64,000 bases of DNA from Photobacterium toruni (GTDB taxonomy: Bacteria > Pseudomonadota > Gammaproteobacteria > Enterobacterales > Vibrionaceae). Where the stretch lies: NCBI RefSeq assembly GCF_024529955.1, contig NZ_AP024855.1, positions 620,001-684,000 on the forward strand, in the 5' to 3' direction. The notes below the pieces were generated by a model. That model saw only the letters and a program-made list of their open reading frames with translations, made no database searches and was not told where the DNA came from. Positions 1-64,000 of this stretch are shown in pieces. Positions within the stretch are counted from its first letter, which is position 1, and each line of letters opens with the position of its first letter. The position numbers and the translations under genes were made by a program.

Positions 1-213
1 GCAGCAACGGCTTATCAACAACGATTTTATAATCAATTTAACCATATGGTTAATGAACCACGACGTAAACTACGTCCTGCGAGCTTATTACCATTATTGG
101 ATATTTATCGAGCTTGGCATAACCTTTGTCATCAAAATAAAGAGGGAATAACCCCTGCGCAAACCCTGGGCTTAATGTCCTCACCAATGACGTTAGAGCA
201 GTTATTACAGTGA
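1..213 (+). CDS. C-terminal fragment, possible transposase (5' end outside window)
   Basis: An open frame runs from base 1 to a TGA at 211-213, giving the last 70 residues of a protein whose start lies outside the window. The tail is basic, with an RRKLRP stretch followed by an IYRAWHNL segment and a GITPAQ segment. That arrangement recalls the C-terminal end of integrase-like transposases, where a 'WHN...G-T-P' tail is common. I do not recognise the exact family and no terminal inverted repeat is visible in the bases after the stop. It could equally be the end of an ordinary chromosomal gene. The reading frame is clear; the function is only a guess. Confidence 0.4.
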   Translation, partial: AATAYQQRFYNQFNHMVNEPRRKLRPASLLPLLDIYRAWHNLCHQNKEGITPAQTLGLMSSPMTLEQLLQ

Positions 214-965
214 CGATGTTGTTATGCAGTCAGGTTTAAGTATTATAGATTAATACTGTTTGAGGAATAAACGGTATAACTACACCATTCAAAAATATAT
301 ATTATAGATATTTTTATCCATTATTTTATTAATGAATAATAGGTGCGATAAAAAATCAATCAAGCTAAATCTTTTATAAAATATTCAATAACACATCCAT
401 TTTAAAAATTTTATAAAACAAACTTTCTTTCTACTCGATAAAATTTCAAATCCACATACCGCCCCTTAATTAATAGCAATAAAAATAATTTTAACGCCAT
501 TATTATCAATAATAGAAAAAATACTACAAACATTTATTTTTTCCTGCTAGCTTAATTTTAAGCTTACACCAATCCATAAGTAATTAATATAGATATCATT
601 AAATAATTTAACATTTAAACTATTAAGTCGTGCCTGTAGCCAAAAATAAGTATGATAATCACTATAGAATCATTAATAAACAGTCCAAATTTATAATAGA
701 CTAAACATTTATAAATAATCACACATTACATAAAATAAATAATTTCCATAGAATATGGCATAAAAAACTTAAATTAACTATTAACAATACCGATGAAATG
801 TAAAAATAATATTATTTTTTATTGATTACCATACCAATTATTAGTATTTATCCGTTAATCCACCATGCATCTTTTAACTAAAAAAAGAGTTCTACAATAG
901 AACTAAATCGATTAACGATACTAATTTAACTTGAAAGATAAATAAAAATATTCTTTAAAAGAATT
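214..965. other. AT-rich intergenic region without recognisable gene
   Basis: About 750 bases of very AT-rich DNA lie between the left-edge fragment and the flagellin promoter. Stop codons are frequent in all frames and I found no convincing reading frame with a ribosome binding site, no tRNA fold and no strong terminator. A transcribed small RNA cannot be excluded by eye. Confidence 0.6.
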
Positions 966-991
966 TAAATAATTAATAATTTTACCGATAA
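966..991 (+). promoter_or_regulatory. candidate sigma-28 (FliA) flagellin promoter
   Basis: TAAATAAT at 966-973 and ACCGATAA at 984-991 resemble the flagellar sigma-28 elements TAAAGTTT and GCCGATAA. The spacer is 10 bases instead of the usual 11. The site lies about 35 bases before the flagellin start codon, as expected for a flagellin promoter. The surrounding AT-richness makes a chance match of the -35 half easy; the CCGATAA half is the stronger evidence. Confidence 0.5.
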
Positions 992-1024
992 ATAAAATAA
1001 TTTAAATATCAATGAAAATTTAAT

Positions 1025-2260
1025 ATGTTAAGCATCAACTATAATTCAGCATCACGTAAGGCTATAAACCAAGTAGATCAAGCTCAAACTGGAATTGCAA
1101 AAGCAATGAACGAACTATCAACAGGAAATCGTATTAATAATGCAGCTGATGATGTTGCAGGTAGTGCTATGGCATCACGCATGCAACTTCAATCTAACTC
1201 TCTTGATACAGCCGTAACTAATGCCAATATCGGCATTAACTTAATTAAAACCATGGATAGCATAATAAAAGAAACAGAAACCCTTCTTCAGCGTATGACT
1301 AAATTGACTGAAATGAGTAAAAATGATGCTTATTCTGCTCAAGATCGCGATATGATGAATGAAGAATTTGGCGTTCTAGCCAATGAATTAGATCGTAACG
1401 CTAATTCAACGAATTATAATGGCATTTCATTACTCAATAATGCAGGTAATACTGCTGGGAAAGCTCTATTTAATAAAGATATATCAAAAGGGATAACTTT
1501 TACGGCCACCAATAATGAATTAAATTTTACTATATTAACTACGCCAATGACGACCGCTACGCCTCCTACTCTTGGGGGGAGCAGCTCAGAAAAAATTAAA
1601 GTGCAATTCGGTACTCAAGCATTATCTGCAAATCAAATTATTGGGACAATTAATAGTGCAATCAATACTAAATTTACAGGTTTAGATAAAGATGTAGCTG
1701 CAAATGCCACAATTAATTCTGAAGGACTTTTAGAAATTAACTTAATTAATCCAGTCGATGGTATAAAAATTGGCGCAGCAAAAATTGATTCAATTAACGG
1801 TTCAGCCGCTTCAATATTAGGTTTAGGGAAAGCAATATCAACTCCCGGTGAGCGAGGTTTTAATAATCTTATTATTAATATTGGGAGCTCAGGTAATAGC
1901 TACGATAATATTAATCTTCATACTGTAAACTTAAGCGCTAAAGGCTTAAAACTTGAAGGTGTTTCATTGACGGACTCAAACAATTTAGATAAAACGCTTT
2001 CTACGCTTAAAGCTGCCCTTGATACTGCAATAGAACAACGATCTCATCTTGGTGCATCTCAGAAACGTTTAATATTTGCCTCAAATAACCTACAAAATGT
2101 TAAAAATAGTACTGATGCATCATTAAGTAACATTCAAGATACAGATTATGCTCAAACAACAATGCAATTAGCAAAAGAAAAAGTGCTAAGTTCAGCATCA
2201 CAAGCAATGCTTGGACAGTCAAACCAAATGCAAAGCCAAGTAATTGACTTACTCCAGTAA
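1025..2260 (+). CDS. flagellin
   Basis: This 411-residue protein has both conserved ends of flagellin. Residues 1 to about 150 form the D0/D1 helical region, with the LSTGNRINNAADD stretch typical of the family. Residues from about 325 to the end form the matching C-terminal helix, ending in QSNQMQSQVIDLLQ. The middle, roughly 150-320, is variable and would form the surface-exposed domain. Flagellin is exported through the flagellar apparatus and polymerises into the filament. No FlaG, FliD, FliS or other flagellar gene is next to it, so it is an orphan copy. The start is supported by homology; the ribosome binding site is weak. A candidate sigma-28 promoter and a perfect terminator bracket it as a single-gene unit. 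Confidence 0.93.
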   Translation: MLSINYNSASRKAINQVDQAQTGIAKAMNELSTGNRINNAADDVAGSAMASRMQLQSNSLDTAVTNANIGINLIKTMDSIIKETETLLQRMTKLTEMSKNDAYSAQDRDMMNEEFGVLANELDRNANSTNYNGISLLNNAGNTAGKALFNKDISKGITFTATNNELNFTILTTPMTTATPPTLGGSSSEKIKVQFGTQALSANQIIGTINSAINTKFTGLDKDVAANATINSEGLLEINLINPVDGIKIGAAKIDSINGSAASILGLGKAISTPGERGFNNLIINIGSSGNSYDNINLHTVNLSAKGLKLEGVSLTDSNNLDKTLSTLKAALDTAIEQRSHLGASQKRLIFASNNLQNVKNSTDASLSNIQDTDYAQTTMQLAKEKVLSSASQAMLGQSNQMQSQVIDLLQ

Positions 2261-2295
2261 CAATAACTAAATTTTAAAATATAAGCTATAAAAGG

Positions 2296-2321
2296 CCAAT
2301 AAACTATTTATTGGTTTTTTT
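2296..2321 (+). terminator. rho-independent terminator of the flagellin gene
   Basis: CCAATAAA (2296-2303) pairs perfectly with TTTATTGG (2307-2314) over a CTA loop and is followed by a run of seven T. Confidence 0.85.
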
Positions 2322-2554
2322 AGCTACCCAACAAAGTCATTATACAAAAAACGTACAACTGATATTATCTGTCTCGTTCTGTTGTTCAGAACGTTATTAA
2401 ATGCAGCACCAAGTCACAGTTAAACCTTCAACTACAACAACGTTATCGTTTTGTACTTCAGTGTTTCCCTTGTTTTGGCAGTAACATTAATAATTTAACC
2501 ACTTAATACATCGCATTTTAGCGGTTAATTAATCATCTATATAAGGGACATCAC

Positions 2555-2767
2555 ATGTCTAATACATCAACTGGTTTAGTAAAATGGTTTAACGAAGAGA
2601 AAGGTTTTGGTTTCATTACTCAAGACAACGGTGGTGCTGACGTATTCGTTCACTTCCGTGCTATCGCTTCTGAAAGCTTCAAGACATTGGCTGAAGGTCA
2701 AAAAATGTCTTTTGAAGTAGAACAAGGTCAAAAAGGTCTACAAGCTGCAAACGTTGTAGCTTTATAA
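2555..2767 (+). CDS. cold-shock protein, CspA family
   Basis: The 70-residue protein is a single cold-shock domain, the full length for the family. RNP1 (KGFGFI, residues 16-21) and RNP2 (VFVHF, 30-34) are intact, as is the [11 protein letters not shown] opening that stacks on single-stranded nucleic acid. Such proteins act in the cytoplasm as RNA chaperones, melting mRNA structure in the cold or during growth transitions. The start is preceded by AAGGGACATCAC, a good ribosome binding site. It stands alone, closed by a terminator, with an unusually long upstream gap that could be a regulatory leader as in E. coli cspA. Several paralogues are normal in Vibrionaceae, so no specific symbol is assigned. 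Confidence 0.95.
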
Positions 2768-2791
2768 TTTATCCCTATTGATAAATAATAA

Positions 2792-2819
2792 AAATGCTGA
2801 CTATGGTCGGCATTTTTTA
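2792..2819 (+). terminator. rho-independent terminator of the cold-shock gene
   Basis: AAATGCTGAC (2792-2801) pairs with GTCGGCATTT (2806-2815), with one G-T pair and a four-base loop, followed by T residues. Confidence 0.85.
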
Positions 2820-2821
2820 TA

Positions 2822-3370
2822 TCTGCTATTTAGCCATTTAAGCTTTCTTTTCTTATTATCACTTAACAACCCCTCACGTTAACAGTGCTAATATCTATTT
2901 CATTCTAAGTCGAATTAAATCCCTAACGTTCTCACAAGTGCCAACCGCAAAAGATACTAAAAATGACTTTTCATGTATCCATTAGCTTCTATTTATTGAT
3001 ATTGATTAACATTTAACACGCATTATTTAATAAAAAAATAACTTTTAACCATCATCAAACAATACAAATGTTCAAATATAAGATCAAATGCTCACGCTAT
3101 AAAAAATAAAAAAATACTTTTTACTTCTAACAAAAGCATAAATATAATTTTTAATGGCTTTTATTGCGATCTGAATATGATTTATTCCTATTTTGAATTG
3201 ACAACAAAGCCGAAAAAGACAATTATCAATCCATCAAATGCTCCAGCGCAGTCCATATGTTCACTTCGTGGATTAATGATCATCATTGATGTGCTTAGAG
3301 TAAGTATTAATTCTTTTGAACATGATGACATTTAAGGCTATAACTAATGCCATCATGACATAAGCCCTAT
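2822..3370. other. intergenic region upstream of talB
   Basis: About 550 AT-rich bases separate the cold-shock terminator from the transaldolase gene. I see no supported gene. Near the right end is a short palindromic stretch around AATGATCATCATT (3275-3287), too common in sequence type to assign. A promoter for talB must lie here, but no single -35/-10 pair stands out. Confidence 0.5.
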
Positions 3371-3387
3371 ACATAAGGTCGATAGAT

Positions 3388-4338
3388 ATGAGCACAAAAT
3401 TAGAACAACTACGCGCACTAACTACTGTTGTTGCTGACACTGGTGATATCAAAGATATCAGCAAATACCAGCCTGAAGATGCGACAACAAATCCATCATT
3501 GATCTTAAAAGCAGCACAAATTGCTGAGTACGCACCTTTAATTGACCAATCTATTGCTTATGCAAAAGCACAAAGCAATGACAAGGCACAGCAAATCCAA
3601 GATACTTGCGACATGCTTGCAGTAAACATTGGTAAAGAAATCCTAAACGTTGTTCCTGGTCGTATCTCAACTGAAGTTGACGCACGTCTTTCTTTCGATA
3701 CTGAAGGCAGCGTAATTAAAGCTCGTCACCTAATCAAACTTTACAACGATGCTGGCATCAGCAACGATCGTATTCTGATCAAACTTGCGTCTACTTGGGA
3801 AGGTATTCGTGCAGCTGAGATTCTTGAAAAAGAAGGCATCAACTGTAACTTAACTCTTCTATTCTCTTTCGCTCAAGCACGTGCATGTGCTGAAGCTGGC
3901 GTATTCCTAATTTCACCATTCGTTGGTCGTATTATGGATTGGTACAAAGCGAAAGAAGGTCGTAGCTTTGAAGCGCAAGAAGATCCAGGCGTTATCTCTG
4001 TAACTAATATCTACAACTACTACAAAGAACACGGTTACAATACAGTAGTTATGGGCGCAAGCTTCCGTAGCATTGGTGAGATCCTAGAGCTAGCAGGTTG
4101 TGACCGTCTAACTATCAGCCCACAACTTCTTCAAGAACTTGAAGATGCAACAGGTGTTGTTGAGCAGAAACTGCTTCCAGCAACTGAGCAAAAAGCACGT
4201 CCAGCTGCAATGACTCACGCTGAATTCCTATGGGATCACAACCAAGAAGCAATGGCTGTTGAGAAACTAGCTGAAGGTATTCGTAACTTCGCAGTAGACC
4301 AAGGTAAACTAGAGACTATGATCGCAGATCGTCTTTAA
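3388..4338 (+). CDS. talB: transaldolase
   Basis: The 316-residue protein is the standard length of the TalB class. Transaldolase transfers a dihydroxyacetone unit between sedoheptulose 7-phosphate and glyceraldehyde 3-phosphate in the non-oxidative pentose phosphate pathway. The Schiff-base lysine is K132 in the RILIKLAST segment, the same position as in E. coli TalB. The [10 protein letters not shown] and ISPFVGR(I)xDW barrel segments are intact. AAGG lies 10 bases before the ATG. Codon use is strongly biased, as for a highly expressed enzyme. Transketolase follows on the same strand after a strong terminator, so the two probably share some read-through but also have separate control. Confidence 0.98.
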
Positions 4339-4356
4339 TTACTAAGCACTATTTCA

Positions 4357-4383
4357 GAAAGCGGCTCCTAGAGCCGCTTTCTT
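4357..4383 (+). terminator. terminator/attenuator between talB and tkt
   Basis: GAAAGCGGCTC (4357-4367) and GAGCCGCTTTC (4371-4381) form a perfect 11-base stem over a CTA loop. The T-run after it is short and broken by C, so it may only partly stop transcription into tkt. Confidence 0.8.
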
Positions 4384-4419
4384 AATTTAAAATTTACTTA
4401 ATATTTTGGTGGAAACACT

Positions 4420-6414
4420 ATGGAACATAAAATGTTAGCTAACGCTATTCGTGCTCTAAGCATGGACGGTGTACAACAAGCAAATTCAGGTCACCCAGGC
4501 GCACCTATGGGTATGGCTGATATCGCAGAAGTTCTTTGGCGTGGTCATATGGACCATAACCCACAAGATCCTAAATGGGCTGATCGCGACCGTTTTGTAT
4601 TATCAAACGGCCACGGTTCTATGCTTATTTACTCTCTACTTCACCTAACAGGTTATGACCTATCAATTGACGATCTTAAAAACTTCCGTCAACTGCATTC
4701 AAAAACACCTGGTCACCCAGAATACGGTTACGCACCAGGCGTTGAAACAACCACAGGTCCTCTAGGCCAAGGTATTACTAACGCTGTTGGTATGGCACTT
4801 GCTGAAAAAGCAATGGCTGCACAATTCAACCGTGAAGGTCATGATATCGTCAACCACAACACTTACGCTTTCATGGGCGACGGTTGTATGATGGAAGGTA
4901 TCTCTCACGAAGCATGTTCTCTAGCAGGTACGCTAGGTCTTGGTAAGCTAGTTGCTTTCTGGGATGACAACGGTATCTCTATCGATGGCGAAGTTGAAGG
5001 TTGGTTCGCTGACGATACAGCTAAGCGTTTTGAAGCTTACGGCTGGCACGTAATTCGTAGCGTTGATGGCCACGATGCAGCAGCAATCAATGCCGCTATT
5101 GAAGAAGCAAAAGCTGAAACAGCTAAGCCTACTTTGATCTGTTGTAAAACAATCATCGGCTTTGGTTCACCAAACAAAGCGGGTTCTCACGACTGTCACG
5201 GTGCTCCACTAGGCGCTGAAGAAATCAAAGCAGCACGTGAATTCCTTGGTTGGAACCACGGTCCATTTGAAATCCCAGCAGACATCTACGCTGAGTGGGA
5301 TGCAAAAGAAGCAGGTCAAGCGAAGCAAGCATCTTGGAACGAGAAGTTTGCAGCATACACTGCAGCATTCCCTGAACTAGCGGCTGAATTTACTCGTCGT
5401 ATGAACGGTGATTTACCTGCTAACTGGGAAGCTGAAACAAGCAAAGTTATTGCTGATCTGCAAGCAAACCCAGCTAACATTGCATCACGTAAAGCCTCTC
5501 AAAACGCACTTGAAGCATTTGGTAAACTATTACCTGAATTCATGGGCGGTTCTGCTGACCTAGCGCCTTCAAACCTAACCATGTGGTCTGGTTCTAAGTC
5601 AATCACACCAACAGATGCTTCAGGCAACTACATTCACTACGGTGTTCGTGAATTTGGTATGACTGCAATCATCAACGGTATGGCACTACACGGTGGTTTC
5701 GTTCCTTACGGCGCAACATTCCTAATGTTTATGGAATACGCACGTAACGCACTACGCATGGCTGCTCTGATGAAAGTTCAGAACATTCAAGTGTACACAC
5801 ACGATTCAATCGGCCTAGGCGAAGATGGTCCAACTCACCAACCAGTTGAGCAAGTATCATCGCTACGTCTAACACCAAACATGAGCACATGGCGTCCATG
5901 TGACCAAGTTGAATCTGCTGTTTCTTGGAAATACGCGATTGAGCGTAAAGATGGTCCAACATCTTTAATCTTCTCTCGTCAAAACCTAACTCAACAAGAT
6001 CGTACTGCAGAGCAAGTAGCTAACATCGTTAAGGGTGGTTACATTCTTAAAGATTGTGCTGGTAAGCCAGAGCTAATCTTGATCGCTACCGGTTCTGAAG
6101 TGGGTATCGCAGCAGAAGCATACGCCGAACTAACAGCAGCTGGTCGTCAAGTACGTCTAGTTTCTATGCCTGCTACTGACTTGTTCGATAAGCAAGATGT
6201 CGCTTACCGTGAAAGTGTTTTACCAGCAGATGTTACAGCACGTATCGCTATCGAAGCGGGTATTGCTGATTTCTGGTACAAGTATGTAGGTCTTAACGGT
6301 CGCATCATCGGTATGACAACATTTGGCGAATCAGCACCTGCTGAAGAGCTATTTAAAATATTCGGCTTTACTGTTGAAAACATCGTTAACAATGCTAAAG
6401 AACTATTAGCATAA
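4420..6414 (+). CDS. tkt: transketolase
   Basis: This 664-residue enzyme has the full transketolase layout: an N-terminal thiamine diphosphate domain (GHPGAPMG at about 24-31, GDG at 153-155 starting the TPP-binding motif), a central pyrimidine-binding domain and a C-terminal domain. It transfers two-carbon ketol units between pentose and triose or hexose phosphates in the cytoplasm. GGTGG lies 8 bases before the ATG. It follows talB, its partner in the non-oxidative pentose phosphate pathway, an arrangement common on the second chromosome of Vibrionaceae. Strong codon bias suggests high expression. No odd features are seen. Enteric genomes have two paralogues (tktA and tktB) and the sequence alone does not decide a suffix. 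Confidence 0.98.
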
Positions 6415-6462
6415 GTTAATCGTTAATAAGAACCGTATTTATTGTTCTTAAATAACAAATCT

Positions 6463-6496
6463 AAAAATGGTCTAACGAAGGTTAGGCCATTTTTTA
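6463..6496 (+). terminator. terminator after tkt (probably also serves the converging LysR gene)
   Basis: AAAAATGGTCTAAC (6463-6476) pairs with GTTAGGCCATTTTT (6481-6494) over a GAAG loop, with one G-T pair. T residues follow on the plus strand and the left arm gives a U-run on the minus strand, so it can work in both directions. Confidence 0.85.
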
Positions 6497-6549
6497 TGAG
6501 TATTTTATTTATTCAATATTTATTTATTCAATAATAAGTAATTAACATC

Positions 6550-7395
6550 TTAATCAATGTAAAAGCTTGCAATTCTACATTTAATTTCATCCCTAATTTT
6601 TTTATGTTGAGGATCATTAAGATAGCGTTTATGGTAAATAAATTTGTACTCAATATTTTTTAATTTTATAGGGCATGGATAAATTGCAAGATCTAATTTT
6701 CTCTCCCACCTTTTAGCAAAAGAATATGAAATAAGCCCTAAGCTTTCACTATTGGAAGCGAACAACGCAACACTAGCAATAGAAGATGCAATTAAGGTTA
6801 TCTTCCTCTCTTCAATCGGCTCTTCCGCCATTTGCTCAAATCCATTTAACCCCTGCCAACGTCCTGAATATAATAGGTGTGATTCACGATAATATATTTC
6901 TTTTGTTAATTCATTTTGAATGCGAGGATGATATTTTGAACAAACAACTACTGCAGGCTCGGTATACACTTCTTCTATCATAAATGACGGATCTTTTAGT
7001 GTTACTGTATCTAATACTAGATCAACTTTCTGTTCTCTTAAATGCTGAAAAATCGTTGCTTGGCTACAAGGTGATTCTACAAAATCAATTGATTCTAAAC
7101 CGATAAGAGAATGCAGAATAATTTCTGCACAATAAACAGATAATGTATTTTTATCATTAACCGCACTTTCAATAGTATCTAACGCAAGTTGGAATCGACG
7201 AGCTAAAGTATCGGCTTTTGAGGTTGCTTTAATTCCTCGTCCTTTTTTAATAAATAATTGTTTCTCAATCTCTATCTCTAACCGTTTAATTGCGGCACTA
7301 ACAGCGGGCTGAGTAAGTTCAAGTGATTCCGCCGCTTTTGTGTAAGATTGGCATTGATATACTGCCATAAATGTACGAATCAAATTTAAATCCAT
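6550..7395 (-). CDS. LysR-family transcriptional regulator
   Basis: A LysR-type winged helix-turn-helix occupies residues 1 to about 60. The recognition helix region SYTKAAESLELTQPAVSAAIKRLE and the downstream linker are typical. The remaining residues to 281 match in length the ligand-binding domain, though this part is diverged. It is divergent from the sulfatase gene, with 160 bases between the two start codons, the usual layout for a LysR protein acting on its neighbour. The likely job is control of the sulfatase-maturase-moxR genes; its inducer is unknown. The ATG is preceded by AAAAGGAAG in the transcript, a good ribosome binding site. Confidence 0.9.
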   Translation of the reverse strand: MDLNLIRTFMAVYQCQSYTKAAESLELTQPAVSAAIKRLEIEIEKQLFIKKGRGIKATSKADTLARRFQLALDTIESAVNDKNTLSVYCAEIILHSLIGLESIDFVESPCSQATIFQHLREQKVDLVLDTVTLKDPSFMIEEVYTEPAVVVCSKYHPRIQNELTKEIYYRESHLLYSGRWQGLNGFEQMAEEPIEERKITLIASSIASVALFASNSESLGLISYSFAKRWERKLDLAIYPCPIKLKNIEYKFIYHKRYLNDPQHKKIRDEIKCRIASFYID

Positions 7396-7555
7396 TTTTA
7401 CTTCCTTTTAAATTCCCACGAAACAACCACCATTCATAAATGAAACTTTGGTAATGCTGTTGTTTGAGCTTATTTATCAAAACTTAACCACTGTTATATT
7501 TATTGTGCACTGAGTTATTTAAAAGATCAAAGACTCCCTACCCTACGGATATTTT
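7396..7555. promoter_or_regulatory. divergent control region, LysR gene / sulfatase
   Basis: This 160-base gap separates divergently transcribed genes and must contain both promoters and probably the LysR-protein binding sites. I could not settle a specific operator by eye. Confidence 0.5.
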
Positions 7556-9076
7556 ATGATTTCAAACAAAATAGATACCAAGAAATTTATGCTAAATGCT
7601 TGCACTCTTGCACTTGGCGCAGCTTCAGCAGTTGCTCACGCAGCCGACCAACCTAATATTGTTGTTATCTTTGGTGATGACATCGGTATCTCAAATCTAA
7701 GTACATATACTGACGGTATGATGGGTTATACAACACCAAATATCGACAGTATTGCTAATGAAGGTGCAAAGTTTACTGACTACTACGGTCAACAAAGCTC
7801 AACAGCAGGTCGTTCTGCCTTCATCACAGGGCAAATGCCAAAACGTACTGGCCTATCAAAAGTAGGGATCCCTGGTTCTCCATTTGGTATCAGTGAAAAA
7901 GATCCAACAATGGCAACCATGCTAAAAACACTCGGTTACGCTACTGGTCAATTTGGTAAAAACCATTTAGGTGATAAAGACGAATTCTTGCCAACTAATC
8001 ATGGCTTTGATGAGTTCTTCGGTAACCTTTACCACCTTAACGCAGAAGAGCAACCAGAGAATATTGACTACCCTAAAGATCCTGAATTCCGTAAAAACTT
8101 TGGCCCTCGCGGAGTGATTAAATCAAGCGCTGATGGAAAAATTCAAGATACAGGTCCATTAACCAAAAAACGTATGGAAACAGTTGACCAAGAGTTCGTT
8201 GGAGCTGCCTTCGATTTCATGGAAAAGCAAGTGAAAGCAGACAAACCTTTCTTCACTTGGATCAATACAACTCGTATGCATAACCGCACACATTTAGACC
8301 CTAAATCTCAAAAGAAAACAGGCTTAGGGGATTATGCTGACGGCATGGTTGAACACGACAACATGGTTGGTGAAATCCTTGCTGAAATAAAAAAATTAAA
8401 AATAGATGACAACACGATTGTCGTATATACCACAGATAATGGCCCAATGATTAATACATGGCCAGATGCGGGTATGACGCCATTCCGTAGTGAGAAAAAT
8501 ACAGGTTGGGAAGGCGGATTCCGTGTGCCAGCAATGGTTAAATGGCCTGGTCATATCAAACCTGGAACGGTAATCAATGGCATCTTTTCTCACGAAGATT
8601 GGTTCCCAACACTTCTTACCGCAGCCGGTAATAACCACGTAAAACAAGATTTACTTGAAGGCACTAAAGCTCAAGGGAAATCTTATAAAGTTCATTTAGA
8701 TGGTTATGATCAAACAGCAGTTCTTACAGGAAAAGGCCCTAGTGCTCGTAAAGACTTCTTCTACTGGAGTGATAATGGCGACTTACTTGCAATGCGTTAT
8801 GAGCGTTGGAAGTTCCACTTTGCAATCCAAGAGCACGAGACTGGCTGGGAAATGTGGGAACGTCCATTCACTATGTTACGCACACCAAAATTGTTTGATT
8901 TGAAAATGGATCCATACGAACGCGGCGATACAAGTATGTTCTATGGTCCTTGGTTCTACGACCGTCAGTTCCTAATCACTGGTGTGGCTCTACCTCAAGG
9001 TCAAAAAATGTTGAATACATTTAAAGACTTCCCTGTGCGTCAAGATCCACCTGCATTTGTTGTTGAAGTGAAATAA
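7556..9076 (+). CDS. exported sulfatase, Ser-type (AslA/AtsA-like)
   Basis: The 506-residue protein belongs to the alkaline phosphatase-like sulfatases. A Sec signal peptide covers residues 1-29 (cleavage after AHA), so it acts in the periplasm or outside. Metal-site aspartates lie in FGDDIG (41-42). The sulfatase signature reads S-T-A-G-R at 82-86: the residue to be turned into formylglycine is serine (S82), not cysteine. Ser-type sulfatases depend on a radical SAM maturase, and one is encoded next door. Later metal and sulfate residues lie in the TTDNGP segment. The natural substrate, a sulfate ester of a sugar or aryl compound, cannot be told. Start: GGA lies 7 bases before the ATG. A LysR regulator is divergent. 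Confidence 0.93.
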   Translation: MISNKIDTKKFMLNACTLALGAASAVAHAADQPNIVVIFGDDIGISNLSTYTDGMMGYTTPNIDSIANEGAKFTDYYGQQSSTAGRSAFITGQMPKRTGLSKVGIPGSPFGISEKDPTMATMLKTLGYATGQFGKNHLGDKDEFLPTNHGFDEFFGNLYHLNAEEQPENIDYPKDPEFRKNFGPRGVIKSSADGKIQDTGPLTKKRMETVDQEFVGAAFDFMEKQVKADKPFFTWINTTRMHNRTHLDPKSQKKTGLGDYADGMVEHDNMVGEILAEIKKLKIDDNTIVVYTTDNGPMINTWPDAGMTPFRSEKNTGWEGGFRVPAMVKWPGHIKPGTVINGIFSHEDWFPTLLTAAGNNHVKQDLLEGTKAQGKSYKVHLDGYDQTAVLTGKGPSARKDFFYWSDNGDLLAMRYERWKFHFAIQEHETGWEMWERPFTMLRTPKLFDLKMDPYERGDTSMFYGPWFYDRQFLITGVALPQGQKMLNTFKDFPVRQDPPAFVVEVK

Positions 9077-9095
9077 CACTCTCACTGGTTAACCT

Positions 9096-9128
9096 ATAGG
9101 GATATCACTTTCTGATATCCCTATTATT
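9096..9128 (+). terminator. hairpin between sulfatase and maturase (terminator or attenuator)
   Basis: ATAGGGATATCA (9096-9107) pairs perfectly with TGATATCCCTAT (9113-9124) over a five-base loop. The following T-run is interrupted (TATTTCC), so it probably lowers rather than stops transcription into the maturase gene. Confidence 0.65.
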
Positions 9129-9149
9129 TCCTTTAAAATTTATCAAATT

Positions 9150-10472
9150 ATGGCTTCCCATATGAAAAAAAACTCAATGAAAGAAACAACACAGTTAGAT
9201 GTTATTCCACTAAAAACAGCAGAAAAAGATCACAGTGAGGTGCCTGCATATCAACGTCGCTTTCATGTAATGTCTAAACCTGGCGGTTCAAAATGTAACC
9301 TTGATTGCCAATATTGCTTTTACCTTCATAAGGATGAGTTGCTTCACCAACCAAAGCAACCCGTAATGGATGATGCAACCTTAGAAGCCTTTATAAAAAG
9401 TTATATTGAGAGTCAAGATGGCAACGAGATTATATTTTCATGGCAAGGAGGAGAACCAACCTTATTGGGTGTCGATTACTTCAGAAAAGTCGTTCAACTG
9501 CAACAAAAGCACTGCCCAAAAGGCGTAAAAATTGAAAACGATTTACAAACCAATGGCATTTTATTGAATGACGAGTGGTGCCAATTTTTAAAAGATAATG
9601 GATTTCTTGTTGGTTTATCGATTGATGGGCCAAGAGATCTGCACGATAAGTATCGCGTGACTCGTAGCGGTAAACCTACTTTTCATTTAGTAATGGCAGC
9701 GGTTGAGCGCCTGCAAAATTATCAAGTTCCTTTTAATGCTCTTGTTGTCGTCAATCGCCATAACGTAAAACACCCACTCGAGGTTTATCGATTCTTAACA
9801 AAAGAGCTTGGTGCCACTTACATTCAATTCACGCCTTGTGTTGAAGCCAAAGATTTTGCCACTACTGCCCCTCAGTTTTGGAACGAATCAATGATACCCA
9901 ACAAAGGGAGTGAGCTAGCTAAACCCGGACACCCAATGTCAATCGTCACTGATTGGTCTGTCGATCCAGATGACTGGGGCTACTTTTTAAATACAGTATT
10001 CATTGAATGGGTAAACAACGACTTAGGGCGTGTATTAGTAAACCTATTTGAAACCGCAGTTGCTCAAGTAATGGGTAAAGAATCTCAACTGTGTGTGACT
10101 GCCGAGTTCTGCGGTAAAGGCCTAGCAATGGAGCACAATGGTGATGTATTTAGCTGTGATCACTACGTCTACCCTGAATACAAGTTAGGCAATATTAACG
10201 AACGTGGCTTAAACGAATTTGCTTTTTCAATCCGACAACATGGTTTTGGAATGGCGAAAAGAGACAGTCTTCCTGCTTACTGCAAAGCCTGCCCATACTT
10301 AAATTTATGTTGGGGAGAGTGTCCTAAAAACCGACTAATAAAATCTCCAGATGGTGAACTTGGATTGAACTATTTGTGCTGTGGCATTCGCGCCTTCTTC
10401 GATGAAAGCCTCCCTATGCTTACCGGATTATCTGTTTTATTAAAAAAACAGCAAGACACACTTAACCAATAA
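9150..10472 (+). CDS. anaerobic sulfatase-maturating enzyme (radical SAM, SPASM)
   Basis: The 440-residue protein has the radical SAM cysteines C49, C53 and C56 (CNLDCQYCFY) that hold the SAM-cleaving 4Fe-4S cluster. A C-terminal SPASM region is rich in cysteines (CGKG, CDHYVYP, CKACPYLNLCWGEC) for two further clusters. This is the anSME/AtsB layout: the enzyme oxidises the active-site Ser or Cys of a sulfatase to C-alpha-formylglycine in the cytoplasm before export. It sits 73 bases behind a Ser-type sulfatase and could also serve the Cys-type sulfatase at 39.2 kb. Several methionines near the start (residues 1, 5, 10) are possible starts; none has a clear ribosome binding site, so the exact start is uncertain. 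Confidence 0.93.
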   Translation: MASHMKKNSMKETTQLDVIPLKTAEKDHSEVPAYQRRFHVMSKPGGSKCNLDCQYCFYLHKDELLHQPKQPVMDDATLEAFIKSYIESQDGNEIIFSWQGGEPTLLGVDYFRKVVQLQQKHCPKGVKIENDLQTNGILLNDEWCQFLKDNGFLVGLSIDGPRDLHDKYRVTRSGKPTFHLVMAAVERLQNYQVPFNALVVVNRHNVKHPLEVYRFLTKELGATYIQFTPCVEAKDFATTAPQFWNESMIPNKGSELAKPGHPMSIVTDWSVDPDDWGYFLNTVFIEWVNNDLGRVLVNLFETAVAQVMGKESQLCVTAEFCGKGLAMEHNGDVFSCDHYVYPEYKLGNINERGLNEFAFSIRQHGFGMAKRDSLPAYCKACPYLNLCWGECPKNRLIKSPDGELGLNYLCCGIRAFFDESLPMLTGLSVLLKKQQDTLNQ

Positions 10473-10497
10473 ATATATGAATACTTCTGGAGTCACT

Positions 10498-11478
10498 ATG
10501 CACAAAGCCCAAGATGCGGTTGCCAAATTAATTAATCATGTAAACCAATCGGTTGTTGGCCAACCTCATGTCGTTAAATCTCTGATTATCGGTTTATTAA
10601 CCAATGGTCATGTCCTACTTGAAGGCTTACCAGGAACGGCAAAAACACGTTCAATTAAAACGCTAGCGAATGCATTAAATGCGTCGTTTGGTCGAATTCA
10701 ATTTACTCCAGATTTACTGCCTTCTGATGTAACGGGTACTGAGGTTTATCAAGAGATAAATGGCAAACCTCAATTGCATTTTCAAGCTGGTCCTATTTTT
10801 AACAGCATCGTTTTGGCCGATGAAATAAACCGTGCTCCAGCAAAGGTACAAGCAGCATTACTCGAAGCCATGGCTGAAGGCACTATCACAGTCAGTGATA
10901 CCACCCATACCTTGCCTGAACTCTTTATGGTACTCGCAACACAAAACTCAGTAGAGCAAGAAGGAACTTACCCATTACCAGAAGCACAAATGGACCGCTT
11001 TATGATGAAAGTAAGTGTAAGTTATCCCGATGATGAAGCCGAAAAAGAAATCATTCGTTTAGTTCGCTATGAAGAAAGCGAGCAAGCAAATCAATTACAA
11101 AAAGAAACCGTAACGATTGATCCAAGAGCTATTTTAGAAGGACGAAAAGAGCTGCCTTTGATACATGTTACTGACATTGCAGAAAACTATATCGTCGCTT
11201 TAGTCATGGCAACTCGTCACCCCGAACGTTATCCACAGACTCAATTATCACAATGGATAGACGTTGGCGCTAGCCCTCGAGCTTCTATCGCATTAGACAA
11301 ATGCGCTCGTGCCCACGCTTGGTTAGAAAACAGAGAACATGTACTTCCCGATGATATTAGAGCGGTTGCTCATTCTGTGTTAGGCCACCGTATTAGCTTA
11401 AGCTATGACGCTCTAGCAGATGGAATATCCACACAAGATATTGTGGCAATACTCTTAAACACCGTTGCTATTGGTTAA
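10498..11478 (+). CDS. MoxR-family AAA+ ATPase
   Basis: With the start chosen here the protein has 326 residues. Walker A is GLPGTAKT (43-50) and Walker B is VLADEIN (105-111), followed by the sensor region ATQNSVEQEGTYPLPEAQMDRF typical of MoxR proteins. MoxR ATPases act as chaperone-like remodelling machines together with von Willebrand factor A (VWA) proteins. An in-frame ATG 21 bases upstream (10477) lacks a ribosome binding site, while GGAG lies 5 bases before 10498, which decides the start. It opens a tightly spaced set of genes (DUF58, DUF4381, two VWA proteins, BatD) and follows the sulfatase maturase by 25 bases, so all are probably co-transcribed. The client is unknown. Confidence 0.93.
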   Translation: MHKAQDAVAKLINHVNQSVVGQPHVVKSLIIGLLTNGHVLLEGLPGTAKTRSIKTLANALNASFGRIQFTPDLLPSDVTGTEVYQEINGKPQLHFQAGPIFNSIVLADEINRAPAKVQAALLEAMAEGTITVSDTTHTLPELFMVLATQNSVEQEGTYPLPEAQMDRFMMKVSVSYPDDEAEKEIIRLVRYEESEQANQLQKETVTIDPRAILEGRKELPLIHVTDIAENYIVALVMATRHPERYPQTQLSQWIDVGASPRASIALDKCARAHAWLENREHVLPDDIRAVAHSVLGHRISLSYDALADGISTQDIVAILLNTVAIG

Positions 11479-11483
11479 TCCTG

Positions 11484-12443
11484 ATGGATTTAATAAAAAA
11501 AAACTCATTAAATAAAACTATAGATCCTAGGATCCATTGCGAACACTCTCAGCTTGTTAAACTGCAAGCTCATATCAATGGATTCTCGTTATTTCCTCAT
11601 TTAAAAACCAGCCGTTTACTCTCTGGTCGTCACTTATCTGGCTATCGGGGTAGAGGGTTAAACTTTGAAGAACTGCGCCATTATCACATCGGTGATGATA
11701 TTCGCAACCTCGATTGGAAGGTCACCTTAAGAACAGGTAAGCCTCATGTAAGATCGTATACAGAAGAAAAAGATCACAATATTGTTCTTTGTGTTGATCA
11801 GCGTTCAACCATGTTTTTCTCTTCCGTTAATACCATGAAATCTGTTGTTGCAGCAGAGCTTGCGAGCTTATGTGCATGGCGTGTAATTAAAGAAAGTGAT
11901 CGTGTGGGACTGTTTCTAATTAAAGACGACAATACACAATGGATGTCACCAAAACGCAGTCAAGCTGATATATTACATTATCTCAAACAGCTCGCTTTCG
12001 CTAACCAGCAATTAAGCGCAGAAACAAATCATCCCCACCCTATTTCTTTATCTGATGCCCTTCATGATCTTAATCGAAGAAAGCTCAAAGACAGCGTCAT
12101 TATTATCTTTAGCGATTGGATGAGCATGAGTGAAAAAGACACCTTATTACTGAAACATCTTCAGAAAAATAATGATGTATTAAGCATTTTAATCAGTGAT
12201 CCGATGGAAAAATCATTAGATGTCAGCTCAACATCAAAATGGGTGCTGAGTAATGGGACACATCAAATCAATTTAGACAAAAAAAGAGACGGCGTAAAAG
12301 TAAACCAAAGCCTTGAGAACCATAACCAAAAACGTTGCGATACGTTACGTCATTTAATGGCGATGAAAGGGTTACCTTTTATGGATGTTTCCACTTCTGG
12401 AACTCACATTGCTCAGTTTTGTCACTTGTTGAGAAGTAAATAA
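11484..12443 (+). CDS. DUF58 family protein
   Basis: The 319-residue protein carries the DUF58 signature G-D-D-I-R-x-L-D-W-K at 70-79, followed by TGKPHVRSYTEEKD. This is the hallmark of the soluble partner usually encoded directly after moxR. The rest has a VWA-like Rossmann fold (VDQRSTMFF around residue 103 at the MIDAS-like position). No membrane segment is evident. It starts 5 bases after the moxR stop and overlaps the next gene by one base, indicating translational coupling. In MoxR systems this protein is thought to link the ATPase to membrane VWA proteins; no enzymatic activity is known. Confidence 0.9.
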   Translation: MDLIKKNSLNKTIDPRIHCEHSQLVKLQAHINGFSLFPHLKTSRLLSGRHLSGYRGRGLNFEELRHYHIGDDIRNLDWKVTLRTGKPHVRSYTEEKDHNIVLCVDQRSTMFFSSVNTMKSVVAAELASLCAWRVIKESDRVGLFLIKDDNTQWMSPKRSQADILHYLKQLAFANQQLSAETNHPHPISLSDALHDLNRRKLKDSVIIIFSDWMSMSEKDTLLLKHLQKNNDVLSILISDPMEKSLDVSSTSKWVLSNGTHQINLDKKRDGVKVNQSLENHNQKRCDTLRHLMAMKGLPFMDVSTSGTHIAQFCHLLRSK

Positions 12444-12976
12444 TGACAACTCATACTCCCCCAAGTTCTTATGTTTTAAAAGGACTCATTGATATATCCG
12501 TACCAAATTCGATTTCATGGCAACCTCAAACAATGGGTTGGAAAATACTCTTTTTCTTATTAGCGGCACTAACCATATTTTTAATTTATCGTGCAGTAAA
12601 GCACTACCACGCCAACCGTTATCGTCGACAAGCCCTTCAAGCACTTGATGTCATCAATAGCGAACGACCCTATCAAGCAATATGTGAACTGTTTTATTTA
12701 ATAAAATCAGTGGCTATTTATTTAGACCCTAAGAATGCCTCAAAATCAGGAGACGACTTATTACTGTTCTTAATATCAACAAAAACCAATAACTGCATTC
12801 ATTTTCATTCCGTATTAACCAAACGCGCTTTTAACGAGATCTGGCAACCAGAAGCGGAATGCACCCTCGTCCCTGAGCAAGTTATTGTTCTAATTAATCA
12901 ATTTAAAGACTGGATTAGTCACCATTCAGTGGTTAACAACACTCAAAATAATGATGGAGTGAAAAATCATGATTAA
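12443..12976 (+). CDS. DUF4381-type membrane protein of the MoxR/Bat cluster
   Basis: This 177-residue protein has one membrane helix near residues 34-52 (ILFFLLAALTIFLIYRAV) followed by a basic stretch (HYHANRYRRQA) and a soluble helical region. Position, size and topology match the DUF4381 proteins normally found between the DUF58 and BatA genes of proteobacterial bat operons. The assignment rests partly on this context. Its start overlaps the preceding stop by one base and its end overlaps the following gene by eight bases. It is probably an inner-membrane adaptor of the complex. Confidence 0.78.
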   Translation: MTTHTPPSSYVLKGLIDISVPNSISWQPQTMGWKILFFLLAALTIFLIYRAVKHYHANRYRRQALQALDVINSERPYQAICELFYLIKSVAIYLDPKNASKSGDDLLLFLISTKTNNCIHFHSVLTKRAFNEIWQPEAECTLVPEQVIVLINQFKDWISHHSVVNNTQNNDGVKNHD

Positions 12977-14024
12977 TGTTTCACTTTCTAATATCGAATT
13001 AGTGTATCCAATGTGGTTATGGCTATTACCACTCCCTTTATTGATTTCACGTATTGCACCGTCTTATAGAACAAAGCAACAAGCTATTAAAGTCCCTTTC
13101 TTTCCGGTATTGATTGATGCTCTCAACATTCCAATCTCTGATGGAGCAAGTCGTCTAACACCAACAAAGTGGCAACGAGGACTATTAATTCTCTCATGGT
13201 TACTCATCCTAATCGCATTAACCAAACCAACACTATTAGGTGCACCTCAAACACGCGAGCAAATTGGACGAGATGTCATGGTCGTGGTCGATTTATCAGG
13301 CTCAATGGCAGAAAAAGACTTCACTTCAAAAAATGGCAAAAAGATCAGCAGACTGGATGCCGTGAAAGAAGTTCTAACTGAATTCGCAGAAACACGTAAA
13401 GGTGATCGCCTTGGTTTAATTCTGTTTGGTGATGCTGCTTTTGTGCAAACACCATTTACCGCCGATCACGATGTTTGGCTCGATTTACTTAATCAAACCC
13501 GTGTAGAAATGGCAGGTCAAAGTACTCACCTTGGTGATGCGATTGGCTTAACCATAAAGCGCTTTGAAGACAGTGATATCCCACAACAACTTATACACAA
13601 CGCACCTCGTGAGAAAGTTGCGATCATCCTCACCGATGGTAATGATACAGACAGTTACGTTCCTCCACTTGATGCAGCAAAAGTTGCAAAAGCAAAAGGC
13701 GTTCGACTTCATATGGTAGCTGTTGGAGACCCACAAACTATAGGAGAGCAAGCCCTTGATATGGATACTATTAATACTGTTGCTAATGCATCTGGCGGTC
13801 AGGCATTTCAGGCACTGAACAAAGATGAATTAATCAACGCATACCGTGAAATTGGTAAATTAGAGCCTCAGCTTTATCAAAGTACAACTTACAGACCCAA
13901 ACAAAGTATTCATCAATATCCTATGATGTTGCTCTTGTTATTGCACCTGTTCTTCTTTGGATTTATATCGTGTAAACGCACATGGCAAACTCACGTTCAA
14001 TCCAAAGGAGATCGCCATGCTTGA
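12969..14024 (+). CDS. VWA-domain membrane protein, BatA-like
   Basis: The 351-residue protein has two membrane helices near the N-terminus (about 12-30 and 70-88), a VWA domain from about 100 to 290, and a last helix near 315-335. The metal ion-dependent adhesion site is complete: D-L-S-G-S at 108-112, a threonine in GQSTHLGDAIG, and the aspartate in ILTDGNDTD. This is the BatA/aerotolerance layout. VWA proteins of this kind are anchored in the inner membrane with the VWA domain exposed and work with MoxR ATPases. GGAG lies 9 bases before the ATG, inside the end of the preceding gene. Confidence 0.9.
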   Translation: MINVSLSNIELVYPMWLWLLPLPLLISRIAPSYRTKQQAIKVPFFPVLIDALNIPISDGASRLTPTKWQRGLLILSWLLILIALTKPTLLGAPQTREQIGRDVMVVVDLSGSMAEKDFTSKNGKKISRLDAVKEVLTEFAETRKGDRLGLILFGDAAFVQTPFTADHDVWLDLLNQTRVEMAGQSTHLGDAIGLTIKRFEDSDIPQQLIHNAPREKVAIILTDGNDTDSYVPPLDAAKVAKAKGVRLHMVAVGDPQTIGEQALDMDTINTVANASGGQAFQALNKDELINAYREIGKLEPQLYQSTTYRPKQSIHQYPMMLLLLLHLFFFGFISCKRTWQTHVQSKGDRHA

Positions 14025-15792
14025 TCTGCAATTAACCCGTTGGCCTTTGCTCAGCCAAATAATCACTCAATTTCATTTCATTCGCCCATTATGGCTAGTG
14101 TCATTGTTGCCATTAGCTGTAATTATTTACCTAAAATGGCGACAAGACACATTAAGTAGCCGACAGAATCAACTGCCACCACATTTGCAAAACGCATTAT
14201 TAATCGGTGATGACGGTTGGAAAAAACAGCTACCTCTAAAACTATTAACCGTTGTTATGAGCTTTACTATTATTATTTGTGCGGGTCCTACATGGCAAAA
14301 AGAACCGTCTCCATTTGGTGAAGATAAAGCGCCTTTATTGATTGTTTTAGATGCTAGCACTTCAATGCTTGAAAAAGATGTTGTACCAAGCCGTTTATCA
14401 AGAGCAAAACAAAAAATACAGGATTTATTAACCCTACGAGAAGGCGGAAAAACAGGCCTAATCGTCTATTCAGGCACCGCACACCTTGCGATGCCATTAA
14501 CGCAGGATTCTGCTGTTTTTGTGCCTTATCTTGCTGCGATAAGTCCTGAAATAATGCCAATTGAAGGAAAATCCGCATACAAAACACTGCCATTAATAAA
14601 GCAACAATTGAAGCAATTATCTTCTTCCCAATCCAATACTTCTGGCACCGTTATATTAATAACCGATAGCGTAACAACAAAAGATAATCAAGGGTTCAAA
14701 GACTATTTTACTCATTCTTCTAATCAACTGCTCATTCTTGCGGTAGGTGACACCAATAGACCAAGTAATTTCCCCCTCAATATTGACTCTCTTAACGAGT
14801 TAAGTCGATTGAGCCATGGAAAAATCACTCAATTGAGCATTGATAACAGCGATGTGACTTGGCTAAATAATCAAATAAAACGTCATATGCAGTTAAGTAA
14901 TAACTCTGTAATGCCGTGGGAAGATCTTGGTTATTACCTGCTCATTCCCGTTCTGTTGTTAATGTCGTTATGGTTTAGACGTGGATGGTTAGTTCAATGG
15001 TGTATGGCTTTTGTATTAGTCAGCAGTATTAGTCTTTATTCACCAATGAGTATGGCAAAAATGGTGTCTAGTAAATCTACAAGCAGCCCTTCACAACAAG
15101 TAACAACATTGAACTTATGGGAAAAGACCACACAATGGTGGATGGATTTATGGTTAACCCCAGACCAACAAGGTCAATGGTATTTCAATAAAAATAACTA
15201 CGCTAAAGCAGCACAGCATTATCAAGACCCATTACATAAAGGCGTCGCATTTTATTATGCGGCAGAATATCAACAAGCTTATGCCGCATTTATGGCAGGG
15301 ATCCCTGATCTTCAAACTGCATTAGAAAATACCCAGCAAACAAATAATCACCAAGAGGCTAGAGAAGATTCGAACATCGAGGTTTTATTATTTAATACCG
15401 CGAATTCACTTGCCAGACAGAGAGAGTATATTGCTGCTCGGGATTTACTTAGCTCCATTGTGAAGCGCTATCCAAACAACAAGCCTGCTAAACATAACCT
15501 TAATCTGATACAAAATATGATTGATGAGATTAACCGTTTAAGTGAAAGCCAAGCCAACACAGGTGAACTTGAACAATCGCAAGAACTGCCAGAAAACGAA
15601 CCTCAAACCGCTGATGGTGCCGATGAACAAGTTCTTCAATCAAAAATAAAGAAACAAACACTCTCAGCAGAGCAAATCTTGGCTAATGAGAAAATAGCGG
15701 ATAAGTGGTTACGTCGAGTAGAAGCTGATCCTAAATACTTTTTACAAAACAAATTCCACTTACAAACGCTTTCTAAAAAAGGAAATGAATAA
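14017..15792 (+). CDS. VWA plus TPR membrane protein, BatB/BatC-like fusion
   Basis: The chosen start (14017) has AAGGAG six bases upstream and gives 591 residues; an in-frame ATG at 13957 lies deeper inside the preceding gene without such a site. Order: two membrane helices (about 25-40 and 73-92), a VWA domain with D-A-S-T-S at 112-116, a third helix pair near 305-345, then a tetratricopeptide-like region (about 390-500) with YAKAAQHYQ and YQQAYAAF helices, and an acidic tail. It joins in one chain what is BatB and BatC in some bacteria. The MIDAS threonine seen in the neighbouring VWA protein is not obvious here (EGKSAYKTL), so metal binding may be altered. It overlaps the neighbours at both ends. 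Confidence 0.88.
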   Translation: MLDLQLTRWPLLSQIITQFHFIRPLWLVSLLPLAVIIYLKWRQDTLSSRQNQLPPHLQNALLIGDDGWKKQLPLKLLTVVMSFTIIICAGPTWQKEPSPFGEDKAPLLIVLDASTSMLEKDVVPSRLSRAKQKIQDLLTLREGGKTGLIVYSGTAHLAMPLTQDSAVFVPYLAAISPEIMPIEGKSAYKTLPLIKQQLKQLSSSQSNTSGTVILITDSVTTKDNQGFKDYFTHSSNQLLILAVGDTNRPSNFPLNIDSLNELSRLSHGKITQLSIDNSDVTWLNNQIKRHMQLSNNSVMPWEDLGYYLLIPVLLLMSLWFRRGWLVQWCMAFVLVSSISLYSPMSMAKMVSSKSTSSPSQQVTTLNLWEKTTQWWMDLWLTPDQQGQWYFNKNNYAKAAQHYQDPLHKGVAFYYAAEYQQAYAAFMAGIPDLQTALENTQQTNNHQEAREDSNIEVLLFNTANSLARQREYIAARDLLSSIVKRYPNNKPAKHNLNLIQNMIDEINRLSESQANTGELEQSQELPENEPQTADGADEQVLQSKIKKQTLSAEQILANEKIADKWLRRVEADPKYFLQNKFHLQTLSKKGNE

Positions 15793-17072
15793 TGCACCGA
15801 GCACACGCATCCCTTTTACTTATGCTTTTCGTAACCAGTTTTTCTCTTTATGCCAAAGAAGAACCAGTACCGACAATGCAAGAATTGATAAACAATAATA
15901 AAATTACGCTTACTAGTTGGCTAAGCTCGGAAAGCACAAACTTAGATAAGAAAAGACCAACCGTTATTGCTATTAACCAACCTGTTATTCTGACTATTGA
16001 TATTGCGACGCCTCGTTGGTTTACTGATGGAACCGTAATTGAAACCATTTCAATCCCAAACCTTATTGCTCAACAACGTAATTTACAAGCAACCAATTAT
16101 AGCCAGATGGAAGATGAGCAAACTTGGTCGCACCAACGTTGGGAGATTCCTCTTTTTGCTCAGCAATCAGGGCAATTTATCGTGCCATCTATCGGAATCA
16201 AGATTACCGTTTCGGTAGCTACAGGGAAAAATGTGCAAGGCGTATTATTTACCTCCCCACATCGTTTTTCAGTTCAGCGCCCAACAGCAAACATGACTCA
16301 TCCAGATGAATGGATTATTGCACCAGAAGCAGCACTAACCCAAGATTGGCAGGCTTCAACAGCCCAAAAAACTAACGTGGATATTGAAACATCAACATTA
16401 ACCGTGGGTGATGCAATAACTCGAACCATCACATTAAAAGTGCCCGATTCTCTAGCAATGCTATTGCCACCTTTGCTCCCTGCTACACGAAATAAAGCCA
16501 TTCTGCGTTATACCGATCCAATTCAACTCAAAGACATCAACAATAGAGGCGAACATACCGCACTTAGAAAAGAATCTGAAACTTATATTCTACAAACTGG
16601 TGGGGAAGTAATATTGCCAAGTGTTACGGTTCCATTTTGGAACACCACAACACAACAATCTGAAAAATTAGTATTAGAAGGGAAAACGATACGAGTTAAA
16701 CATACATTAATCTCGTGGCTAACCGCTTATTGGTCTATTATTTTTTGTTTGTTTTTTATCTCGACGATTATTTATCTATGCATAAAAAAATTAAAAAGCC
16801 ATTACCAATCTTACCCACTTCCAGATTGGTTATTATTCGCCCTATCCGTTCATAAATCCTCATGGTCAGAAAGTAGATTATATTTATATCGCCGATTATT
16901 TAATAAAACGGGACAGCTAGAATTAATAAAATATGCACTCAAAAACAAATCAAAAATAAATAATGAAAAAGTACAAATATCAACTTTAAAAAAATCATCT
17001 TTATGGAGAATATGGCTAAGTATTAGAAGGAGAAAGGAAGAAAGAAAAAATGAACAAACATACACATTATGA
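15792..17072 (+). CDS. BatD family protein
   Basis: The 426-residue protein starts with a signal peptide (1-21, cleavage after LYA), continues with a periplasmic beta-rich region, has one membrane helix near 309-328 and ends in a basic cytoplasmic tail. This is the BatD (DUF7939/oxygen-tolerance) architecture. It is the last gene of the moxR set, overlapping the previous stop by one base. It probably forms the periplasmic face of the MoxR-VWA membrane complex. The C-terminal tail is unusually lysine- and arginine-rich. No terminator with a clear stem was found directly after it. Confidence 0.85.
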   Translation: MHRAHASLLLMLFVTSFSLYAKEEPVPTMQELINNNKITLTSWLSSESTNLDKKRPTVIAINQPVILTIDIATPRWFTDGTVIETISIPNLIAQQRNLQATNYSQMEDEQTWSHQRWEIPLFAQQSGQFIVPSIGIKITVSVATGKNVQGVLFTSPHRFSVQRPTANMTHPDEWIIAPEAALTQDWQASTAQKTNVDIETSTLTVGDAITRTITLKVPDSLAMLLPPLLPATRNKAILRYTDPIQLKDINNRGEHTALRKESETYILQTGGEVILPSVTVPFWNTTTQQSEKLVLEGKTIRVKHTLISWLTAYWSIIFCLFFISTIIYLCIKKLKSHYQSYPLPDWLLFALSVHKSSWSESRLYLYRRLFNKTGQLELIKYALKNKSKINNEKVQISTLKKSSLWRIWLSIRRRKEERKNEQTYTL

Positions 17073-17235
17073 ATATTTATAATTCCTTATACCCATTTTT
17101 ATTATTCAGCAATTATCAAAAATAAAATGTTTGATTATAAAAAAGTATATTGTTCAAAATTAAAATAAGCGTAAATTAAATTTCATAGACAGACACCAAC
17201 TTATTATTAACGCTGTTTATTGAAGGATTAATATT

Positions 17236-17550
17236 ATGAGTCATCACAATAGCCAAGAACATCAAGGTTCTCAAAAAGGTCATCAACATACAGCTGAAGC
17301 TGAACATGTGAAGATGGAACATCGTTACGGTGAAGAAGTAGAACATAAACATGACCGTGACCATCATGAAGTACGTGATCATGAAAAAAGCCATCCACAT
17401 ACTCAGCACGGTGGTGATCCTGTAGGTCATAAACACCCAGAACAAACTCATGGCGACCGTCATGAACATGACGAACACCGTCATCACAAAACTAAAGAAC
17501 ATGATCATAAAGAGTCATCTCGTGAGCATCATAAAACTTCAACTAAATAA
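17236..17550 (+). CDS. small histidine-rich hydrophilic protein
   Basis: The 104-residue protein contains 27 histidines, about a quarter of the chain, spread in H-x-H, HH and E-H-x-x-E patterns, together with many Glu, Asp and Lys. It has no cysteine, no signal peptide and no membrane helix, and should be cytoplasmic and largely disordered. AAGGA nine bases before the ATG and a terminator after the stop argue that it is a real gene. I do not recognise a family. Such composition suggests binding of Ni, Zn, Cu or Co, or a metal buffer role, but no metal transporter or metalloenzyme accessory gene lies beside it. An opposite-strand open frame over the same bases is only its shadow. Confidence 0.8.
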   Translation: MSHHNSQEHQGSQKGHQHTAEAEHVKMEHRYGEEVEHKHDRDHHEVRDHEKSHPHTQHGGDPVGHKHPEQTHGDRHEHDEHRHHKTKEHDHKESSREHHKTSTK

Positions 17551-17588
17551 TTAATTATTTAAGTTTACGTTTTTATTTGTGATATTTT

Positions 17589-17641
17589 AAAAGCCGATTT
17601 AATCGTGGTAATAATTATATTATCCATTTGAATCGGCTTTT
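17589..17641. terminator. bidirectional terminator, His-rich gene / RibD-type gene
   Basis: AAAAGCCGATT (17589-17599) pairs with AATCGGCTTTT (17631-17641). A second imperfect stem lies inside the 31-base loop. A-rich left and T-rich right flanks allow use from both converging genes. Confidence 0.75.
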
Positions 17642-17665
17642 ATTTATTTTTGTAATATTATAATT

Positions 17666-18109
17666 TTATATTTTACTTAATAAGTATGGCGATATAAATT
17701 CCAATACCTCTTGCTCACATAAACCAACACTAACTTTAATTCCCGCTTGTTTTAATACATCAATGCCTTTACCACTATTTCTTGGATCAGGATCAAGAGT
17801 CGCCACAACAACTCGCATTATTCCCTTTTCAACTAATGTATGCGCACAAGATGGTGTACGACCAACAAATGAGCATGGTTCTAAAGTAACATAAGCTGTC
17901 ACATCATTAAGTGGTAATCCATAATTTGCTAATGCCATCGCTTCTGCATGATGACACCCCGGCAACTGTGTAAAACCTTCACTGACAATTTTCCCATCTC
18001 GCACTAGCACGCATCCAACTGGGGGATTAGGCCGACAACCTGGCAATGCTTGATGTGATAATGCTAATGCTCGTTGCATAAAGCTAATTTCTTGCGCTAA
18101 TTCTGTCAT
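17666..18109 (-). CDS. stand-alone RibD-type deaminase domain protein
   Basis: The 147-residue protein is a complete zinc deaminase domain of the RibD type: HAE at 54-56 and C79...C88 in PCSFVGRTPSC provide the zinc ligands and the proton-shuttling glutamate. Full RibD proteins have about 370 residues because a C-terminal reductase follows; here it is absent and the frame ends cleanly. It may deaminate the pyrimidine intermediate of riboflavin synthesis, with another protein doing the reduction, or act on a different pyrimidine or guanine-like substrate. It is not in a rib operon. The family is certain, the reaction is inferred. Confidence 0.85.
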   Translation of the reverse strand: MTELAQEISFMQRALALSHQALPGCRPNPPVGCVLVRDGKIVSEGFTQLPGCHHAEAMALANYGLPLNDVTAYVTLEPCSFVGRTPSCAHTLVEKGIMRVVVATLDPDPRNSGKGIDVLKQAGIKVSVGLCEQEVLEFISPYLLSKI

Positions 18110-18264
18110 AACAACTTCACTCTAATGATCACAGAACGCCTATTCTATACTTAAATCATGCTAACCGTTATGTTGACGCCATGAATGATAAATGAATCAG
18201 TAACTCACCCTCAATTCAGATGCCGTAGGTTTAAATACCTTTTCTGAATAACATGAGGTTTTTC

Positions 18265-18561
18265 ATGAAACGATTAATAATAACGTTAGCATTATCACTA
18301 ACACTGCATTCATTCTCAGCATTAGCATCGATGCCAACTACCACCAAGCAGCCACCGTTAACGACTCAACATATGATTGAGTATATCGACCACACTCATC
18401 AATTAACGGCCGTAGAAAAAATTCAAACCGACGTAGTGAGTTCAATCAATACCAATAACTATTTACAGATCAATTCTCATAAAGATCCGCATTTAGAACA
18501 ACAAGAGGTCATACTCCGTCCTAAGAAAAAACACACTAGTAGTTATCAAAGCCATAACTGA
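18265..18561 (+). CDS. small secreted protein of unknown function
   Basis: With the start at 18265 (GAGG six bases upstream; an ATG at 18253 overlaps that site and is less likely) the protein has 98 residues. A Sec signal peptide covers about the first 22 residues (hydrophobic core LIITLALSLTLHSFSALA, cleavage near ALA-SMP). The mature part is about 75 residues, polar, with a basic histidine-containing end (RPKKKHTSSYQSHN). No family is recognised. It stands alone and is probably periplasmic. Confidence 0.65.
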   Translation: MKRLIITLALSLTLHSFSALASMPTTTKQPPLTTQHMIEYIDHTHQLTAVEKIQTDVVSSINTNNYLQINSHKDPHLEQQEVILRPKKKHTSSYQSHN

Positions 18562-18611
18562 CAAATATAACTATTAAGATAATAAAATATTATCTTTCCC
18601 TAAATACTATC

Positions 18612-18658
18612 TTCGCCCAGCCTAATTTTGCATCAATCAACTGGGCGAAATTGCCTTT
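18612..18658 (+). terminator. probable terminator after the small secreted protein gene
   Basis: TTCGCCCAG (18612-18620) pairs perfectly with CTGGGCGAA (18641-18649) over a 20-base loop, followed by ATTGCCTTTT. The T-run is weak and displaced. Confidence 0.55.
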
Positions 18659-18855
18659 TCTGCATATTTGAAAGATAAAATACCTTATACTCATTATTTG
18701 TATACTTTATAGATGTAATTATTGATAAATTAAGTAAAAAATAGCGTCCACAGCATTAATTCATTTAAGGTTCAGAAAAGCTATGTTTTGATACCTATTC
18801 GCCAAATAAACCAAGTGCAACGCACTCATTAAAAATAAAAGAACTGACGAGCATT

Positions 18856-20187
18856 ATGTCTACGTTTAAAACGACAGTACTAACCAATTTTGTAAACTAC
18901 CGCCTTATTAGCCTCTTTGGGCTATCAATCATCACGACTGCTGCCGTATTATCAATTAACACTACATCTTCAACCCACCATAAAGAAGTACAACTACCTT
19001 CATTGACAACCCCTCAAGTTGTATTAAAAACACTAACACCGAGTGCCGTTATCAAAGATATTGTGCTACCACCAACTTACTCATACAAAGTTAAAAGTGG
19101 CGACACACTCAGCGAGATTTTTGCGCAGTTAAACTTACCGCAAGCTGATGTGAAAGAGATCATGGCAGCTGATTTAAATAGCTTACAAATTGATAACTTA
19201 CGCCCAAATGATATTTTACGATTTTGGGTAACAGATAGCGATCATCGGTTAAATAAAGTTCAACTACAATTTAATGTTGCGCATATGATTAACTATACGC
19301 GTGAGAAAAATAATGACTTTAATGTAAAAGAAATAACTTTACCGGGCATATGGCGCGAAAAAGTTATCAACGGTAATATTTATGGCAGTTTTAGCCTTTC
19401 CGCTAAAAAAGCAGGTCTCAATTATAGTGAAATAAATGAAATTATTGCTATCTTCAAAGACAAGTTAAATTTTACACGAGACGTAAAAGCAGGTGATCGC
19501 TTTGAAGTTGTTATTAAAGCTAAATATGTTAACAATCAAGCAAGTGGTGATACTGAACTGCAAGCTGTACGCTTATACACCAATAAACAACAGTTCTCGG
19601 CTTATTTAAGCAGTGATGGTAATTTTTATGACCAAAATGGTGAAAGTTTACAACAAGCATTTTTACGTTATCCAACCACAAAACGATTCCGTATTAGTTC
19701 ACAATTTAATCCTTATCGTCGCCATCCGGTTACCGGACGAGTTCAGCCACATAATGGGGTTGATTTTGCAGCACCAACAGGCACACCAGTATTAACAACG
19801 GGGGATGGTGTTGTAACACGAGTGATCAATCACCCTTATGCGGGACGTTATGTCGTGATCAAGCACAGTGCTAATTACAGTACCCGCTATCTGCATAATA
19901 GTCGTATTCTGGTAAAAGTCGGTCAACGTGTAAAACGAGGCCAAGAAATTGCTTTATCTGGTAGAACGGGCCGCGTTACTGGTCCTCATATTCATTATGA
20001 ATTATTGGTTCGAGGTAAACCTGTAAATCCATTAACGGCGAATATTCCATTAGCAGCATCAGTTTCACATCAACAAAAGAAAGCCTTTGAACTTGATGTC
20101 GCACAATATAATCGTTTAATGCAACAACCGTTAGCGACTAAAGAAAGTAATATTCAAGTCGCTATCAACGAGCCGAAAGATTCGTAA
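18856..20187 (+). CDS. M23 peptidoglycan endopeptidase with LysM-like domain (MepM/Shy type)
   Basis: The 443-residue protein has an N-terminal membrane anchor or signal (17-34), a LysM/OapA-like region at about 75-125 (YKVKSGDTLSEIFAQL), a linking domain, and a C-terminal M23 peptidase domain. The zinc ligands are visible: H299 and D303 in HNGVDFAAP, and H378-x-H380 in HIHYE. Enzymes of this kind cut the D,D-crosslinks of peptidoglycan in the periplasm to allow wall growth. Length and order match the MepM/ShyA group. It is a single-gene unit with its own terminator. Paralogues are usual in Vibrionaceae, so no symbol is given. Confidence 0.92.
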   Translation: MSTFKTTVLTNFVNYRLISLFGLSIITTAAVLSINTTSSTHHKEVQLPSLTTPQVVLKTLTPSAVIKDIVLPPTYSYKVKSGDTLSEIFAQLNLPQADVKEIMAADLNSLQIDNLRPNDILRFWVTDSDHRLNKVQLQFNVAHMINYTREKNNDFNVKEITLPGIWREKVINGNIYGSFSLSAKKAGLNYSEINEIIAIFKDKLNFTRDVKAGDRFEVVIKAKYVNNQASGDTELQAVRLYTNKQQFSAYLSSDGNFYDQNGESLQQAFLRYPTTKRFRISSQFNPYRRHPVTGRVQPHNGVDFAAPTGTPVLTTGDGVVTRVINHPYAGRYVVIKHSANYSTRYLHNSRILVKVGQRVKRGQEIALSGRTGRVTGPHIHYELLVRGKPVNPLTANIPLAASVSHQQKKAFELDVAQYNRLMQQPLATKESNIQVAINEPKDS

Positions 20188-20195
20188 TAATCTCT

Positions 20196-20231
20196 ATAAA
20201 GGCATTGCTGACTCACAGTAATGCCTTTATT
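20196..20231 (+). terminator. terminator after the M23 peptidase gene
   Basis: ATAAAGGCATT (20196-20206) pairs with AATGCCTTTAT (20220-20230). The stem extends inward through GCTG/CAGT with a G-T pair. Confidence 0.75.
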
Positions 20232-20424
20232 AAACATACCCACAACAATTTCCCTTCCACTTTAGATACACTCTGATACATTTATATTACTTAAAAATCA
20301 ATTAAACGTGATATTGTTCCTGTTTTAAAATGGACTTAATGATTATTCTCAAGATGTTACAACGCAATCTCAATGCGAAAACATTAATCATCATATCCTA
20401 ATAGCCCATATACAGGACGTATCT

Positions 20425-21477
20425 ATGGCCACAAAAAATATTCCGTTTGAATTTGCGAATCTAATGGTTGAACCTGGAAACCATGCTAATTGCGAACTTG
20501 AAATTGCTCGCCTTTATACTCATTCCCCTTTATCAGTCTCTGTTGATATTCTGCATGGAAAACACCCAGGCCCAGTATTATTAATCAATGCTGCCATTCA
20601 TGGTGATGAACTCAACGGTATTGAAGTTGTCCGTCAAGTTATTGAAAAAATAGATTTATCAAAACTTCACGGGACAATTATTGCCGTACCCGTTGTTAAC
20701 GTATTTGGCTTTATTCATAAATCACGTTATTTACCTGATCGTCGTGATCTCAACCGTTGTTTCCCAGGTGCTGAGCGGGGGTCAATTGCAGGCCGCATGG
20801 CATATCACTATTTTAATCAAGTTGTACGCCGTGCAACACAGGTGGTTGATTTACATACAGCAGCAATTTACCGTACTAACTTACCACAAATTCGCGCGAA
20901 CCTTGATAATCCACAAGCGAAAGCAATGGCGATGGCATTTGGCTCTCCTGTAGTGGTTGATGCAAGCCTTCGTGAGGGCTCATTACGTGCCGCAGCCGAA
21001 GAATTTAATATTCCCGTGATCACCTTTGAAGCAGGTGAAGCATTGCGTCTTGATCCTCACGCTGTTGGTTCTGGTGTACAAGGGGTATTAAAAGTCATGC
21101 AACATCTAGAAATGTTGCGTACTAGCCGAAGTAAAAAAATAATCGAGCCAATGGTGCCAAAAGCAACCCGTTGGATACGTGCTGATTCTGATGGCCTGCT
21201 ACGTTCACATGTTGCATTAGGTGAAAAAGTAGAGAAAGGTCAAATAATTGCAAGCATCAGTGATCCTGCAGGCAGTAATCAAGCTACAGTTATTGCACCA
21301 CAAAGTGGTATTGTGATCGGTCAGCAAACATTACCGCTGGTAAACGAAGGTGATGCAATCTTCCATATCGCATTCTTTGAAGAACCTGATGGTTTAGTAG
21401 AAGAGCAGGTCGAATCTTATCTTTACGATGCTATCGAAGAACTCGATGATGACTTAAAATGGGGCATGACGAGTTAG
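20425..21477 (+). CDS. succinylglutamate desuccinylase/aspartoacylase family protein
   Basis: The 350-residue protein has the zinc site of the AstE/AspA family: H59 and E62 in IHGDELNGIE, and a third histidine in VVDLHTAA. RDLNRCFPG and the ITFEAGE segment carry substrate and catalytic residues. From about residue 245 onward it has an extra C-terminal region resembling a biotinyl/lipoyl-like sandwich (GEKVEKGQIIASISDP, APQSGIVIGQQTLPLVNEGD). The family removes acyl groups from amino acids or peptides; the substrate here is unknown. AGGACG lies seven bases before the ATG. It is not in an arginine-degradation operon, so it is not AstE itself. Confidence 0.88.
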   Translation: MATKNIPFEFANLMVEPGNHANCELEIARLYTHSPLSVSVDILHGKHPGPVLLINAAIHGDELNGIEVVRQVIEKIDLSKLHGTIIAVPVVNVFGFIHKSRYLPDRRDLNRCFPGAERGSIAGRMAYHYFNQVVRRATQVVDLHTAAIYRTNLPQIRANLDNPQAKAMAMAFGSPVVVDASLREGSLRAAAEEFNIPVITFEAGEALRLDPHAVGSGVQGVLKVMQHLEMLRTSRSKKIIEPMVPKATRWIRADSDGLLRSHVALGEKVEKGQIIASISDPAGSNQATVIAPQSGIVIGQQTLPLVNEGDAIFHIAFFEEPDGLVEEQVESYLYDAIEELDDDLKWGMTS

Positions 21478-21498
21478 CGAATAATTAAATAAAATCAA

Positions 21499-21529
21499 AA
21501 AAGAGAAGCCTAGTTGCTTCTCTTTTATT
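21499..21529. terminator. bidirectional terminator, acylase-like gene / dps
   Basis: AAAAGAGAAGC (21499-21509) pairs perfectly with GCTTCTCTTTT (21516-21526) over a six-base loop. A- and T-rich flanks suit both converging genes. Confidence 0.85.
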
Positions 21530-21561
21530 TATCAACATAATATTCGTTATGTCATTATCAC

Positions 21562-22098
21562 TCAATGACGATATGATTCATAAAGAAACCAAACACGGCG
21601 CTCTGTTTCATCAATCCAATTATCAATCATACTCACTGAAGAGAAATCATTGCGTTCATCACATAAAATATGTGCGGCACGAAGTTCAGCGGCTAATTGT
21701 TTATTATCTTCACACAACTCAGCAAGCATATCCGCAGGTTCAACAAACTCAGCATCATTATCTAAAATACGCTGCATCCGTGAAATCTCACCAATTGAAC
21801 GTAGTGTTTGACCACCAATTTTACGCGCACGCTCAGCAATGTCATCAGTCATTGCAAATAACTGTGCACTTTGTTCATCTAACATTAAATGGTAGTCACG
21901 GAAGTGCGCACCACTCATATGCCAATGAAAATTCTTGGTTTTCATATAAATAGCAAATACATCAGCTAAAATTGCGGTTAACGCTCCACTAATCTCTTTA
22001 GTCGCGTCTACACATAAATCTGTAGGTGTGGCTAGAGGACGAGTAAGGTGTTGTTTAGCATCTTCAATTTGAACTTCATTCAAGATTGTAGTACTCAT
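21562..22098 (-). CDS. dps: Dps family ferritin-like protein
   Basis: With the start at 22098 (AAGGA seven bases upstream in the transcript) the protein has 178 residues. A 30-residue in-frame extension upstream has no support. It is a four-helix ferritin-like protein with the Dps dinuclear ferroxidase motif NFHWHMSGAHFRDYHLMLDE. Dps forms a dodecamer that oxidises and stores iron using hydrogen peroxide and shields DNA in stress or starvation. It is slightly longer than E. coli Dps. It stands alone, convergent with the acylase-like gene. Confidence 0.92.
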   Translation of the reverse strand: MSTTILNEVQIEDAKQHLTRPLATPTDLCVDATKEISGALTAILADVFAIYMKTKNFHWHMSGAHFRDYHLMLDEQSAQLFAMTDDIAERARKIGGQTLRSIGEISRMQRILDNDAEFVEPADMLAELCEDNKQLAAELRAAHILCDERNDFSSVSMIDNWIDETERRVWFLYESYRH

Positions 22099-22344
22099 CG
22101 TCTTTTCCTTAATAATAATCCTGTGAACCCAGTTACTATAGCCCACTGTAATTGTATGACAATAGTATTTACCAGCAGATAAATGCAACCTAACTTTACT
22201 TTCTTCTCACTTAATAAATGTCATTTAACTTCAGTATAATCAGAGACATTTCTCTTTTTTGACAGTGATCATTAGATAAAATTTGCTTAAATATAATCAG
22301 CTGTTTACCCTCTTAAATAGATACTCAATAATACAGGTAAGAAA

Positions 22345-23265
22345 ATGGATAATTCATTTGGATACGCAATTGGTACTCCAGGTATAAAATGGAATGCCAC
22401 AGAAAAAGCGGCATGGCTGGCACAAACTACTATTAAGCGTAGTTATCTTGAGCAGGTTGTTGCCCATATTCATACCCTAAGTGAAAAGTTCGACGTTGAA
22501 CAATATGGTGCTTTATCTTACTCACCTGAAAAATATCCTCTGTTTGTAATCAAGACTCGTCATTGGAGTGATACAAAACCAACAATATTGATTACAGGAG
22601 GCATTCACGGTTATGAAACCAGTGGTGTGCATGGTGCATTAACCTTTTTGGCACAAAAAGCACAACAATACAGTACTGATTTTAATATTATGGTTGTACC
22701 TTGTGTGAGCCCATGGGGATATGAAACGATCAATCGTTGGAATCCTAACACTGTCGATCCCAATCGCTCATTTTATGCCAATAGCCCAGCAGAAGAATCT
22801 GCAGCATTAATGAAATTGGTTCAAGCGCAACACACGCATTTTCTTGCTCATCTTGATTTGCATGAGACCACTGATAGCGATGAAAGTGAATTTAGACCTG
22901 CACTTGCTGCACGTGACGGTAAAGAATATATCGTAGATATCGTGCCTGACGGTTTTTATGGTGTTGGTGACAGTGAAAATCCTCAAGATGCTTTCCAAAA
23001 AGCCATTATTGATTCAGTACGCCATGTTACTCATATTGCGCCAGCAGACAGTGACGGTAATATAATTGGAGAGCCGATTACACAAGAAGGTGTCATTAAT
23101 TATCCGTTAAAAGCATTAGGACTATGTGCTAGCGTAACTGATGCTAAATATACTTCAACCACAGAAGTCTACCCGGATAGTCCTCGAGTAACAGATCAAG
23201 AATGTAATATGGCACAAGTAGCAGCAATTGTAGGTGCGCTTGAGTATCTAAAACGCCATCATTAA
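22345..23265 (+). CDS. M14-like zinc carboxypeptidase/acylase family protein
   Basis: The 306-residue protein has H88 and E91 in GGIHGYETSG and a third zinc ligand in the HLDLHETTD segment, the H-x-x-E...H pattern of M14 metallopeptidases and their aspartoacylase relatives. WNPNTVDPNRSF matches the substrate-carboxylate-binding N-R of that fold. There is no signal peptide, so it should act in the cytoplasm on a peptide or acylated amino acid. The substrate is not known. AGGTAAGAAA lies before the ATG. It is separate from, and only distantly like, the acylase-family gene at 20.4 kb. Confidence 0.82.
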   Translation: MDNSFGYAIGTPGIKWNATEKAAWLAQTTIKRSYLEQVVAHIHTLSEKFDVEQYGALSYSPEKYPLFVIKTRHWSDTKPTILITGGIHGYETSGVHGALTFLAQKAQQYSTDFNIMVVPCVSPWGYETINRWNPNTVDPNRSFYANSPAEESAALMKLVQAQHTHFLAHLDLHETTDSDESEFRPALAARDGKEYIVDIVPDGFYGVGDSENPQDAFQKAIIDSVRHVTHIAPADSDGNIIGEPITQEGVINYPLKALGLCASVTDAKYTSTTEVYPDSPRVTDQECNMAQVAAIVGALEYLKRHH

Positions 23266-23332
23266 GCTATTTTTTTATTCACGGTAAACCGCGCTATACT
23301 ATTTTTTCAAGTGTAGCGCGAAGGTCTCTATT

Positions 23333-23809
23333 ATGAACATTTACTTTCACACGATGGATTCACCCATCGGATGTTTAACACTGTACTCTACTGACGACGC
23401 ACTAACAGCAATCCTTTATCAAGACCAAACACCACAACCAGAAACCGCTACCTACATGCCACAGCATCCATTATTAATTGAATGTAAGCAGCAATTACAA
23501 CAATATTTTGCGGGTACACGCCAACAATTTAATTTACCATTAGCACCTAAAGGCACTGATTTCCAACAGCGAGTATGGCTGTCATTAAGCACAATTCCAT
23601 ATGGTGTGTGTTGGAGTTATCAGCAACTTGCTATCTCAATTGGCAATATTAAAGCATGCCAAGCAGTAGGAATGGCAAACAGTAAAAATCCACTATCCAT
23701 TATTATTCCATGTCACCGCGTTATCGGTAAAAATGGCAAATTAACCGGCTATGCTGGCGGGCTAGATAAGAAACGATGCTTGTTAGCTCTAGAGCAACAA
23801 TATGCTTAA
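23333..23809 (+). CDS. ogt: methylated-DNA--protein-cysteine methyltransferase
   Basis: The 158-residue protein has the alkyl-acceptor cysteine C127 in the PCHRV motif, followed by the GYAGGLDKK segment typical of Ogt/MGMT proteins. It repairs O6-alkylguanine and O4-alkylthymine by moving the alkyl group to that cysteine once only. The length fits Ogt rather than the C-terminal domain of Ada, as no Ada regulatory domain precedes it. It is convergent with the next gene, overlapping it by four bases. Confidence 0.95.
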   Translation: MNIYFHTMDSPIGCLTLYSTDDALTAILYQDQTPQPETATYMPQHPLLIECKQQLQQYFAGTRQQFNLPLAPKGTDFQQRVWLSLSTIPYGVCWSYQQLAISIGNIKACQAVGMANSKNPLSIIIPCHRVIGKNGKLTGYAGGLDKKRCLLALEQQYA

Positions 23810-24024
23810 TTCCAGCCGATGATCCAAGCTTGATCATTTTTTAAATCATGCCAATCAATGTCATACAGTTTATTTGTCATTACTGCTTGAATAACACATT
23901 TTTCAACTTGCTGATTATCATTAAATAATACTGTGACTATCTCAAAATGTTTTTCTTTGTTATCCACAACCACTTTCGTCCATTTGCTATGAAGTAATGC
24001 TTTTGGGTTTACAGGATTAGTCAT
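23806..24024 (-). CDS. TIGR02450-type small Trp-containing protein
   Basis: The 72-residue protein begins NPVNPKALLHSKWTKV and continues NKEKHFEIVTVLF, the pattern of the small TIGR02450 family found in many marine gammaproteobacteria. It has three tryptophans, including the conserved SKWT. No function is known and there is no signal peptide or membrane helix. It lies 21 bases after the HAD phosphatase gene on the same strand and probably shares its transcript. The stop overlaps the ogt stop region by four bases on the other strand. Confidence 0.82.
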   Translation of the reverse strand: MTNPVNPKALLHSKWTKVVVDNKEKHFEIVTVLFNDNQQVEKCVIQAVMTNKLYDIDWHDLKNDQAWIIGWN

Positions 24025-24045
24025 TATTAATTTCCTAGCTGAACA

Positions 24046-24687
24046 TTAGACTTCTACCCTAGCATGCTCTTGCGACAACATATATGCTTGCTCTCGTAAA
24101 ATATTCATTAAACCACCAAGCTGTTGAACCACGATAGATGCTTGGTCAGTGAAAGGTAAGTCCTCACCATTGGTCACTAAACACGATGGCATATTGGCAC
24201 GATAAGCTGCTTGTAAATCATAAAGATAATCGCCAACATAGAGTATGTTTTGCGGCGCTAATTGCCATTGTTGAATAATATCAAGTAATGCATCTGGCGC
24301 AGGTTTGGGAGGAAAATCTTCACGTGAAACAATACGGTTAAATTGCAAGCAATGGTGATCAATCTTTAGCTTTGCTGCTTGAATACAGTTACGTGTAACA
24401 ACTGCGGTAGATATATTTTGCTGACGCAGATAAGACAATAAAGCGTAACAACCAGGCATAATAGAAGACTGACGTGCATCCATAATTTCATGCTCAACGA
24501 CTTTATCTTCAAGTTGCTTTCGGTAAGTAGCGTCGGGAACCTTAGCAATATATTGCAATAGATCGACATCAGCCGCACAATTTAATTGTTGACGTAACCA
24601 ATCAAAATCTAACGCTGAACTGACAAGAGTATTATCTAAATCAAAAATAACACCACGAATAGTATTGCAAGGGATAGGTGTATACAT
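24046..24687 (-). CDS. HAD-superfamily hydrolase (phosphatase-like)
   Basis: The chosen start gives 213 residues; an ATG five codons further upstream (24702) is possible but has no ribosome binding site, whereas GAG lies six bases before 24687. HAD motif I is F-D-L-D-N-T-L with D16 and D18, motif II is the T of AVVTRN, the lysine of motif III is in PPKPAPDA, and motif IV is VGDYLYD. A helical cap lies between motifs I and II, as in phosphoglycolate phosphatase/beta-phosphoglucomutase-like members. The substrate is unknown. It is followed by the small TIGR02450-type gene. Confidence 0.85.
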   Translation of the reverse strand: MYTPIPCNTIRGVIFDLDNTLVSSALDFDWLRQQLNCAADVDLLQYIAKVPDATYRKQLEDKVVEHEIMDARQSSIMPGCYALLSYLRQQNISTAVVTRNCIQAAKLKIDHHCLQFNRIVSREDFPPKPAPDALLDIIQQWQLAPQNILYVGDYLYDLQAAYRANMPSCLVTNGEDLPFTDQASIVVQQLGGLMNILREQAYMLSQEHARVEV

Positions 24688-24733
24688 TCCATTCTCTATC
24701 ATCAATAAAACGATAATAATAGTTTATGGGCAT

Positions 24734-24865
24734 ATGCATTATGTAGCAATTAATAGCATTCAATTGAGCGAGTACGATCACGTCTTATTTTTACATCAAA
24801 CTACTGAAGAAAACAGTAGCTTGATGGTAAACATGCGTATATTACTAACTAAAAAAAGCCAGTAA
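24734..24865 (+). CDS. possible small protein (43 residues)
   Basis: A short frame of 43 codons opens at an ATG and ends just before a terminator-like hairpin on the same strand, in the gap between two genes that both read leftward. It lacks a good ribosome binding site and no family is recognised. The terminator without any other plus-strand gene suggests that something is transcribed here, either this peptide or a small RNA. Confidence 0.25.
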   Translation: MHYVAINSIQLSEYDHVLFLHQTTEENSSLMVNMRILLTKKSQ

Positions 24866-24871
24866 GTAAAC

Positions 24872-24914
24872 TGACCCTCAATCGTTGGATACCAATTATT
24901 GGGGGTCTTTTATT
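24872..24914 (+). terminator. terminator-like hairpin without an assigned upstream gene
   Basis: GACCCTCAAT (24872-24881) pairs with ATTGGGGGTC (24898-24907, one G-T pair); a small TTGG/CCAA stem lies inside; CTTTTATTATTT follows. It lies just past the end of the DUF1275 gene and could also serve that gene on the minus strand. Confidence 0.55.
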
Positions 24915-24941
24915 ATTTACAGAATGAATGGATTGTTTTGA

Positions 24942-25619
24942 TTACAGTTCAGTATCAATTGGGGTTGAGCGATGGGTATATTCAATATAAAACAAAGTGA
25001 TAGCAATACATGAGGTTAATGCCAATGCTGGAAATAATGAATATTGGGGAATTGTTTGCATTATAAACCCACCATTCATTGCACCTGAAATTAAAGAACC
25101 CCATAAACACAAGTATTGCATCAACCGTTTACGATCACCTTGCCCCACAATAGCCAATGCCAATAAACGACCAATATTAACCAAATATCCAGTAGCATAT
25201 GTAAGTGGAATTGATTTTTCAATTGTTAATCGTAACGCGATATTCTGCATTCCCATCGCATAACAAAGAATAAAATTAATTGCAAGAAAAGGCAGGTAAG
25301 ACTCCATAATAATAGCGACTATCAACACCATTGATACTGAAGCCATTACCACACCACGGTAGAACCGTCGTCCAGATAAAGCGATTAATTCACCAGACAT
25401 GGAACCGATAATAAAAATACCTAAAATGGCAATATAAATGGCTGCACGAGGATAATCATGATAACTCAGCATCATTCCCATATGGGTCGAGTTGCCACTC
25501 ATGAAAGATGCAAATACTCCGTTTTTAAGGTGTAAAAAGCCAACCGCATCAACAGTACCTGCAACAAACAATAACAAATAGGGCATTAATGATAAAAAGA
25601 ACCGTCTTTCATTTAACAT
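24942..25619 (-). CDS. DUF1275 (YoaK-type) membrane protein
   Basis: The 225-residue protein has about six membrane helices. The opening AGTVDAVGFLHLKNGVFASFMSGNSTHMG is the signature of the DUF1275/YoaK family, including the conserved D and the MSGNST motif. Members are inner-membrane proteins proposed to be transporters; no substrate is established. It is a single gene with a long AT-rich upstream region. Confidence 0.87.
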   Translation of the reverse strand: MLNERRFFLSLMPYLLLFVAGTVDAVGFLHLKNGVFASFMSGNSTHMGMMLSYHDYPRAAIYIAILGIFIIGSMSGELIALSGRRFYRGVVMASVSMVLIVAIIMESYLPFLAINFILCYAMGMQNIALRLTIEKSIPLTYATGYLVNIGRLLALAIVGQGDRKRLMQYLCLWGSLISGAMNGGFIMQTIPQYSLFPALALTSCIAITLFYIEYTHRSTPIDTEL

Positions 25620-26005
25620 TTATTATATATATCCGACTATATTTCCATATTATAACTATCAGTAAACCCTTAGCCCTTTATTTGTTTTAAAAGGCTTTTT
25701 ACTCGTATTTTGGCTATTGTAATTAAACATTCAGCATGGCAAGTAACTTTAGTTTAGTAAAAAATCACACCATAAAAATAATAATATGGCGTAATAAAAA
25801 CTCTTTTTAAAAACACTAAAATTATATAAATATCATTAAGGAGTTATTTTTTACTTTTAAAACAATAAATTACAGCTAAAGAATATTACAACTATAAAAT
25901 TAACAGTCAATTCTAATACTGAATTTTTTATAAATAAGAATATTAAGAGGGAGAATAAATAGAAAAAAATGAAGGTAACAACCGCAGAGATATTACCAAT
26001 AAAAA
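25620..26005. other. AT-rich intergenic region
   Basis: About 390 bases upstream of the DUF1275 gene hold no supported gene. An AAGGAG at 25841-25845 with its next base looks like a ribosome binding site but is followed by no start codon at a suitable distance. Confidence 0.5.
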
Positions 26006-26010
26006 GAATA

Positions 26011-26055
26011 AAAGGTGCAATAACATTATGCTATTTTGCTGTTATTACACCTTTT
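26011..26055 (-). terminator. terminator of the FAD-dependent oxidoreductase gene
   Basis: On the minus strand a 15-16 base stem forms between 26040-26055 and 26011-26025 (one G-T pair), followed by T residues. It lies 12 bases past the stop codon. Confidence 0.85.
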
Positions 26056-26066
26056 GATTTAACTAA

Positions 26067-27674
26067 TTATGCATTTAACATATCAAGCGCAATGGCTTCA
26101 GCAACTTTAATACCATCGATACCCGCAGATAAAATACCCCCTGCGTAACCAGCACCTTCACCACCAGGATATAATCCTTTAGTATTAATACTTTGGAAGT
26201 CTTTTCCACGTTTAATTTGTACAGGAGAAGAAGTTCGTGTTTCAACACCGGTTAGCATGCTATCGGCGTTTGAGAAACCTTTGATCTTTTTATTAAACGC
26301 AGGTAATGCTTCACGAATCGCTTCAATCGCATAATCAGGCAAACTGCTACTTAGATCAGTAAACTTAACATTTGGCTTATAAGACGGTTCAACATCACCC
26401 ATTTGGCTAACTGTTTTACCCGCTAAGAAATCACCAACACATTGCGCAGGTGCATCATAAGTGCTACCACCAAGAACATAAGCGTTACGCTCTAACTTAC
26501 GTTGTAGCGCAATACCTTGCATTGGATCGTTAGCAAAATCTTGTGGTGAAATACCCACTACAATCGCACTGTTTGCATTACGCTCACTACGCGAATATTG
26601 GCTCATACCATTAGTTACCACTGATTCAAGCTCTGATGTTGCGGCAACAACAACGCCACCAGGACACATACAAAAGCTATAAACTGAACGACCATTTTTA
26701 CAATGGTGAACCAATTTATAATCCGCCGCACCTAACAATGGATGGCCTGCATTTTTACCAAAGCGTGCCGCATCAATAGTTTCTTGCTTATGTTCAATAC
26801 GGAAACCAACAGAAAATGATTGCGCTTCAAGGTGAACACCTTTGTCATGCAACATCTTAAAGGTATCACGTGCACTATGACCAATCGCTAATGCAACGTG
26901 CTTTGACGGGATCACTTCACCTGTCGATAACGTAACGCCAGAGACTTGGCTATCTTCAATATTGATTTCTTCAACGCGAGTTTCAAAACGAATCTCACCG
27001 CCAAGTTCAATAATTTTACGACGCATCTTCTCAACCATCGTTACCAATTTGTAGGTACCAATGTGAGGTTTGCTAACATAAATAATTTCAGCGGGTGCGC
27101 CCGCTGCAACAAATTCTTGTTTTACTTTAAGACCAAGGAAACGAGGATCTTTTACTTGGCTATATAGTTTACCGTCAGAGAATGTACCTGCACCACCTTC
27201 ACCAAATTGCACATTTGATTCAGTGTTTAGCTCACGTGTACGCCAAAAACGGAAAGTATCTTTCGCGCGTTCATGCACTGATTTTCCGCGTTCTAGAATA
27301 ATAGGCTTGAATCCCATCTGCGCCAGAATAAGGCCAGTGAACAAGCCACACGGTCCCATGCCAATAACAATTGGGCGCTCAGTCATGTTTTCAGGCGCTT
27401 GAGTTACATATTTATAGCTCGTATCTGGTGATGCTTTCACATGATGATCGTTAGCAAACGTCGTTAGTAATTGCTCTTCATCAACGTCTTTTAAAGTGAT
27501 ATCTAAAGTATAAATCAGATAGATATCATTCTTTTTACGGGCATCATAACCACGTTTAAAGATATGAATATCAACTAGTTGGTCTTTATTTATCGATAAC
27601 TTGTTGATGACAAAATCATGTAAAGCTACTTCACTATGATCTAACGGTAATTTAACTTCATTAATACGTATCAT
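26067..27674 (-). CDS. NAD(P)/FAD-dependent oxidoreductase, uncharacterised conserved family
   Basis: The chosen ATG (27674) has GTGGA five bases upstream; a GTG three codons earlier is less likely. The 535-residue protein has an N-terminal domain of about 95 residues preceding a dinucleotide-binding motif G-M-G-P-C-G-L-F-T-G, then ERG at the end of the second strand, as expected for FAD binding. QFGEGGAGTFSDGKL and the C-terminal GLYPGGEGAGYAGGI are characteristic of a large conserved family of FAD-dependent proteins with no proven reaction. It is cytoplasmic and a single-gene unit. Confidence 0.87.
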   Translation of the reverse strand: MIRINEVKLPLDHSEVALHDFVINKLSINKDQLVDIHIFKRGYDARKKNDIYLIYTLDITLKDVDEEQLLTTFANDHHVKASPDTSYKYVTQAPENMTERPIVIGMGPCGLFTGLILAQMGFKPIILERGKSVHERAKDTFRFWRTRELNTESNVQFGEGGAGTFSDGKLYSQVKDPRFLGLKVKQEFVAAGAPAEIIYVSKPHIGTYKLVTMVEKMRRKIIELGGEIRFETRVEEINIEDSQVSGVTLSTGEVIPSKHVALAIGHSARDTFKMLHDKGVHLEAQSFSVGFRIEHKQETIDAARFGKNAGHPLLGAADYKLVHHCKNGRSVYSFCMCPGGVVVAATSELESVVTNGMSQYSRSERNANSAIVVGISPQDFANDPMQGIALQRKLERNAYVLGGSTYDAPAQCVGDFLAGKTVSQMGDVEPSYKPNVKFTDLSSSLPDYAIEAIREALPAFNKKIKGFSNADSMLTGVETRTSSPVQIKRGKDFQSINTKGLYPGGEGAGYAGGILSAGIDGIKVAEAIALDMLNA

Positions 27675-27862
27675 TAAGTCCACTAACTCGATTGGAAATG
27701 CAATAAAATATCTCGGAGAGAATAAACCTAGCCGCAGATAGTGGCAGATTTATACCTTAGCCAAGTATTATCTCACAGACTTTAGTGTTTATCCCAATAT
27801 TTGCATTATATTCCTATCTAAAACGCCACCATAAAAACAGAATCAAACCTATAAAATAAAAA

Positions 27863-27902
27863 AAGGCTTATGCCATATGATATAAATATCAGCATAAACC
27901 TT
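27863..27902 (-). terminator. terminator of the CBM9-like gene, end of the uronate/aga locus
   Basis: GCATAAACCTT (27892-27902) pairs with AAGGCTTATGC (27863-27873) with one wobble. An inner TGATAT/ATATCA stem extends it, and the minus strand continues into a T-rich run. Confidence 0.75.
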
Positions 27903-27934
27903 ATTTTTTAATGAGCTGTATTAATTACAAGTCA

Positions 27935-28669
27935 TTATTTTATTAGCTGACAACGGCCAAATGTTTGTAGGTTGTGAAAGTTAGGTTTAGGTGTTTTGGG
28001 ATCTATCCATGTCATCCACCCCATATCCAATTTTCCATCCGCTTGTTGCGTGAACTCTGCCCGCATCAAAGCACACAATAATTGTGTTTGTTGTTTATTC
28101 TGCCACAGCGATAAATCAGTTAATGTTTGTAGCGGTAATTTACCTTCAACGATATAACCGCTATCGGTTAAACTTGCTTTGGTTTCTAAGCCTTTCCATG
28201 TCCAATTACTGTCTAATGATGCCCGTTTTTTATTGACCATGTCATAGCTGGCTTCTGCACTAAACACGCGTGCTTTAGGATCAATTTCCATGGTGTAATA
28301 ACGCGATAATTGCGCATCTTTGGCAAGGAAAATTTCTACTCGATCAGAATCTAAAATAGCACGCTCAGGATCAGTCCCAATCGCTACATTTGCATCCACC
28401 ACTGTATATTGAAAATAGAGTGAATCTGCGTTCCACACTGCTTTAAATTCTGTTGCAGGCGCGGGAGTATCACGCCAAGGGAAAGTAAAATCAGTTAACT
28501 TTTGAGCTGATTTCCATTCATTATCATGGGCAATACCATCAATAACAGGAGCAACCTTGGCATGATTAATATTATATACCGCAGCCACGGAGGCACCTGT
28601 TTCAGCAACTACGTTATAACTTGCCATACTCGCCGTCACTGCGGCAGCTATGATAACTAATTTATTCAT
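27935..28669 (-). CDS. secreted CBM9-like carbohydrate-binding protein
   Basis: The 244-residue protein has a signal peptide (1-22, cleavage near VVA-ETG). The mature part starts with PVIDGIAHDNEWKSAQKLTDF, continues with FKAVWNADSLYFQYTVVD, and has a DRVEIFLA strand and a YTMEIDP segment. These are hallmarks of the CBM9-type/DOMON-like domain found in sugar-binding and haem-binding exported proteins. No catalytic domain is attached. It is the last gene of the minus-strand locus, set off from the GH105 gene by a terminator, so it is probably expressed at a lower or separate level. A role in binding the imported oligosaccharide in the periplasm or at the surface is inferred. Confidence 0.82.
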   Translation of the reverse strand: MNKLVIIAAAVTASMASYNVVAETGASVAAVYNINHAKVAPVIDGIAHDNEWKSAQKLTDFTFPWRDTPAPATEFKAVWNADSLYFQYTVVDANVAIGTDPERAILDSDRVEIFLAKDAQLSRYYTMEIDPKARVFSAEASYDMVNKKRASLDSNWTWKGLETKASLTDSGYIVEGKLPLQTLTDLSLWQNKQQTQLLCALMRAEFTQQADGKLDMGWMTWIDPKTPKPNFHNLQTFGRCQLIK

Positions 28670-28715
28670 TCCAATATCCTTATTTATTGTTTTTAGTTAA
28701 TCCACAATGAATCAG

Positions 28716-28747
28716 AAAAAAAGCCGATCTAACACGTAAATCGGCTT
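28716..28747 (-). terminator. terminator/attenuator between the GH105 gene and the CBM9-like gene
   Basis: On the minus strand ATCGGCTT arm 28740-28747 pairs with 28721-28728 over an 11-base loop and is followed by six or more T. It can limit expression of the downstream CBM9-like gene. Confidence 0.75.
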
Positions 28748-28791
28748 GAACTTACCTGACTTTCAACTTATTACATTGACGTTATTGTTAT

Positions 28792-29844
28792 TTATTCGAC
28801 TAGCTCAACGACAGCGGTTGCGGCTAATAAAAATGCGCCAGCACCGTAATCAATATTATGTTCAAAGGCGACATCACGCGGATTAAATGCAGGTAACTGT
28901 ACCCAACCGATCATGCCATTATCGTGAATACAACTTTGCAGTGCCGTCCATGAGGTTTCAACTACTGGCAGGTATATTTCAGCATCAAGATGACCGTGCT
29001 TAATTCCCCACGCTAAGCCGTAACAGAACAACGCCGTGGCACTGCTTTCTGGGGCGGGGAAATTTTCAGGATCAAGTAAACTTGTACGCCAAAAACCATC
29101 AGCTTGTTGATATTTAATTACTTCTGCAGCAAGTGAGGTAAACAACGCTAAATATTTTTCACGCTGCGGATAATCTTCAGGCATACGGGCTAATAAACGT
29201 GGCACAGCAGCTAATACCCAACCAATACCACGACTCCAGAAAACTTTATTACCGTTAGCTTCACGTAGTTCACCACCATTACCATCAGGAATATAACGAT
29301 AATCACGGTAAAATAAACCCGTTTCAGGATCGAGTAGATGATCTACCGAATCCCAAAATGCGGTATTCATATAATCAAGGTATTTAGGATCCCCCGTACG
29401 TTGGGTTAGTGCAGCAAATGCTGGCGGGGCCATAAATAAGGAATCACACCACCACCAATCTTTACGACCAGCTTGTGGACTATCAACCATAATATCTAAC
29501 GCTTTAATGGTTGGCTCTAACGCTTCAATTTGATCAATTAATGGATAAACATCAAGGTAGGCTTGGCAGCAAATATGATCATCAGCAAAACGCTCATTCG
29601 GACCAGATCTAAAACCAGTATGAAGGGTATAATTCATTACGCCATCAAGGTATTCATTATCATCTGTTGCTAACCATGCTGCAGAGACACATGACCAAAA
29701 TACGCCACGCTCCCAGTCAGTATCTTTAATAAAACGGGTTTTACCGCTGCGACGGACCACACTGCGGGTTTGATTTTGTGCTTGGTAACGATAAACACGC
29801 TTCATTGCCGTTAAAATCGTTTCTTTTGAACCTAATGCTGCCAT
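28792..29844 (-). CDS. GH105-type unsaturated uronyl hydrolase
   Basis: The 350-residue protein is an alpha6/alpha6-barrel glycoside hydrolase of the GH105/GH88 group. D129 in GRKDWWWCD and the ADDH at 87-90 fit catalytic-site segments, and RGIGWVLAAVPRLL is a conserved barrel helix. The enzymes hydrate the 4,5-double bond of an unsaturated uronic acid and so release it from lyase-made oligosaccharides. There is no signal peptide, so it works in the cytoplasm, after uptake. It follows kduD by 12 bases with AAGGAG seven bases before the ATG. The freed keto-uronate would go to KduI and KduD next door. Whether it prefers glucuronyl-GalNAc or rhamnogalacturonyl substrates cannot be told from the sequence. 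Confidence 0.9.
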   Translation of the reverse strand: MAALGSKETILTAMKRVYRYQAQNQTRSVVRRSGKTRFIKDTDWERGVFWSCVSAAWLATDDNEYLDGVMNYTLHTGFRSGPNERFADDHICCQAYLDVYPLIDQIEALEPTIKALDIMVDSPQAGRKDWWWCDSLFMAPPAFAALTQRTGDPKYLDYMNTAFWDSVDHLLDPETGLFYRDYRYIPDGNGGELREANGNKVFWSRGIGWVLAAVPRLLARMPEDYPQREKYLALFTSLAAEVIKYQQADGFWRTSLLDPENFPAPESSATALFCYGLAWGIKHGHLDAEIYLPVVETSWTALQSCIHDNGMIGWVQLPAFNPRDVAFEHNIDYGAGAFLLAATAVVELVE

Positions 29845-29856
29845 GATCTGCTCTCC

Positions 29857-30612
29857 TTAGCGTGCTAACCAACCACCATCAACAGCGATGGTGTAACCAT
29901 TAATATAATCACTCGCACTTGATGCTAAAAAGACCGCAGGGCCTTCTAAATCAGACGGTAATCCCCAGCGATTAGCTGGAATACGCTCTAAAATTGCCGC
30001 ATTACGATCAGCGTCGGCACGTAGTGCTTCAGTGTTATCTGTCGCCATATAACCTGGAGCAATCGCATTAACATTAATATTATATTCAGCGAGTTCAGTT
30101 GCTAATGCGCGGGTTAACCCCATAACTGCAGATTTACTTGCGGTGTATGACGGTACGCGAATACCACCTTGGAAAGATAACATTGAAGCGATATTTATGA
30201 TTTTGCCGCCATTACCTTGTTCAACAAAACGTTTAGCAACCGCTTGTGATAAGAAGAACAGTGTTTTTTGGTTAATATTAATCACATCATCCCAATCACT
30301 TTCAGAAAATTTAAGTAGATCTTGACGACGAATAATGCCAGCGTTGTTAATTAAAATATCAACATGCCCCATCACTTCTACTGCTTCTGCAACGATGCTT
30401 TCAAGCTTATCTTGCTGCATTAAGTTAGCGGTAATGTAATGAAATTTACGTCCTAATGCTTCTACTTGTACTTGAGTTTCAGGCGCTGCTTGATGACCAA
30501 TCCCAACAATATCAGCCCCTGCTTTTGCAAGTCCTAGTGCCATACCTTGACCAAGACCTGTATTACAACCAGTCACAATCGCAACTTTACCGCTTAAATC
30601 AAACATATTCAT
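29857..30612 (-). CDS. kduD: 2-dehydro-3-deoxy-D-gluconate 5-dehydrogenase
   Basis: The 251-residue short-chain dehydrogenase has the cofactor motif TGCNTGLG (14-21), the NNAG segment, and the catalytic S...YTASK triad; APGYMATDNTEALR and the end SDYINGYTIAVDGGW are typical of KduD. It reduces 2,5-diketo-3-deoxygluconate to 2-keto-3-deoxygluconate with NAD(P)H, the step after KduI in the breakdown of unsaturated uronic acids. AAGGA lies nine bases before the ATG. It sits between kduI and the uronyl hydrolase gene on the same strand. Confidence 0.95.
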   Translation of the reverse strand: MNMFDLSGKVAIVTGCNTGLGQGMALGLAKAGADIVGIGHQAAPETQVQVEALGRKFHYITANLMQQDKLESIVAEAVEVMGHVDILINNAGIIRRQDLLKFSESDWDDVININQKTLFFLSQAVAKRFVEQGNGGKIINIASMLSFQGGIRVPSYTASKSAVMGLTRALATELAEYNINVNAIAPGYMATDNTEALRADADRNAAILERIPANRWGLPSDLEGPAVFLASSASDYINGYTIAVDGGWLAR

Positions 30613-30693
30613 CGAGTTCTATCCTTGTATAGTAACGCTAACAATAGTGGCCAGCGTTACCAGCTAAATTGATTAATGATCAGCCACAGTAGC

Positions 30694-31524
30694 TTATTTA
30701 AGATCGCTCATCGCGACATGATCCATATCGTGGAAGGTTTGGTTTTCACCCACCATGCCCCAAATAAAGGTATACGCTGCAGTACCAACACCGGAGTGAA
30801 TTGACCAACTAGGACTAATCACAGCTTGTTCATTGCGTACCACAATATGGCGCGTTTCTTGAGGCTCACCCATGTAATGGAACACGATGTTGTCTTGGCT
30901 CATATCAAAATATAAATACACTTCCATGCGACGCTCATGGGTATGACATGGCATAGTGTTCCACAAACTACCTGCAGCGAGTTCCGTCATGCCCATTAAT
31001 AACTGACAGGTTGGTAACACTGATGGGTGTAAGTACTTATAAATAGTACGAACATTACAGTTTTCTTGACTACCAATTTGCTCTGGCGAGGCTTCTTCAC
31101 GGGTAATCTTACGGGTTGGGTAACAGTGATGAGCAGGGGCACAATTTAAGTAAAAACGTGCAGGTTGCTCGGCAATCACACTTTCAAACCGAATATCTTT
31201 AGCGCCCATACCAACATAAATAGCTTCACGTGAACCAATCTCAAAAGTTTCACCATCAACAATCACTAACCCTGGTGCACCGATATTGATCACACCTAAT
31301 TCGCGACGTTGTAAAAAGTAATCAACCCCAATTTCTTTACCGCCTTCAAACTCGATAGCGGTTGTGGTCGGCACTGCAGCCCCCACAATAATGCGATCGA
31401 TATGGCTGTAAGTAAGGTTGATCTCACCTTCTTGAAACATATTTTCAATTAAGAATTGCTCACGAATACCCGCAGTATCTAATTGCTTGGCATGCTGACT
31501 ATGAATTGGTTGACGAATTTCCAT
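30694..31524 (-). CDS. kduI: 5-dehydro-4-deoxy-D-glucuronate isomerase
   Basis: The 276-residue cupin-type enzyme is the full length of KduI. The metal-binding histidines lie in the [18 protein letters not shown] segment. The end [23 protein letters not shown] is characteristic. It isomerises 5-keto-4-deoxyuronate, the form taken by a released unsaturated uronic acid, to 2,5-diketo-3-deoxygluconate. GAGG lies six bases before the ATG. It precedes kduD and follows agaA by about 78 bases, joining the uronate branch to the amino-sugar branch in one transcript direction. Confidence 0.97.
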
Positions 31525-31602
31525 GAAAAACCTCTTAAATCATTACATTATTCAGTACCCACACCACAAAAATACGGCATAAACACTGACGAAGTATTGC
31601 TA

Positions 31603-32757
31603 TTAATTTGATGCTGGGTAATACCATTCACCATCAATTAACGTTGCTTGAATTTCAAATTGTGTATTAAGTACGGCAAAACTGGCGTTATATTTAGGAG
31701 CGATAGCACCTAGTTGATCGTCAATCCCCAAATACTTTGCAGGGACTGAGGTTGCCATCTGGATTGCTTCCCATTCAGGTACATTGGCTAACAAAATCAT
31801 ATTGCGAATAGCTTGATCTAAACTGCAAGTGCTTCCCGCTAATGAACCATCATCAGTACGAGCTTCACCATTAGTAACGGTTACCATCTGCGCACCAAGT
31901 TGGTACTTACCATCATTAAGACCACCAGCACGCATACAATCAGTGATTAATGCCATACCTTGGTAGCCCTTGATACGATAAGAAAGTTGCATCATTACAG
32001 GGTGAACATGAATACCATCAGCAATCAGTTCAACTAACATATCGTGATAAAGCACAGCCCCTGCACAACCCGGTTCACGATGATGCAAACCACTCATGCC
32101 GTTAAATAAATGCACTCCACAATCAGCACCGTGTTGATGCGCTTGGGTCACTTGTTCAAAATTGGCATTAGTGTGTGCTACTGAAGTTTTTATACCGTTA
32201 TCGGTTAACCATTGAATAGCTTCATTAGCACCATCATATTCAGGAGCAAGGGCTACGCGTAATAATGAATCTGCAGCAACTTCTTTTAATTCTGCTAACG
32301 CCGCAATGGTTGGCGCGGTTAAATATTGAGTTGGGTGTGAACCTCGGTGTGTGGCTGTAAAGTAAGGTCCTTCAAGAAAGCTGCCTAATAACCTTGCACC
32401 TGATTGTTGCGGTTGCTCACAAAAATGACGAACTTGCTGTAAAGCAGACACAATGTCTAACCATGGTGCGGTTACTGTGGTTCCAACCCATGCCACCACC
32501 CCCGTCGCTGGCAATGCTTGGGCTATGGTTTGTAACGCTGCTGGCGTTGCATCCATAACATCAGCGCCTGCACGACCATGAATATGAATATCAATAAAAC
32601 CAGGAACTAATGTTTGGTCTTCTAATTCAATCACTTCACAATCGAGAGGTCGGCTATCAGTAACGCTTTCAATCTTACCGTTATTCACGACTACATAGTG
32701 GTTATAACGGATCCCAGAAGGAGTGAATACTCGTTGCGGATGAAGTGCAAAGCGCAT
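31603..32757 (-). CDS. agaA: N-acetylgalactosamine/glucosamine-6-phosphate deacetylase, AgaA/NagA family
   Basis: The 384-residue amidohydrolase has the HIHG metal motif (PGFIDIHIHGRAGAD), the EGPY segment, later histidines in AHTNANF and GVHLFNGM, and the catalytic aspartate in LITDCMRAGG. It removes the acetyl group from an N-acetylhexosamine 6-phosphate in the cytoplasm. NagA and AgaA are hard to separate by sequence; the position between the Aga-type PTS and agaS/agaZ favours GalNAc-6-phosphate. It starts two bases after the IIA stop codon, so the two are translationally coupled. Confidence 0.9.
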   Translation of the reverse strand: MRFALHPQRVFTPSGIRYNHYVVVNNGKIESVTDSRPLDCEVIELEDQTLVPGFIDIHIHGRAGADVMDATPAALQTIAQALPATGVVAWVGTTVTAPWLDIVSALQQVRHFCEQPQQSGARLLGSFLEGPYFTATHRGSHPTQYLTAPTIAALAELKEVAADSLLRVALAPEYDGANEAIQWLTDNGIKTSVAHTNANFEQVTQAHQHGADCGVHLFNGMSGLHHREPGCAGAVLYHDMLVELIADGIHVHPVMMQLSYRIKGYQGMALITDCMRAGGLNDGKYQLGAQMVTVTNGEARTDDGSLAGSTCSLDQAIRNMILLANVPEWEAIQMATSVPAKYLGIDDQLGAIAPKYNASFAVLNTQFEIQATLIDGEWYYPASN

Positions 32758-32759
32758 AA

Positions 32760-33203
32760 TTACAGCCCGTCTTCACATTCAAATTCAGTCGGCTGCGCCA
32801 TCATACTATTAAGCTCACGACGCATGTCTTTCATGCATGACATACCAATATCAAGCAGCGTATCAACAAGCTCGGTTAAATCAGCATCATCACGTTCAAA
32901 AGCAGCATTGGCGATCATCGGTAAATTAGCGCCACCAATAAGTTCAATATTCGGGGTATCCATCAATATTGCTAACGCACGATTAGCAGGGGAACCGCCA
33001 GGAATATCAGTTAAAAACAACACGCCATCGCCACTATCTACATCAGCAGCTGCTTGACGTAATGCAAGTTCTAACTCATCAGTAGACATAGTTTCAACAA
33101 AATCTACATACGTCATTTGCTGTTGCTCACCCGCGATAGCACGAACAGCCGATTCCATACCCGATGCAAAGTTAATATGACCTGAAACAACGATACCAAT
33201 CAT
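32760..33203 (-). CDS. PTS mannose/sorbose-family IIA component
   Basis: The start at 33203 has AAGGA seven bases upstream; ten extra codons upstream are not supported. The 147-residue protein has the phosphorylated histidine H9 in VVSGHINFA and the FLTDIPGGSPANRA segment of the EIIA-Man fold. It accepts phosphate from HPr and passes it to IIB. It lies after IID and before agaA in the operon and corresponds to AgaF of E. coli. Confidence 0.92.
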   Translation of the reverse strand: MIGIVVSGHINFASGMESAVRAIAGEQQQMTYVDFVETMSTDELELALRQAAADVDSGDGVLFLTDIPGGSPANRALAILMDTPNIELIGGANLPMIANAAFERDDADLTELVDTLLDIGMSCMKDMRRELNSMMAQPTEFECEDGL

Positions 33204-33288
33204 GATTCTTTCCTTGAAAATAAGGGGGAGCACCGTCCCCCTTGATATTATTGATGATGACTCTCATCACCACTAAGCAATGGTCTTA

Positions 33289-34182
33289 TTACAAAATACC
33301 CAGCATATGACCAACAACACCTGCCGCTAGTGTGCTGAAAATCAACACTGGCGGTTTAGCCCAGAACCCTGTGCCTTTCACCATTTTGAGCATGAAGAAC
33401 ACCAGCATCAGTGGCAGAATATTTGGCATCACCTTGTCAAATAATGCGGTCTGCAAGTCCACCACTTTTCCCCCCAGTTCGAGACTGAGGGTGGTCTGCA
33501 CTTTAATAAAGGTCGCAGAGAGCGCACCAATAACAAAGATACCCATAATATTGGCGGCTTTTGCCAACTTTTCAGTTGAATCGCTCATGTTAACCATCGC
33601 GGCAGTACCCGCTTTGTAACCCATGAACATCAAACCAAAGTAAACGGCAAAGTGAACAATTTGGTACAAGAAGAAGAACACAAATGGACCTGCAATCGAG
33701 CCTTCCATTGCAATTGACGCACCTAACGCTAGGGTTAATGGCATCAATGTCATGTGGTCGATGGCATCACCGATACCGCCAGTTGGTCCCATGCCAGCAA
33801 CTTTCATTACGTTAACCGTTGATGGTTTTTCTTTGTTTTCTTCCATCGCAATCGCTGTACCTAATAAGAAGGTAAACAGCTTAGGTGAAGCATTGAAAAA
33901 CTGAAGGTGGTTCTTTAATGCTTTGGCTAAATCGGCTTTGTTATCACCGTGAATTTTTTTCAGTGCTGGAATAATTGAGTAAGCAAAACCACCCGCTTGC
34001 ATACGTTCAAAGTTAAAGTTACCTTCCATAAATAGACCGCGGATAGAACACATCCAAAGGTCTTTCTTAGTGATCACTTTACGTGGCGTGGTATCTTCAT
34101 ACGCATCGATATCATCAACCAAACTTACATGTTCTTCCGTGTTTTTATCGCGAAGTGTTCCCGCAGTGATATCAGATGCCAT
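33289..34182 (-). CDS. PTS mannose/sorbose-family IID component
   Basis: The start at 34182 (GGGGA eight bases upstream) gives 297 residues and an 11-base overlap with the IIC gene; a 25-codon longer frame would overlap by 86 bases. The protein has the IID signature: ITKKDLWMCSIRGLFMEGNFNFERMQAGGFAYSI near the N-terminus, a VAGMGPTGGIGDAIDHMTLMPL segment, and C-terminal membrane helices. With IIC it forms the membrane channel of mannose-type PTS systems. It corresponds to AgaE. Confidence 0.92.
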   Translation of the reverse strand: MASDITAGTLRDKNTEEHVSLVDDIDAYEDTTPRKVITKKDLWMCSIRGLFMEGNFNFERMQAGGFAYSIIPALKKIHGDNKADLAKALKNHLQFFNASPKLFTFLLGTAIAMEENKEKPSTVNVMKVAGMGPTGGIGDAIDHMTLMPLTLALGASIAMEGSIAGPFVFFFLYQIVHFAVYFGLMFMGYKAGTAAMVNMSDSTEKLAKAANIMGIFVIGALSATFIKVQTTLSLELGGKVVDLQTALFDKVMPNILPLMLVFFMLKMVKGTGFWAKPPVLIFSTLAAGVVGHMLGIL

Positions 34183-34945
34183 CTTCAAATTCCCCAGGTT
34201 GATTGTTGTTAGAGCCGCCGTTGTTTGAACCGCTAAAGAAGTAGTACAGTGCTGCAATTGAGGCGCCGATAATCGCGACAGCCATAATTGGTAGTTTTAA
34301 GTAAGTTGTCATTACAAAGCCAATGAAGAACACCCCAGCCACTTCTTTTGACCACATAATTTTCAACAACATAGCGAAACCAATCGCAGGAACCATCTTG
34401 GCACCAATACCTAAACCTGTTAGCAGTGCTTTGGGTGCGTTTTCATCAATCCAAGTTGCAGCATGCTCTCCAAAGTAAACGGTTACAAAAGCAACTGAGG
34501 CATACAACATCGCACGTAATAATATTGTGACAATTAACAGTTTATCGATACCCGCAGAATCTCCACGCTCTGCAAAGCGATCCGCTTTACCCATTGTGAA
34601 TGATGTCATTGCGAAGAAGCCAATAACCAACATTTGCATCATTACTGCAATCGGCATACCGACGCCCATTGCCACTTCTGCTGACTGACCCGTCATTACT
34701 GCAAAAGCAACCGCAGCAATCGTACCTAACGTTACATCTGGTGGCTGAGCCCCCGCGTTAGGCACTAAACCTAACCAAGCAAGTTCTAATGTCGCACCAG
34801 CAATCAAACCAATTTGCATGTCACCCATGATCAAGCCCACAACCGGACCTGTAATAAGCGGACGGTGAATATTCAATGCAACATCGTATTTATCGATACC
34901 ACAAAAGAAAGCCCACACCGCTACTAACGCAGCTTCAAAAAACAT
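34172..34945 (-). CDS. PTS mannose/sorbose-family IIC component
   Basis: The 257-residue membrane protein has about seven to eight hydrophobic helices. GPVVGLIMGDMQIGLIAGATLELAWLG followed by GAQPPDVTLGTI is the conserved IIC motif of the mannose/GalNAc class. It is the main sugar-translocating subunit. Compared with E. coli it corresponds to AgaW/AgaC. It lies 42 bases after IIB and overlaps IID. Confidence 0.92.
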   Translation of the reverse strand: MFFEAALVAVWAFFCGIDKYDVALNIHRPLITGPVVGLIMGDMQIGLIAGATLELAWLGLVPNAGAQPPDVTLGTIAAVAFAVMTGQSAEVAMGVGMPIAVMMQMLVIGFFAMTSFTMGKADRFAERGDSAGIDKLLIVTILLRAMLYASVAFVTVYFGEHAATWIDENAPKALLTGLGIGAKMVPAIGFAMLLKIMWSKEVAGVFFIGFVMTTYLKLPIMAVAIIGASIAALYYFFSGSNNGGSNNNQPGEFEDGI

Positions 34946-34987
34946 GATTTATTCCTTTTTACACGTTTGGCGTTTGACTATCGCGAT

Positions 34988-35488
34988 TTAAGCAGCGCTG
35001 GTAGCCAGTTCAAGTACATCGATTGGTTTCTGATCAGGCGTATTTTGAATAGTACAAGTTACTCCTTTCGCGACCATGCGTTCAAAAGCGTTAATGTCTT
35101 TATCATCGACAGAAACTGTCTTATTAATCTGACGCTTACCTTCGTGATAATGCATATTACCAACGTTGCAATGAGTAATAGGCACCCCACCTTCGACTAA
35201 ACGCGCCACATCAGTTGGGTTATTACACAACACAAAAATCTTTTGTTGCGGAGAAGCTTTACCTATAACATCAATTGTTTTTTGGATTGAGAAGAAACGT
35301 ACTGCGTATTCTCCCCCTGCTGATGCTTTCATACCTGCTTGCATAAAAGCCGCATTTGGGCCTTCAGCTGCATCATCATTGGCAACCAAAATAAGGTTAG
35401 CGCCTGAATGTTTACCCCAAGTAATACGAATTTGACCATGTAGCAAACGTTCATCAATTCGTGTCCATACAATGTTTGGCGTTGTCAT
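34988..35488 (-). CDS. agaV: PTS mannose/sorbose-family IIB component
   Basis: The 166-residue protein has the phosphorylated histidine in IDERLLHGQIRITWG, the IIB-Man signature (H17). It phosphorylates the incoming sugar during transport by IIC/IID. The order IIB-IIC-IID-IIA and the neighbours agaS, agaZ and agaA match the N-acetylgalactosamine PTS (AgaV class). In this locus the carried substrate may be an unsaturated uronyl-GalNAc disaccharide rather than free GalNAc; that is inference from the hydrolase genes. Confidence 0.9.
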   Translation of the reverse strand: MTTPNIVWTRIDERLLHGQIRITWGKHSGANLILVANDDAAEGPNAAFMQAGMKASAGGEYAVRFFSIQKTIDVIGKASPQQKIFVLCNNPTDVARLVEGGVPITHCNVGNMHYHEGKRQINKTVSVDDKDINAFERMVAKGVTCTIQNTPDQKPIDVLELATSAA

Positions 35489-35508
35489 GATTGTTCTACC
35501 TTTCGTAA

Positions 35509-36681
35509 TTATTTCAAATAATCATATAAATAATGGATAGTAACTCCTTGTACTACACGGTTAACTTCGCCAGTAGGACATGGGTTATCAGGTGTATTTC
35601 CTAGTGCAAGTGCGCGATGGAACGCGTACATTTGCGCATACAGCATATAAGGAAAAAGTAATTCAACATCTGTCGCGGTTTCCATGCCAGGGACATGAAT
35701 AACATCAGCACTTGCTTCAATCTCATCCACTTGCGCTGTAATCGCTACCACTCGAGCTGCAATATTATCGCGACAAAGTTCAGTTAACAGATCTAAGTCA
35801 TATTTACGGGTATATGGGTCGTTACTTATGAACACCACAATCATCGTATTTTGATTCACAATAGATTTGGGTCCATGGCGGAACCCTAATGGAGAATCAA
35901 ATGTTGCAACGACTTTACCTGAAGTTAGTTCAAGTAATTTCAATGCCGATTCTTGGGCTAAGCCTTGTAAACCACCACTGCCTAAATAAATAACCCGTTC
36001 AAGTTCTTGATTAGCAGTATCCTTTATTTTGGTATTTAAATCTTTGATCAAACCCACAGAACACTTACAAATGCTTTCGATATCTTTCGTGTAATCGTTG
36101 CCATACATTAGAACCGAAAAAGCTGCTACCATCATTGATGAAAAACTTGATGTCATGGCAAAAGATTGATCATTGGTTTCTGCTGGCATTAGTAATGCAA
36201 ATGATTGCTTATCATTTTCGCAACACTTATATAACTTTCCATCTGCATTACAGGTCAACACTAGGTGGAAACATTCCGTTAAGGTTTGATTAGCAAGCTC
36301 AACCGCAGCCACACTTTCAGGACTATTACCAGAGCGCGCAAACGACACTAATAACGTTGGAATATTTTCAGCAAAACACTGGCTAGGATTAGAAACAATA
36401 TCAGTGGTTGAGATAGCTTCTACACGACGTTGTAAACGCTGAGAAAGGCCTAATGCTAATGAACGACCAGCGAATGCTGACGTACCCGCCCCGGTTAAAA
36501 CAATGCGTAAATTAGAGTAACCATAAACCTTATCCATAAAGCATTTAATTTGCGCTTCACACTCACGCGTAATTGCCGCTGTTTGCGCCCAACAATCAGG
36601 TTGCTGGTTGATTTCTTTCGCGGTCCAATACCCCGAGAAACGTTGAAGTTCAGCTGCTGAATAACCTAAATATTGTTCCAT
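35509..36681 (-). CDS. agaS: AgaS-family sugar isomerase/deaminase (SIS domains)
   Basis: The 390-residue protein has two SIS domains (LTGAGTSAFAGRSL near residue 60; YLGSGGLQGLAQESALKLLELTSGKV near 225) and the FRHGPKSIV active-site segment. AgaS acts as galactosamine-6-phosphate deaminase/isomerase, giving tagatose 6-phosphate and ammonia after AgaA. Length and neighbours agree. It begins four bases after the agaZ stop codon, so it is co-translated with agaZ. Confidence 0.94.
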   Translation of the reverse strand: MEQYLGYSAAELQRFSGYWTAKEINQQPDCWAQTAAITRECEAQIKCFMDKVYGYSNLRIVLTGAGTSAFAGRSLALGLSQRLQRRVEAISTTDIVSNPSQCFAENIPTLLVSFARSGNSPESVAAVELANQTLTECFHLVLTCNADGKLYKCCENDKQSFALLMPAETNDQSFAMTSSFSSMMVAAFSVLMYGNDYTKDIESICKCSVGLIKDLNTKIKDTANQELERVIYLGSGGLQGLAQESALKLLELTSGKVVATFDSPLGFRHGPKSIVNQNTMIVVFISNDPYTRKYDLDLLTELCRDNIAARVVAITAQVDEIEASADVIHVPGMETATDVELLFPYMLYAQMYAFHRALALGNTPDNPCPTGEVNRVVQGVTIHYLYDYLK

Positions 36682-36685
36682 GTAT

Positions 36686-37981
36686 TTAAACCTCTGCGAT
36701 TAATTTTTCAGTACATGCTTGAGAGTAAGCACGTAAAACTTGACGAATAGTGTCTAATACCAACACCTTAGGATCTGATGAGATTAAGCCTTCACGCAGA
36801 TGTTGAAATTGCTGTGGCATATATTGACTAAGAAGCGGTAACGGAATCTCAACTCGAGATAAATTTCTAAATAAGGTTGCTTGAGCTTGATTGATCACAC
36901 TATCAGGCCAGTAATAACGCATACGATCGCTAAAGCTAAAGCAGCGTGAGAAGCGTTGTTCAGATTCATTACCGTGATAATATTTTTGCCAATGCTGCGG
37001 CGCTTCACACATTTGTGCTTCAATACATTCACGCAAATTAGAACAATGTGCTTTAGGAATAATTTCAGCTTCAATTTCACATAAATTAAATAGCGCTTCA
37101 CGCATCGCAAAAGTCAAAGCTGGGCCGACTTTTAAAATAGCAAAGTGATCTTGTACTAATTGACGATAAGCGGCATGAGTTTGATAGTCTGTCGAGTGTG
37201 CTTCAAATACCATCTGGGGAAAACTATCAACCACATGACTTAATTGATTTGCTTTCTCTGGGCAATAATCAATAACGCCGGTGTGATCAAATTCAACCCC
37301 AGGTTGCACCACTAATCCAATCACACGCGTCCAACAATCAGCGATACCCGCCTCAGTAAACGCTCGTTGATGAGTTTCGATTGTTTTCATTGCAGCTTGC
37401 GGAGAGGTAACTTCAACGGTATTTAATGTTTCAGCAGCTCCACCAGGTACAGGGACTTCAGTACCAATAACGTAAACTAAATCACTATAACCAAAAGATT
37501 CTATCGCTGTTTTTTCAGCAATCGCACCTAAACGTGCAGCACGCTGAGCAACAATTTCATCACAAAGAGGAATCGGATCATCAGCACAAGACATGCTGCA
37601 ATCTAAATGGATTTTCTTAAAACCAGCAGCGACATAAGCAGCAATTAAATCATCGGCATTTAACATCGCAGCTTCAGCAGAGAGATGTTGCCAACGGTTA
37701 GGACCTAAATGATCGCCACCTAAAATAAGATTATCGGTAGGAAAGTGGAATTGTTCAGCCATCGCTAATACAAAATGACGAAAATCAATCGGAGTCATTC
37801 CGGTGTAGCCACCAAATTGATCCACTTGATTTGATGTCGCTTCGATTAATAAAACTGAACCATCATCCAACGCTTGAGAAAATGCAGCCTCAATGACAAG
37901 CGGGTGTGCAGAACAAACAGCATAAATACCATTGTTACCGCCTGTTTTATGACGTTGAACGAGAGTTTGTAGGGTGTTCAT
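36686..37981 (-). CDS. agaZ: tagatose-1,6-bisphosphate aldolase non-catalytic subunit, AgaZ/KbaZ type
   Basis: The 431-residue protein matches GatZ/KbaZ across its length: [16 protein letters not shown] near the start, [31 protein letters not shown] and [11 protein letters not shown]. KbaZ stabilises the catalytic subunit (KbaY/GatY) that splits tagatose 1,6-bisphosphate to dihydroxyacetone phosphate and glyceraldehyde 3-phosphate. No catalytic subunit gene is in the window. It is the first gene after agaR, 49 bases downstream, and its ribosome binding site lies inside a strong hairpin. Confidence 0.93.
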
Positions 37982-37987
37982 TAATTA

Positions 37988-38023
37988 ACTCCATAATCAT
38001 CATCTGTGACATGATCATGGAGT
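37988..38023 (-). promoter_or_regulatory. RNA hairpin covering the agaZ ribosome binding site
   Basis: In the agaR-agaZ gap the transcript contains a 13-base arm (38011-38023) that pairs fully, with one G-U wobble, with 37988-38000 over a 10-base loop. The second arm includes the GGAG at 37989-37992 that serves as ribosome binding site for agaZ (ATG at 37981). No T-run follows, so it is not an ordinary terminator. It may hide the binding site, mark an RNA cleavage point, or make agaZ depend on translation arriving from agaR. Confidence 0.7.
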
Positions 38024-38030
38024 CAATAAG

Positions 38031-38807
38031 TCAATGCTCTTTTTCGACGATAATAACTTCAACTTTCATTTCACGAAGACCAGCTAAATAATCTTCAGGA
38101 ATGCCCGCATCTGTTACTAGGATATCAATATTTCCGAATTCACGAATCATATGGCAGCTACGTTTACCAAATTTGGTCGAATCAGCGACTGCAATCACTT
38201 GTTCAGAAATTTCACACATTAAACGATTGAGGCTCGCCTCTTGCTCACTGTGCGTGGTGATACCTGCTCGCAAGTCAAAGCCATCAACTCCTAGAAAAAC
38301 TTTATCAAAACAAAAGTTTTTAAGGCCAGCTTCTGCTTGTGAGCCTGAAAAAGATAACGCTTCTTTACGAAGTACGCCACCTGACATTAATACTTCAACA
38401 CCGGGTGCTGAAGCCAACTCCATAGCCACATCCAGACCATTGGTCATAACAACAACATTTTCCATACTTTTTAAGCTGGCTGCGATTTCACGCGTTGTTG
38501 TCCCTGAATCTAAAATCACAGTGTCGCCATGATGAATAAGCTTGGCAGCAGCTTGGCCAAGGAGCGATTTCACTCCCGCATTATGCCGACGCTTTTCATG
38601 AATGGTTAATTCAGCAATCACACCTGAGTTAGGAATTGCTGCGCCATGAGAGCGCACAACATAACCATTCTTTTCCAAGAAACTCAGATCACTGCGAATA
38701 GTGACACTAGATACATTAAATTTTTCAGCGAGATCCTCGACACGGGCTTTTCCTTCTAGATTCACCACGTTGACGATTTCCATTCGCCTTTCAATTGCAC
38801 TTTTCAC
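38031..38807 (-). CDS. agaR: DeoR-family repressor, AgaR-like
   Basis: The 258-residue protein has the DeoR winged helix (residues 1-57; VEDLAEKFNVSSVTIRSDLSFLEKNG) and a C-terminal sugar-phosphate sensing domain with DSGTTTREIA, TNGLDVAMEL, MSGGVLRKEALSFSG and LGVDGF segments, as in AgaR and GlpR. It lies at the head of the aga operon and is divergent from the sulfatase-porin genes. The gap it faces is full of CTTTC repeats like those in AgaR operators. The likely inducer is a galactosamine 6-phosphate compound or a phosphorylated disaccharide; this is inferred from the family. Confidence 0.93.
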   Translation of the reverse strand: MKSAIERRMEIVNVVNLEGKARVEDLAEKFNVSSVTIRSDLSFLEKNGYVVRSHGAAIPNSGVIAELTIHEKRRHNAGVKSLLGQAAAKLIHHGDTVILDSGTTTREIAASLKSMENVVVMTNGLDVAMELASAPGVEVLMSGGVLRKEALSFSGSQAEAGLKNFCFDKVFLGVDGFDLRAGITTHSEQEASLNRLMCEISEQVIAVADSTKFGKRSCHMIREFGNIDILVTDAGIPEDYLAGLREMKVEVIIVEKEH

Positions 38808-38838
38808 TTTTGTCTCCTTGTGAAATCAATCAAAATTA

Positions 38839-39127
38839 CTTTCATTTGATTTCGAAATAAGCTTACACCTAAAAAATAAAGCCACAATGCACTAAGACAA
38901 AACTTTTGATCTCTTTCACATTCTTTCGTTATCTTTCACAAAAACTCATGCATACTTGCGTAAGTCTTTCTATCATATAGAACGAAAGTCAATAAACCAA
39001 CCTTTCATCCTTTCAATTTATAAAATAGCACTGAGGCTCCATAATATTTACTGCAATAAAACAAGTGATTACATTATTTTGCTTTCATTTTCTTTTATGT
39101 GATCGATTACACAGTCATAAAGCTTTC
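38839..39127. promoter_or_regulatory. array of CTTTC repeats, candidate AgaR operators
   Basis: In this divergent gap CTTTC occurs at 38839, 38913, 38923, 38933, 38966, 39002, 39010, 39082 and 39123, and its complement GAAAG at 38984. Those at 38913, 38923 and 38933 are spaced exactly ten bases, one helical turn. Known AgaR operators contain repeated TTTCRTTT elements, and TTTCATTTGATTTC (38840-38853) and TTTCATTTTCTTTT (39083-39096) fit this well. The array would control both agaR-agaZ and the sulfatase-porin genes. Confidence 0.7.
39098..39113 (+). promoter_or_regulatory. CRP-like site upstream of the Tat sulfatase gene
   Basis: TGTGA-TCGATT-ACACA matches the CRP consensus TGTGA-N6-TCACA at nine of ten positions. 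A TACGAT at 39135-39140 would be a -10 box, giving a start near 39147 and placing the site centre near -41.5, the class II activator position. Confidence 0.65.
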
Positions 39128-39202
39128 ATTAACTTACGATACGAAGCAAATCAAAGGTACATAATCCAATTGTTTCTATTTATCATTAATAAGGATTCGT
39201 TG

Positions 39203-40756
39203 ATGTCTATCTCACGCAGAGGATTACTGAAAGGTATGGCAGCCAGTGGTGCTGTTGCTGCAACCTTATCAGCTGGTTATACCCAAGCTGCAACTGCATC
39301 TACATTAAGCTCAAAGAGATCATTAAAAAAACCCAATTTAGTCATTATATTTCCTGATGAATTTCGAGCTCAGGCATTAGGGTTTATGCAACAAGATCCA
39401 TCAATGACCCCTAATATTGATAAGTTTGCTCGCCAAAGTGCAGTATTACGTCAAGCTGTTTCTAACTTTCCACTATGTACTCCATTTCGTGGCATGTTAA
39501 TGACTGGGCAATACCCTTACCGTAATGGTATTCAAGGCAATAGCCACACTGGTGTTGAAGGCCAATTTGGTGGTAAAGATTTTGGTATTGAACTAAAGAA
39601 AAGCACCTTAACTTGGTCTGATGTTTTGAAAAAGCAAGGCTATAGCATGGGCTACATTGGCAAGTGGCACTTAGATGCACCACAAGCGCCTTTCATTCCT
39701 AGTTACAATAATCCCGCAGAAGGACGTTATTGGAATGATTGGACAGCCCCAGATCGTCGCCATGGCTTTGATTTCTGGTATGCCTATGGCACCTATGATA
39801 AGCATATGACGCCAATGTATTGGACCAATGATACTACCCGCGATAAGCCACTACGAATAAATCAGTGGAGCCCTGAGCACGAAGCAGATATTGCTATTAA
39901 ATATTTACGTAATGAAAATGGTCAATACCGTAAACAAGATCAACCGTTTACGTTAGTGGTTTCTATGAATCCGCCCCACTCGCCTTATGATCAAGTACCA
40001 CAAAAATATTTAGATCGCTTTAGTGGTAAAACATCACAGCAATTAAATACTCGTCCAAATGTACAGTGGGATAAAGCCTATCAAGAAGGCTATGGTCCGC
40101 AGTTTTTCAAAGAATATATGGCGATGGTTAATGGAGTTGATGAGCAATTTGGACGCATTGTTGATGAATTAGATCGCCTTAATCTTACCGAAGATACCTT
40201 AGTGGTGTTTTTCTCTGATCACGGCTGTTGTATGGGTTCAAATGGTAACCCAACCAAAAATGTTCATTATGACGAAGCAATGCGTATTCCAATGATTTTC
40301 CGTTGGCCTGGCAAGCTTAATCCACAACAAAATGATCTGTTATTTTCAGCACCCGATATTTACCCAACCATGCTGGGCTTAATGGGAATGGAAGATTTGA
40401 TCCCTGATACCGTTGAAGGCACTAACTTCGCCAATACGCTCCGTGGTATTGAGGGTGATAGTAAACCAACCTCGCAATTTTATACTTTTATGCCTTATGG
40501 CGGTCAGTCATATGGGCGTCGAGGCATTCGCTCACAGCGTTATACCTTAATGATTGATAGAAAAATTGGAAAGCCACTGACTTATGTGTTGCATGACAAT
40601 CAAATCGACCCATACCAAATGGATAATATTGCAGCCACTAATCCAATGCTTATCGATAAATTAATTACCGAAGAATTAATACCATGGCTTGAGCACACTG
40701 GCGATCCATGGCGACCAACAACCGTACCGGCACACAGTGCCAATGCGTATTTATAG
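39203..40756 (+). CDS. Tat-exported sulfatase, Cys-type
   Basis: The start at 39203 has AAGGA seven bases upstream and yields 517 residues; the longer frame before it has no support. The N-terminus S-R-R-G-L-L-K (4-10) followed by a hydrophobic stretch and TQAATA is a twin-arginine signal, so the enzyme is folded before export. The sulfatase motif is C-T-P-F-R at 92-96; C92 would become formylglycine. Metal residues are seen in FPDEFR and FFSDHG. The position divergent from agaR and upstream of a KdgM porin points to removal of sulfate from an oligosaccharide in the periplasm. Which sulfate (4-O, 6-O or 2-O) is not determinable. The maturase at 9.2 kb could serve it. Confidence 0.92.
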   Translation: MSISRRGLLKGMAASGAVAATLSAGYTQAATASTLSSKRSLKKPNLVIIFPDEFRAQALGFMQQDPSMTPNIDKFARQSAVLRQAVSNFPLCTPFRGMLMTGQYPYRNGIQGNSHTGVEGQFGGKDFGIELKKSTLTWSDVLKKQGYSMGYIGKWHLDAPQAPFIPSYNNPAEGRYWNDWTAPDRRHGFDFWYAYGTYDKHMTPMYWTNDTTRDKPLRINQWSPEHEADIAIKYLRNENGQYRKQDQPFTLVVSMNPPHSPYDQVPQKYLDRFSGKTSQQLNTRPNVQWDKAYQEGYGPQFFKEYMAMVNGVDEQFGRIVDELDRLNLTEDTLVVFFSDHGCCMGSNGNPTKNVHYDEAMRIPMIFRWPGKLNPQQNDLLFSAPDIYPTMLGLMGMEDLIPDTVEGTNFANTLRGIEGDSKPTSQFYTFMPYGGQSYGRRGIRSQRYTLMIDRKIGKPLTYVLHDNQIDPYQMDNIAATNPMLIDKLITEELIPWLEHTGDPWRPTTVPAHSANAYL

Positions 40757-40799
40757 CCGTTCCAAAAATAACCTGTAATACCATTTTTTATTCATTTGA

Positions 40800-40826
40800 C
40801 GCTTTCTCTATTGAACAGAGAAAGCG
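40800..40826 (+). other. intergenic hairpin between sulfatase and porin genes
   Basis: CGCTTTCTCT (40800-40809) pairs perfectly with AGAGAAAGCG (40817-40826) over a seven-base loop. No T-run follows, so it is more likely an mRNA processing or stability element than a terminator. It also contains a CTTTC on each strand. Confidence 0.55.
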
Positions 40827-40858
40827 CACCAAAACTCATACTAAATTAAGGACAATCA

Positions 40859-41587
40859 ATGAATACCATCACTAAAGTAATCCTTGCGACGACCCTTTTA
40901 TCAGCAACAAGTTTTAGCTATGCCAATGATTACAAAACCACGATTGAATATCGCCATGAATATCGCGATGGTACGAATCGTCATGGTGATCGTGTAAAAG
41001 CCTTTTTAGATACAGGTAAAAATATTGGTTTTGAATTAGACGCTCGTTATAACAATGATCAACTCAACACCATGTTTGATGGTATGACTATGAACGGTTC
41101 TGAGTTTTCAACCTATTATTATAAGAAATTAACTGACAATATTATGGGTATCGGTGGTCTTTCTTTTGATTTTACCCCTGCCGGACTCGTCTATGTTCCT
41201 TATGCACGTTTAAATTACCGTTTTGATAATGGTATTCGTGTTCAAGGTCGTTATAAGTGGAAATTCTGGGATTATAATCAACAAAACCAAAACAAAGAGA
41301 ATTACGTCTCTAAAATCCAAGAGGTCGATTTCTGGCTAGGCTACAATACTACCAATTGGGACTTCCAATATGAGTTCCAAATTTGGAAAGAAATGGAAAG
41401 TAAAGCACTGCCACAATTTGATAATAAAGATACAAACTATCTGCATAACTTCCGCTTAATGTACACCTACAAAACCGTTGAAGGCACAATGTGGCGTCCC
41501 TTCGTAGAAGTCGGTAATGTGAGTCAAAGTCGCTACACTGATAACCGTCAAACACGTTACCGCATGGGTATTAAATACACATGGTAA
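40859..41587 (+). CDS. KdgM-family oligosaccharide porin
   Basis: The 242-residue protein has a signal peptide (1-22, cleavage after SYA) and a 12-strand porin pattern: YKTTIEYRHEYRDGTNRHGDRVKA at the start, alternating aromatic strands, and the terminal GIKYTW ending in an aromatic residue, as outer-membrane barrels do. This is the KdgM/NanC family of monomeric porins for acidic oligosaccharides. AAGGAC lies before the ATG. Located behind a sulfatase and facing the Aga/Kdu genes, it probably lets unsaturated acidic oligosaccharides into the periplasm. Confidence 0.92.
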   Translation: MNTITKVILATTLLSATSFSYANDYKTTIEYRHEYRDGTNRHGDRVKAFLDTGKNIGFELDARYNNDQLNTMFDGMTMNGSEFSTYYYKKLTDNIMGIGGLSFDFTPAGLVYVPYARLNYRFDNGIRVQGRYKWKFWDYNQQNQNKENYVSKIQEVDFWLGYNTTNWDFQYEFQIWKEMESKALPQFDNKDTNYLHNFRLMYTYKTVEGTMWRPFVEVGNVSQSRYTDNRQTRYRMGIKYTW

Positions 41588-41604
41588 GAATATAAGAATA
41601 TAAG

Positions 41605-41639
41605 AATGCCAGTGACTTACCATCACTGGCATTTTTATT
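41605..41639. terminator. terminator after kdgM-like gene (bidirectional)
   Basis: AATGCCAGTGA (41605-41615) pairs perfectly with TCACTGGCATT (41623-41633) over a seven-base loop, followed by T residues on the plus strand. Confidence 0.85.
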
Positions 41640-41669
41640 TTATAGCGTTTACGTTTTTAGCCGCGTAAT

Positions 41670-42587
41670 TTAATGGGATGATTTACCACGGATTTTATTA
41701 ATAAACGTCACAACCACCAGCACGACAATCCCAGCCAATATGCCAACAACACCATTTAATAATGGCGGCACAATTGAATGAGATCCTGGAAAAGAGACCA
41801 ACTGAGTAAAATGTTCTACCACGACATGTGCTTGTGGAATACTGTGCACAACAATGCCCCCTCCAACTAAGAACATTGCGATAGTGCCGACAACAGCTAA
41901 TATTTTCATTAAATAAGGTGCTACATTCACTAATAAAGAGCCAAAACTACGTTTTAAACCCGCACCTTTACTGTGATTCACAAGGTATAACCCAGCATCA
42001 TCAAGCTTAACAATAGCGGCAACAACACCATAAACACCTGCTGTCATAACAACTGCAATTAAACTCACCACAATAGCTTGAGTTAAGAATGGATGATTTT
42101 GTACCGTTCCTAATGCAATGACGATAATTTCAGCTGATAAAACAAAATCAGTTCTTACTGCACCTTTTATTTTTTCGCGTTCATAAGCAACTAAATCAAC
42201 CGCTTCTGTTGCTAATTGCTCCGATGCTTGTTGTGCCTCTTCATCACCATCAGAAAATAATTTCTCTGCGATTTTTTCCACACCTTCAAAGCATAAAAAC
42301 AAACCACCCAATAATAGCATTGGCATAATTAACCATGGTGCAATAACACTAATTAATAATGCAGCAGGCACTAATATGAATTTATTTTTAAATGAACCTT
42401 TAGCAACGCCCCACACTACGGGCAGCTCACGTTCTGCACGCACCCCCGATACTTGTTGAGCATTGAGCGCCAAATCATCACCTAATACGCCAGCAGTTTT
42501 ACGTGCTGCCACTTTAGTCATTAATGCAACATCATCAAGAACGGTTGCGATATCATCAAGCAATGTTAATAAACTTACGCCAGCCAC
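41670..42587 (-). CDS. DUF808 (YedI-type) inner-membrane protein
   Basis: The 305-residue protein begins MAGVSLLTLLDDIATVLDDVA and contains KTAGVLGDDLALNAQQVSG and ELPVVWGVAKGS, the conserved N-terminal part of DUF808/YedI proteins. Several membrane helices follow, with the strongly hydrophobic C-terminal half. No function is established. It is a single gene, convergent with the porin gene. Confidence 0.88.
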   Translation of the reverse strand: MAGVSLLTLLDDIATVLDDVALMTKVAARKTAGVLGDDLALNAQQVSGVRAERELPVVWGVAKGSFKNKFILVPAALLISVIAPWLIMPMLLLGGLFLCFEGVEKIAEKLFSDGDEEAQQASEQLATEAVDLVAYEREKIKGAVRTDFVLSAEIIVIALGTVQNHPFLTQAIVVSLIAVVMTAGVYGVVAAIVKLDDAGLYLVNHSKGAGLKRSFGSLLVNVAPYLMKILAVVGTIAMFLVGGGIVVHSIPQAHVVVEHFTQLVSFPGSHSIVPPLLNGVVGILAGIVVLVVVTFINKIRGKSSH

Positions 42588-43022
42588 TGCATACTCCTCA
42601 CTAAGAACTTATATGGTTCTAATTTAATAATTGCGTATTTATAAATATAACAAATGGATTAAATACATTATTTGTAACTAATTGTTACCATTATATACTA
42701 TTTATTGCAGTAACTTTTTAAATAAGCAATTAACCTAAACGTGAATAATTTACAGCAATAGATCGTTAATTAATTAAGCATAGCTGTTACTAAACAATCT
42801 ATTATTATGCTTAGCTATTTATTTTAATATTCATATTTAATTAAAATAATCATCTTTCATCATAACGATAAATCTTTTTTGTTTGCGCTAAAAACAATTC
42901 AATTGTCTAATCGCAGCGCACCCAAGGATTGGTTCGAGGTGTAGACTGAGATTGCATCGGGCATTCTTATTCCCTGTCATATTGTGCTTGTTGTAACAGC
43001 ACTACCTTTAAGGGTAATGACA
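42588..43022. other. long intergenic region upstream of speA leader
   Basis: More than 430 bases separate the DUF808 gene from the candidate speA leader peptide. The left two thirds are very AT-rich. The right third (42890-43020) is more balanced, suggesting a transcribed leader. No fold of a known riboswitch was recognised. Confidence 0.5.
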
Positions 43023-43181
43023 ATGAAAACTCTCACGGCATTATACTCAAGGCTTTTTTTTAGCCTCAATAAAGTATGCGATAACGCAATAACTAAAACC
43101 AAAGCTAATCAATCAACAACATCTCGCTTGTTCATGACTTGTAATGATGATTCCAGCTCAGGTAGTCCCAGAAGCTTGTAA
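43023..43181 (+). CDS. candidate leader peptide upstream of speA (52 residues)
   Basis: An ATG at 43023 with AAGGG eight bases upstream opens a 52-codon frame that ends PRSL-stop, 178 bases before speA. It has arginine codons AGG, CGC and AGA, the last three codons before the stop. The first half is amphipathic and basic, with a possible AGGCT/AGCCT hairpin (43050-43066) in its coding sequence. I know no homologue by name. In E. coli speA also has a small gene (yqgB) just upstream, and speF is controlled by an arrest peptide (SpeFL). A regulatory role here is inference. Confidence 0.45.
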   Translation: MKTLTALYSRLFFSLNKVCDNAITKTKANQSTTSRLFMTCNDDSSSGSPRSL

Positions 43182-43359
43182 TTGAAAACGCTATCCGTCA
43201 TTGACGACGTTATTAGATTTCAATAACAGCCTACTTTTATTCTGACCATTATCGCGTCAGGCATCACACTATTTCGATATTTACTGCAGCCACGCAGGGA
43301 TGTTTATCATCTGTGCTTTAAGAGGGTTGACGTATTTTCGCTCAGGAAGAGATTAAACA
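43182..43359 (+). promoter_or_regulatory. speA: speA 5' untranslated region
   Basis: The 178 bases between the leader-peptide stop and speA are GC-richer than the surroundings and contain short inverted repeats (for example CGTCATTGACG at 43196-43206). AGGAAGAG precedes the speA start. No T-run terminator is evident, so control would be at translation or by Rho rather than by an intrinsic terminator. Confidence 0.4.
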
Positions 43360-45279
43360 ATGAGTGATTGGACAATTAATAATGCCCGTAATGTTTACAA
43401 CACACCTTACTGGGGTCAAGGTTACTTTGATATAGCATCAGACGGTTCTGTTATCGCCCGTCCTGATGTTAATAATCCCACCAATACTATTGGGTTATCA
43501 CAACTTGCCGATGAATTAATTGCCGCAGGTGCTTCATTACCTGTTTTAGTTCGTTTTCCAGATATTCTTCACCACCGCGTTGACAGCCTATGTGGCGTTT
43601 TTAATCAAGCGATTGAGAATTATGGCTATCAAGGCGAATATCTTGCGGTTTATCCCATCAAAGTAAACCAGCAGCAAGAAGTGGTTAGTGAAATTTTAAA
43701 AAGCCAATATGCTAAACAACAACGTCAATTAGGCTTGGAAGCGGGCAGTAAACCAGAGCTAATGGCAGTGCTTGCGATGGCACAAGAAGCAAGCTCGGTG
43801 ATCGTCTGTAATGGCTATAAAGACAGAGAATATATTCGATTAGCATTAATCGGTGAAAAATTAGGTCACGAAGTTTATATCGTGCTAGAAAAACTGTCTG
43901 AGCTAAACATTATCTTACAAGAAGCAGCAGAGCTTGGAGTGACTCCTCGTTTAGGTATTCGTGCCCGTCTTGCCTCTCAAGGTAAAGGTAAATGGCAAGC
44001 AAGTGGTGGCGAAAAATCTAAATTTGGCTTATCTGCATCACAAGTATTAACCGTAATTGACGCATTACGTCAACGTGACATGCTTGATTGCTTACAGCTA
44101 TTACACTTTCATTTAGGCTCACAGATTGCCAATATTCGTGATGTCCGTAATGGTGTTGGTGAAGCGGGCCGTGTTTATGCTGAACTTAAAAAATTAGGGG
44201 CTGGTATTTCTACGGTTGATGTCGGCGGTGGTTTAGCGGTTGATTATGAAGGAACGCGTAGTCAAAGTAGTTGCTCAATGAATTACAGCATCAATGAATA
44301 TGCAAATAATGTGGTCTATGTATTAGGTGATATTTGTAAAGAATATAACATGCCTATGCCGCGTATTATTTCAGAGTCAGGCCGTAATCTTACCGCTCAT
44401 CATGCCGTTTTGATTACCGATGTAGTGGGTATTGAAAGCTACAAAGTAGAATCAATCAATCCACCGACTGAAAATGCGCCGCATATTTTGCATAATATGT
44501 GGCGTTCTTGGAAAGAGCTAACAGAACATACTGATCATCGCTCATTAGTTGAGCTTTATCATGATAACCAAAGTGATTTAGCAGAAGTTCACTCTCTTTT
44601 TGCCGTTGGTATGATCAGTTTTATTGATAGAGCATGGGCAGAACAAGTCAGTTTGCGTTTATGCCATGAATTAGCTCACACACTATCAGCCCAAAACCGT
44701 ACTCATCGACCGCTACTCGATGAATTACATGAGCGTTTAGCTGATAAGTTTTTTGTGAATTTTTCTCTATTCCAATCATTACCAGATGCATGGGGCATTG
44801 AACAAGTCTTTCCTATTTTACCATTAAGCAATTTAAATAAAGCGCCTGAACGCCGAGCTATTATCTTAGATATTACCTGTGATTCCGATGGTACGATTGA
44901 TCAATATGTTGAAAACCAAGGCATAGAAAGCACACTACCAGTACCCACATGGAGTGATGAGCAACCTTATCGTATTGGTTTCTTTATGGTGGGTGCTTAC
45001 CAAGAAATTTTAGGCGATATGCATAATTTATTCGGTGATACTGATACTGCAGTTGTACGTTGCACTGCAGATGGTAATTATAATATTGAGAAAATAGATC
45101 GTGGCGATAATGTCGGTGATGTATTACGTTATGTACACTTAGATCCTAATGATTTCTTACGTCAATATCAGTTAATGGCGGCACAACATCTTGCACAAGA
45201 TGAACGTGAAAGTATTCTCAAAGAATTGGCAGATGGGCTCGAAGGATATACTTATCTAGAAGATGTTCGCACAATTTAA
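43360..45279 (+). CDS. speA: biosynthetic arginine decarboxylase
   Basis: The 639-residue enzyme is the standard length of SpeA and belongs to the alanine racemase-fold PLP decarboxylases. The PLP lysine lies in YPIKVNQQ near residue 100, and the [23 protein letters not shown] and [10 protein letters not shown] segments are conserved. It turns arginine into agmatine in the first step of the agmatine route to putrescine. SpeB follows on the same strand 104 bases later, so the two make a pathway unit. The leader is unusually long and encodes a candidate peptide. Confidence 0.98.
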
Positions 45280-45383
45280 GACTAAAAATTAGTCGTCCTA
45301 TTTAGAGTATCCTAGCACTACAATAAGATAGTGATAGGACTCTTAGTAGGTCTTTTGCCCTAATATTGTTGTTGGAGAAAACC

Positions 45384-46316
45384 ATGGCAACACTAGCTAA
45401 TTACCCAGATTATTCTTTATTCGCCAATGCGTTTGGCTTTTTACGTCAACCATTAAATTTTTCACCAATGGAATCAGACGCTGACGTTATTATTACTGGA
45501 GTACCATTTGATATGGCGACTACTGGCCGTTCTGGTAGTCGCATGGGTCCTGGTGCTATTCGTCAAATATCGACTAATCTTGCCTGGGAAGGTAAACGCT
45601 GGCCATGGAACTTTAGCCTATTAAAATCAATTAAAATTGCAGATTGTGGTGATTTAGTCTTTGATTGCGGTGATGCAGGTCAAATGTGTGAACGCCTAGA
45701 AGCACATGCGAGCGGTTTATTAGAACAAGGGAAAACCCTACTTACTTTTGGTGGTGATCACTTTGTTACACTGCCCTTACTTCGCGCTCATGCAAAACAA
45801 TTTGGCAAAATGGCATTAATTCACTTTGATGCCCATACTGATACCTATGATCAAGGCAGTAAATTTGATCATGGCACCATGTTCTACCATGCGCCGAAAG
45901 AAGGTTTAATTGATCCTACGCGCTCAGTGCAAATTGGTATTCGTACCGAGCACAGTGACAAACTAGGGTTTAATGTTATCTCAGCTGATACTGCTAATGA
46001 TTGGAGTGTGGCACAGATTGTTGAAAAGATTAAAGCGACTGTCGGTGATATGCCGGTTTACTTAACTTTTGATATCGATTGTTTAGATCCTGCTTATGCT
46101 CCAGGTACTGGTACGCCTGTTTGTGGCGGTATCACATCGGATAAAGCCCTGAAAATTATTCGTGGTTTACAAGGTATTCATTTAATTGGTATGGATGTAG
46201 TTGAAGTTGCTCCTGCTTATGATCATGCCGATATTACAGCATTAGCTGCTGCCACTATTGCAACAGACCTATTGCATCTTTGGGCAAGTCAAAAGGCCAT
46301 AAACCAAACAAAATAA
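45384..46316 (+). CDS. speB: agmatinase
   Basis: The start at 45384 has GGAG six bases upstream and gives 310 residues, near the family length; a six-codon longer version is unlikely. Manganese ligands are in the ureohydrolase motifs GGDHF, FDAHTDT and [17 protein letters not shown]. The enzyme hydrolyses agmatine to putrescine and urea, directly after SpeA. The gap to speA contains an imperfect hairpin (45305-45342) that might modulate read-through. Confidence 0.97.
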
Positions 46317-46356
46317 TAAAAAACGCCAGTGTTTTAAGTACCTAAAACACTGGCGT
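46316..46356. terminator. bidirectional terminator, speB / dgkA
   Basis: ACGCCAGTGTTTTA (46323-46336) pairs perfectly with TAAAACACTGGCGT (46343-46356) over a six-base loop. The best U-run is on the minus strand, favouring dgkA, but the stem also closes speB. Confidence 0.85.
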
Positions 46357-46382
46357 AAATTTATAAACAGATCAGATAGTGA

Positions 46383-46742
46383 CTATAAATACAAAATACT
46401 GCCCCAAGTGATAACAACCAAAGCCAGCGCAACAAATACCGCAGCTGAACCAATATCTTTCGCTCGACCACTCAGCTCATGATGTTCAGGTCCAATACGA
46501 TCAACTACCGCTTCAACAGCTGAATTAATCAATTCCGCAATAACCACAATAAATAATGAACTAATCATCATTAATCGTTCAATTTTTGTCACTGGCATAA
46601 AAAATGATACGATCGTCATGATAACTAATAGAATACTTTCTTGACGAAAAGCGGCTTCATTTATCCACGCCGCTTTTAACCCTTGTATCGAATATCCGGT
46701 TGCATTAATGATCCGTTTTAAGCCCGTAGCGCCAGGTTTCAT
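46383..46742 (-). CDS. dgkA: diacylglycerol kinase
   Basis: The 119-residue integral membrane protein has an amphipathic N-terminal helix and three membrane helices, as for DgkA. The active-site segments FRQE, ELINSAVEAVVDRIGPEHHELSGRAKDIGSAAV are intact. It phosphorylates diacylglycerol to phosphatidic acid for recycling. The eptA gene lies upstream on the same strand; EptA releases diacylglycerol as by-product, so the two fit together functionally. Confidence 0.97.
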   Translation of the reverse strand: MKPGATGLKRIINATGYSIQGLKAAWINEAAFRQESILLVIMTIVSFFMPVTKIERLMMISSLFIVVIAELINSAVEAVVDRIGPEHHELSGRAKDIGSAAVFVALALVVITWGSILYL

Positions 46743-46820
46743 GGTTGTCTCTCTGTGTTATTTTTTAAATACTTAAAGTGTTTATAACTCATGATACATT
46801 TTGAACAATGAAATAAAAGT

Positions 46821-46846
46821 AAAAGAGGACTTCTGCCCTCTTTTTA
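46821..46846 (-). terminator. terminator after eptA
   Basis: AAAAGAGG (46821-46828) pairs with CCTCTTTT (46837-46844). On the minus strand T-rich sequence follows. It lies between eptA and dgkA and could allow partial read-through into dgkA. Confidence 0.7.
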
Positions 46847-46855
46847 TTTTATATA

Positions 46856-48475
46856 TCACTCAATAATATTATTGCGACACTGGGAAAATATGTCTAACTT
46901 AGGATCGTAAACGGTGGTTTTAACGTCCATCATGCCTAATAAAGAATGGAATAAATTATCTTGCGAATAGCCACCAGCAGCCGCTTCACGCTGTAAACAT
47001 TGGCGGTTTATATGTTGACTTTGCTGATAAGCAGGCGATAACCATAATATTAGCGGCACTGTTGTTTGTTCTTTTGGTGCAATAGAATAAGGAAGACCAT
47101 GTAAATACACCCCATCTTCCCCCAGTGACTCACCATGATCTGCCATATAAATCATCGCAGTATTGGCGTTATGATCGTCGTTTTTCAGTATATCAATCAC
47201 ACTGCTTAAAATATGATCGGTATATAAAATTGTATTGTCATAAGTGTTAGTGACCTGCTCACGGCTACACTCTTGCAAATTGCTGGTATTACAGGTTGGC
47301 TTGAACACTTTAAATTTAGCTGGATAACGATCGTTATATGTTGGACCATGACTACCAATAATATGTAATACAATAAACGTATCTTGTTTGGCATCATCAA
47401 TTTGTGCCTGTAGATTTTTCAATAATACTGCATCGTAACAGGTACCGTCATGACAAAGCTTAGGATCACTATCCGCGTTAATCACAATATGCTTAACCCG
47501 ATCGCATACTCCTTTACAGCCACTATCATTGTCTTTCCAATCAACATCAATACCTGCACGTTGTAAAATATCTACCGCGGTATCTTGATGACGAGCCGCT
47601 ATCGCATTGTAATTAGCTTTAGTCATTACCGAGAACATACAAGGCAATGACACTGCCGTTGCCGTACCACATGATTTTACATTTAAAAAACTGATCACAT
47701 TACGTTTTGCTAACTCAGGATTTGTATCACGATCATAACCATTTAATGAATAGTTCATTGAACGAGAAGCCTCGCCAACAACCATGACCACAACATTATG
47801 CTTGCCTCCTTGATAACTATCTTGGGCATCTATCCCTAACTGAGTAAATGGCATCTTAGCTTCAATAAGCTGATATTTAGCATAACGAAAAGTGGCTGAA
47901 ATATAATTAGTTGGATTAATAAGGGCTTTAATTTCAGAGTGGTTGCGTACCAACGAGGCATAATCTTTATAGTAACCCGCAGCAATAATAACAATCACTA
48001 ATAATGAAATAATTATACTCAGACTACGGGCAATTAATTCTTTTACAATGGGACGATAAACAACATTTATTCGCCATAAAATAGAAATAGGAATAATGGC
48101 AATAATAACTATCCATGCCAAACCTGCCATAGAAAAATAACTGCTTGCTTCTGCTGAATTAGTCTCAAATACATTAACAATCATGCCATAGTCAAAATAC
48201 ACGCCATAACTATACATGGCGTACGTGGCTAAACTTGAGATAAATATTAAAATTGAAAGCAATGGACGCTGTATCCATGGCCATAATAATAAATTAAAAA
48301 TAATATTTAATGCAGCAATAATAAACAATGGAATTGTAGCAATAAAGATCACATCATTCGTACTGCTTTTTAAAAATAATTCACTTAGATGTTTCCATAA
48401 AGCAATGTTTTGTATAGCAGCAAAAAAAATAGCAACCAGTAATATATAATTGATGCTAGATAAACGAATTTTCAT
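46856..48475 (-). CDS. eptA: lipid A phosphoethanolamine transferase
   Basis: The 539-residue protein has five N-terminal membrane helices (to about residue 175) and a periplasmic alkaline phosphatase-like catalytic domain. GEASRSMNYSLNGYDRDTNP, the nucleophile region SCGTATAVSLPCMFS, SHGPTYNDRYP and ADHGESLGEDGVYLHG are diagnostic of EptA/MCR-type enzymes. It moves phosphoethanolamine from phosphatidylethanolamine to lipid A, lowering negative charge and binding of cationic peptides such as polymyxin. No two-component genes such as pmrAB lie next to it. dgkA follows. Confidence 0.94.
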   Translation of the reverse strand: MKIRLSSINYILLVAIFFAAIQNIALWKHLSELFLKSSTNDVIFIATIPLFIIAALNIIFNLLLWPWIQRPLLSILIFISSLATYAMYSYGVYFDYGMIVNVFETNSAEASSYFSMAGLAWIVIIAIIPISILWRINVVYRPIVKELIARSLSIIISLLVIVIIAAGYYKDYASLVRNHSEIKALINPTNYISATFRYAKYQLIEAKMPFTQLGIDAQDSYQGGKHNVVVMVVGEASRSMNYSLNGYDRDTNPELAKRNVISFLNVKSCGTATAVSLPCMFSVMTKANYNAIAARHQDTAVDILQRAGIDVDWKDNDSGCKGVCDRVKHIVINADSDPKLCHDGTCYDAVLLKNLQAQIDDAKQDTFIVLHIIGSHGPTYNDRYPAKFKVFKPTCNTSNLQECSREQVTNTYDNTILYTDHILSSVIDILKNDDHNANTAMIYMADHGESLGEDGVYLHGLPYSIAPKEQTTVPLILWLSPAYQQSQHINRQCLQREAAAGGYSQDNLFHSLLGMMDVKTTVYDPKLDIFSQCRNNIIE

Positions 48476-48735
48476 TATGGAGTATTCCTAATATTTCATA
48501 ACGATCACACAAACTACCAGCACCTTTATGGATTAGAGCAACTGGTAAGCATAAAGCCAACCGTGGCCATCATTATTCCATTAAGGGCGGTGATTATGCC
48601 TATAAAGACCACTAATAGACATCCTTCGCAACAATTTGATTAAAATTATTAATGCAAACATAGATTGATATAATGGTAGCTCATTTTTATATATTTATGG
48701 AAAATGTTACACTAAAAGCAGTAAAGGAGAATACT

Positions 48736-49143
48736 GTGAATTTACTTCAACCGATTGATAAACTTGCTTGGCTTCATATTCATCAACGTAAATTACTTGC
48801 GGTACGCTCATTTGGGAAAGCACTCTATTATCTTCCTGGGGGAAAACGTGATACGGGGGAAACAGACGCCCAAGCATTAATTCGTGAGATACAAGAAGAA
48901 TTATCCGTTGATCTTACTCCTAACTCGCTATGTTATGCTGGTAGCTTTCAAGCCCAAGCTCATGGTAAAGCGAACGGAGTAATGGTAAATATGACTTGTT
49001 ACTATGCTGAATATAATGGTTCTCTATTTCCTGCATCTGAAATTGAAGAAATTCGATGGATCAACAGTCATGATGTAAGTATCAGCTCTACTGCAACATT
49101 AATGATCTTAACGCAATTAAAAAATCAAAATTTGATTGATTAA
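48736..49143 (+). CDS. NUDIX hydrolase
   Basis: A GTG start at 48736 is preceded by AAGGAG at six bases, better than the ATG frame start 63 bases upstream, and gives 135 residues. The NUDIX box is complete: GGKRDTGETDAQALIREIQEEL, with the REIQEE glutamates that bind metal. The family cleaves nucleoside diphosphates linked to another group, for housecleaning. This member resembles MutT-like small NUDIX proteins; the substrate is unknown. It is a single gene divergent from eptA. Confidence 0.88.
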   Translation: MNLLQPIDKLAWLHIHQRKLLAVRSFGKALYYLPGGKRDTGETDAQALIREIQEELSVDLTPNSLCYAGSFQAQAHGKANGVMVNMTCYYAEYNGSLFPASEIEEIRWINSHDVSISSTATLMILTQLKNQNLID

Positions 49144-49172
49144 ATATTAATACAAAAAGCACATATCTAAAA

Positions 49173-49229
49173 AACGCCAATACATTAACATGTATTGGCG
49201 TAATTTAGGGTACAAGGGGAAAAGTACCC
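49173..49229. terminator. tandem hairpins between NUDIX and GH63 genes
   Basis: ACGCCAATACA (49174-49184) pairs perfectly with TGTATTGGCGT (49191-49201). A second stem, GGGTAC (49208-49213) with GTACCC (49224-49229), follows. The first has its T-run on the minus strand, so it best serves the leftward GH63 gene. Confidence 0.75.
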
Positions 49230-49257
49230 TGTATTAACACAATAAAGCGTATTTAGC

Positions 49258-51888
<2,631 letters not shown>

Positions 51889-52400
51889 TTAAAATCCCCC
51901 GATATTTAATGATGAGCTGTATCTTATAATTATTCGTACAGCTATTTTTTATGGGCAAAATACAACTAAGCATTCTGCAATTGCGGTGGATAATAAAGGT
52001 AAAAAAAATAACTAAAATTGAGGTAAATCACGTTTATTATTTTACTAAAAAACACTAAAAAAAATAACAGAAACATTTTGAAATAATTTTTATCACAAAA
52101 ATAATCTATATAGGAAGGAATATCACACAATAAAAACAAGACTTAAAAGGAATATAAAATTCAACTATAAATAATATTATAAATTATGCGTGAGGTTATT
52201 ATTTATTCCAAAATTCATGTGATATTGATACAAGAAATAAGTTCAATAGATAAAAGGAATGCGATCCTTTATCCAAAAATAAAATAACCGCAAAAAAATA
52301 CCTCTATGTAACTTTTGTAACTATTTTTGATGAGTAACGTAACGATTAAATAATTATTTTTTAATAGAAGTGTGATGTTTATCACTGGGAATTATTAAGA
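51889..52400. other. AT-rich intergenic region upstream of the GH63 gene
   Basis: About 510 bases with no supported gene. The promoter of the leftward GH63 lipoprotein gene must be at the left side. No operator stood out. Confidence 0.5.
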
Positions 52401-52402
52401 AA

Positions 52403-52427
52403 TAAAAAAGCACCATCAAGGTGCTTT
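52403..52427 (-). terminator. terminator of the CPA1 antiporter gene
   Basis: AAAGCACC (52407/52408-52414) pairs with GGTGCTTT (52420-52427) over a five-base loop; the minus strand continues into T residues. Confidence 0.75.
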
Positions 52428-52454
52428 AGTCTATTACACATTATGATTCAATAA

Positions 52455-54248
52455 TCATCGTTCAGTCTCTTTAACTAACGCTATAATCGTCCACCCCGCT
52501 TTTGCTTCTAGCGTTGAAGCAACGGTAAATGGAACAATATTTTGTTTTAAATCAACCGCAAATAATGGAATAAGTGATGAGCCTTTATACTGCTGAGAAT
52601 AATCTTCAAGCGTAAAGTTATCACTCAATTTAGTATGTTTAATTTCTCCACCTTGGTTAATTAAACTGGCTAATTTTTTATAACTGATATCATCACCAAA
52701 AAGTACCGCGCCACTATGAGCTTGAGTCGCAGAGTGTTTTTCTAAGCCACTATTATGCCGACGACCATTTAAGCGAAAGATATTCCGTTGACCAAAATCC
52801 GTTTCATAATGGCTGGCAGCAACTGCATTAAAGTGTTTATCTGGAGTCAGTGCTAACAAATGACCAACACCAATTAAATCTAAATACTCATCAGCATGAC
52901 TAGATACTGCATTACCATAATAAGTTTCTAAACCCGCCATACGCGCAGCGCGAATATAATCCCAGTTAGAATCAGTCATCACCACTCGACAATCATACTT
53001 TTTAAGTGCTAATCCAATTTCTCGCGCAACATCATTAGCGCCAACAATTAAGAAGCCCTTTGGTGATGGCTCTGCAACCCCTAATAAACGCGCAATAGGA
53101 CGAGCAGTTAAACTTTGTAACACTACCGTACCGATAATCACCATAAAAGTCAGTGGCACTAAAAGTTGCGCACCAGCGACACCGTCATCGATTAATTTAA
53201 GGGCAAATAATGCAGAAATTGCCGCAGCAACAATACCTCGAGGAGCCACCCACGCTAAAAATAATTTTTCTTTAAATACTAAATGGCTAAACATTGTCGA
53301 TATAAAAATAGACGCAGGTCTTGCGACTAACTGGATAACCACAAATAATGCAATTGCTCCCCAGCCTAATGCATGAAAATCAGCTAATTGGATGCGGGAT
53401 GCTAAAATTAAAAATAAGCCAGAAATTAATAATATTGTTAGATTTTCTTTAAAATGTAGGATGTGGCGAATATCAACATCTTTAGCATTGGCAAGCCACA
53501 TTCCCATAACAGTAACGGCTAACAGTCCCGCTTCCGATTCAAGTGCATTTGCACCTGCAAAGACACCGAGCACCACAGCTAACACTGCAAATGGCTGTAA
53601 GTATTCTGGAAGCAAATGATTACGTAGCACATAAGCAATAAGCCATCCCGCAACAGCGCCAATCACTAATCCAACGAGTAGCATTAGTCCAAAGACTTCA
53701 AGACTGTGCATTTGGCTACTAGAGACAATAAATTCATACACGATCACGACAAATATAGCCCCAATCGGATCAATTAAAATCCCTTCCCAGCGTAAAATAT
53801 TAGCGAGTTTTGCTTGCGGTCTTACCGTCCGTAATAAAGGTACGATTACTGTAGGTCCAGTGACTACCGTCATAGAGCCAAATAAGAACGCCAATGACCA
53901 ACTAAAATCTAATAAATAATGCGTAGCAACACTGGTAATAACCCATGTAATAATGGCACCGATAGTGACAATACTTTTTACGTTTTTTCGTACTGTTTTT
54001 ATTTCAGCAAAATTGAGAGTTAAACTACCCTCAAATAAAATAACAGCCACCGCTAATGAAATCAGTGGAAACAATAAATCACCAAAAAGAATATTTGGGT
54101 TAAATATGCCAGCAACAGGACCAATAAATAAGCCAGCAATAAGCAATAATAAAATCGCTGGTAATTTCATTCGCCATGCAAGCCATTGACACCCTAGTCC
54201 AAGCACACCAAGGCCGGCAATCGTCAATCCAATCATTTCTTGATGCAT
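52455..54248 (-). CDS. CPA1-family Na+(K+)/H+ antiporter with TrkA-N domain
   Basis: The 597-residue protein has about 12 membrane helices in residues 1-395, with ILFEGSLTLNF and VTGPTVIVPLLRTVRP and IDPIGAIFVV segments typical of CPA1 exchangers. From about residue 400 a Rossmann-like TrkA-N domain starts (GFLIVGANDVAREIGLALKKYDCRVVMTD), which can bind NAD(H) or nucleotides and gate transport. The role is sodium or potassium export against protons for pH and ion balance. It is a single gene. The exact ion cannot be told. Confidence 0.88.
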   Translation of the reverse strand: MHQEMIGLTIAGLGVLGLGCQWLAWRMKLPAILLLLIAGLFIGPVAGIFNPNILFGDLLFPLISLAVAVILFEGSLTLNFAEIKTVRKNVKSIVTIGAIITWVITSVATHYLLDFSWSLAFLFGSMTVVTGPTVIVPLLRTVRPQAKLANILRWEGILIDPIGAIFVVIVYEFIVSSSQMHSLEVFGLMLLVGLVIGAVAGWLIAYVLRNHLLPEYLQPFAVLAVVLGVFAGANALESEAGLLAVTVMGMWLANAKDVDIRHILHFKENLTILLISGLFLILASRIQLADFHALGWGAIALFVVIQLVARPASIFISTMFSHLVFKEKLFLAWVAPRGIVAAAISALFALKLIDDGVAGAQLLVPLTFMVIIGTVVLQSLTARPIARLLGVAEPSPKGFLIVGANDVAREIGLALKKYDCRVVMTDSNWDYIRAARMAGLETYYGNAVSSHADEYLDLIGVGHLLALTPDKHFNAVAASHYETDFGQRNIFRLNGRRHNSGLEKHSATQAHSGAVLFGDDISYKKLASLINQGGEIKHTKLSDNFTLEDYSQQYKGSSLIPLFAVDLKQNIVPFTVASTLEAKAGWTIIALVKETER

Positions 54249-54307
54249 AAATAGATACTCTTTTTAAAAAATAAACCCGCTATTAGTATTATCCTTTTTA
54301 CAGCGAC

Positions 54308-54352
54308 AAAAAAGCCGATGGCAGCTTTATTTTTAAAAGCACAACCATCGGC
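54308..54352 (-). terminator. terminator of dbpA
   Basis: GCCGATGG (54314-54321) pairs with CCATCGGC (54345-54352) over a long loop; on the minus strand six T follow. Confidence 0.7.
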
Positions 54353-54386
54353 ATCATATAACGGTTATCGGGTAGAAATATCTCGG

Positions 54387-55772
54387 TTAACGTAATTGAC
54401 GCGAACGGAAATTACGACCTTTAATACGACCCTTTTCTAATTTTTGTAATGCTTCTCGTGCGACGTCGCGTTTAACAGCAACATAAGCACAATGATCAAA
54501 TACATTAATCTTACCAACTGAAGCACCGGCAATACCTTTATCACCTGTTAGTGCGCCTAAGATATCACCAGGGCGTACTTTTTGCTTCTTGCCGCCATCA
54601 ATCATTAATGTGATCATTTCTGGGCGGAAAGTCGGTTGATCCAATAAATTACCCGCAGGTAGAGCTTCACCTTCGATATCACGATCAAGGTAATCTTCAA
54701 GTAATTTAACCTTGTAATGCTCTTTATCGCTAAATAATGAACATGCAATACCTTTACTGCCTGCGCGACCTGTACGACCAATACGGTGGACGTGTACTTC
54801 AGTATCGCGTGCTAAATGGTAGTTAATTACCATATCAAGATTATCAATATCTAAACCACGAGCCGCAACATCGGTTGCAACTAAAATTGATTTACTCTTG
54901 TTAGAGAACAATACTAGTGTACGATCGCGCTCACGTTGCTCTAAGTCACCATGCAATGCAATAGAACTGAAGCCAAAGTCTTCTAAATCATCAGACATTT
55001 CTTGTGCTTCACGCTTAGTATTACAGAAAATCACACACGATTCAGGACGGTGTTGATTCAGTAATAAACGCACAGCATCTAAACGATCTTCATTACCACT
55101 AACTTTGTAAAAGTGCTGTGAGATACTGCTATCATCATGGCTAGACTCTACTTTTACTTGCACTGGGTTTTTCATGATACGCTTTGCAATAGAAGCAATT
55201 TGATCTGGGTAAGTCGCACTAAATAACAATGTTTGGCGATCACTTGGCGCAGCATCAATAATCACATCTAATGAATCTTGAAAACCCATTTCTAACATAC
55301 GGTCAGCTTCATCAAGCACCAATGTATTTAGCTCATCAAGGCACAAGAAACCTTTATGTACATGCTCTTCAACACGTCCTGGCGTACCAACAATAATATG
55401 TGCGCCGTGTTCTAATGAACCAATTTGAGGTCCAAATGGCATACCGCCACATAGAGTCAGTACTTTGATGTTATGAATAGCGCGCGCTAAGCGACGGATC
55501 TCTTTCGCAACTTGATCAGCAAGTTCACGTGTTGGACATAATACTAATGTCTGCACACGGAAACGTTTTACATTAAGGTTATTTAATAATCCTAAGCCAA
55601 ACGCTGCGGTTTTACCTGATCCTGTTTTACCTTGAGCAATGACATCCTTGCCATCAATAATAAGCGGAAGACTCTGAGCTTGAATAGGTGTCATAGCTTC
55701 ATAACCTAATGAGTCTAAGTTGCCCAATAGATCAGAATGAAGATTTAAGGTAGAAAATGCCGTCTGACTCAA
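54387..55772 (-). CDS. dbpA: ATP-dependent RNA helicase DbpA
   Basis: The 461-residue DEAD-box helicase has Q motif (TPIQAQSLP), motif I AQGKTGSGKT, motif II VLDEADRM, motif III SAT and motif VI HRIGRTGR. The last 75 residues form the DbpA RNA-binding domain (MITLMIDGGKKQKVRPGDILGALTG), which recognises hairpin 92 of 23S rRNA. DbpA works in large-subunit ribosome assembly. No accessory features. It is a single gene with its own terminator and an upstream gap of 276 bases. Confidence 0.95.
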   Translation of the reverse strand: MSQTAFSTLNLHSDLLGNLDSLGYEAMTPIQAQSLPLIIDGKDVIAQGKTGSGKTAAFGLGLLNNLNVKRFRVQTLVLCPTRELADQVAKEIRRLARAIHNIKVLTLCGGMPFGPQIGSLEHGAHIIVGTPGRVEEHVHKGFLCLDELNTLVLDEADRMLEMGFQDSLDVIIDAAPSDRQTLLFSATYPDQIASIAKRIMKNPVQVKVESSHDDSSISQHFYKVSGNEDRLDAVRLLLNQHRPESCVIFCNTKREAQEMSDDLEDFGFSSIALHGDLEQRERDRTLVLFSNKSKSILVATDVAARGLDIDNLDMVINYHLARDTEVHVHRIGRTGRAGSKGIACSLFSDKEHYKVKLLEDYLDRDIEGEALPAGNLLDQPTFRPEMITLMIDGGKKQKVRPGDILGALTGDKGIAGASVGKINVFDHCAYVAVKRDVAREALQKLEKGRIKGRNFRSRQLR

Positions 55773-55993
55773 AATGATGTCCTGTAAACGTCAACATATA
55801 TCAGTATTTTCAATAAGAAACATGACTGTATATGTACTAAAAATAAAATCAGTATGTCGAAACACATACATTGGGTGCCGACACTAACAGCTAACGCCGT
55901 TGCTGACAATGTATACAGCTATTTTGCCGTAAAAATATTCAACTAAAGCATATGCCAAAATCATGACACTGAGTATTAAATACCGTCAGCAGA

Positions 55994-56021
55994 TTGACTT
56001 ACTGAGTCAGAATTATACAAT
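55994..56021 (+). promoter_or_regulatory. sigma-70 promoter of the pilin gene
   Basis: TTGACT (55994-55999) and TACAAT (56016-56021) are separated by 16 bases. The predicted start near 56028 leaves a short leader before the pilin start codon. Confidence 0.6.
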
Positions 56022-56057
56022 TTAAGCATATATTATATTTTTTACTCGATGACCCAT

Positions 56058-56645
56058 ATGAAAAAAAATGGATTTACCTTAATAGAACTTGTCGTTGTGA
56101 TTGTTATTTTAGGTATTCTTGCCGTGGTCGCTGCGCCTAAATTTATGAATTTACAAGTTGACGCTAGAAATGCAGCATTAAAAGGTCTTAAAGGAGCGAT
56201 TGAGTCTACATTAGATGTTACATATGCCAAGTTAACAATATTAGGGCTAGAAAACGCAAGTTATGTTGTAAACCACGAAGATATGCTTCCTCTCGAGAAT
56301 AAAAATACAGCAGTTGTTGCTGATTTATCTAGTCTAGGTTGTACAAAAGAAAGTAGAAGTTGCGTTTTTGAGTATGGCTATCCGAGTAACTATGCACCTA
56401 CATTAGCTACATTAGTTAGTGGAATATCAAGCAATGAAATATCACCAAATGATGACTTCGTTGCTGTATGGCTACCAAATGATGGCGACCAAAGTTTGGC
56501 TATTACGTTTAAAAACAATGTAAAACAATATACTGATTCTCAAGGGCAACAACGAGCTGAACTAAAAAACAATAAATGTTATATCCGTTATCCAAGACCA
56601 AATGGTGAAAATAATAAACCAGTATTAACGATCAAGCCTTGTTAA
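56058..56645 (+). CDS. type IV pilin-like protein (MSHA/PilA type)
   Basis: The leader [28 protein letters not shown] is the class III signal cleaved by prepilin peptidase before F, with E5 of the mature protein present. The choice of 56058 gives the canonical short leader; an ATG three codons upstream (56049) is equally close to a promoter but neither has a clear ribosome binding site. The mature globular part of about 190 residues has cysteines in [10 protein letters not shown] and near the end ([14 protein letters not shown]), able to form two disulfide loops as in MSHA-like pilins. No pilus assembly genes are nearby, so it is an orphan pilin. Confidence 0.88.
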
Positions 56646-56938
56646 AAAGCTAATTACTATCATTTAATACCCCTTATTAAATTATTTCCTATACCTCAAA
56701 ATGTTGAAGTATAGGAGTAACGTTAGATTTAAAAATTTAATCCAGTTTCAGAAAAGCTTTTCTATAACCAAAATTTATGCAAATTAAGTTCGTTGCGTGG
56801 ATAATTGCACAAATTACATTGCTGTGCGATCATCATAAAATCAACTTAAAAATCCATTGCTTACTATCATTCATAATCCACAATATTATAAATGAGTGAA
56901 GCAGCTATTGTCCCTTTTTACAGCAGGAATTAACCTTT
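56646..56938. other. intergenic region between pilin gene and small membrane protein gene
   Basis: Nearly 300 bases without a supported gene. A short CCTATACCTCAAAA/TTGAAGTATAGG inverted repeat (about 56690-56717) lies after the pilin stop and may act as its terminator, without a clear T-run. Confidence 0.4.
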
Positions 56939-57256
56939 ATGAGTCAGCCAGAAAATGACCTCATCAAAGCAAGTGAAAATAAATCACAAAATGAATTTAA
57001 TACTCCCCAATTTCAGATAGCTCGTGTACTGAGTATTACATTTAATGTCATATTAATTCTTGCTCAAATAAAATTACTCAAAGACCACAACATTGATATA
57101 AAGACCTACGCTGTTTTTATTTTTTGTAATATCAGCATCTTAGTTAATCTACTCGCACCAAGGTTAACAAAACTTACACTTAAACAAGTTGCAAAATACA
57201 GCGCAATACCAACGATCATGAGTGTGTTTTTATTTCTTAGCCAAACTTTAGCTTAA
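56939..57256 (+). CDS. small membrane protein of unknown function
   Basis: The 105-residue protein has a polar N-terminus of about 28 residues and three predicted membrane helices (about 29-45, 56-72, 84-103). CAGGAA lies nine bases before the ATG, and a perfect terminator follows the stop, so it is probably a real gene. I do not recognise a family. No neighbour hints at its role. Confidence 0.65.
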   Translation: MSQPENDLIKASENKSQNEFNTPQFQIARVLSITFNVILILAQIKLLKDHNIDIKTYAVFIFCNISILVNLLAPRLTKLTLKQVAKYSAIPTIMSVFLFLSQTLA

Positions 57257-57269
57257 TACATAATAAATA

Positions 57270-57314
57270 GCAGATTAATCACCTTATAATACTGAGTGAT
57301 TAATCTGCTTTTTT
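57270..57314. terminator. bidirectional terminator, small membrane protein / HTH-nuclease-like gene
   Basis: GCAGATTAATCAC (57270-57282) pairs perfectly over 13 bases with GTGATTAATCTGC (57296-57308), followed by six T. Confidence 0.9.
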
Positions 57315-57324
57315 ACTCTTTATC

Positions 57325-58209
57325 TTAATAGGCTTTTATATCAAACTTTAATAACATTCGAGGTAATACATCATCAAGATTCTGTACATCATGATCATTT
57401 AATTCAATAAGATGAAATCCATATTTTGCATACAGATCTTGCTTTATTTTCTTACGATGAGCATATTTAGGATCATCTTCTAATCCCCAAAATTCAATAT
57501 ATACCTTGCCAGTTGGAAGGTAAAAATCACAATATAAATCTTCTTCAATCGGTAATTTACGCTCATAAGCATGCACAATACCCGCCATATAAAGCCAATT
57601 ATCAATCAACATTTCAGCCTTAGACCGTACATAATGACCATCTGCAGAGCGATGTTTAGCTTCAAATTTCTGTCTAAAATTTGATACTGAATTATCAGTA
57701 CTTTTAACTTCAGCATTAGCCCCTGTAAATTCATTAACGGAATGTTGTAAGCTACTATTTGTTAATACTGTTTCATCCCATACAACATAGGGAATACCTG
57801 TTCGTGAATCTTCTTTTTGAATGCCACCTAATCGAGAACCAGATTGACTGACTTTCCAACCTTTAACCGCTTTATTGATCCAACCAAGCTCATCAAGTAT
57901 TTGGTTTATCTTCTGTGATGATAATTTAAAATGGCTACTGATTTGAGTTGCTGATAATTTTTTACCCTCAAACGATGGCGTGGTAATAATCTCTAAGGTT
58001 TCAGGCCAAACAATATACTGTCCAAACTGAGCTGATTGCTTATACTCACCTTGTGCTTTTTTACCTATGTCAGTTAACAACCATTCCTTATTCTCATACG
58101 TTATATAACCTGCATCGGCTAACTCATTAAATAAACTTTTAGCGACAAGACCTCTTGCTTTCGCCAACTTCGATGTCGATATTTTAGATATCATCATATT
58201 CATCACCAT
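57325..58209 (-). CDS. HTH protein with C-terminal PD-(D/E)XK nuclease-like domain
   Basis: Several methionines at the N-terminus make the start uncertain; 58209 has GAG before it. The first 130 residues contain winged-helix-like segments (KLSATQISSHFKLSSQKINQILDELGW). The C-terminal 90 residues read RSKAEMLIDNWLY, then LYCDFYLPTGKVYIEFWGLED, then QDLYAKYGFHLIELNDHD. This E...D...(I)E-x-W pattern is that of the PD-(D/E)XK/Vsr-like nuclease fold, with tryptophan where lysine is usual. It may be a DNA-binding or DNA-cutting protein, or a catalytically altered relative. No methylase or partner gene is adjacent. Confidence 0.7.
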   Translation of the reverse strand: MVMNMMISKISTSKLAKARGLVAKSLFNELADAGYITYENKEWLLTDIGKKAQGEYKQSAQFGQYIVWPETLEIITTPSFEGKKLSATQISSHFKLSSQKINQILDELGWINKAVKGWKVSQSGSRLGGIQKEDSRTGIPYVVWDETVLTNSSLQHSVNEFTGANAEVKSTDNSVSNFRQKFEAKHRSADGHYVRSKAEMLIDNWLYMAGIVHAYERKLPIEEDLYCDFYLPTGKVYIEFWGLEDDPKYAHRKKIKQDLYAKYGFHLIELNDHDVQNLDDVLPRMLLKFDIKAY

Positions 58210-58508
58210 GCTCAAAATTAGAATAATATTAACTTTAGTTACAGAACGTTATAAGTAAAAAAACACACTTAGATTACTTTCAATATTCATTCATTATAAA
58301 GTTAGATACGTATCAAAAATATGAAGCGATGTAATTCCACATACAACTCATTTTTAGTGAAATTGAGACTCCCATTATTTTAAATAATATAATTATCAAC
58401 TCAAACTAATGACAATAAAATCTCAAATGTAACAAGTTAATCTTATTACCATTAAAATCAAACATTAATCACACAAATAAATACGTAAAAGACATTTATT
58501 TATAAAAT
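58210..58508. other. AT-rich intergenic region upstream of the cellobiose-type PTS operon
   Basis: About 300 bases separate the leftward HTH/nuclease-like gene from the rightward PTS promoter. No gene or RNA was recognised. The specific PTS control sites lie to the right. Confidence 0.5.
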
Positions 58509-58524
58509 AGTGATTTTACTCACA
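58509..58524 (+). promoter_or_regulatory. CRP-like site of the PTS operon
   Basis: AGTGA-TTTTAC-TCACA matches the CRP consensus at nine of ten positions. With TATTGT at 58546-58551 as -10, transcription would start near 58558 and the site would be centred near -41.5. Confidence 0.65.
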
Positions 58525-58559
58525 TAAAGTATTCCTTATAAACCTTATTGTTACCGCAA

Positions 58560-58575
58560 ATGAGAGCGCTCTCAT
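58560..58575. promoter_or_regulatory. LacI-type operator palindrome
   Basis: ATGAGAGCGCTCTCAT is a perfect 16-base palindrome with the central CG of LacI/GalR-family operators. It lies at the predicted transcription start, 30 bases before the IIB start codon. The LacI-family gene at the end of this operon is the likely repressor. Confidence 0.85.
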
Positions 58576-58604
58576 AACCAACCAAAAAATATAAAGGTAT
58601 TGAA

Positions 58605-58910
58605 ATGAAAAAGATTTTACTTTGTTGTGCAGCTGGAATGTCAACCAGCATGTTAGTTAAAAAAATGCAACAAGCCGCAGATGAACAAGCATTAGAAACA
58701 ATGATTAATGCGATTTCTATCTCTGATATTGAAGATCATTTACCACAATATGACGTGGTATTACTTGGCCCTCAAGTTAAATATGAACTAGCACGAATTA
58801 CTGAACTTGCTACACCATTGAATAAGCCCGTTGCAGTTATTAATATGATGGATTACGGCACCATGCGTGGTGATAAAGTACTTGAAACTGCATTAGCGTT
58901 AATTGGCTAA
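58605..58910 (+). CDS. PTS lactose/cellobiose-family IIB component
   Basis: The 101-residue protein has the phosphorylated cysteine C8 in CCAAGMSTSMLVKKM, the IIB-Lac/Cel signature. It passes phosphate from IIA to the incoming beta-glucoside. AAAGG lies before the ATG. It is the first gene of the operon, directly behind the CRP-like site and the palindromic operator. Confidence 0.95.
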   Translation: MKKILLCCAAGMSTSMLVKKMQQAADEQALETMINAISISDIEDHLPQYDVVLLGPQVKYELARITELATPLNKPVAVINMMDYGTMRGDKVLETALALIG

Positions 58911-59000
58911 TTACCCTTCTTGTTTATTTTTATAATTTTAATATTAATACAGCACGGTTAATCCCGTGCTTACCGGATTTATTATTGAAAGGAGTTCACT

Positions 59001-60305
59001 ATGGGCCTTTATGCCTCGATGATGAATATCGTTGAAAATAAAATAGCACCCATTGCAGCTAAAATTGGCGGCCAACGTCATATTATAGCCATTCGTGATG
59101 GTTTTATTTCAGCCATGCCATTTTTAATTATTGGCAGCATTATGTTAATTGTTGCTAACCCACCTTTTGATGCTGATACTCAATCATCTTTTGGTCAATG
59201 GTGGCTCCATTTCGCAAAAAGTAATTGGGACATAATTACTATGCCCTATTTCATGACAATGGGGCTCATGGGCATTTTTGTCAGTTTAGGGACCGCATAT
59301 AGCTTAGCTAAATCTTATAAGCTCGATGGCTTAACTGCAGCGATGTTATCGTTAACCGCTTTTTTACTGGCTGCCGCACCACAAATCCAAAATAAAATGT
59401 CGATGGACTTTCTTGGTGGTGAAGGGGTATTTACTGCCATAATTTGTGCATTATGGTCTGTTGAGCTAATTCATTTATTAAAAAAATACAACATCACTAT
59501 CAAAATGCCAGAGCAAGTACCACCAGCGATTGCACGTTCATTTGAATTATTGTATCCCGTTATTGGTATTATGATCACGGTGTACCCTATTAGCTTATTC
59601 TTACAAAGCCAATATGGGTTATTACTTCCAGCGGCAATCATGCAACTTTTCCAACCGTTAGTCGCCCTCGGTGACACCCTACCGGCTATCTTAATCGCCT
59701 TATTAATTGCTAACTTATTATGGTTTGCAGGGATTCACGGTGACAATATTGTAACTGGCCTTCTTAACCCTATTTTTATGGCAAACCTTGCGACTAACGC
59801 TGCTTTAATGTCAAAAGGCATGGACACTACACAAATACTAACCGCCCCTTATTGGTCATTTTATATTTGTGTTGGCGGGTCTGGTTCAACATTAGTTTTA
59901 GCATTCCTTTATCTTCGTAGCCGCTCCATCCATTTACGTACCATTGGTAAACTTAGTGTTATCCCTGCCATCTTTAATATCAATGAACCGCTAATTTTTG
60001 GTTCCCCAGTAGTAATGAACCCATTACTTTTCTTCCCATTAATTATTGTTCCGATGATCAATGCAACTTTGGCTTATTTTGCTCTGCATTTAAATCTCGT
60101 TCAAAAAATGATTGCCATGGCACCATGGACAACGCCTGCTCCTATTGGCGCAATGATTTCAGCTGCTTGGGATTACCGCGCGTTTATCTTAGTGGTTGTA
60201 CTGATGGTGATTGATACCGTGATTTGGTATCCATTCTTCAAAGCCTATGAAAAACAATTAGTCGATCAAGAAATCGACACCACTCCCGCAACCACTAATG
60301 CCTAA
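59001..60305 (+). CDS. PTS lactose/cellobiose-family IIC component
   Basis: The 434-residue membrane protein has about ten helices with the family segments RHIIAIRDGFISAMPFLIIGS, WFAGIHGDNIVTGLLNPIF and FNINEPLIFGSPVVMNP. The last is the substrate-binding loop of the IIC-Lac/Cel class. AAAGGAG lies seven bases before the ATG. It translocates the sugar while IIB phosphorylates it. Cellobiose or a related beta-linked disaccharide is the likely substrate, given the GH4 gene that follows. Confidence 0.95.
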   Translation: MGLYASMMNIVENKIAPIAAKIGGQRHIIAIRDGFISAMPFLIIGSIMLIVANPPFDADTQSSFGQWWLHFAKSNWDIITMPYFMTMGLMGIFVSLGTAYSLAKSYKLDGLTAAMLSLTAFLLAAAPQIQNKMSMDFLGGEGVFTAIICALWSVELIHLLKKYNITIKMPEQVPPAIARSFELLYPVIGIMITVYPISLFLQSQYGLLLPAAIMQLFQPLVALGDTLPAILIALLIANLLWFAGIHGDNIVTGLLNPIFMANLATNAALMSKGMDTTQILTAPYWSFYICVGGSGSTLVLAFLYLRSRSIHLRTIGKLSVIPAIFNINEPLIFGSPVVMNPLLFFPLIIVPMINATLAYFALHLNLVQKMIAMAPWTTPAPIGAMISAAWDYRAFILVVVLMVIDTVIWYPFFKAYEKQLVDQEIDTTPATTNA

Positions 60306-60333
60306 GTATTAGATTGTAATTTAAGGAAATATC

Positions 60334-60645
60334 ATGGATATCGAACAAACTATTATGGAATTATTAGTCACTGCGGGCAGTGCTCGAAGTGCATCATTAA
60401 TGGCCATTCAAGCCGCAAGAAAAAATGATTTTAAACAAGCACAAAATTTATTAGACGAAGCAAAAGTAGCAATTAATCAAGCCCATAAAATCCAAACAAA
60501 TTTAATTGGTATTGATGAAGGTGAAGGCAAGCTGAAAGTGACATTAATCGTCGTTCATGCTCAAGATCATTTAATGAATGCCATGGTGATCCAAGACTTA
60601 GCACAAGATTTTATTGAATTGTTCCGTCGTACTTCAACTTTATAA
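60334..60645 (+). CDS. PTS lactose/cellobiose-family IIA component
   Basis: The 103-residue three-helix protein has the phosphorylated histidine H75 in LIVVHAQDHLMNAM, as in ChbA/CelC. It carries phosphate from HPr to IIB. AAGGAAAT lies before the ATG. It is placed between IIC and the 6-phospho-glycosidase, the same order as in the E. coli chb operon apart from the regulator. Confidence 0.95.
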   Translation: MDIEQTIMELLVTAGSARSASLMAIQAARKNDFKQAQNLLDEAKVAINQAHKIQTNLIGIDEGEGKLKVTLIVVHAQDHLMNAMVIQDLAQDFIELFRRTSTL

Positions 60646-60661
60646 GATAAGGAATCACAAC

Positions 60662-61972
60662 ATGAACACAGCAAAAATTGCGATTATTGGTGGCGGCAGC
60701 AGTTATTCACCTGAACTTATTGAAGGTATTATTCAACGTTGGGAGCAAATTCCTTTACATGAAATCGCATTAGTTGATGTTGAAAAAGGCCACAATAAAG
60801 TAGAGATCATTGCCGCATTAACACGTCGAATGCTAGATCATAACGGATTATCACATGTAATTGTCAGCGTGCATTTTTCCCCAGACGAAGCTATCAAAGG
60901 CGCTGATTATGTTCTAACCCAATTTAGAGTCGGTCAACTACCCGCACGTGCAGCTGATGAACGTTTAGGGCTTAAATATGGATTACTTGGTCAAGAGACA
61001 ACAGGCGTCGGCGGCTTTGCTAAAGCATTACGTACTATTCCGGTTATGCTTGATATTGCTAAAAAAGTTGAGCAATTAGCGCCAAATGCATGGATCATCA
61101 ATTTCACCAATCCAGCCGGTATTGTTACCGAAGCAGTTTCTCGTTATAGCAATGCCAAAATTATCGGATTGTGTAATGTTCCCGTCACTATGCACCATAT
61201 GATTGCGACTATGCTTAAGGCTGATTACAACGATGTACAGCTACGTTTTGCGGGTCTTAACCATATGGTATGGGCGCATGAAGTAATATTAAAAGGTGAG
61301 AATGTCACCAACAAAGTGATTGAAATGCTTTGTGATGGTGCAGCACTTACCATGAATAATATTAAAGAAGAGCCTTGGTCACCTGCGTTTTTACGCGCAT
61401 TAGGGGCGATTCCATGTCCTTATCATCGCTATTTTTATCAAACACAAACAATGTTACAAGATGAAATAAAACAAGCGGCGAATGAAGGAACACGAGCCGA
61501 ACAGGTAATGAAAGTCGAACATGAACTGTTTGAATTATATCAAGATCCGAAACTTGACCATAAACCAGAGCAGCTGAGCTTCCGTGGTGGTTCATTTTAT
61601 TCAGAAGTAGCGATTGAGCTTGTATGTGCCATCCATAATAATTTAGGCACACGGTTAGTGGTCAATACCACCAATAATGGCACAATTATCGGTTTACCTG
61701 ATGACGCCGCCATCGAAACAGATTGTATTATCGATAGCCAAGGTGCTCATCCCTTAGCATTTGGACATTTACCTGATTCAATGCATGGCTTAACTCAACA
61801 AATAAAAGCGTTTGAACGGTTAACCATTGAAGCTGCCGTCCACGGTAACAAAGAAGCGGCATTATTAGCATTAGTCACCAACCCTTTGATCGGCGATGCA
61901 CAATTAGCACAACCAATCTTAGACGATATACTTCGCATTAATGCCCAGTACCTACCTCAATTTTCTCACTAA
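60662..61972 (+). CDS. GH4 6-phospho-beta-glucosidase
   Basis: The start at 60662 (TAAGGA upstream) yields 436 residues; a longer frame begins inside the IIA gene and is not supported. [13 protein letters not shown] at the N-terminus is the NAD-binding loop of family GH4, [17 protein letters not shown] and the metal-binding cysteine in GLCNVP are conserved. GH4 enzymes cut phosphorylated disaccharides by a redox-elimination route using NAD+ and Mn2+. Cellobiose 6-phosphate from the adjacent PTS is the likely substrate. No ChbG-type deacetylase accompanies it, which speaks against N,N'-diacetylchitobiose as main substrate. Confidence 0.95.
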
Positions 61973-61982
61973 CGATATGTAC

Positions 61983-62012
61983 AGGAATGGCTTATTATAG
62001 GCCATTCCTATT
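61983..62012 (+). terminator. hairpin between GH4 gene and lacI-type gene
   Basis: AGGAATGGC (61983-61991) pairs with GCCATTCCT (62001-62009) over a nine-base loop. Only TTT follows, so it may reduce transcription into the repressor gene rather than end it. Confidence 0.55.
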
Positions 62013-62027
62013 TAAAAGAGATAATTT

Positions 62028-63014
62028 ATGGTTACATTAGAAAATGTTGCAGCTCATGCTGGTGTTTCTCGCGCAACGGTCTCTCGTGTGGTTAATGGAG
62101 ACAGTAACGTAAAACTCGCCACCCGCCAACGTATCGAACAAGCCATTATTGATCTAGGTTACAGCCCCAATCCTGCTGCTCGCGCGTTAGCTTCAAGTCA
62201 AAGCCAAACATTAGGCTTAGTAACCACATCTTACCTTGGTGGTTTCTTTGGCATGTTAATGAATAATGTCCAAACAGAAGCCGATAAAAGCCATAAACAA
62301 TTACTTGTCACGCAAGGGGGAGGAACCGCAGCGAATGAGTTAAATGCAATCAATAAGTTATATAACATGCGTTGTGATGGCTTAATATTGCATGTGCGCT
62401 GTATTACCGATCAGCAACTTATCGATTTATCTAAAACATATGCCTTTATTTTATTAGATCGCAACATCGTTGGATTAGAATCTCGCTGTATTAGCTTTGA
62501 TCATCATTTAGCAAGCATACTTGTTGCCCAATTTTTAATTGAACATGGTCATCGCCATATTGCCTGTATTAGTGGTCCTCAAACCCGCGCTTCAAGTCGA
62601 TTACGTTATCAAGGGTTTATCGATACAATTATTGCTGCAAAATTAACACCTATCGCCTGTATTTCAGGTCAATATGATTTACCTAGTGGCTATGAAGCGT
62701 GCAATCAATTACTTCAACAGTCTCTACGGCCAAGTGCTATTTATTGTTGTAACGAAGAAATGGCGTTGGGGGCATTATTGGCGATATCTGAATATGGGTT
62801 ACGCATTCCTGATGATATTTCATTAATTTGCTATGACAGTGGCGAACGAGCAGCCTTTGTATCACCCAAATTAACCAGCATTCATTTCCCTATTGCAGAA
62901 ATGGCAACAAGAGCCACAAGACTATTGATCGATCAGACCTCTGTATATGAAGATTTAAAACCGATAATTATTGATCGAGGTTCGGTGAAATGTCTTTCTT
63001 TATTAACGCAATAA
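62028..63014 (+). CDS. LacI-family transcriptional repressor
   Basis: The 328-residue protein has the LacI helix-turn-helix and hinge (VTLENVAAHAGVSRATVSRVVNGDSNVKLATRQRIEQAI; GYSPNPAARALAS) and a periplasmic-binding-protein-like sensor domain. AAGAGA lies before the ATG. It is the last gene of the PTS operon and probably binds the palindrome at 58560-58575, forming a self-limiting loop released by the phosphorylated or free disaccharide. Confidence 0.93.
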   Translation: MVTLENVAAHAGVSRATVSRVVNGDSNVKLATRQRIEQAIIDLGYSPNPAARALASSQSQTLGLVTTSYLGGFFGMLMNNVQTEADKSHKQLLVTQGGGTAANELNAINKLYNMRCDGLILHVRCITDQQLIDLSKTYAFILLDRNIVGLESRCISFDHHLASILVAQFLIEHGHRHIACISGPQTRASSRLRYQGFIDTIIAAKLTPIACISGQYDLPSGYEACNQLLQQSLRPSAIYCCNEEMALGALLAISEYGLRIPDDISLICYDSGERAAFVSPKLTSIHFPIAEMATRATRLLIDQTSVYEDLKPIIIDRGSVKCLSLLTQ

Positions 63015-63033
63015 CCCTGCAACCTGTTAAATA

Positions 63034-63068
63034 AAAAGCAGTAACAAGAGGCTATTACTGCTTTTTTA
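63034..63068. terminator. bidirectional terminator, lacI-type gene / right-edge gene
   Basis: AAAAGCAGTAA (63034-63044) pairs perfectly with TTACTGCTTTT (63055-63065), with T residues after it and A residues before it. Confidence 0.85.
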
Positions 63069-63085
63069 TTTAATCTCTAATCAAA

Positions 63086-64000
63086 TTACTTATCAATGGT
63101 AAAAGTAAAGAATTGGCTGGTGCCATTATCATTGTCACTAACAATGTAACCATTAGCTTGTTTATTGGTTTGGTTTTCAATAGCAATTGATTCAGCTTTA
63201 GTTATAACGGCTTTTCCGTTATTTTTTATTTCTTGGCTATATGCTGTTAAATCAAGGGTTGATTTATTTGCTAAAACTTTCAGTGGCAATACACCAATGA
63301 AACTTCCTTGAATAGCCCCATCATTAATACTACTTTGATTATTACCTTCAACCGATGCAGTAAAGAGCATACTATTGGTATCTTTCCAATAATCGGCACC
63401 AGAGAAGCAAGCTTGAACACCATTAATTTTAGGTAATTGAACTTGATATACTTTTAAAGAAGGCAATGTTTGTGCTTTACCTTCTAAATAATCCATTAAT
63501 TCTTTTTCATTAATAGTGAAAATGGCATTTTTACCTTCATTACCGCGATTAAAAATGAAGATTTCATTACCAGTATTGGCAATACCTTCAATATTAATTT
63601 TTTCTTGTTGAGTAAAGTTTGCCGCTTTATGAAGTTGAGCATATAAGTTAGACAATGACAGTTTTTGATTTTCACCACCATTGACAGGCATTAAATAAGC
63701 TTGCTCACGTAATACCGCTTTACTACCAGAACCCATCACTAAGTAATAAGGCTTATTCAGGTAATTAACCATTGTCATTGATTCAAAATCAGGCTTTATT
63801 TTGTGATTGATACGATTTTGTTTATTAACCGGAAATTGGTCAATTAATGTTTTTGCGTTAATTTTAAAATCGTTATTTACACTAAATAACCATGGCGAAT
63901 CATCGCCAACTACCATTAATTTGCCATCATTCACAACCATGCCTGAGCCTGAAGAAAGATTATGATTAATGGTTGAATTCGCGATATCAAAGGTAAATGA
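63086..64000 (-). CDS. partial protein of unknown function, possibly DUF6929-like (5' end outside window)
   Basis: The frame is open from the right edge of the window to a stop at 63086, giving at least 304 residues without the true start. An internal ATG at 63940 is unlikely to be the start because the open frame continues upstream without a stop. Repeated beta-strand segments (NDGKLMVVGDDSPWLFSV, KPYYLVMGSGSKAVLREQAYLMPV, IEGIANTGNEIFIFNRGN, GYIVSDNDNGTSQFFTFTI) suggest a beta-propeller. The LEGI/IEGI...FNRGN pattern resembles DUF6929-type proteins as I remember them; this is a weak match. A signal peptide may lie outside the window. Confidence 0.6.
   Translation of the reverse strand, partial: SFTFDIANSTINHNLSSGSGMVVNDGKLMVVGDDSPWLFSVNNDFKINAKTLIDQFPVNKQNRINHKIKPDFESMTMVNYLNKPYYLVMGSGSKAVLREQAYLMPVNGGENQKLSLSNLYAQLHKAANFTQQEKINIEGIANTGNEIFIFNRGNEGKNAIFTINEKELMDYLEGKAQTLPSLKVYQVQLPKINGVQACFSGADYWKDTNSMLFTASVEGNNQSSINDGAIQGSFIGVLPLKVLANKSTLDLTAYSQEIKNNGKAVITKAESIAIENQTNKQANGYIVSDNDNGTSQFFTFTIDK

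Follow-up and report, generated by a model that had tools for sequence, protein, structure and literature searches.

A mannose-family PTS locus of Photobacterium toruni predicted to import and break down chondroitin/dermatan sulfate disaccharides

We suggest, with a probability of roughly 0.8, that a locus of Photobacterium toruni forms the half of an AgaR-controlled chondroitin/dermatan sulfate regulon that serves uptake and catabolism, and that the disaccharide enters the cell through a PTS. The locus lies at positions 27935-41587 of a 64-kb stretch of NZ_AP024855.1, hereafter the window, and consists of 14 genes assigned by family profiles (Table 1). We computed gene content, homology, PTS phylogeny, co-occurrence and an operator-like repeat, and from these we infer every substrate, transport and phosphorylation step.

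In the pathway we propose, exported ABC-type and PL8 lyases encoded elsewhere in the genome would cut the polymer into unsaturated oligo- and disaccharides, which probably cross the outer membrane via KdgM, and sulfate would be removed by exported sulfatases, namely the 4-O-sulfatase of the window and probably two others encoded elsewhere. The desulfated delta-uronyl-GalNAc disaccharide would then enter through the mannose-family PTS with its four subunits; this should phosphorylate the GalNAc at C6 during uptake, and a cytoplasmic GH105 hydrolase would split the phosphorylated product into unsaturated uronate and GalNAc-6-P. KduI, KduD, KdgK-like and Eda enzymes would convert the uronate to pyruvate and glyceraldehyde-3-P, while AgaA, AgaS and KbaYZ would take GalNAc-6-P via tagatose phosphates to triose phosphates. 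A linked DUF2264 protein is probably a dehydratase of saturated GlcA ends, which it would make usable by the same GH105.

Gene content and the uronyl hydrolase

All 14 genes listed in an earlier note on this DNA are present, at the coordinates given there or very close to them. The starts of IIA and IID are corrected to 33203 and 34182, the latter gene overlapping IIC, and the sulfatase most likely starts at ATG 39203 rather than at an earlier GTG (39065). The Aga-type set named in that note (a four-subunit PTS, agaA, agaS, agaZ and agaR) matched NCBIfam models above cut-off with the exception of IID, which scored 249 against the AgaE cut-off of 500 and is the single EIID match in the genome. 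Neither ABC nor TRAP transporter genes were found at the locus itself.

Table 1. Features of the locus, in window coordinates
Feature	Position	Strand	Basis
Secreted CBM9-like protein, candidate accessory	27935..28669	-	Pfam CBM9_1 2.8e-34; signal peptide by eye
GH105-type unsaturated uronyl hydrolase, predicted cytoplasmic	28792..29844	-	Pfam Glyco_hydro_88; leaderless
kduD (SDR)	29857..30612	-	NCBIfam TIGR01832, 427 bits vs cut-off 338.85
kduI	30694..31524	-	NCBIfam NF002091, 454 vs cut-off 250
agaA-like N-acetylhexosamine-6-phosphate deacetylase	31603..32757	-	TIGR00221 nagA 317 vs 225.65; NagA-like amidohydrolase; agaA from context
PTS IIA, AgaF type (EIIA-man)	32760..33203	-	NF040761 AgaF 159.5 vs cut-off 130
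PTS IID	33289..34182	-	Pfam EIID-AGA 1.7e-79
PTS IIC (EII-Sor)	34172..34945	-	NF040757 AgaW 328 vs cut-off 300
PTS IIB (PTSIIB_sorb), with ERLLHGQ, presumably the histidine motif	34988..35488	-	NF008508 (N-acetylgalactosamine IIB) 185 vs 180
agaS deaminase/isomerase (SIS)	35509..36681	-	TIGR02815 569.7 vs cut-off 529.2
kbaZ/agaZ, tagatose-1,6-bisphosphate aldolase subunit (GatZ_KbaZ)	36686..37981	-	NF012002 KbaZ 766 vs 707
agaR repressor (DeoR)	38031..38807	-	NF040755 AgaR 414 vs cut-off 260
Two CTTTC-N5-CTTTC repeats that overlap, putative AgaR operators	38913..38937	+	Repeat statistics, genome scan
Putative AgaR operator 5' of likely sulfatase start	39082..39096	+	Repeat statistics, genome scan
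Tat sulfatase, predicted CS/DS GalNAc-4-O-sulfatase, Cys type (CTPFR)	39203..40756	+	PDB 6J66 match; Tat signal by eye
KdgM-type outer-membrane porin for acidic oligosaccharides	40859..41587	+	Pfam KdgM 1.3e-35

The hydrolase, the single GH88/105 match in the genome, falls in GH105 both by sequence and by predicted fold, which we favour over a GH88 UGL identity, and it retains the conserved aspartate. Its nearest solved relatives, one GH105 from ulvan degradation and some Bacteroides enzymes, do not include any shown to act on GAG disaccharides. A simple code separating chondroitin- from hyaluronan-type GH105 specificity was discarded, with clean differences at just three positions (39, 69 and 75).

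Cargo of the PTS

The strongest alternative, which we nevertheless consider unlikely, is that the PTS carries free GalNAc alone, with the disaccharide entering through some other transporter or being cleaved before it reaches the inner membrane, and that the uronate genes are there by mere co-location. IIA, IIB and IIC do exceed the cut-offs of the NCBIfam models for GalNAc PTS subunits, the aga enzymes lie within the operon, and chondroitin lysis in P. vulgaris is described as inducible by GalNAc in the available part of a review (PMC9067506). Moreover, a P. mirabilis ptsH mutant was impaired on chondroitin sulfate C, a phenotype that its authors read as GalNAc uptake, and grew much less on free GalNAc too (PMC13289894, from the portion of the text available); the reduced growth on free GalNAc means that this PTS may carry GalNAc also, or instead. 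The defect on chondroitin sulfate C also counts as outside evidence for our own reading.

Against free GalNAc as the sole cargo stand the GH105 hydrolase, in which no export signal was seen by eye, and the phylogeny of the PTS. In a tree of IIC and IID, 25 PTSs from chondroitin-type (CS) loci and five from hyaluronan-type (HA) loci formed one group with 100/100 support, and joining the CS PTSs with GalNAc-type PTSs was rejected (p-AU 1.9e-73, for a grouping chosen after the tree had been seen). By this tree and AU test the window PTS lies outside the AgaVWEF GalNAc clade, while the other marks of a canonical aga operon (AgaR, AgaA, AgaS, KbaZ and KbaY) are all present, kbaY in a second cluster (L117). 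It groups instead with hyaluronan-type PTSs that adjoin the same hydrolase, and its own mannose-family EIIA, B, C and D genes adjoin the predicted cytoplasmic uronyl hydrolase, as in GAG-type PTS clusters. PTS phylogeny tracks GH105 and not the Aga enzymes. HA-type loci couple the sister PTS to GH105 without Aga enzymes, and in S. arizonae (L072) and S. diarizonae (L073) the locus combines PTS, GH105 and sulfatases without AgaA/S/Z alongside. In Vibrio relatives (L125, L128-L130) a canonical aga operon occurs separately, with an IIC that is only about 41% identical, and one genome (G285) has both such an operon and a CS locus.

The association of these genes is not a matter of chance, since 59 of 68 GH105-encoding loci surveyed from named genomes are of the same CS type. 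All four PTS subunits occur in 57 of the 59, and the PTS together with AgaA, AgaS and AgaZ in 52; each Aga enzyme is found in 53-56 and a CS-type sulfatase or maturase in 58, compared with 0/4 HA-type loci in both cases. Relatives of the CBM9 protein occur in 15 of the 59. Among 329 Vibrionaceae genomes, 50 had a hydrolase match at E <= 1e-40, and removal of four weak ones (31-36% identity) left 46, in four of which a lyase was absent by both searches. The window-type IIC is present in 39 of the 329 genomes, every one of which (39/39) encodes GH105, and in 23 of the 24 genomes with an ABC lyase. Because the hydrolase list was already known when the 239-bit line between hyaluronan-type IIC and the next group was drawn, this evidence is limited to the window-type 39/39.

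Taken with the active-site residues of the DUF2264 protein (see below), the phylogeny, the co-occurrence of IIC and GH105 and the S. arizonae-type loci favour uptake of the disaccharide over uptake of GalNAc. Three steps of the earlier proposal find computational support: desulfation outside the cytoplasm (a 6J66-like sulfatase with a Tat signal by eye), PTS uptake of a lyase-made disaccharide (a PTS tree apart from GalNAc PTSs) and cytoplasmic splitting (a GH105 leaderless by eye). Its expectation that a disaccharide PTS would be unusual in Vibrionaceae is not supported, given the hydrolase counts above and the V. alginolyticus hyaluronan PTS locus described in 2021 (PMC8222515, in the part available).

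Polymer, lyases and regulation

Judged from homology, chondroitin/dermatan is very likely the target of the locus, as the earlier note had proposed. The window sulfatase matches the CS/DS 4-O-endosulfatase endoVB4SF (PDB 6J66) over residues 2-517 of 518 (4e-298, 993 bits) and has the CxPxR motif, which points to a CS/DS GalNAc-4-O-sulfatase; endo and exo action differ between two 4-O-sulfatases that are 83% identical (PMC6581707). The note had also called for a search of the rest of the genome for PL8-type lyases, and the genome encodes, by homology, both a PL8 and a chondroitinase-ABC-type lyase. It also contains kbaY, eda and kdgK-like genes and genes for the maturation of sulfatases. The ABC lyase lies about 165 kb from the window in cluster L117, together with a maturase, a sulfatase, the DUF2264 gene, kbaY, kdgK-like and eda. 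With eda above its cut-off and kdgK-like at 357 bits, below its cut-off of 400, L117 supplies what kduI and kduD of the window need to bring uronate to pyruvate, and in relatives such as L050, L062 and L067 genes of the L117 type are partly or wholly joined to those of the window type. The nearest matches of the L117 sulfatase (11220-12878) are carrageenan sulfatases and an unnamed sulfatase, human GALNS ranking lower, and those of another (L154:10325-11950) are arylsulfatase 6HHM and iduronate-2-sulfatase; 6-O and 2-O roles for these two are guesses.

Upstream of agaR, CTTTC pairs at 10-bp spacing numbered 47 against a shuffled mean of 0.16, and the box was found in 38 of 56 regions where 0.38 would be expected. 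The same operator-like boxes occur in L117, and three sulfatase genes lie in or near such boxes. Genome-wide, the pattern was counted 18 times versus 13 in the control, so single CTTTC boxes say little. Neither repeat analysis nor genome scan found a box at the C1 PL8 gene (L002), and an AgaR link for that gene was dropped.

It is very improbable that the locus serves hyaluronan instead of chondroitin. In its favour are the similarity of the C1 PL8 lyase to lyases for xanthan (346 bits), hyaluronate (330) and chondroitin AC (282), and the occurrence of the same GH105 lineage in HA-type loci. Against it, hyaluronan is unsulfated and yields GlcNAc, whereas P. toruni has the GalNAc-pathway enzymes AgaS, KbaZ and KbaY and the three box-associated sulfatase genes, and HA-type loci have neither Aga enzymes nor CS sulfatases (0/4). 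Slightly less probable again is a locus for pectin or another plant or algal uronide, to which the classical pectin-pathway proteins KdgM, KduI and KduD and the ulvan-related GH105 might point, but against which stand the 6J66-like 4-O-sulfatase, the Aga enzymes and an ABC-type lyase both in the linked cluster and beside the Proteus versions.

Relatives of the locus and the DUF2264 protein

Close relatives of the cluster occur widely among gut and marine bacteria, Proteus included. Hyaluronan loci with a PTS have already been published for Vibrio and Enterobacter, as have the PTS genes of the Proteus chondroitinase operon. Ten Proteus loci (L079, L083-L087, L089, L090, L092 and L100) share the order agaR-Z-S-IIBCDA-agaA-kduI-kduD-GH105 at 52-88% protein identity, eight of them with ABC-lyase-like genes downstream; for the P. 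vulgaris operon a review lists putative PTS genes together with a sulfatase, an unsaturated hydrolase and a pair of lyase genes (PMC9067506, available part). In P. toruni, by contrast, the lyase, second sulfatase and kbaY are in the distant cluster, and a divergent 4-O-sulfatase and KdgM lie beside agaR, and the CBM9 protein follows. The loci of V. alginolyticus LWW-9 (a four-component PTS, a GH88 and two PL8 enzymes; PMC8222515) and Enterobacter asburiae (PMC11432990) share a PL8 lyase, a GH88-annotated hydrolase and a PTS, and in the accessible text of both papers disaccharide uptake by PTS was proposed from gene content. Unlike the P. toruni locus they are not for sulfated GalNAc polymers, and LWW-9, which we liken by description, appears to be of the HA type, which here is without Aga enzymes and CS sulfatases.

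The GAG cluster of Streptococcus agalactiae and S. pneumoniae, also compared by description, shares a PTS, a cytoplasmic unsaturated uronyl hydrolase and DhuI/DhuD; according to the available excerpt of PMC6837340, the wild type could depolymerise hyaluronan and assimilate it, of which a mutant with disrupted PTS genes was incapable. That cluster is Gram-positive, with a GH88 UGL, GlcNAc and no porin, whereas P. toruni has GH105 and GalNAc. The aga operon of E. coli ATCC 8739 (AgaVWEF) shares AgaR, KbaZ, KbaY, AgaS, a NagA-type deacetylase and a mannose-family PTS, but its PTS falls in a separate clade and it is without GH105, kdu, porin and sulfatase genes. Bacteroides caccae PUL25 pairs the dehydratase BcGDH with the hydrolase BcGH88 on chondroitin fragments, with no PTS mentioned in the available part of the paper (PMC12269599), whereas P. 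toruni has GH105 and a remote BcGDH homologue.

This homologue is the DUF2264 protein of L117, whose profile matches 9O4U (E 1.3e-18). All ten active-site residues mutated in BcGDH aligned as identical, and these were invariant in 17/17 sequences. Comparison with the GH105 profile gave no match, a PADLOC scan no family, and the open-licence literature searched did not contain the word DUF2264. The residues suggest that the linked DUF2264 protein is probably a glucuronate dehydratase acting on saturated GlcA ends.

More tentatively, at odds a little short of even, we propose that one gammaproteobacterial GAG-disaccharide PTS lineage, specific for uronyl disaccharides, travels with GH105 and often a cytoplasmic DUF2264 dehydratase, while amino-sugar modules are swapped (Aga enzymes and sulfatases for chondroitin, none for hyaluronan), and that the dehydratase opens saturated phosphorylated GlcA-GalNAc to GH105. 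If so, the dehydratase and the hydrolase would form a pair that acts inside the cell on PTS-phosphorylated sugars.

Proteus chondroitinase ABC serves as a standard tool enzyme, yet in the accessible literature the transport step of its producers is listed as putative PTS genes (PMC9067506) or read as GalNAc uptake (PMC13289894). The PTS phylogeny and the chondroitin/hyaluronan module swap offer a testable alternative, namely that the PTS carries the unsaturated disaccharide. The annotation "GalNAc PTS" may thus mask a disaccharide transporter, and analysis of the locus suggests a function for DUF2264 proteins.

The locus and its probable polymer substrate

The host Photobacterium genome comprises 4.5 Mb in seven contigs, and every part of the locus named in the earlier note was found in the window (G000:C2:620001-684000). 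Minus-strand transcription runs in the order agaR, kbaZ/agaZ, agaS, PTS IIB, IIC, IID and IIA, agaA, kduI, kduD and a GH105-type hydrolase gene. On the same strand, 3' of the GH105 gene and beyond a gap in which a terminator-like hairpin can be recognised by eye, lies a CBM9 protein, while a Tat sulfatase and kdgM are divergent from agaR. The hydrolase and IID are the single GH88/105 and EIID matches in the whole genome. A separate sulfatase in the window, with an S-T-A-G-R type motif and its own maturase, followed by MoxR/DUF58/VWA-type genes (motif and genes by eye), is not part of the chondroitin locus.

The locus very likely serves chondroitin/dermatan sulfate utilisation, as had been proposed from the gene content. 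Its sulfatase aligns at 993 bits with endoVB4SF (6J66), a chondroitin/dermatan 4-O-endosulfatase of solved structure, across residues 2-517 of 518 given. It may act in endo or exo mode, since endoVB4SF shares 83% identity with exoPB4SF from a Photobacterium, which is reported as strictly exolytic (PMC6581707). A search for PL8-type lyases in the rest of the genome, suggested by the earlier note, gave one match to the PL8 N-terminal model, similar to xanthan lyase (346 bits), hyaluronate lyase (330) and chondroitin AC lyase (282). The genome also encodes a chondroitinase-ABC-type lyase of 1032 aa (PDB 2Q1F, 7e-135; 1HN0, 2.6e-68). By eye, the PL8 gene adjoins a P2-like prophage, and its product has a GlyGly-CTERM-like C-terminal tail.

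Features of the probable chondroitin/dermatan sulfate locus and related genes (L, fetched stretch; C, contig)
Feature	Position	Strand
GH105-type hydrolase	window 28792-29844	-
agaR	window 38807-38031	-
Tat sulfatase	window 39203-40756	+
Separate sulfatase group	window 7556-10472 and 10477-17072	
PL8 lyase (C1)	L002:13076-15607; L003	
Second cluster (L117)	C2:815001-835000	
ABC-type lyase	L117:6381-9479	
DUF2264 protein	L117:12965-14524	
Further Tat sulfatase	L154:10325-11950 (C2:1102325)	
PL8-like protein with another PTS (Vibrionaceae)	L122:3993-11043	

Distribution and module content

A scan of named genomes found 68 loci that encode a GH105 relative, 63 of them at ≥60% identity: 59 window-type and four hyaluronan-type (L096-L099), the latter labelled from gene-content likeness to the locus of PMC8222515. 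No PTS was seen in the fetched stretches of the five distant loci (34-43% identity). The window hydrolase shares 97% identity with those of both P. malacitanum and P. aquimaris. Hosts include Photobacterium, Aliivibrio, Vibrio, Psychromonas, Proteus, Providencia, Edwardsiella, Yersinia, Budvicia, Pasteurellaceae and Salmonella enterica subsp. arizonae and diarizonae.

Counts among the 59 window-type loci are lower bounds, because the stretches reach 10 kb and some end at contig ends. IIA, IIB and IIC were each present in 58 and IID in all 59, with AgaA in 53 and AgaS, AgaZ and AgaR in 56 each; KduI (45) and KduD (44) were less constant. Any CS-type sulfatase or maturase occurred in 58 and a sulfatase proper in 48 (window-type sulfatase 39, maturase 39, second sulfatase 22), and a lyase lay inside the stretch in 27. 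DUF2264 (22), CBM9 (15), KbaY (12) and KdgM (10) were rarer. All four hyaluronan-type loci have the PTS and GH105, and PL8, DUF2264 and KduD occur in three each; Aga enzymes, CS sulfatases and maturase were found in none. The Salmonella loci (L072, L073) are a stripped form: within the fetched stretch they lack Aga and lyase genes but have the PTS, GH105, two sulfatases, a maturase and DUF2264.

Plasmids carry the locus too. The hydrolase matches 32 plasmid-collection records at E ≤ 1e-40, five at 60-80% identity, two of these being chromosome-sized Proteus records; one locus lies on a V. diabolicus plasmid (L156). A hyaluronan-type island in E. coli AH65 (L133) carries a PTS, GH88/105, DUF2264, a PL8 lyase, gluconate 5-dehydrogenase and an autotransporter gene. 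Of 5426 E. coli genomes, 46 have a match to part of the window IIC DNA (26% covered among the matches listed); AH65 is the one inspected.

The sugar carried by the PTS

Joined IIC and IID sequences (45 rows) were compared in a maximum-likelihood tree. There, 25 window-type PTSs, from 26 loci hand-picked for spread of which one dropped out, form one group with five PTSs of the hyaluronan type, among them that of an E. coli island (support 100/100). E. coli AgaW/AgaE and six Vibrionaceae GalNAc-type PTSs form a separate group (100/99). Placing the window-type PTS with those seven rows, a grouping picked after the tree was seen, was rejected (p-AU 1.9e-73). Two PTSs labelled GalNAc by neighbour genes (L131, L132) sit on long branches beside another PTS group; two others (L126, L127) owe the label to similarity, few aga genes being seen. 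Elsewhere in Vibrionaceae, another mannose-family PTS accompanies a 1064-aa PL8-like protein and a MurQ-like protein (by eye) in L122, with related PTS and PL8-like genes in L121 and L123.

Window-type IIC (≥76% identity) occurs in 39 of 329 Vibrionaceae genomes, two partial or fragmented, and all 39 have a strong GH105 match; the p values computed for this co-occurrence take no account of relatedness between genomes. The remaining seven of 46 GH105 genomes, a set that leaves out four matches at 31-36% identity, have an IIC at 47-52% identity; the perfect fit of this second class is partly of our making, since the limit of 239 bits, which sets it apart from a group scoring ≤215 bits and placed elsewhere in the tree, was our own choice. 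Several Vibrio genomes have a separate canonical aga operon whose IIC is about 41% identical to the window type (L125, L128-L130). In S. arizonae L072, agaR is present (tblastn) and AgaA, AgaS and AgaZ are absent beside the PTS and GH105 genes of the fetched stretch. The tree, the co-occurrence, the separate aga operons and L072, with no Aga enzymes beside its PTS, all point to the unsaturated disaccharide as cargo, and its uptake by the PTS at this locus is likely, as predicted from sequence. It is quite possible that GalNAc is moved as well, because NCBI models name three of the four window subunits GalNAc-specific and P. mirabilis is reported to grow well on free GalNAc only if ptsH is intact (PMC13289894).

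An apparently split cluster and a putative AgaR regulon

About 165 kb from the window on the same contig, L117 encodes the ABC-type lyase together with a sulfatase and an anaerobic sulfatase maturase, a DUF2264 protein, the tagatose-bisphosphate aldolase KbaY (504; cut-off 443.55), a KdgK-like kinase (357, below its cut-off of 400) and Eda, and would supply the pathway steps absent from the window locus. In relatives including P. lucens (L050), P. indicum (L062) and Budvicia (L067) most such genes lie within 10 kb behind the GH105 gene; on that comparison, the arrangement in the window resembles one cluster that has been split. Remote homology connects the DUF2264 protein with BcGDH, the glucuronate dehydratase of Bacteroides caccae, and all ten active-site residues mutated in BcGDH are conserved in it.

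We searched 350 bases upstream of agaR on both strands in 56 regions (55 loci plus the window), with 100 dinucleotide shuffles as control. CTTTC repeats at exactly 10-base spacing numbered 47 (shuffled mean 0.16), and a 15-base box occurred in 38 of the 56 regions (0.38 expected), counts that are not independent because many regions are closely related. Genome-wide there are 18 occurrences of CTTTCRNNNNCTTTY and 13 of its reversed control, so lone boxes carry little weight. Eight of the 18 are nevertheless grouped at three sites. Three lie between agaR and the window sulfatase, three between the L117 ABC lyase and maturase (one inside the called maturase frame), and two where the further Tat sulfatase (L154) begins, perhaps a third sulfatase of the regulon. 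The best PDB matches of this protein are 6HHM and iduronate-2-sulfatase. No box was found at the PL8 gene on C1.

PTS-based hyaluronan loci are described in Vibrio alginolyticus (PMC8222515) and Enterobacter asburiae (PMC11432990), a streptococcal GAG PTS has been examined by mutant (PMC6837340), and the P. vulgaris chondroitinase operon is reported to include PTS genes (PMC9067506). The chondroitin sulfate C defect of a P. mirabilis ptsH mutant was interpreted by its authors via GalNAc (PMC13289894), and our searches of open-licence literature found no experiment that tests whether a Gram-negative bacterium takes up a chondroitin disaccharide through a PTS. The expectation that such a PTS would be unusual in Vibrionaceae was not borne out, given the 46 Vibrionaceae genomes with a strong match to the hydrolase and the Vibrio precedent. 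The locus is one of an already known kind, not peculiar to this genome. What we believe is fresh is the PTS phylogeny taken together with module swapping, the candidate dehydratase assignment of the DUF2264 protein by remote homology, and an AgaR regulon that, judging by its putative boxes, would be divided between separate sites.

Follow-up and report, generated by a model that had tools for sequence, protein, structure and literature searches.

A Photobacterium toruni locus predicted to import chondroitin/dermatan sulfate disaccharides through a mannose-family PTS

The analyzed stretch of Photobacterium toruni DNA, here called the window, is 64,000 nucleotides long (contig NZ_AP024855.1, positions 620,001 to 684,000). 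Positions 27935-41587 encode all parts of a mannose-family PTS together with Aga and Kdu enzymes and a hydrolase of GH105 type; a CBM9-like protein, a Tat sulfatase and a KdgM porin complete the set. Every gene that the first-pass annotation had named was found in its place with Pfam and NCBIfam profiles. The genes are as follows (paired values are the bit score and the NCBIfam or Pfam cut-off).

27935..28669, minus strand: secreted CBM9_1-domain protein, accessory (Pfam CBM9_1, 119 bits)
28792..29844, minus strand: GH105-type unsaturated uronyl hydrolase, no signal peptide (Pfam Glyco_hydro_88, 250/26.6)
29857..30612, minus strand: KduD, DKII reductase (NCBIfam NF006528 and TIGR01832, above cut-off; 436/430 bits)
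30694..31524, minus strand: KduI, DHU isomerase (NCBIfam NF002091, 454/250)
31603..32757, minus strand: AgaA/NagA-type GalNAc-6-P deacetylase (nagA TIGR00221, 317/226)
32760..33233, minus strand: PTS EIIA, AgaF type (NF040761, 159/130)
33289..34257, minus strand: PTS EIID (Pfam EIID-AGA, 267/25)
34172..34945, minus strand: PTS EIIC, AgaW type (NF040757, 328/300)
34988..35488, minus strand: PTS EIIB (NF008508, PRK11425, 185/180)
35509..36681, minus strand: AgaS, galactosamine-6-P deaminase/isomerase (TIGR02815, 570/529)
36686..37981, minus strand: AgaZ/KbaZ, non-catalytic tagatose-1,6-bisphosphate aldolase subunit (NF012002, 766/707)
38031..38807, minus strand: AgaR, DeoR-family repressor (NF040755, 414/260)
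39203..40756, plus strand: Tat-exported sulfatase, CS/DS 4-O-sulfatase type (PF00884; CTPFR Cys motif)
40859..41587, plus strand: KdgM-type outer-membrane porin (PF06178, 123.5/22)

The CBM9_1 protein has an N-terminus that resembles a signal peptide by eye, and a PDB search found no solved relative of it better than E 0.5. The deacetylase is 41% identical to that of the E. coli aga cluster, and the porin matched the KdgM structure 4fqe in the PDB (E 7e-17). EIID probably starts inside the listed ORF, overlapping the end of EIIC, and the sulfatase start is most likely the ATG at 39203 (MSISRRGLLKG...), not the GTG at 39065 of the ORF list. EIIA, EIIB and EIIC score above the NCBIfam cut-offs for GalNAc transporters and EIID scores below the AgaE equivalog cut-off (249/500). 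The window EIIA has SGH and the window EIIB has LLHGQ, which we take to be PTS active-site His motifs; in relatives' loci (best 80 of 136), [ST]GH was present in 63 of 64 EIIA ORFs and LLHGQ in 61 of 71 EIIB ORFs. The gene set recurs in at least 15 named genera and is therefore beyond chance. A catalytic aldolase subunit, KdgK, Eda and a PL8 lyase were absent from the window locus, and all were sited 173 kb away.

This second locus (C2:821381-832298) contains a chondroitinase-type PL8 lyase with Lyase_N, Lyase_catalyt and Lyase_8, a tagatose-bisphosphate aldolase (TIGR01858, 504/444) that is the subunit AgaZ needs, and also a sulfatase maturase (anSME), a sulfatase, a DUF2264 protein, a KdgK-like protein and Eda. 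In this genome neither the AgaZ partner nor the lyases are linked to the window locus. A genome search for PL8 lyases, which the first-pass annotation had proposed, yielded two.

AgaR-like sites were located at the following positions.

38913..38937, plus strand: two overlapping AgaR-like sites CTTTCN5CTTTY, the second being CTTTCGTTATCTTTC
39082..39096, plus strand: third AgaR-like site, CTTTCATTTTCTTTT, from a motif search

What we take to be the E. coli AgaR consensus first suggested that CTTTCN5CTTTY is AgaR-like. The available passages of papers on AgaR sites contained no consensus. The sequence CTTTCRTTNTCTTTC occurs twice in the 4.5 Mb genome, once before each locus, and the 15-base AgaR-like motif, which was derived from the same two gaps that it then matches, matches nowhere in the genome but at the two loci. 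Among relatives' loci (best 80 of 136), 50 of the 63 with AgaR have CTTTCN5CTTTY in the 500 bases preceding the agaR gene, and the E. coli nagA-agaS gap has one AgaR-like site. Upstream of relatives' anSME or PL8_ABC genes, the motif was present in 14 of 47 regions, and in none of the eight Proteus PL8_ABC regions among these. Loci classed below as hyaluronan-type had one motif in about 200 kb, compared with 0.10 per kb in GalNAc-type loci. On the strength of these sites, AgaR may control both loci.

The hydrolase is the single match to Glyco_hydro_88 in the whole genome, a Pfam family that does not separate GH88 from GH105. Its nearest solved structure in a PDB search is the GH105 enzyme 4ce7, and its fold (pLDDT of the predicted model, 90.3) and nearest solved relatives fit GH105. 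An identity as UGL of family GH88, to which we take the streptococcal UGL to belong, was rejected: no UGL occurred among 10 PDB sequences at E 0.001, and UGL structures ranked under every GH105 structure among the matches listed. The near relatives 4q88 and 5noa carry GH88 in the title or molecule name. The ADD and W[WY]WxD motifs (positions 87-89 and 134), whose acidic residues we presume, by UGL and YteR, to be the active site, are present in the window hydrolase and in 77 of 77 GH105 ORFs of relatives' loci (best 80 of 136). Both by eye and by hydropathy the protein has no signal peptide, so its substrate should be inside the cell. The sequence predicts an enzyme that splits deltaUA-GalNAc or deltaUA-GalNAc-6P.

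The window sulfatase has the sequence match, Cys motif (CTPFR) and export motif of a CS/DS 4-O-sulfatase, its best PDB match being the CS/DS 4-O-endosulfatase 6j66 (993 bits), and is likely to be of this type. The Tat motif is also present in 16 of 16 complete orthologous sulfatase ORFs of relatives' loci (best 80 of 136). The export of the sulfatase and the cytoplasmic location of the hydrolase, both claimed in the first-pass annotation, agree with the N-termini of these proteins. Two marine enzymes of the 4-O-sulfatase type are active on 4-sulfated disaccharide (PMC6581707). For the second sulfatase (L016:1220-2878), the top PDB chains were an unnamed sulfatase and carrageenan sulfatases (185-175 bits), and N-acetylgalactosamine-6-sulfatase 4fdi gave 132 bits; a 6-O role is our guess from the pathway.

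Close GH105 orthologues were found in 42 of 247 Vibrionaceae genomes. PL8 was present in 37 of these 42, five having none, versus 26 of the 205 genomes without the close GH105 (Fisher p 1e-21; 247 family genomes), and 31 of 46 GH105 copies in the 247 genomes lie at most 50 kb from a PL8. GH105 is present in every one of the 38 genomes whose AgaS reaches 60% identity, as against 1 of the 37 in which every AgaS is more distant. The chondroitin/dermatan target proposed at first pass is supported by this co-occurrence and by the 4-O-sulfatase match. The nearest solved GH105 being an ulvan enzyme, and KdgM having its name from oligogalacturonate, could point to a locus for pectin, rhamnogalacturonan or ulvan fragments, with GH105 acting on uronyl-rhamnose. 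However, loop residues 317-332 are kept in PTS-linked GH105s and differ in 4ce7, and the chondroitin-type sulfatase match, the GalNAc enzymes in the operon and the PL8 co-occurrence make this reading very improbable, and we reject it.

We consider it probable that the window locus supplies uptake and catabolism, one half of a chondroitin/dermatan sulfate pathway under AgaR control, with PTS import of deltaUA-GalNAc as a phosphate, a scheme in which we infer the PTS cargo, the phosphorylation site, the sulfatase positions and AgaR control. PL8 lyases encoded elsewhere in the genome would cut chondroitin to unsaturated disaccharides, KdgM would let oligosaccharides into the periplasm, and the Tat 4-O-sulfatase and the second sulfatase would strip sulfate. 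The EIIABCD PTS would then import deltaUA-GalNAc, phosphorylating C6 of GalNAc, and cytoplasmic GH105 would release the unsaturated uronate and GalNAc-6-P. The uronate would be converted by KduI and KduD, then KdgK and Eda, to pyruvate and glyceraldehyde-3-P, and the amino sugar by AgaA, AgaS, a kinase and KbaY/AgaZ to triose phosphates.

Linkage was analyzed in 79 named loci, which lean to close kin because they were fetched by GH105 (best 80 of 136). In 77 of the 79, GH105 lies on the PTS strand at most 5 kb from EIID, and the two are 477-4694 bases apart in all 77 loci with EIID. Under identity thresholds that were set after the identities were seen (PL8_C1, for one, denotes at least 31% identity), 63 of the 79 loci are chondroitin-type, with Aga enzymes and sulfatases on top of PTS and GH105; in 62 of these 63 the fetched DNA includes a sulfatase, maturase or PL8. 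In the ten hyaluronan-type loci (also from the best 80 of 136), tblastn at E 1e-8 gave no match to AgaA, AgaS, AgaZ, either sulfatase or the maturase. The Aga and sulfatase genes are gained or lost, and PTS and GH105 stay constant. In quick tree searches, the hyaluronan-type GH105s grouped as a single clade (SH-aLRT 99), as did their EIIDs (SH-aLRT 98, in a tree with long-branch warnings). The linkage and trees bear out the first-pass view of PTS and hydrolase as one unit. Since hyaluronan-type loci keep this pair in the absence of Aga enzymes and sulfatases, they argue that the cargo is a uronyl-hexosamine disaccharide and not GalNAc only.

Alternatively, the PTS may import free GalNAc only, as a neighbor recovering the monosaccharide, with the disaccharide entering by another carrier or being split outside. 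The E. coli GalNAc PTS has EII proteins akin to those of the window (IIB 50%, IID 42% identity), and its curated models are matched above cut-off by EIIA, EIIB and EIIC; because E. coli uses these related proteins for GalNAc, GalNAc may be a cargo too. This explanation would also agree with the induction of a Proteus vulgaris chondroitinase by GalNAc (PMC9067506), and with the authors' own reading of a P. mirabilis ptsH mutant, whose poor growth on chondroitin sulfate C they ascribe to free GalNAc (PMC13289894). The poor growth also speaks for disaccharide import by the PTS, but a ptsH mutant has lost every PTS. However, we find import of GalNAc alone unlikely, since the hydrolase should meet its substrate inside the cell, PTS and GH105 persist in the ten hyaluronan-type loci, where no GalNAc enzymes were matched, the genome has one EIID-family gene, that of the window, and few alternative multi-span proteins recur. 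The search for the latter covers common linked carriers and counted ORF clusters in at least 6 of the 79 loci (best 80 of 136) with at least three predicted spans. Besides EIIC and EIID, these were a YgjV-like protein in 13 loci and, in eight loci each, a DUF1275-like protein and a 12-span protein. The latter two were confined to the eight nearest relatives, and the 12-span protein had no match in the window.

Still less probable, in our judgment, is that the PTS moves the disaccharide unphosphorylated, like a Lactobacillus casei mannose-class PTS, and that GalNAc, once released, is the substrate of a cytoplasmic kinase. Such transport has a precedent in the alfEFG PTS for fucosyl-GlcNAc, and one of the four ROK-family proteins in the genome could be the kinase. 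However, the review connects the unphosphorylated transport with the missing C6 hydroxyl of fucose, a group present in GalNAc, and a mannose-class PTS does phosphorylate galacto-N-biose (PMC6109692). None of the four ROK genes is in either locus. Moreover, in our alignment R37, K40, R79 and H329 are common to PTS-linked GH105s and absent from two PTS-less relatives, which have a gap opposite R37 and K40 and a lysine opposite R31. One idea, based on conservation, is that the basic hairpin and the loop of PTS-linked members form a phosphate-reading site; the compared 4ce7 and 5noa fragments stop before the hairpin, and the range 25-41 used for a hypergeometric p was set once the positions were known.

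Import of the disaccharide as a phosphate followed by cytoplasmic cleavage is a scheme largely known from relatives; what we infer here is the PTS cargo. In the open-access literature, we found no transport or enzyme assay of this PTS or GH105 and no paper testing a chondroitin-disaccharide PTS in a Gram-negative. The first-pass annotation had regarded PTS import of a lyase-made disaccharide as unusual in Vibrionaceae, which does not hold given orthologues in 42 of 247 family genomes and the systems described below. Vibrio alginolyticus LWW-9, also of the Vibrionaceae, has PL8 lyases, a GH88-annotated hydrolase and a four-part PTS for a disaccharide; however, its substrate is hyaluronan, its PTS is annotated as a glucose PTS and import was proposed from annotation (PMC8222515). 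PTS import was likewise proposed for a similar hyaluronan locus in Enterobacter asburiae (PMC11432990).

The P. vulgaris operon comprises chondroitinases, a sulfatase, an unsaturated hydrolase and a putative PTS (review PMC9067506), and the P. mirabilis PTS is annotated as a putative N-acetylgalactosamine PTS (PMC13289894). The PTS-GH105 operon of P. mirabilis ATCC 29906 (L068) adjoins a PL8 gene 53% identical to that of the window genome, a second PL8-like gene has 25% identity, and GH105 and EIIB are 69% and 87% identical to those of the window. These Proteus operons share with the present system lyases, a sulfatase or maturase, an unsaturated uronyl hydrolase, a putative PTS and monosaccharide genes. 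However, the L068 lyase genes follow GH105 immediately, on the opposite strand, whereas here the second locus holds the lyase, KdgK, Eda and the aldolase subunit.

Streptococcal GAG-PTS clusters similarly place a mannose-family PTS beside a cytoplasmic unsaturated uronyl hydrolase and DHU isomerase/reductase, but act on hyaluronan with a UGL-type enzyme in cells that have no outer membrane, in contrast to chondroitin and GH105 in the window; the passages name no GalNAc enzymes or sulfatase (PMC6837340). A Streptococcus agalactiae PTS mutant retained some import, for which its authors invoke leaked UGL and another PTS (PMC6837340). The nearest functional analogue is the L. casei gnb operon, judged by its pathway: a mannose-class PTS phosphorylates a hexosyl-GalNAc disaccharide, followed by a phospho-glycosidase, GalNAc-6-P deacetylase and GalN-6-P deaminase, although the sugar is galacto-N-biose, the glycosidase is GH35, the host is Gram-positive and there is no uronate branch (PMC6109692). 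The E. coli aga cluster (L099, L100) has AgaR, KbaZ/KbaY, AgaS, deacetylase, EIIA, EIIB and EIID at 39-61% identity, but serves the monosaccharides GalNAc and galactosamine and has no uronyl hydrolase, lyase or sulfatase annotated.

The DUF2264 protein of the second locus (C2:827965-829524) is a relative of beta-D-glucuronate dehydratase (former GH154), whose fold it fits. Seven of ten mutated residues of BcGDH (N176, N177, W178, F181, Y229, R285 and Y289) are identical on an alignment with a chain-numbering offset of 5, worked out in this analysis; E74 and R78 match by spacing only, via 8oi4, and Y354 was not placed. The matching residues are invariant in 19 aligned orthologues. The depositors' name for 8oi4 is beta-galactosidase. 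The Bacteroides caccae chondroitin PUL25 also pairs a glucuronate dehydratase with an unsaturated uronyl hydrolase; however, the cloned constructs began at residues 24 and 31, so both enzymes are presumably exported, and the passages mention no PTS or phosphorylated intermediates (PMC12269599). The putative dehydratase could feed saturated disaccharides to the GH105 hydrolase. Possible, though in our estimate somewhat short of an even chance, is a wider scheme in which a single PTS imports both unsaturated and saturated uronyl-hexosamine disaccharides as 6-phosphates, cytoplasmic DUF2264 converts the saturated to the unsaturated form, and one GH105, with the phosphate-reading hairpin and loop of PTS-linked members, splits both. 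Such a phospho-disaccharide funnel would need no beta-glucuronidase (our glucuronidase search covered family GH2) and would be common to chondroitin- and hyaluronan-type loci in Vibrionales, Enterobacterales and Pasteurellales.

If phosphorylating disaccharide import is true, the putative GalNAc PTS of P. mirabilis would be misnamed, as would related transporters in Providencia, Edwardsiella, Yersinia and Photobacterium, their cargo being a glycosaminoglycan disaccharide. It would also offer an alternative reading of the growth defect of the P. mirabilis ptsH mutant on chondroitin sulfate, and would explain the need to remove 6-O-sulfate outside the inner membrane.

Each of the genes named in the first-pass annotation, which had read the locus as a PTS-based route for a sulfated unsaturated uronyl-GalNAc disaccharide, was found in the family expected, and this reading appears the most likely one for a locus that is real and well conserved. 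Twelve genes, from agaR (38031-38807) through to the CBM9 protein (27935-28669), are located on the minus strand, and the sulfatase and KdgM genes are on the plus strand, divergent from this run. The window sits in a 1.16 Mb contig of the 4.5 Mb genome. The counterparts of its GH105 protein in Photobacterium malacitanum, aquimaris and phosphoreum show 95-97% identity, which makes a Photobacterium of this group the very probable host.

Several other genes were observed in the window. At 7556-17072, Pfam identifies a second sulfatase and a dedicated radical-SAM maturase, behind which are a MoxR ATPase and genes that by eye are of vWA type; the group appears to be one operon. A further sugar locus (59001-63014) encodes a lactose/cellobiose-type PTS EIIC, a GH4 glycosidase and, by eye, a LacI-type regulator, and a YgjK/MGH1-like glycosidase with a lipoprotein-like start is located at 49258-51888.

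The window locus has no lyase and no KdgK, Eda or catalytic subunit to pair with AgaZ; all of these are grouped in a second locus of the same genome (contig C2), 173 kb away.

Genes grouped at C2:821381-832298
PL8 lyase, with a lipoprotein-like start
Anaerobic sulfatase maturase
Second sulfatase
DUF2264 protein, a relative of glucuronate dehydratase (C2:827965-829524)
Tagatose-bisphosphate aldolase (TIGR01858, 504 bits against a cut-off of 444)
KdgK-like kinase (357 bits, under the cut-off of 400)
Eda

Portions of both gene sets adjoin in relatives, for example in P. lucens (L026), Vibrio LaRot3 (L028), Budvicia (L043) and Psychromonas hadalis (L050). A genome-wide search for PL8-type lyases, which had been proposed earlier, yielded two, the one on C2 and another on contig C1. 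The neighbors of the C1 lyase gene (L017:17075-19000 and L018:1-606, stretches of the same genome) are, by eye, phage tail-like genes and an integrase. Unlike this phage-like setting, a genome of the same genus (G107) has two PL8 genes 4.4 kb apart, near DUF2264.

The motif CTTTCN5CTTTY occurs three times ahead of agaR and the sulfatase gene, and three more times in the gap between the PL8 and maturase genes on C2. A stricter motif, CTTTCRTTNTCTTTC, had two matches genome-wide, one per gap (reversed control, 0); because the pattern was derived from these two gaps, this count speaks for rarity and not for AgaR binding. Of 63 relatives with AgaR, 50 carry the motif in the 500 bases preceding agaR; its density there is 2.4/kb, versus 0.10/kb across those loci. 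The E. coli aga region (14 kb) had one match, in the gap before agaS, with matches in 13 of 200 shuffles. The occurrence upstream of agaR in relatives and the E. coli match would give partly independent support for a shared putative AgaR site. Ahead of maturase or PL8_ABC genes of relatives, only 14 of 47 regions had the motif, which counts against a shared switch.

Among PDB structures, the window sulfatase was most similar to 6j66, a CS/DS 4-O-endosulfatase (993 bits; runner-up, 417 bits), which we infer to be the Vibrio sp. FC509 enzyme. Both this enzyme and that of Photobacterium sp. FC615, which are of this sulfatase type, were reported to remove the 4-sulfate from the unsaturated disaccharide (PMC6581707). 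The same source gives the FC615 sulfatase as having no signal peptide by SignalP, whereas a twin-arginine motif was present at the start of all 16 complete orthologous ORFs in the fetched loci; read from the ATG at 39203, the window protein begins MSISRRGLLKG.

An alignment compared 76 PTS-linked GH105 proteins with two PTS-less relatives (L096 and L097). Eight residues, R27, R31, R37, K40, R79, N321, H329 and N330, were kept in 73-76 of the 76 and absent from both relatives. In L096 and L097, respectively, R27 is replaced by K and Q, R31 by K in both, R79 by A and E, N321 and H329 by D in both, and N330 by T in both; R37 and K40 face a gap, as the hairpin of these proteins is shorter. Positions 321, 329 and 330 also differ in the GH105 structures 4ce7 and 5noa, and 40 and 79 in 4ce7, in aligned fragments that end short of the rest of the hairpin. 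Between GH105s of chondroitin-type loci (with Aga enzymes and sulfatases) and hyaluronan-type loci (with neither), eight positions separated the types, five of them within residues 25-41 (hypergeometric p 7e-6, with the range picked afterwards), which form a predicted hairpin (strands 28-30 and 36-38). The conserved residues and this clustering would both be compatible with a putative phosphate site in which the hairpin recognizes the phosphorylated amino sugar.

The relatives' loci varied in content. L073 has a hyaluronan-type EIIC/EIID followed by a chondroitin-type EIIB/C/D set, KduI, KduD, KdgK and Eda; Aga enzymes are absent. Nine Pasteurellaceae loci (L056-L058, L082-L086 and L094) have a LacD-type tagatose aldolase, and a LacAB/RpiB-like isomerase where KduI is found elsewhere (one of the nine has this isomerase and KduI together). 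In Salmonella arizonae and diarizonae (L048 and L049), GH105 and the chondroitin-type PTS are accompanied by both sulfatases; AgaA, AgaS and AgaZ were not found in the fetched DNA. A YgjV-like small inner-membrane protein is encoded in L039 (11185-11718) and 12 more loci, chondroitin- and hyaluronan-type alike.

Among 247 Vibrionaceae genomes, a close GH105 (over 500 bits) was detected in 42, and nine others had weak matches only. With kinship among genomes ignored, PL8 was present in 37 of these 42 genomes versus 26 of the 205 others (Fisher p 1.1e-21), and DUF2264 in 40 of 42 versus 24 of 205 (p 7.7e-27); PL8 was within 50 kb on the contig for 31 of 46 GH105 copies. Again ignoring kinship, all 38 genomes with an AgaS at least 60% identical had GH105, as did one of the 37 with only a more distant AgaS. 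In the four genomes with GH105 and no near AgaS, the GH105 copies all showed 66-71% identity, and we take them for probable hyaluronan-type proteins.

The system is therefore less unusual in Vibrionaceae than had been claimed, given these 42 genomes and the PTS-bearing hyaluronan locus published for Vibrio alginolyticus (PMC8222515), which, like that of Enterobacter asburiae (PMC11432990), is annotation-based. A hyaluronan disaccharide PTS is backed by mutant evidence in streptococci (PMC6837340), and a review describes a Proteus vulgaris chondroitinase operon with a sulfatase, a hydrolase and a putative PTS (PMC9067506). Growth of a P. mirabilis ptsH mutant on chondroitin sulfate C was impaired, and PMI2135-2138 are annotated agaF, agaD, agaW and agaV (PMC13289894), which, as judged by annotation, fits the EII genes of the P. 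mirabilis ATCC 29906 locus (L068). For disaccharide transport by mannose-class PTS, Lactobacillus casei offers precedents both with and without phosphorylation (PMC6109692). The locus itself adds a member to a kind already known, though little tested; the predicted cytoplasmic dehydratase (DUF2264) could be the novel part.
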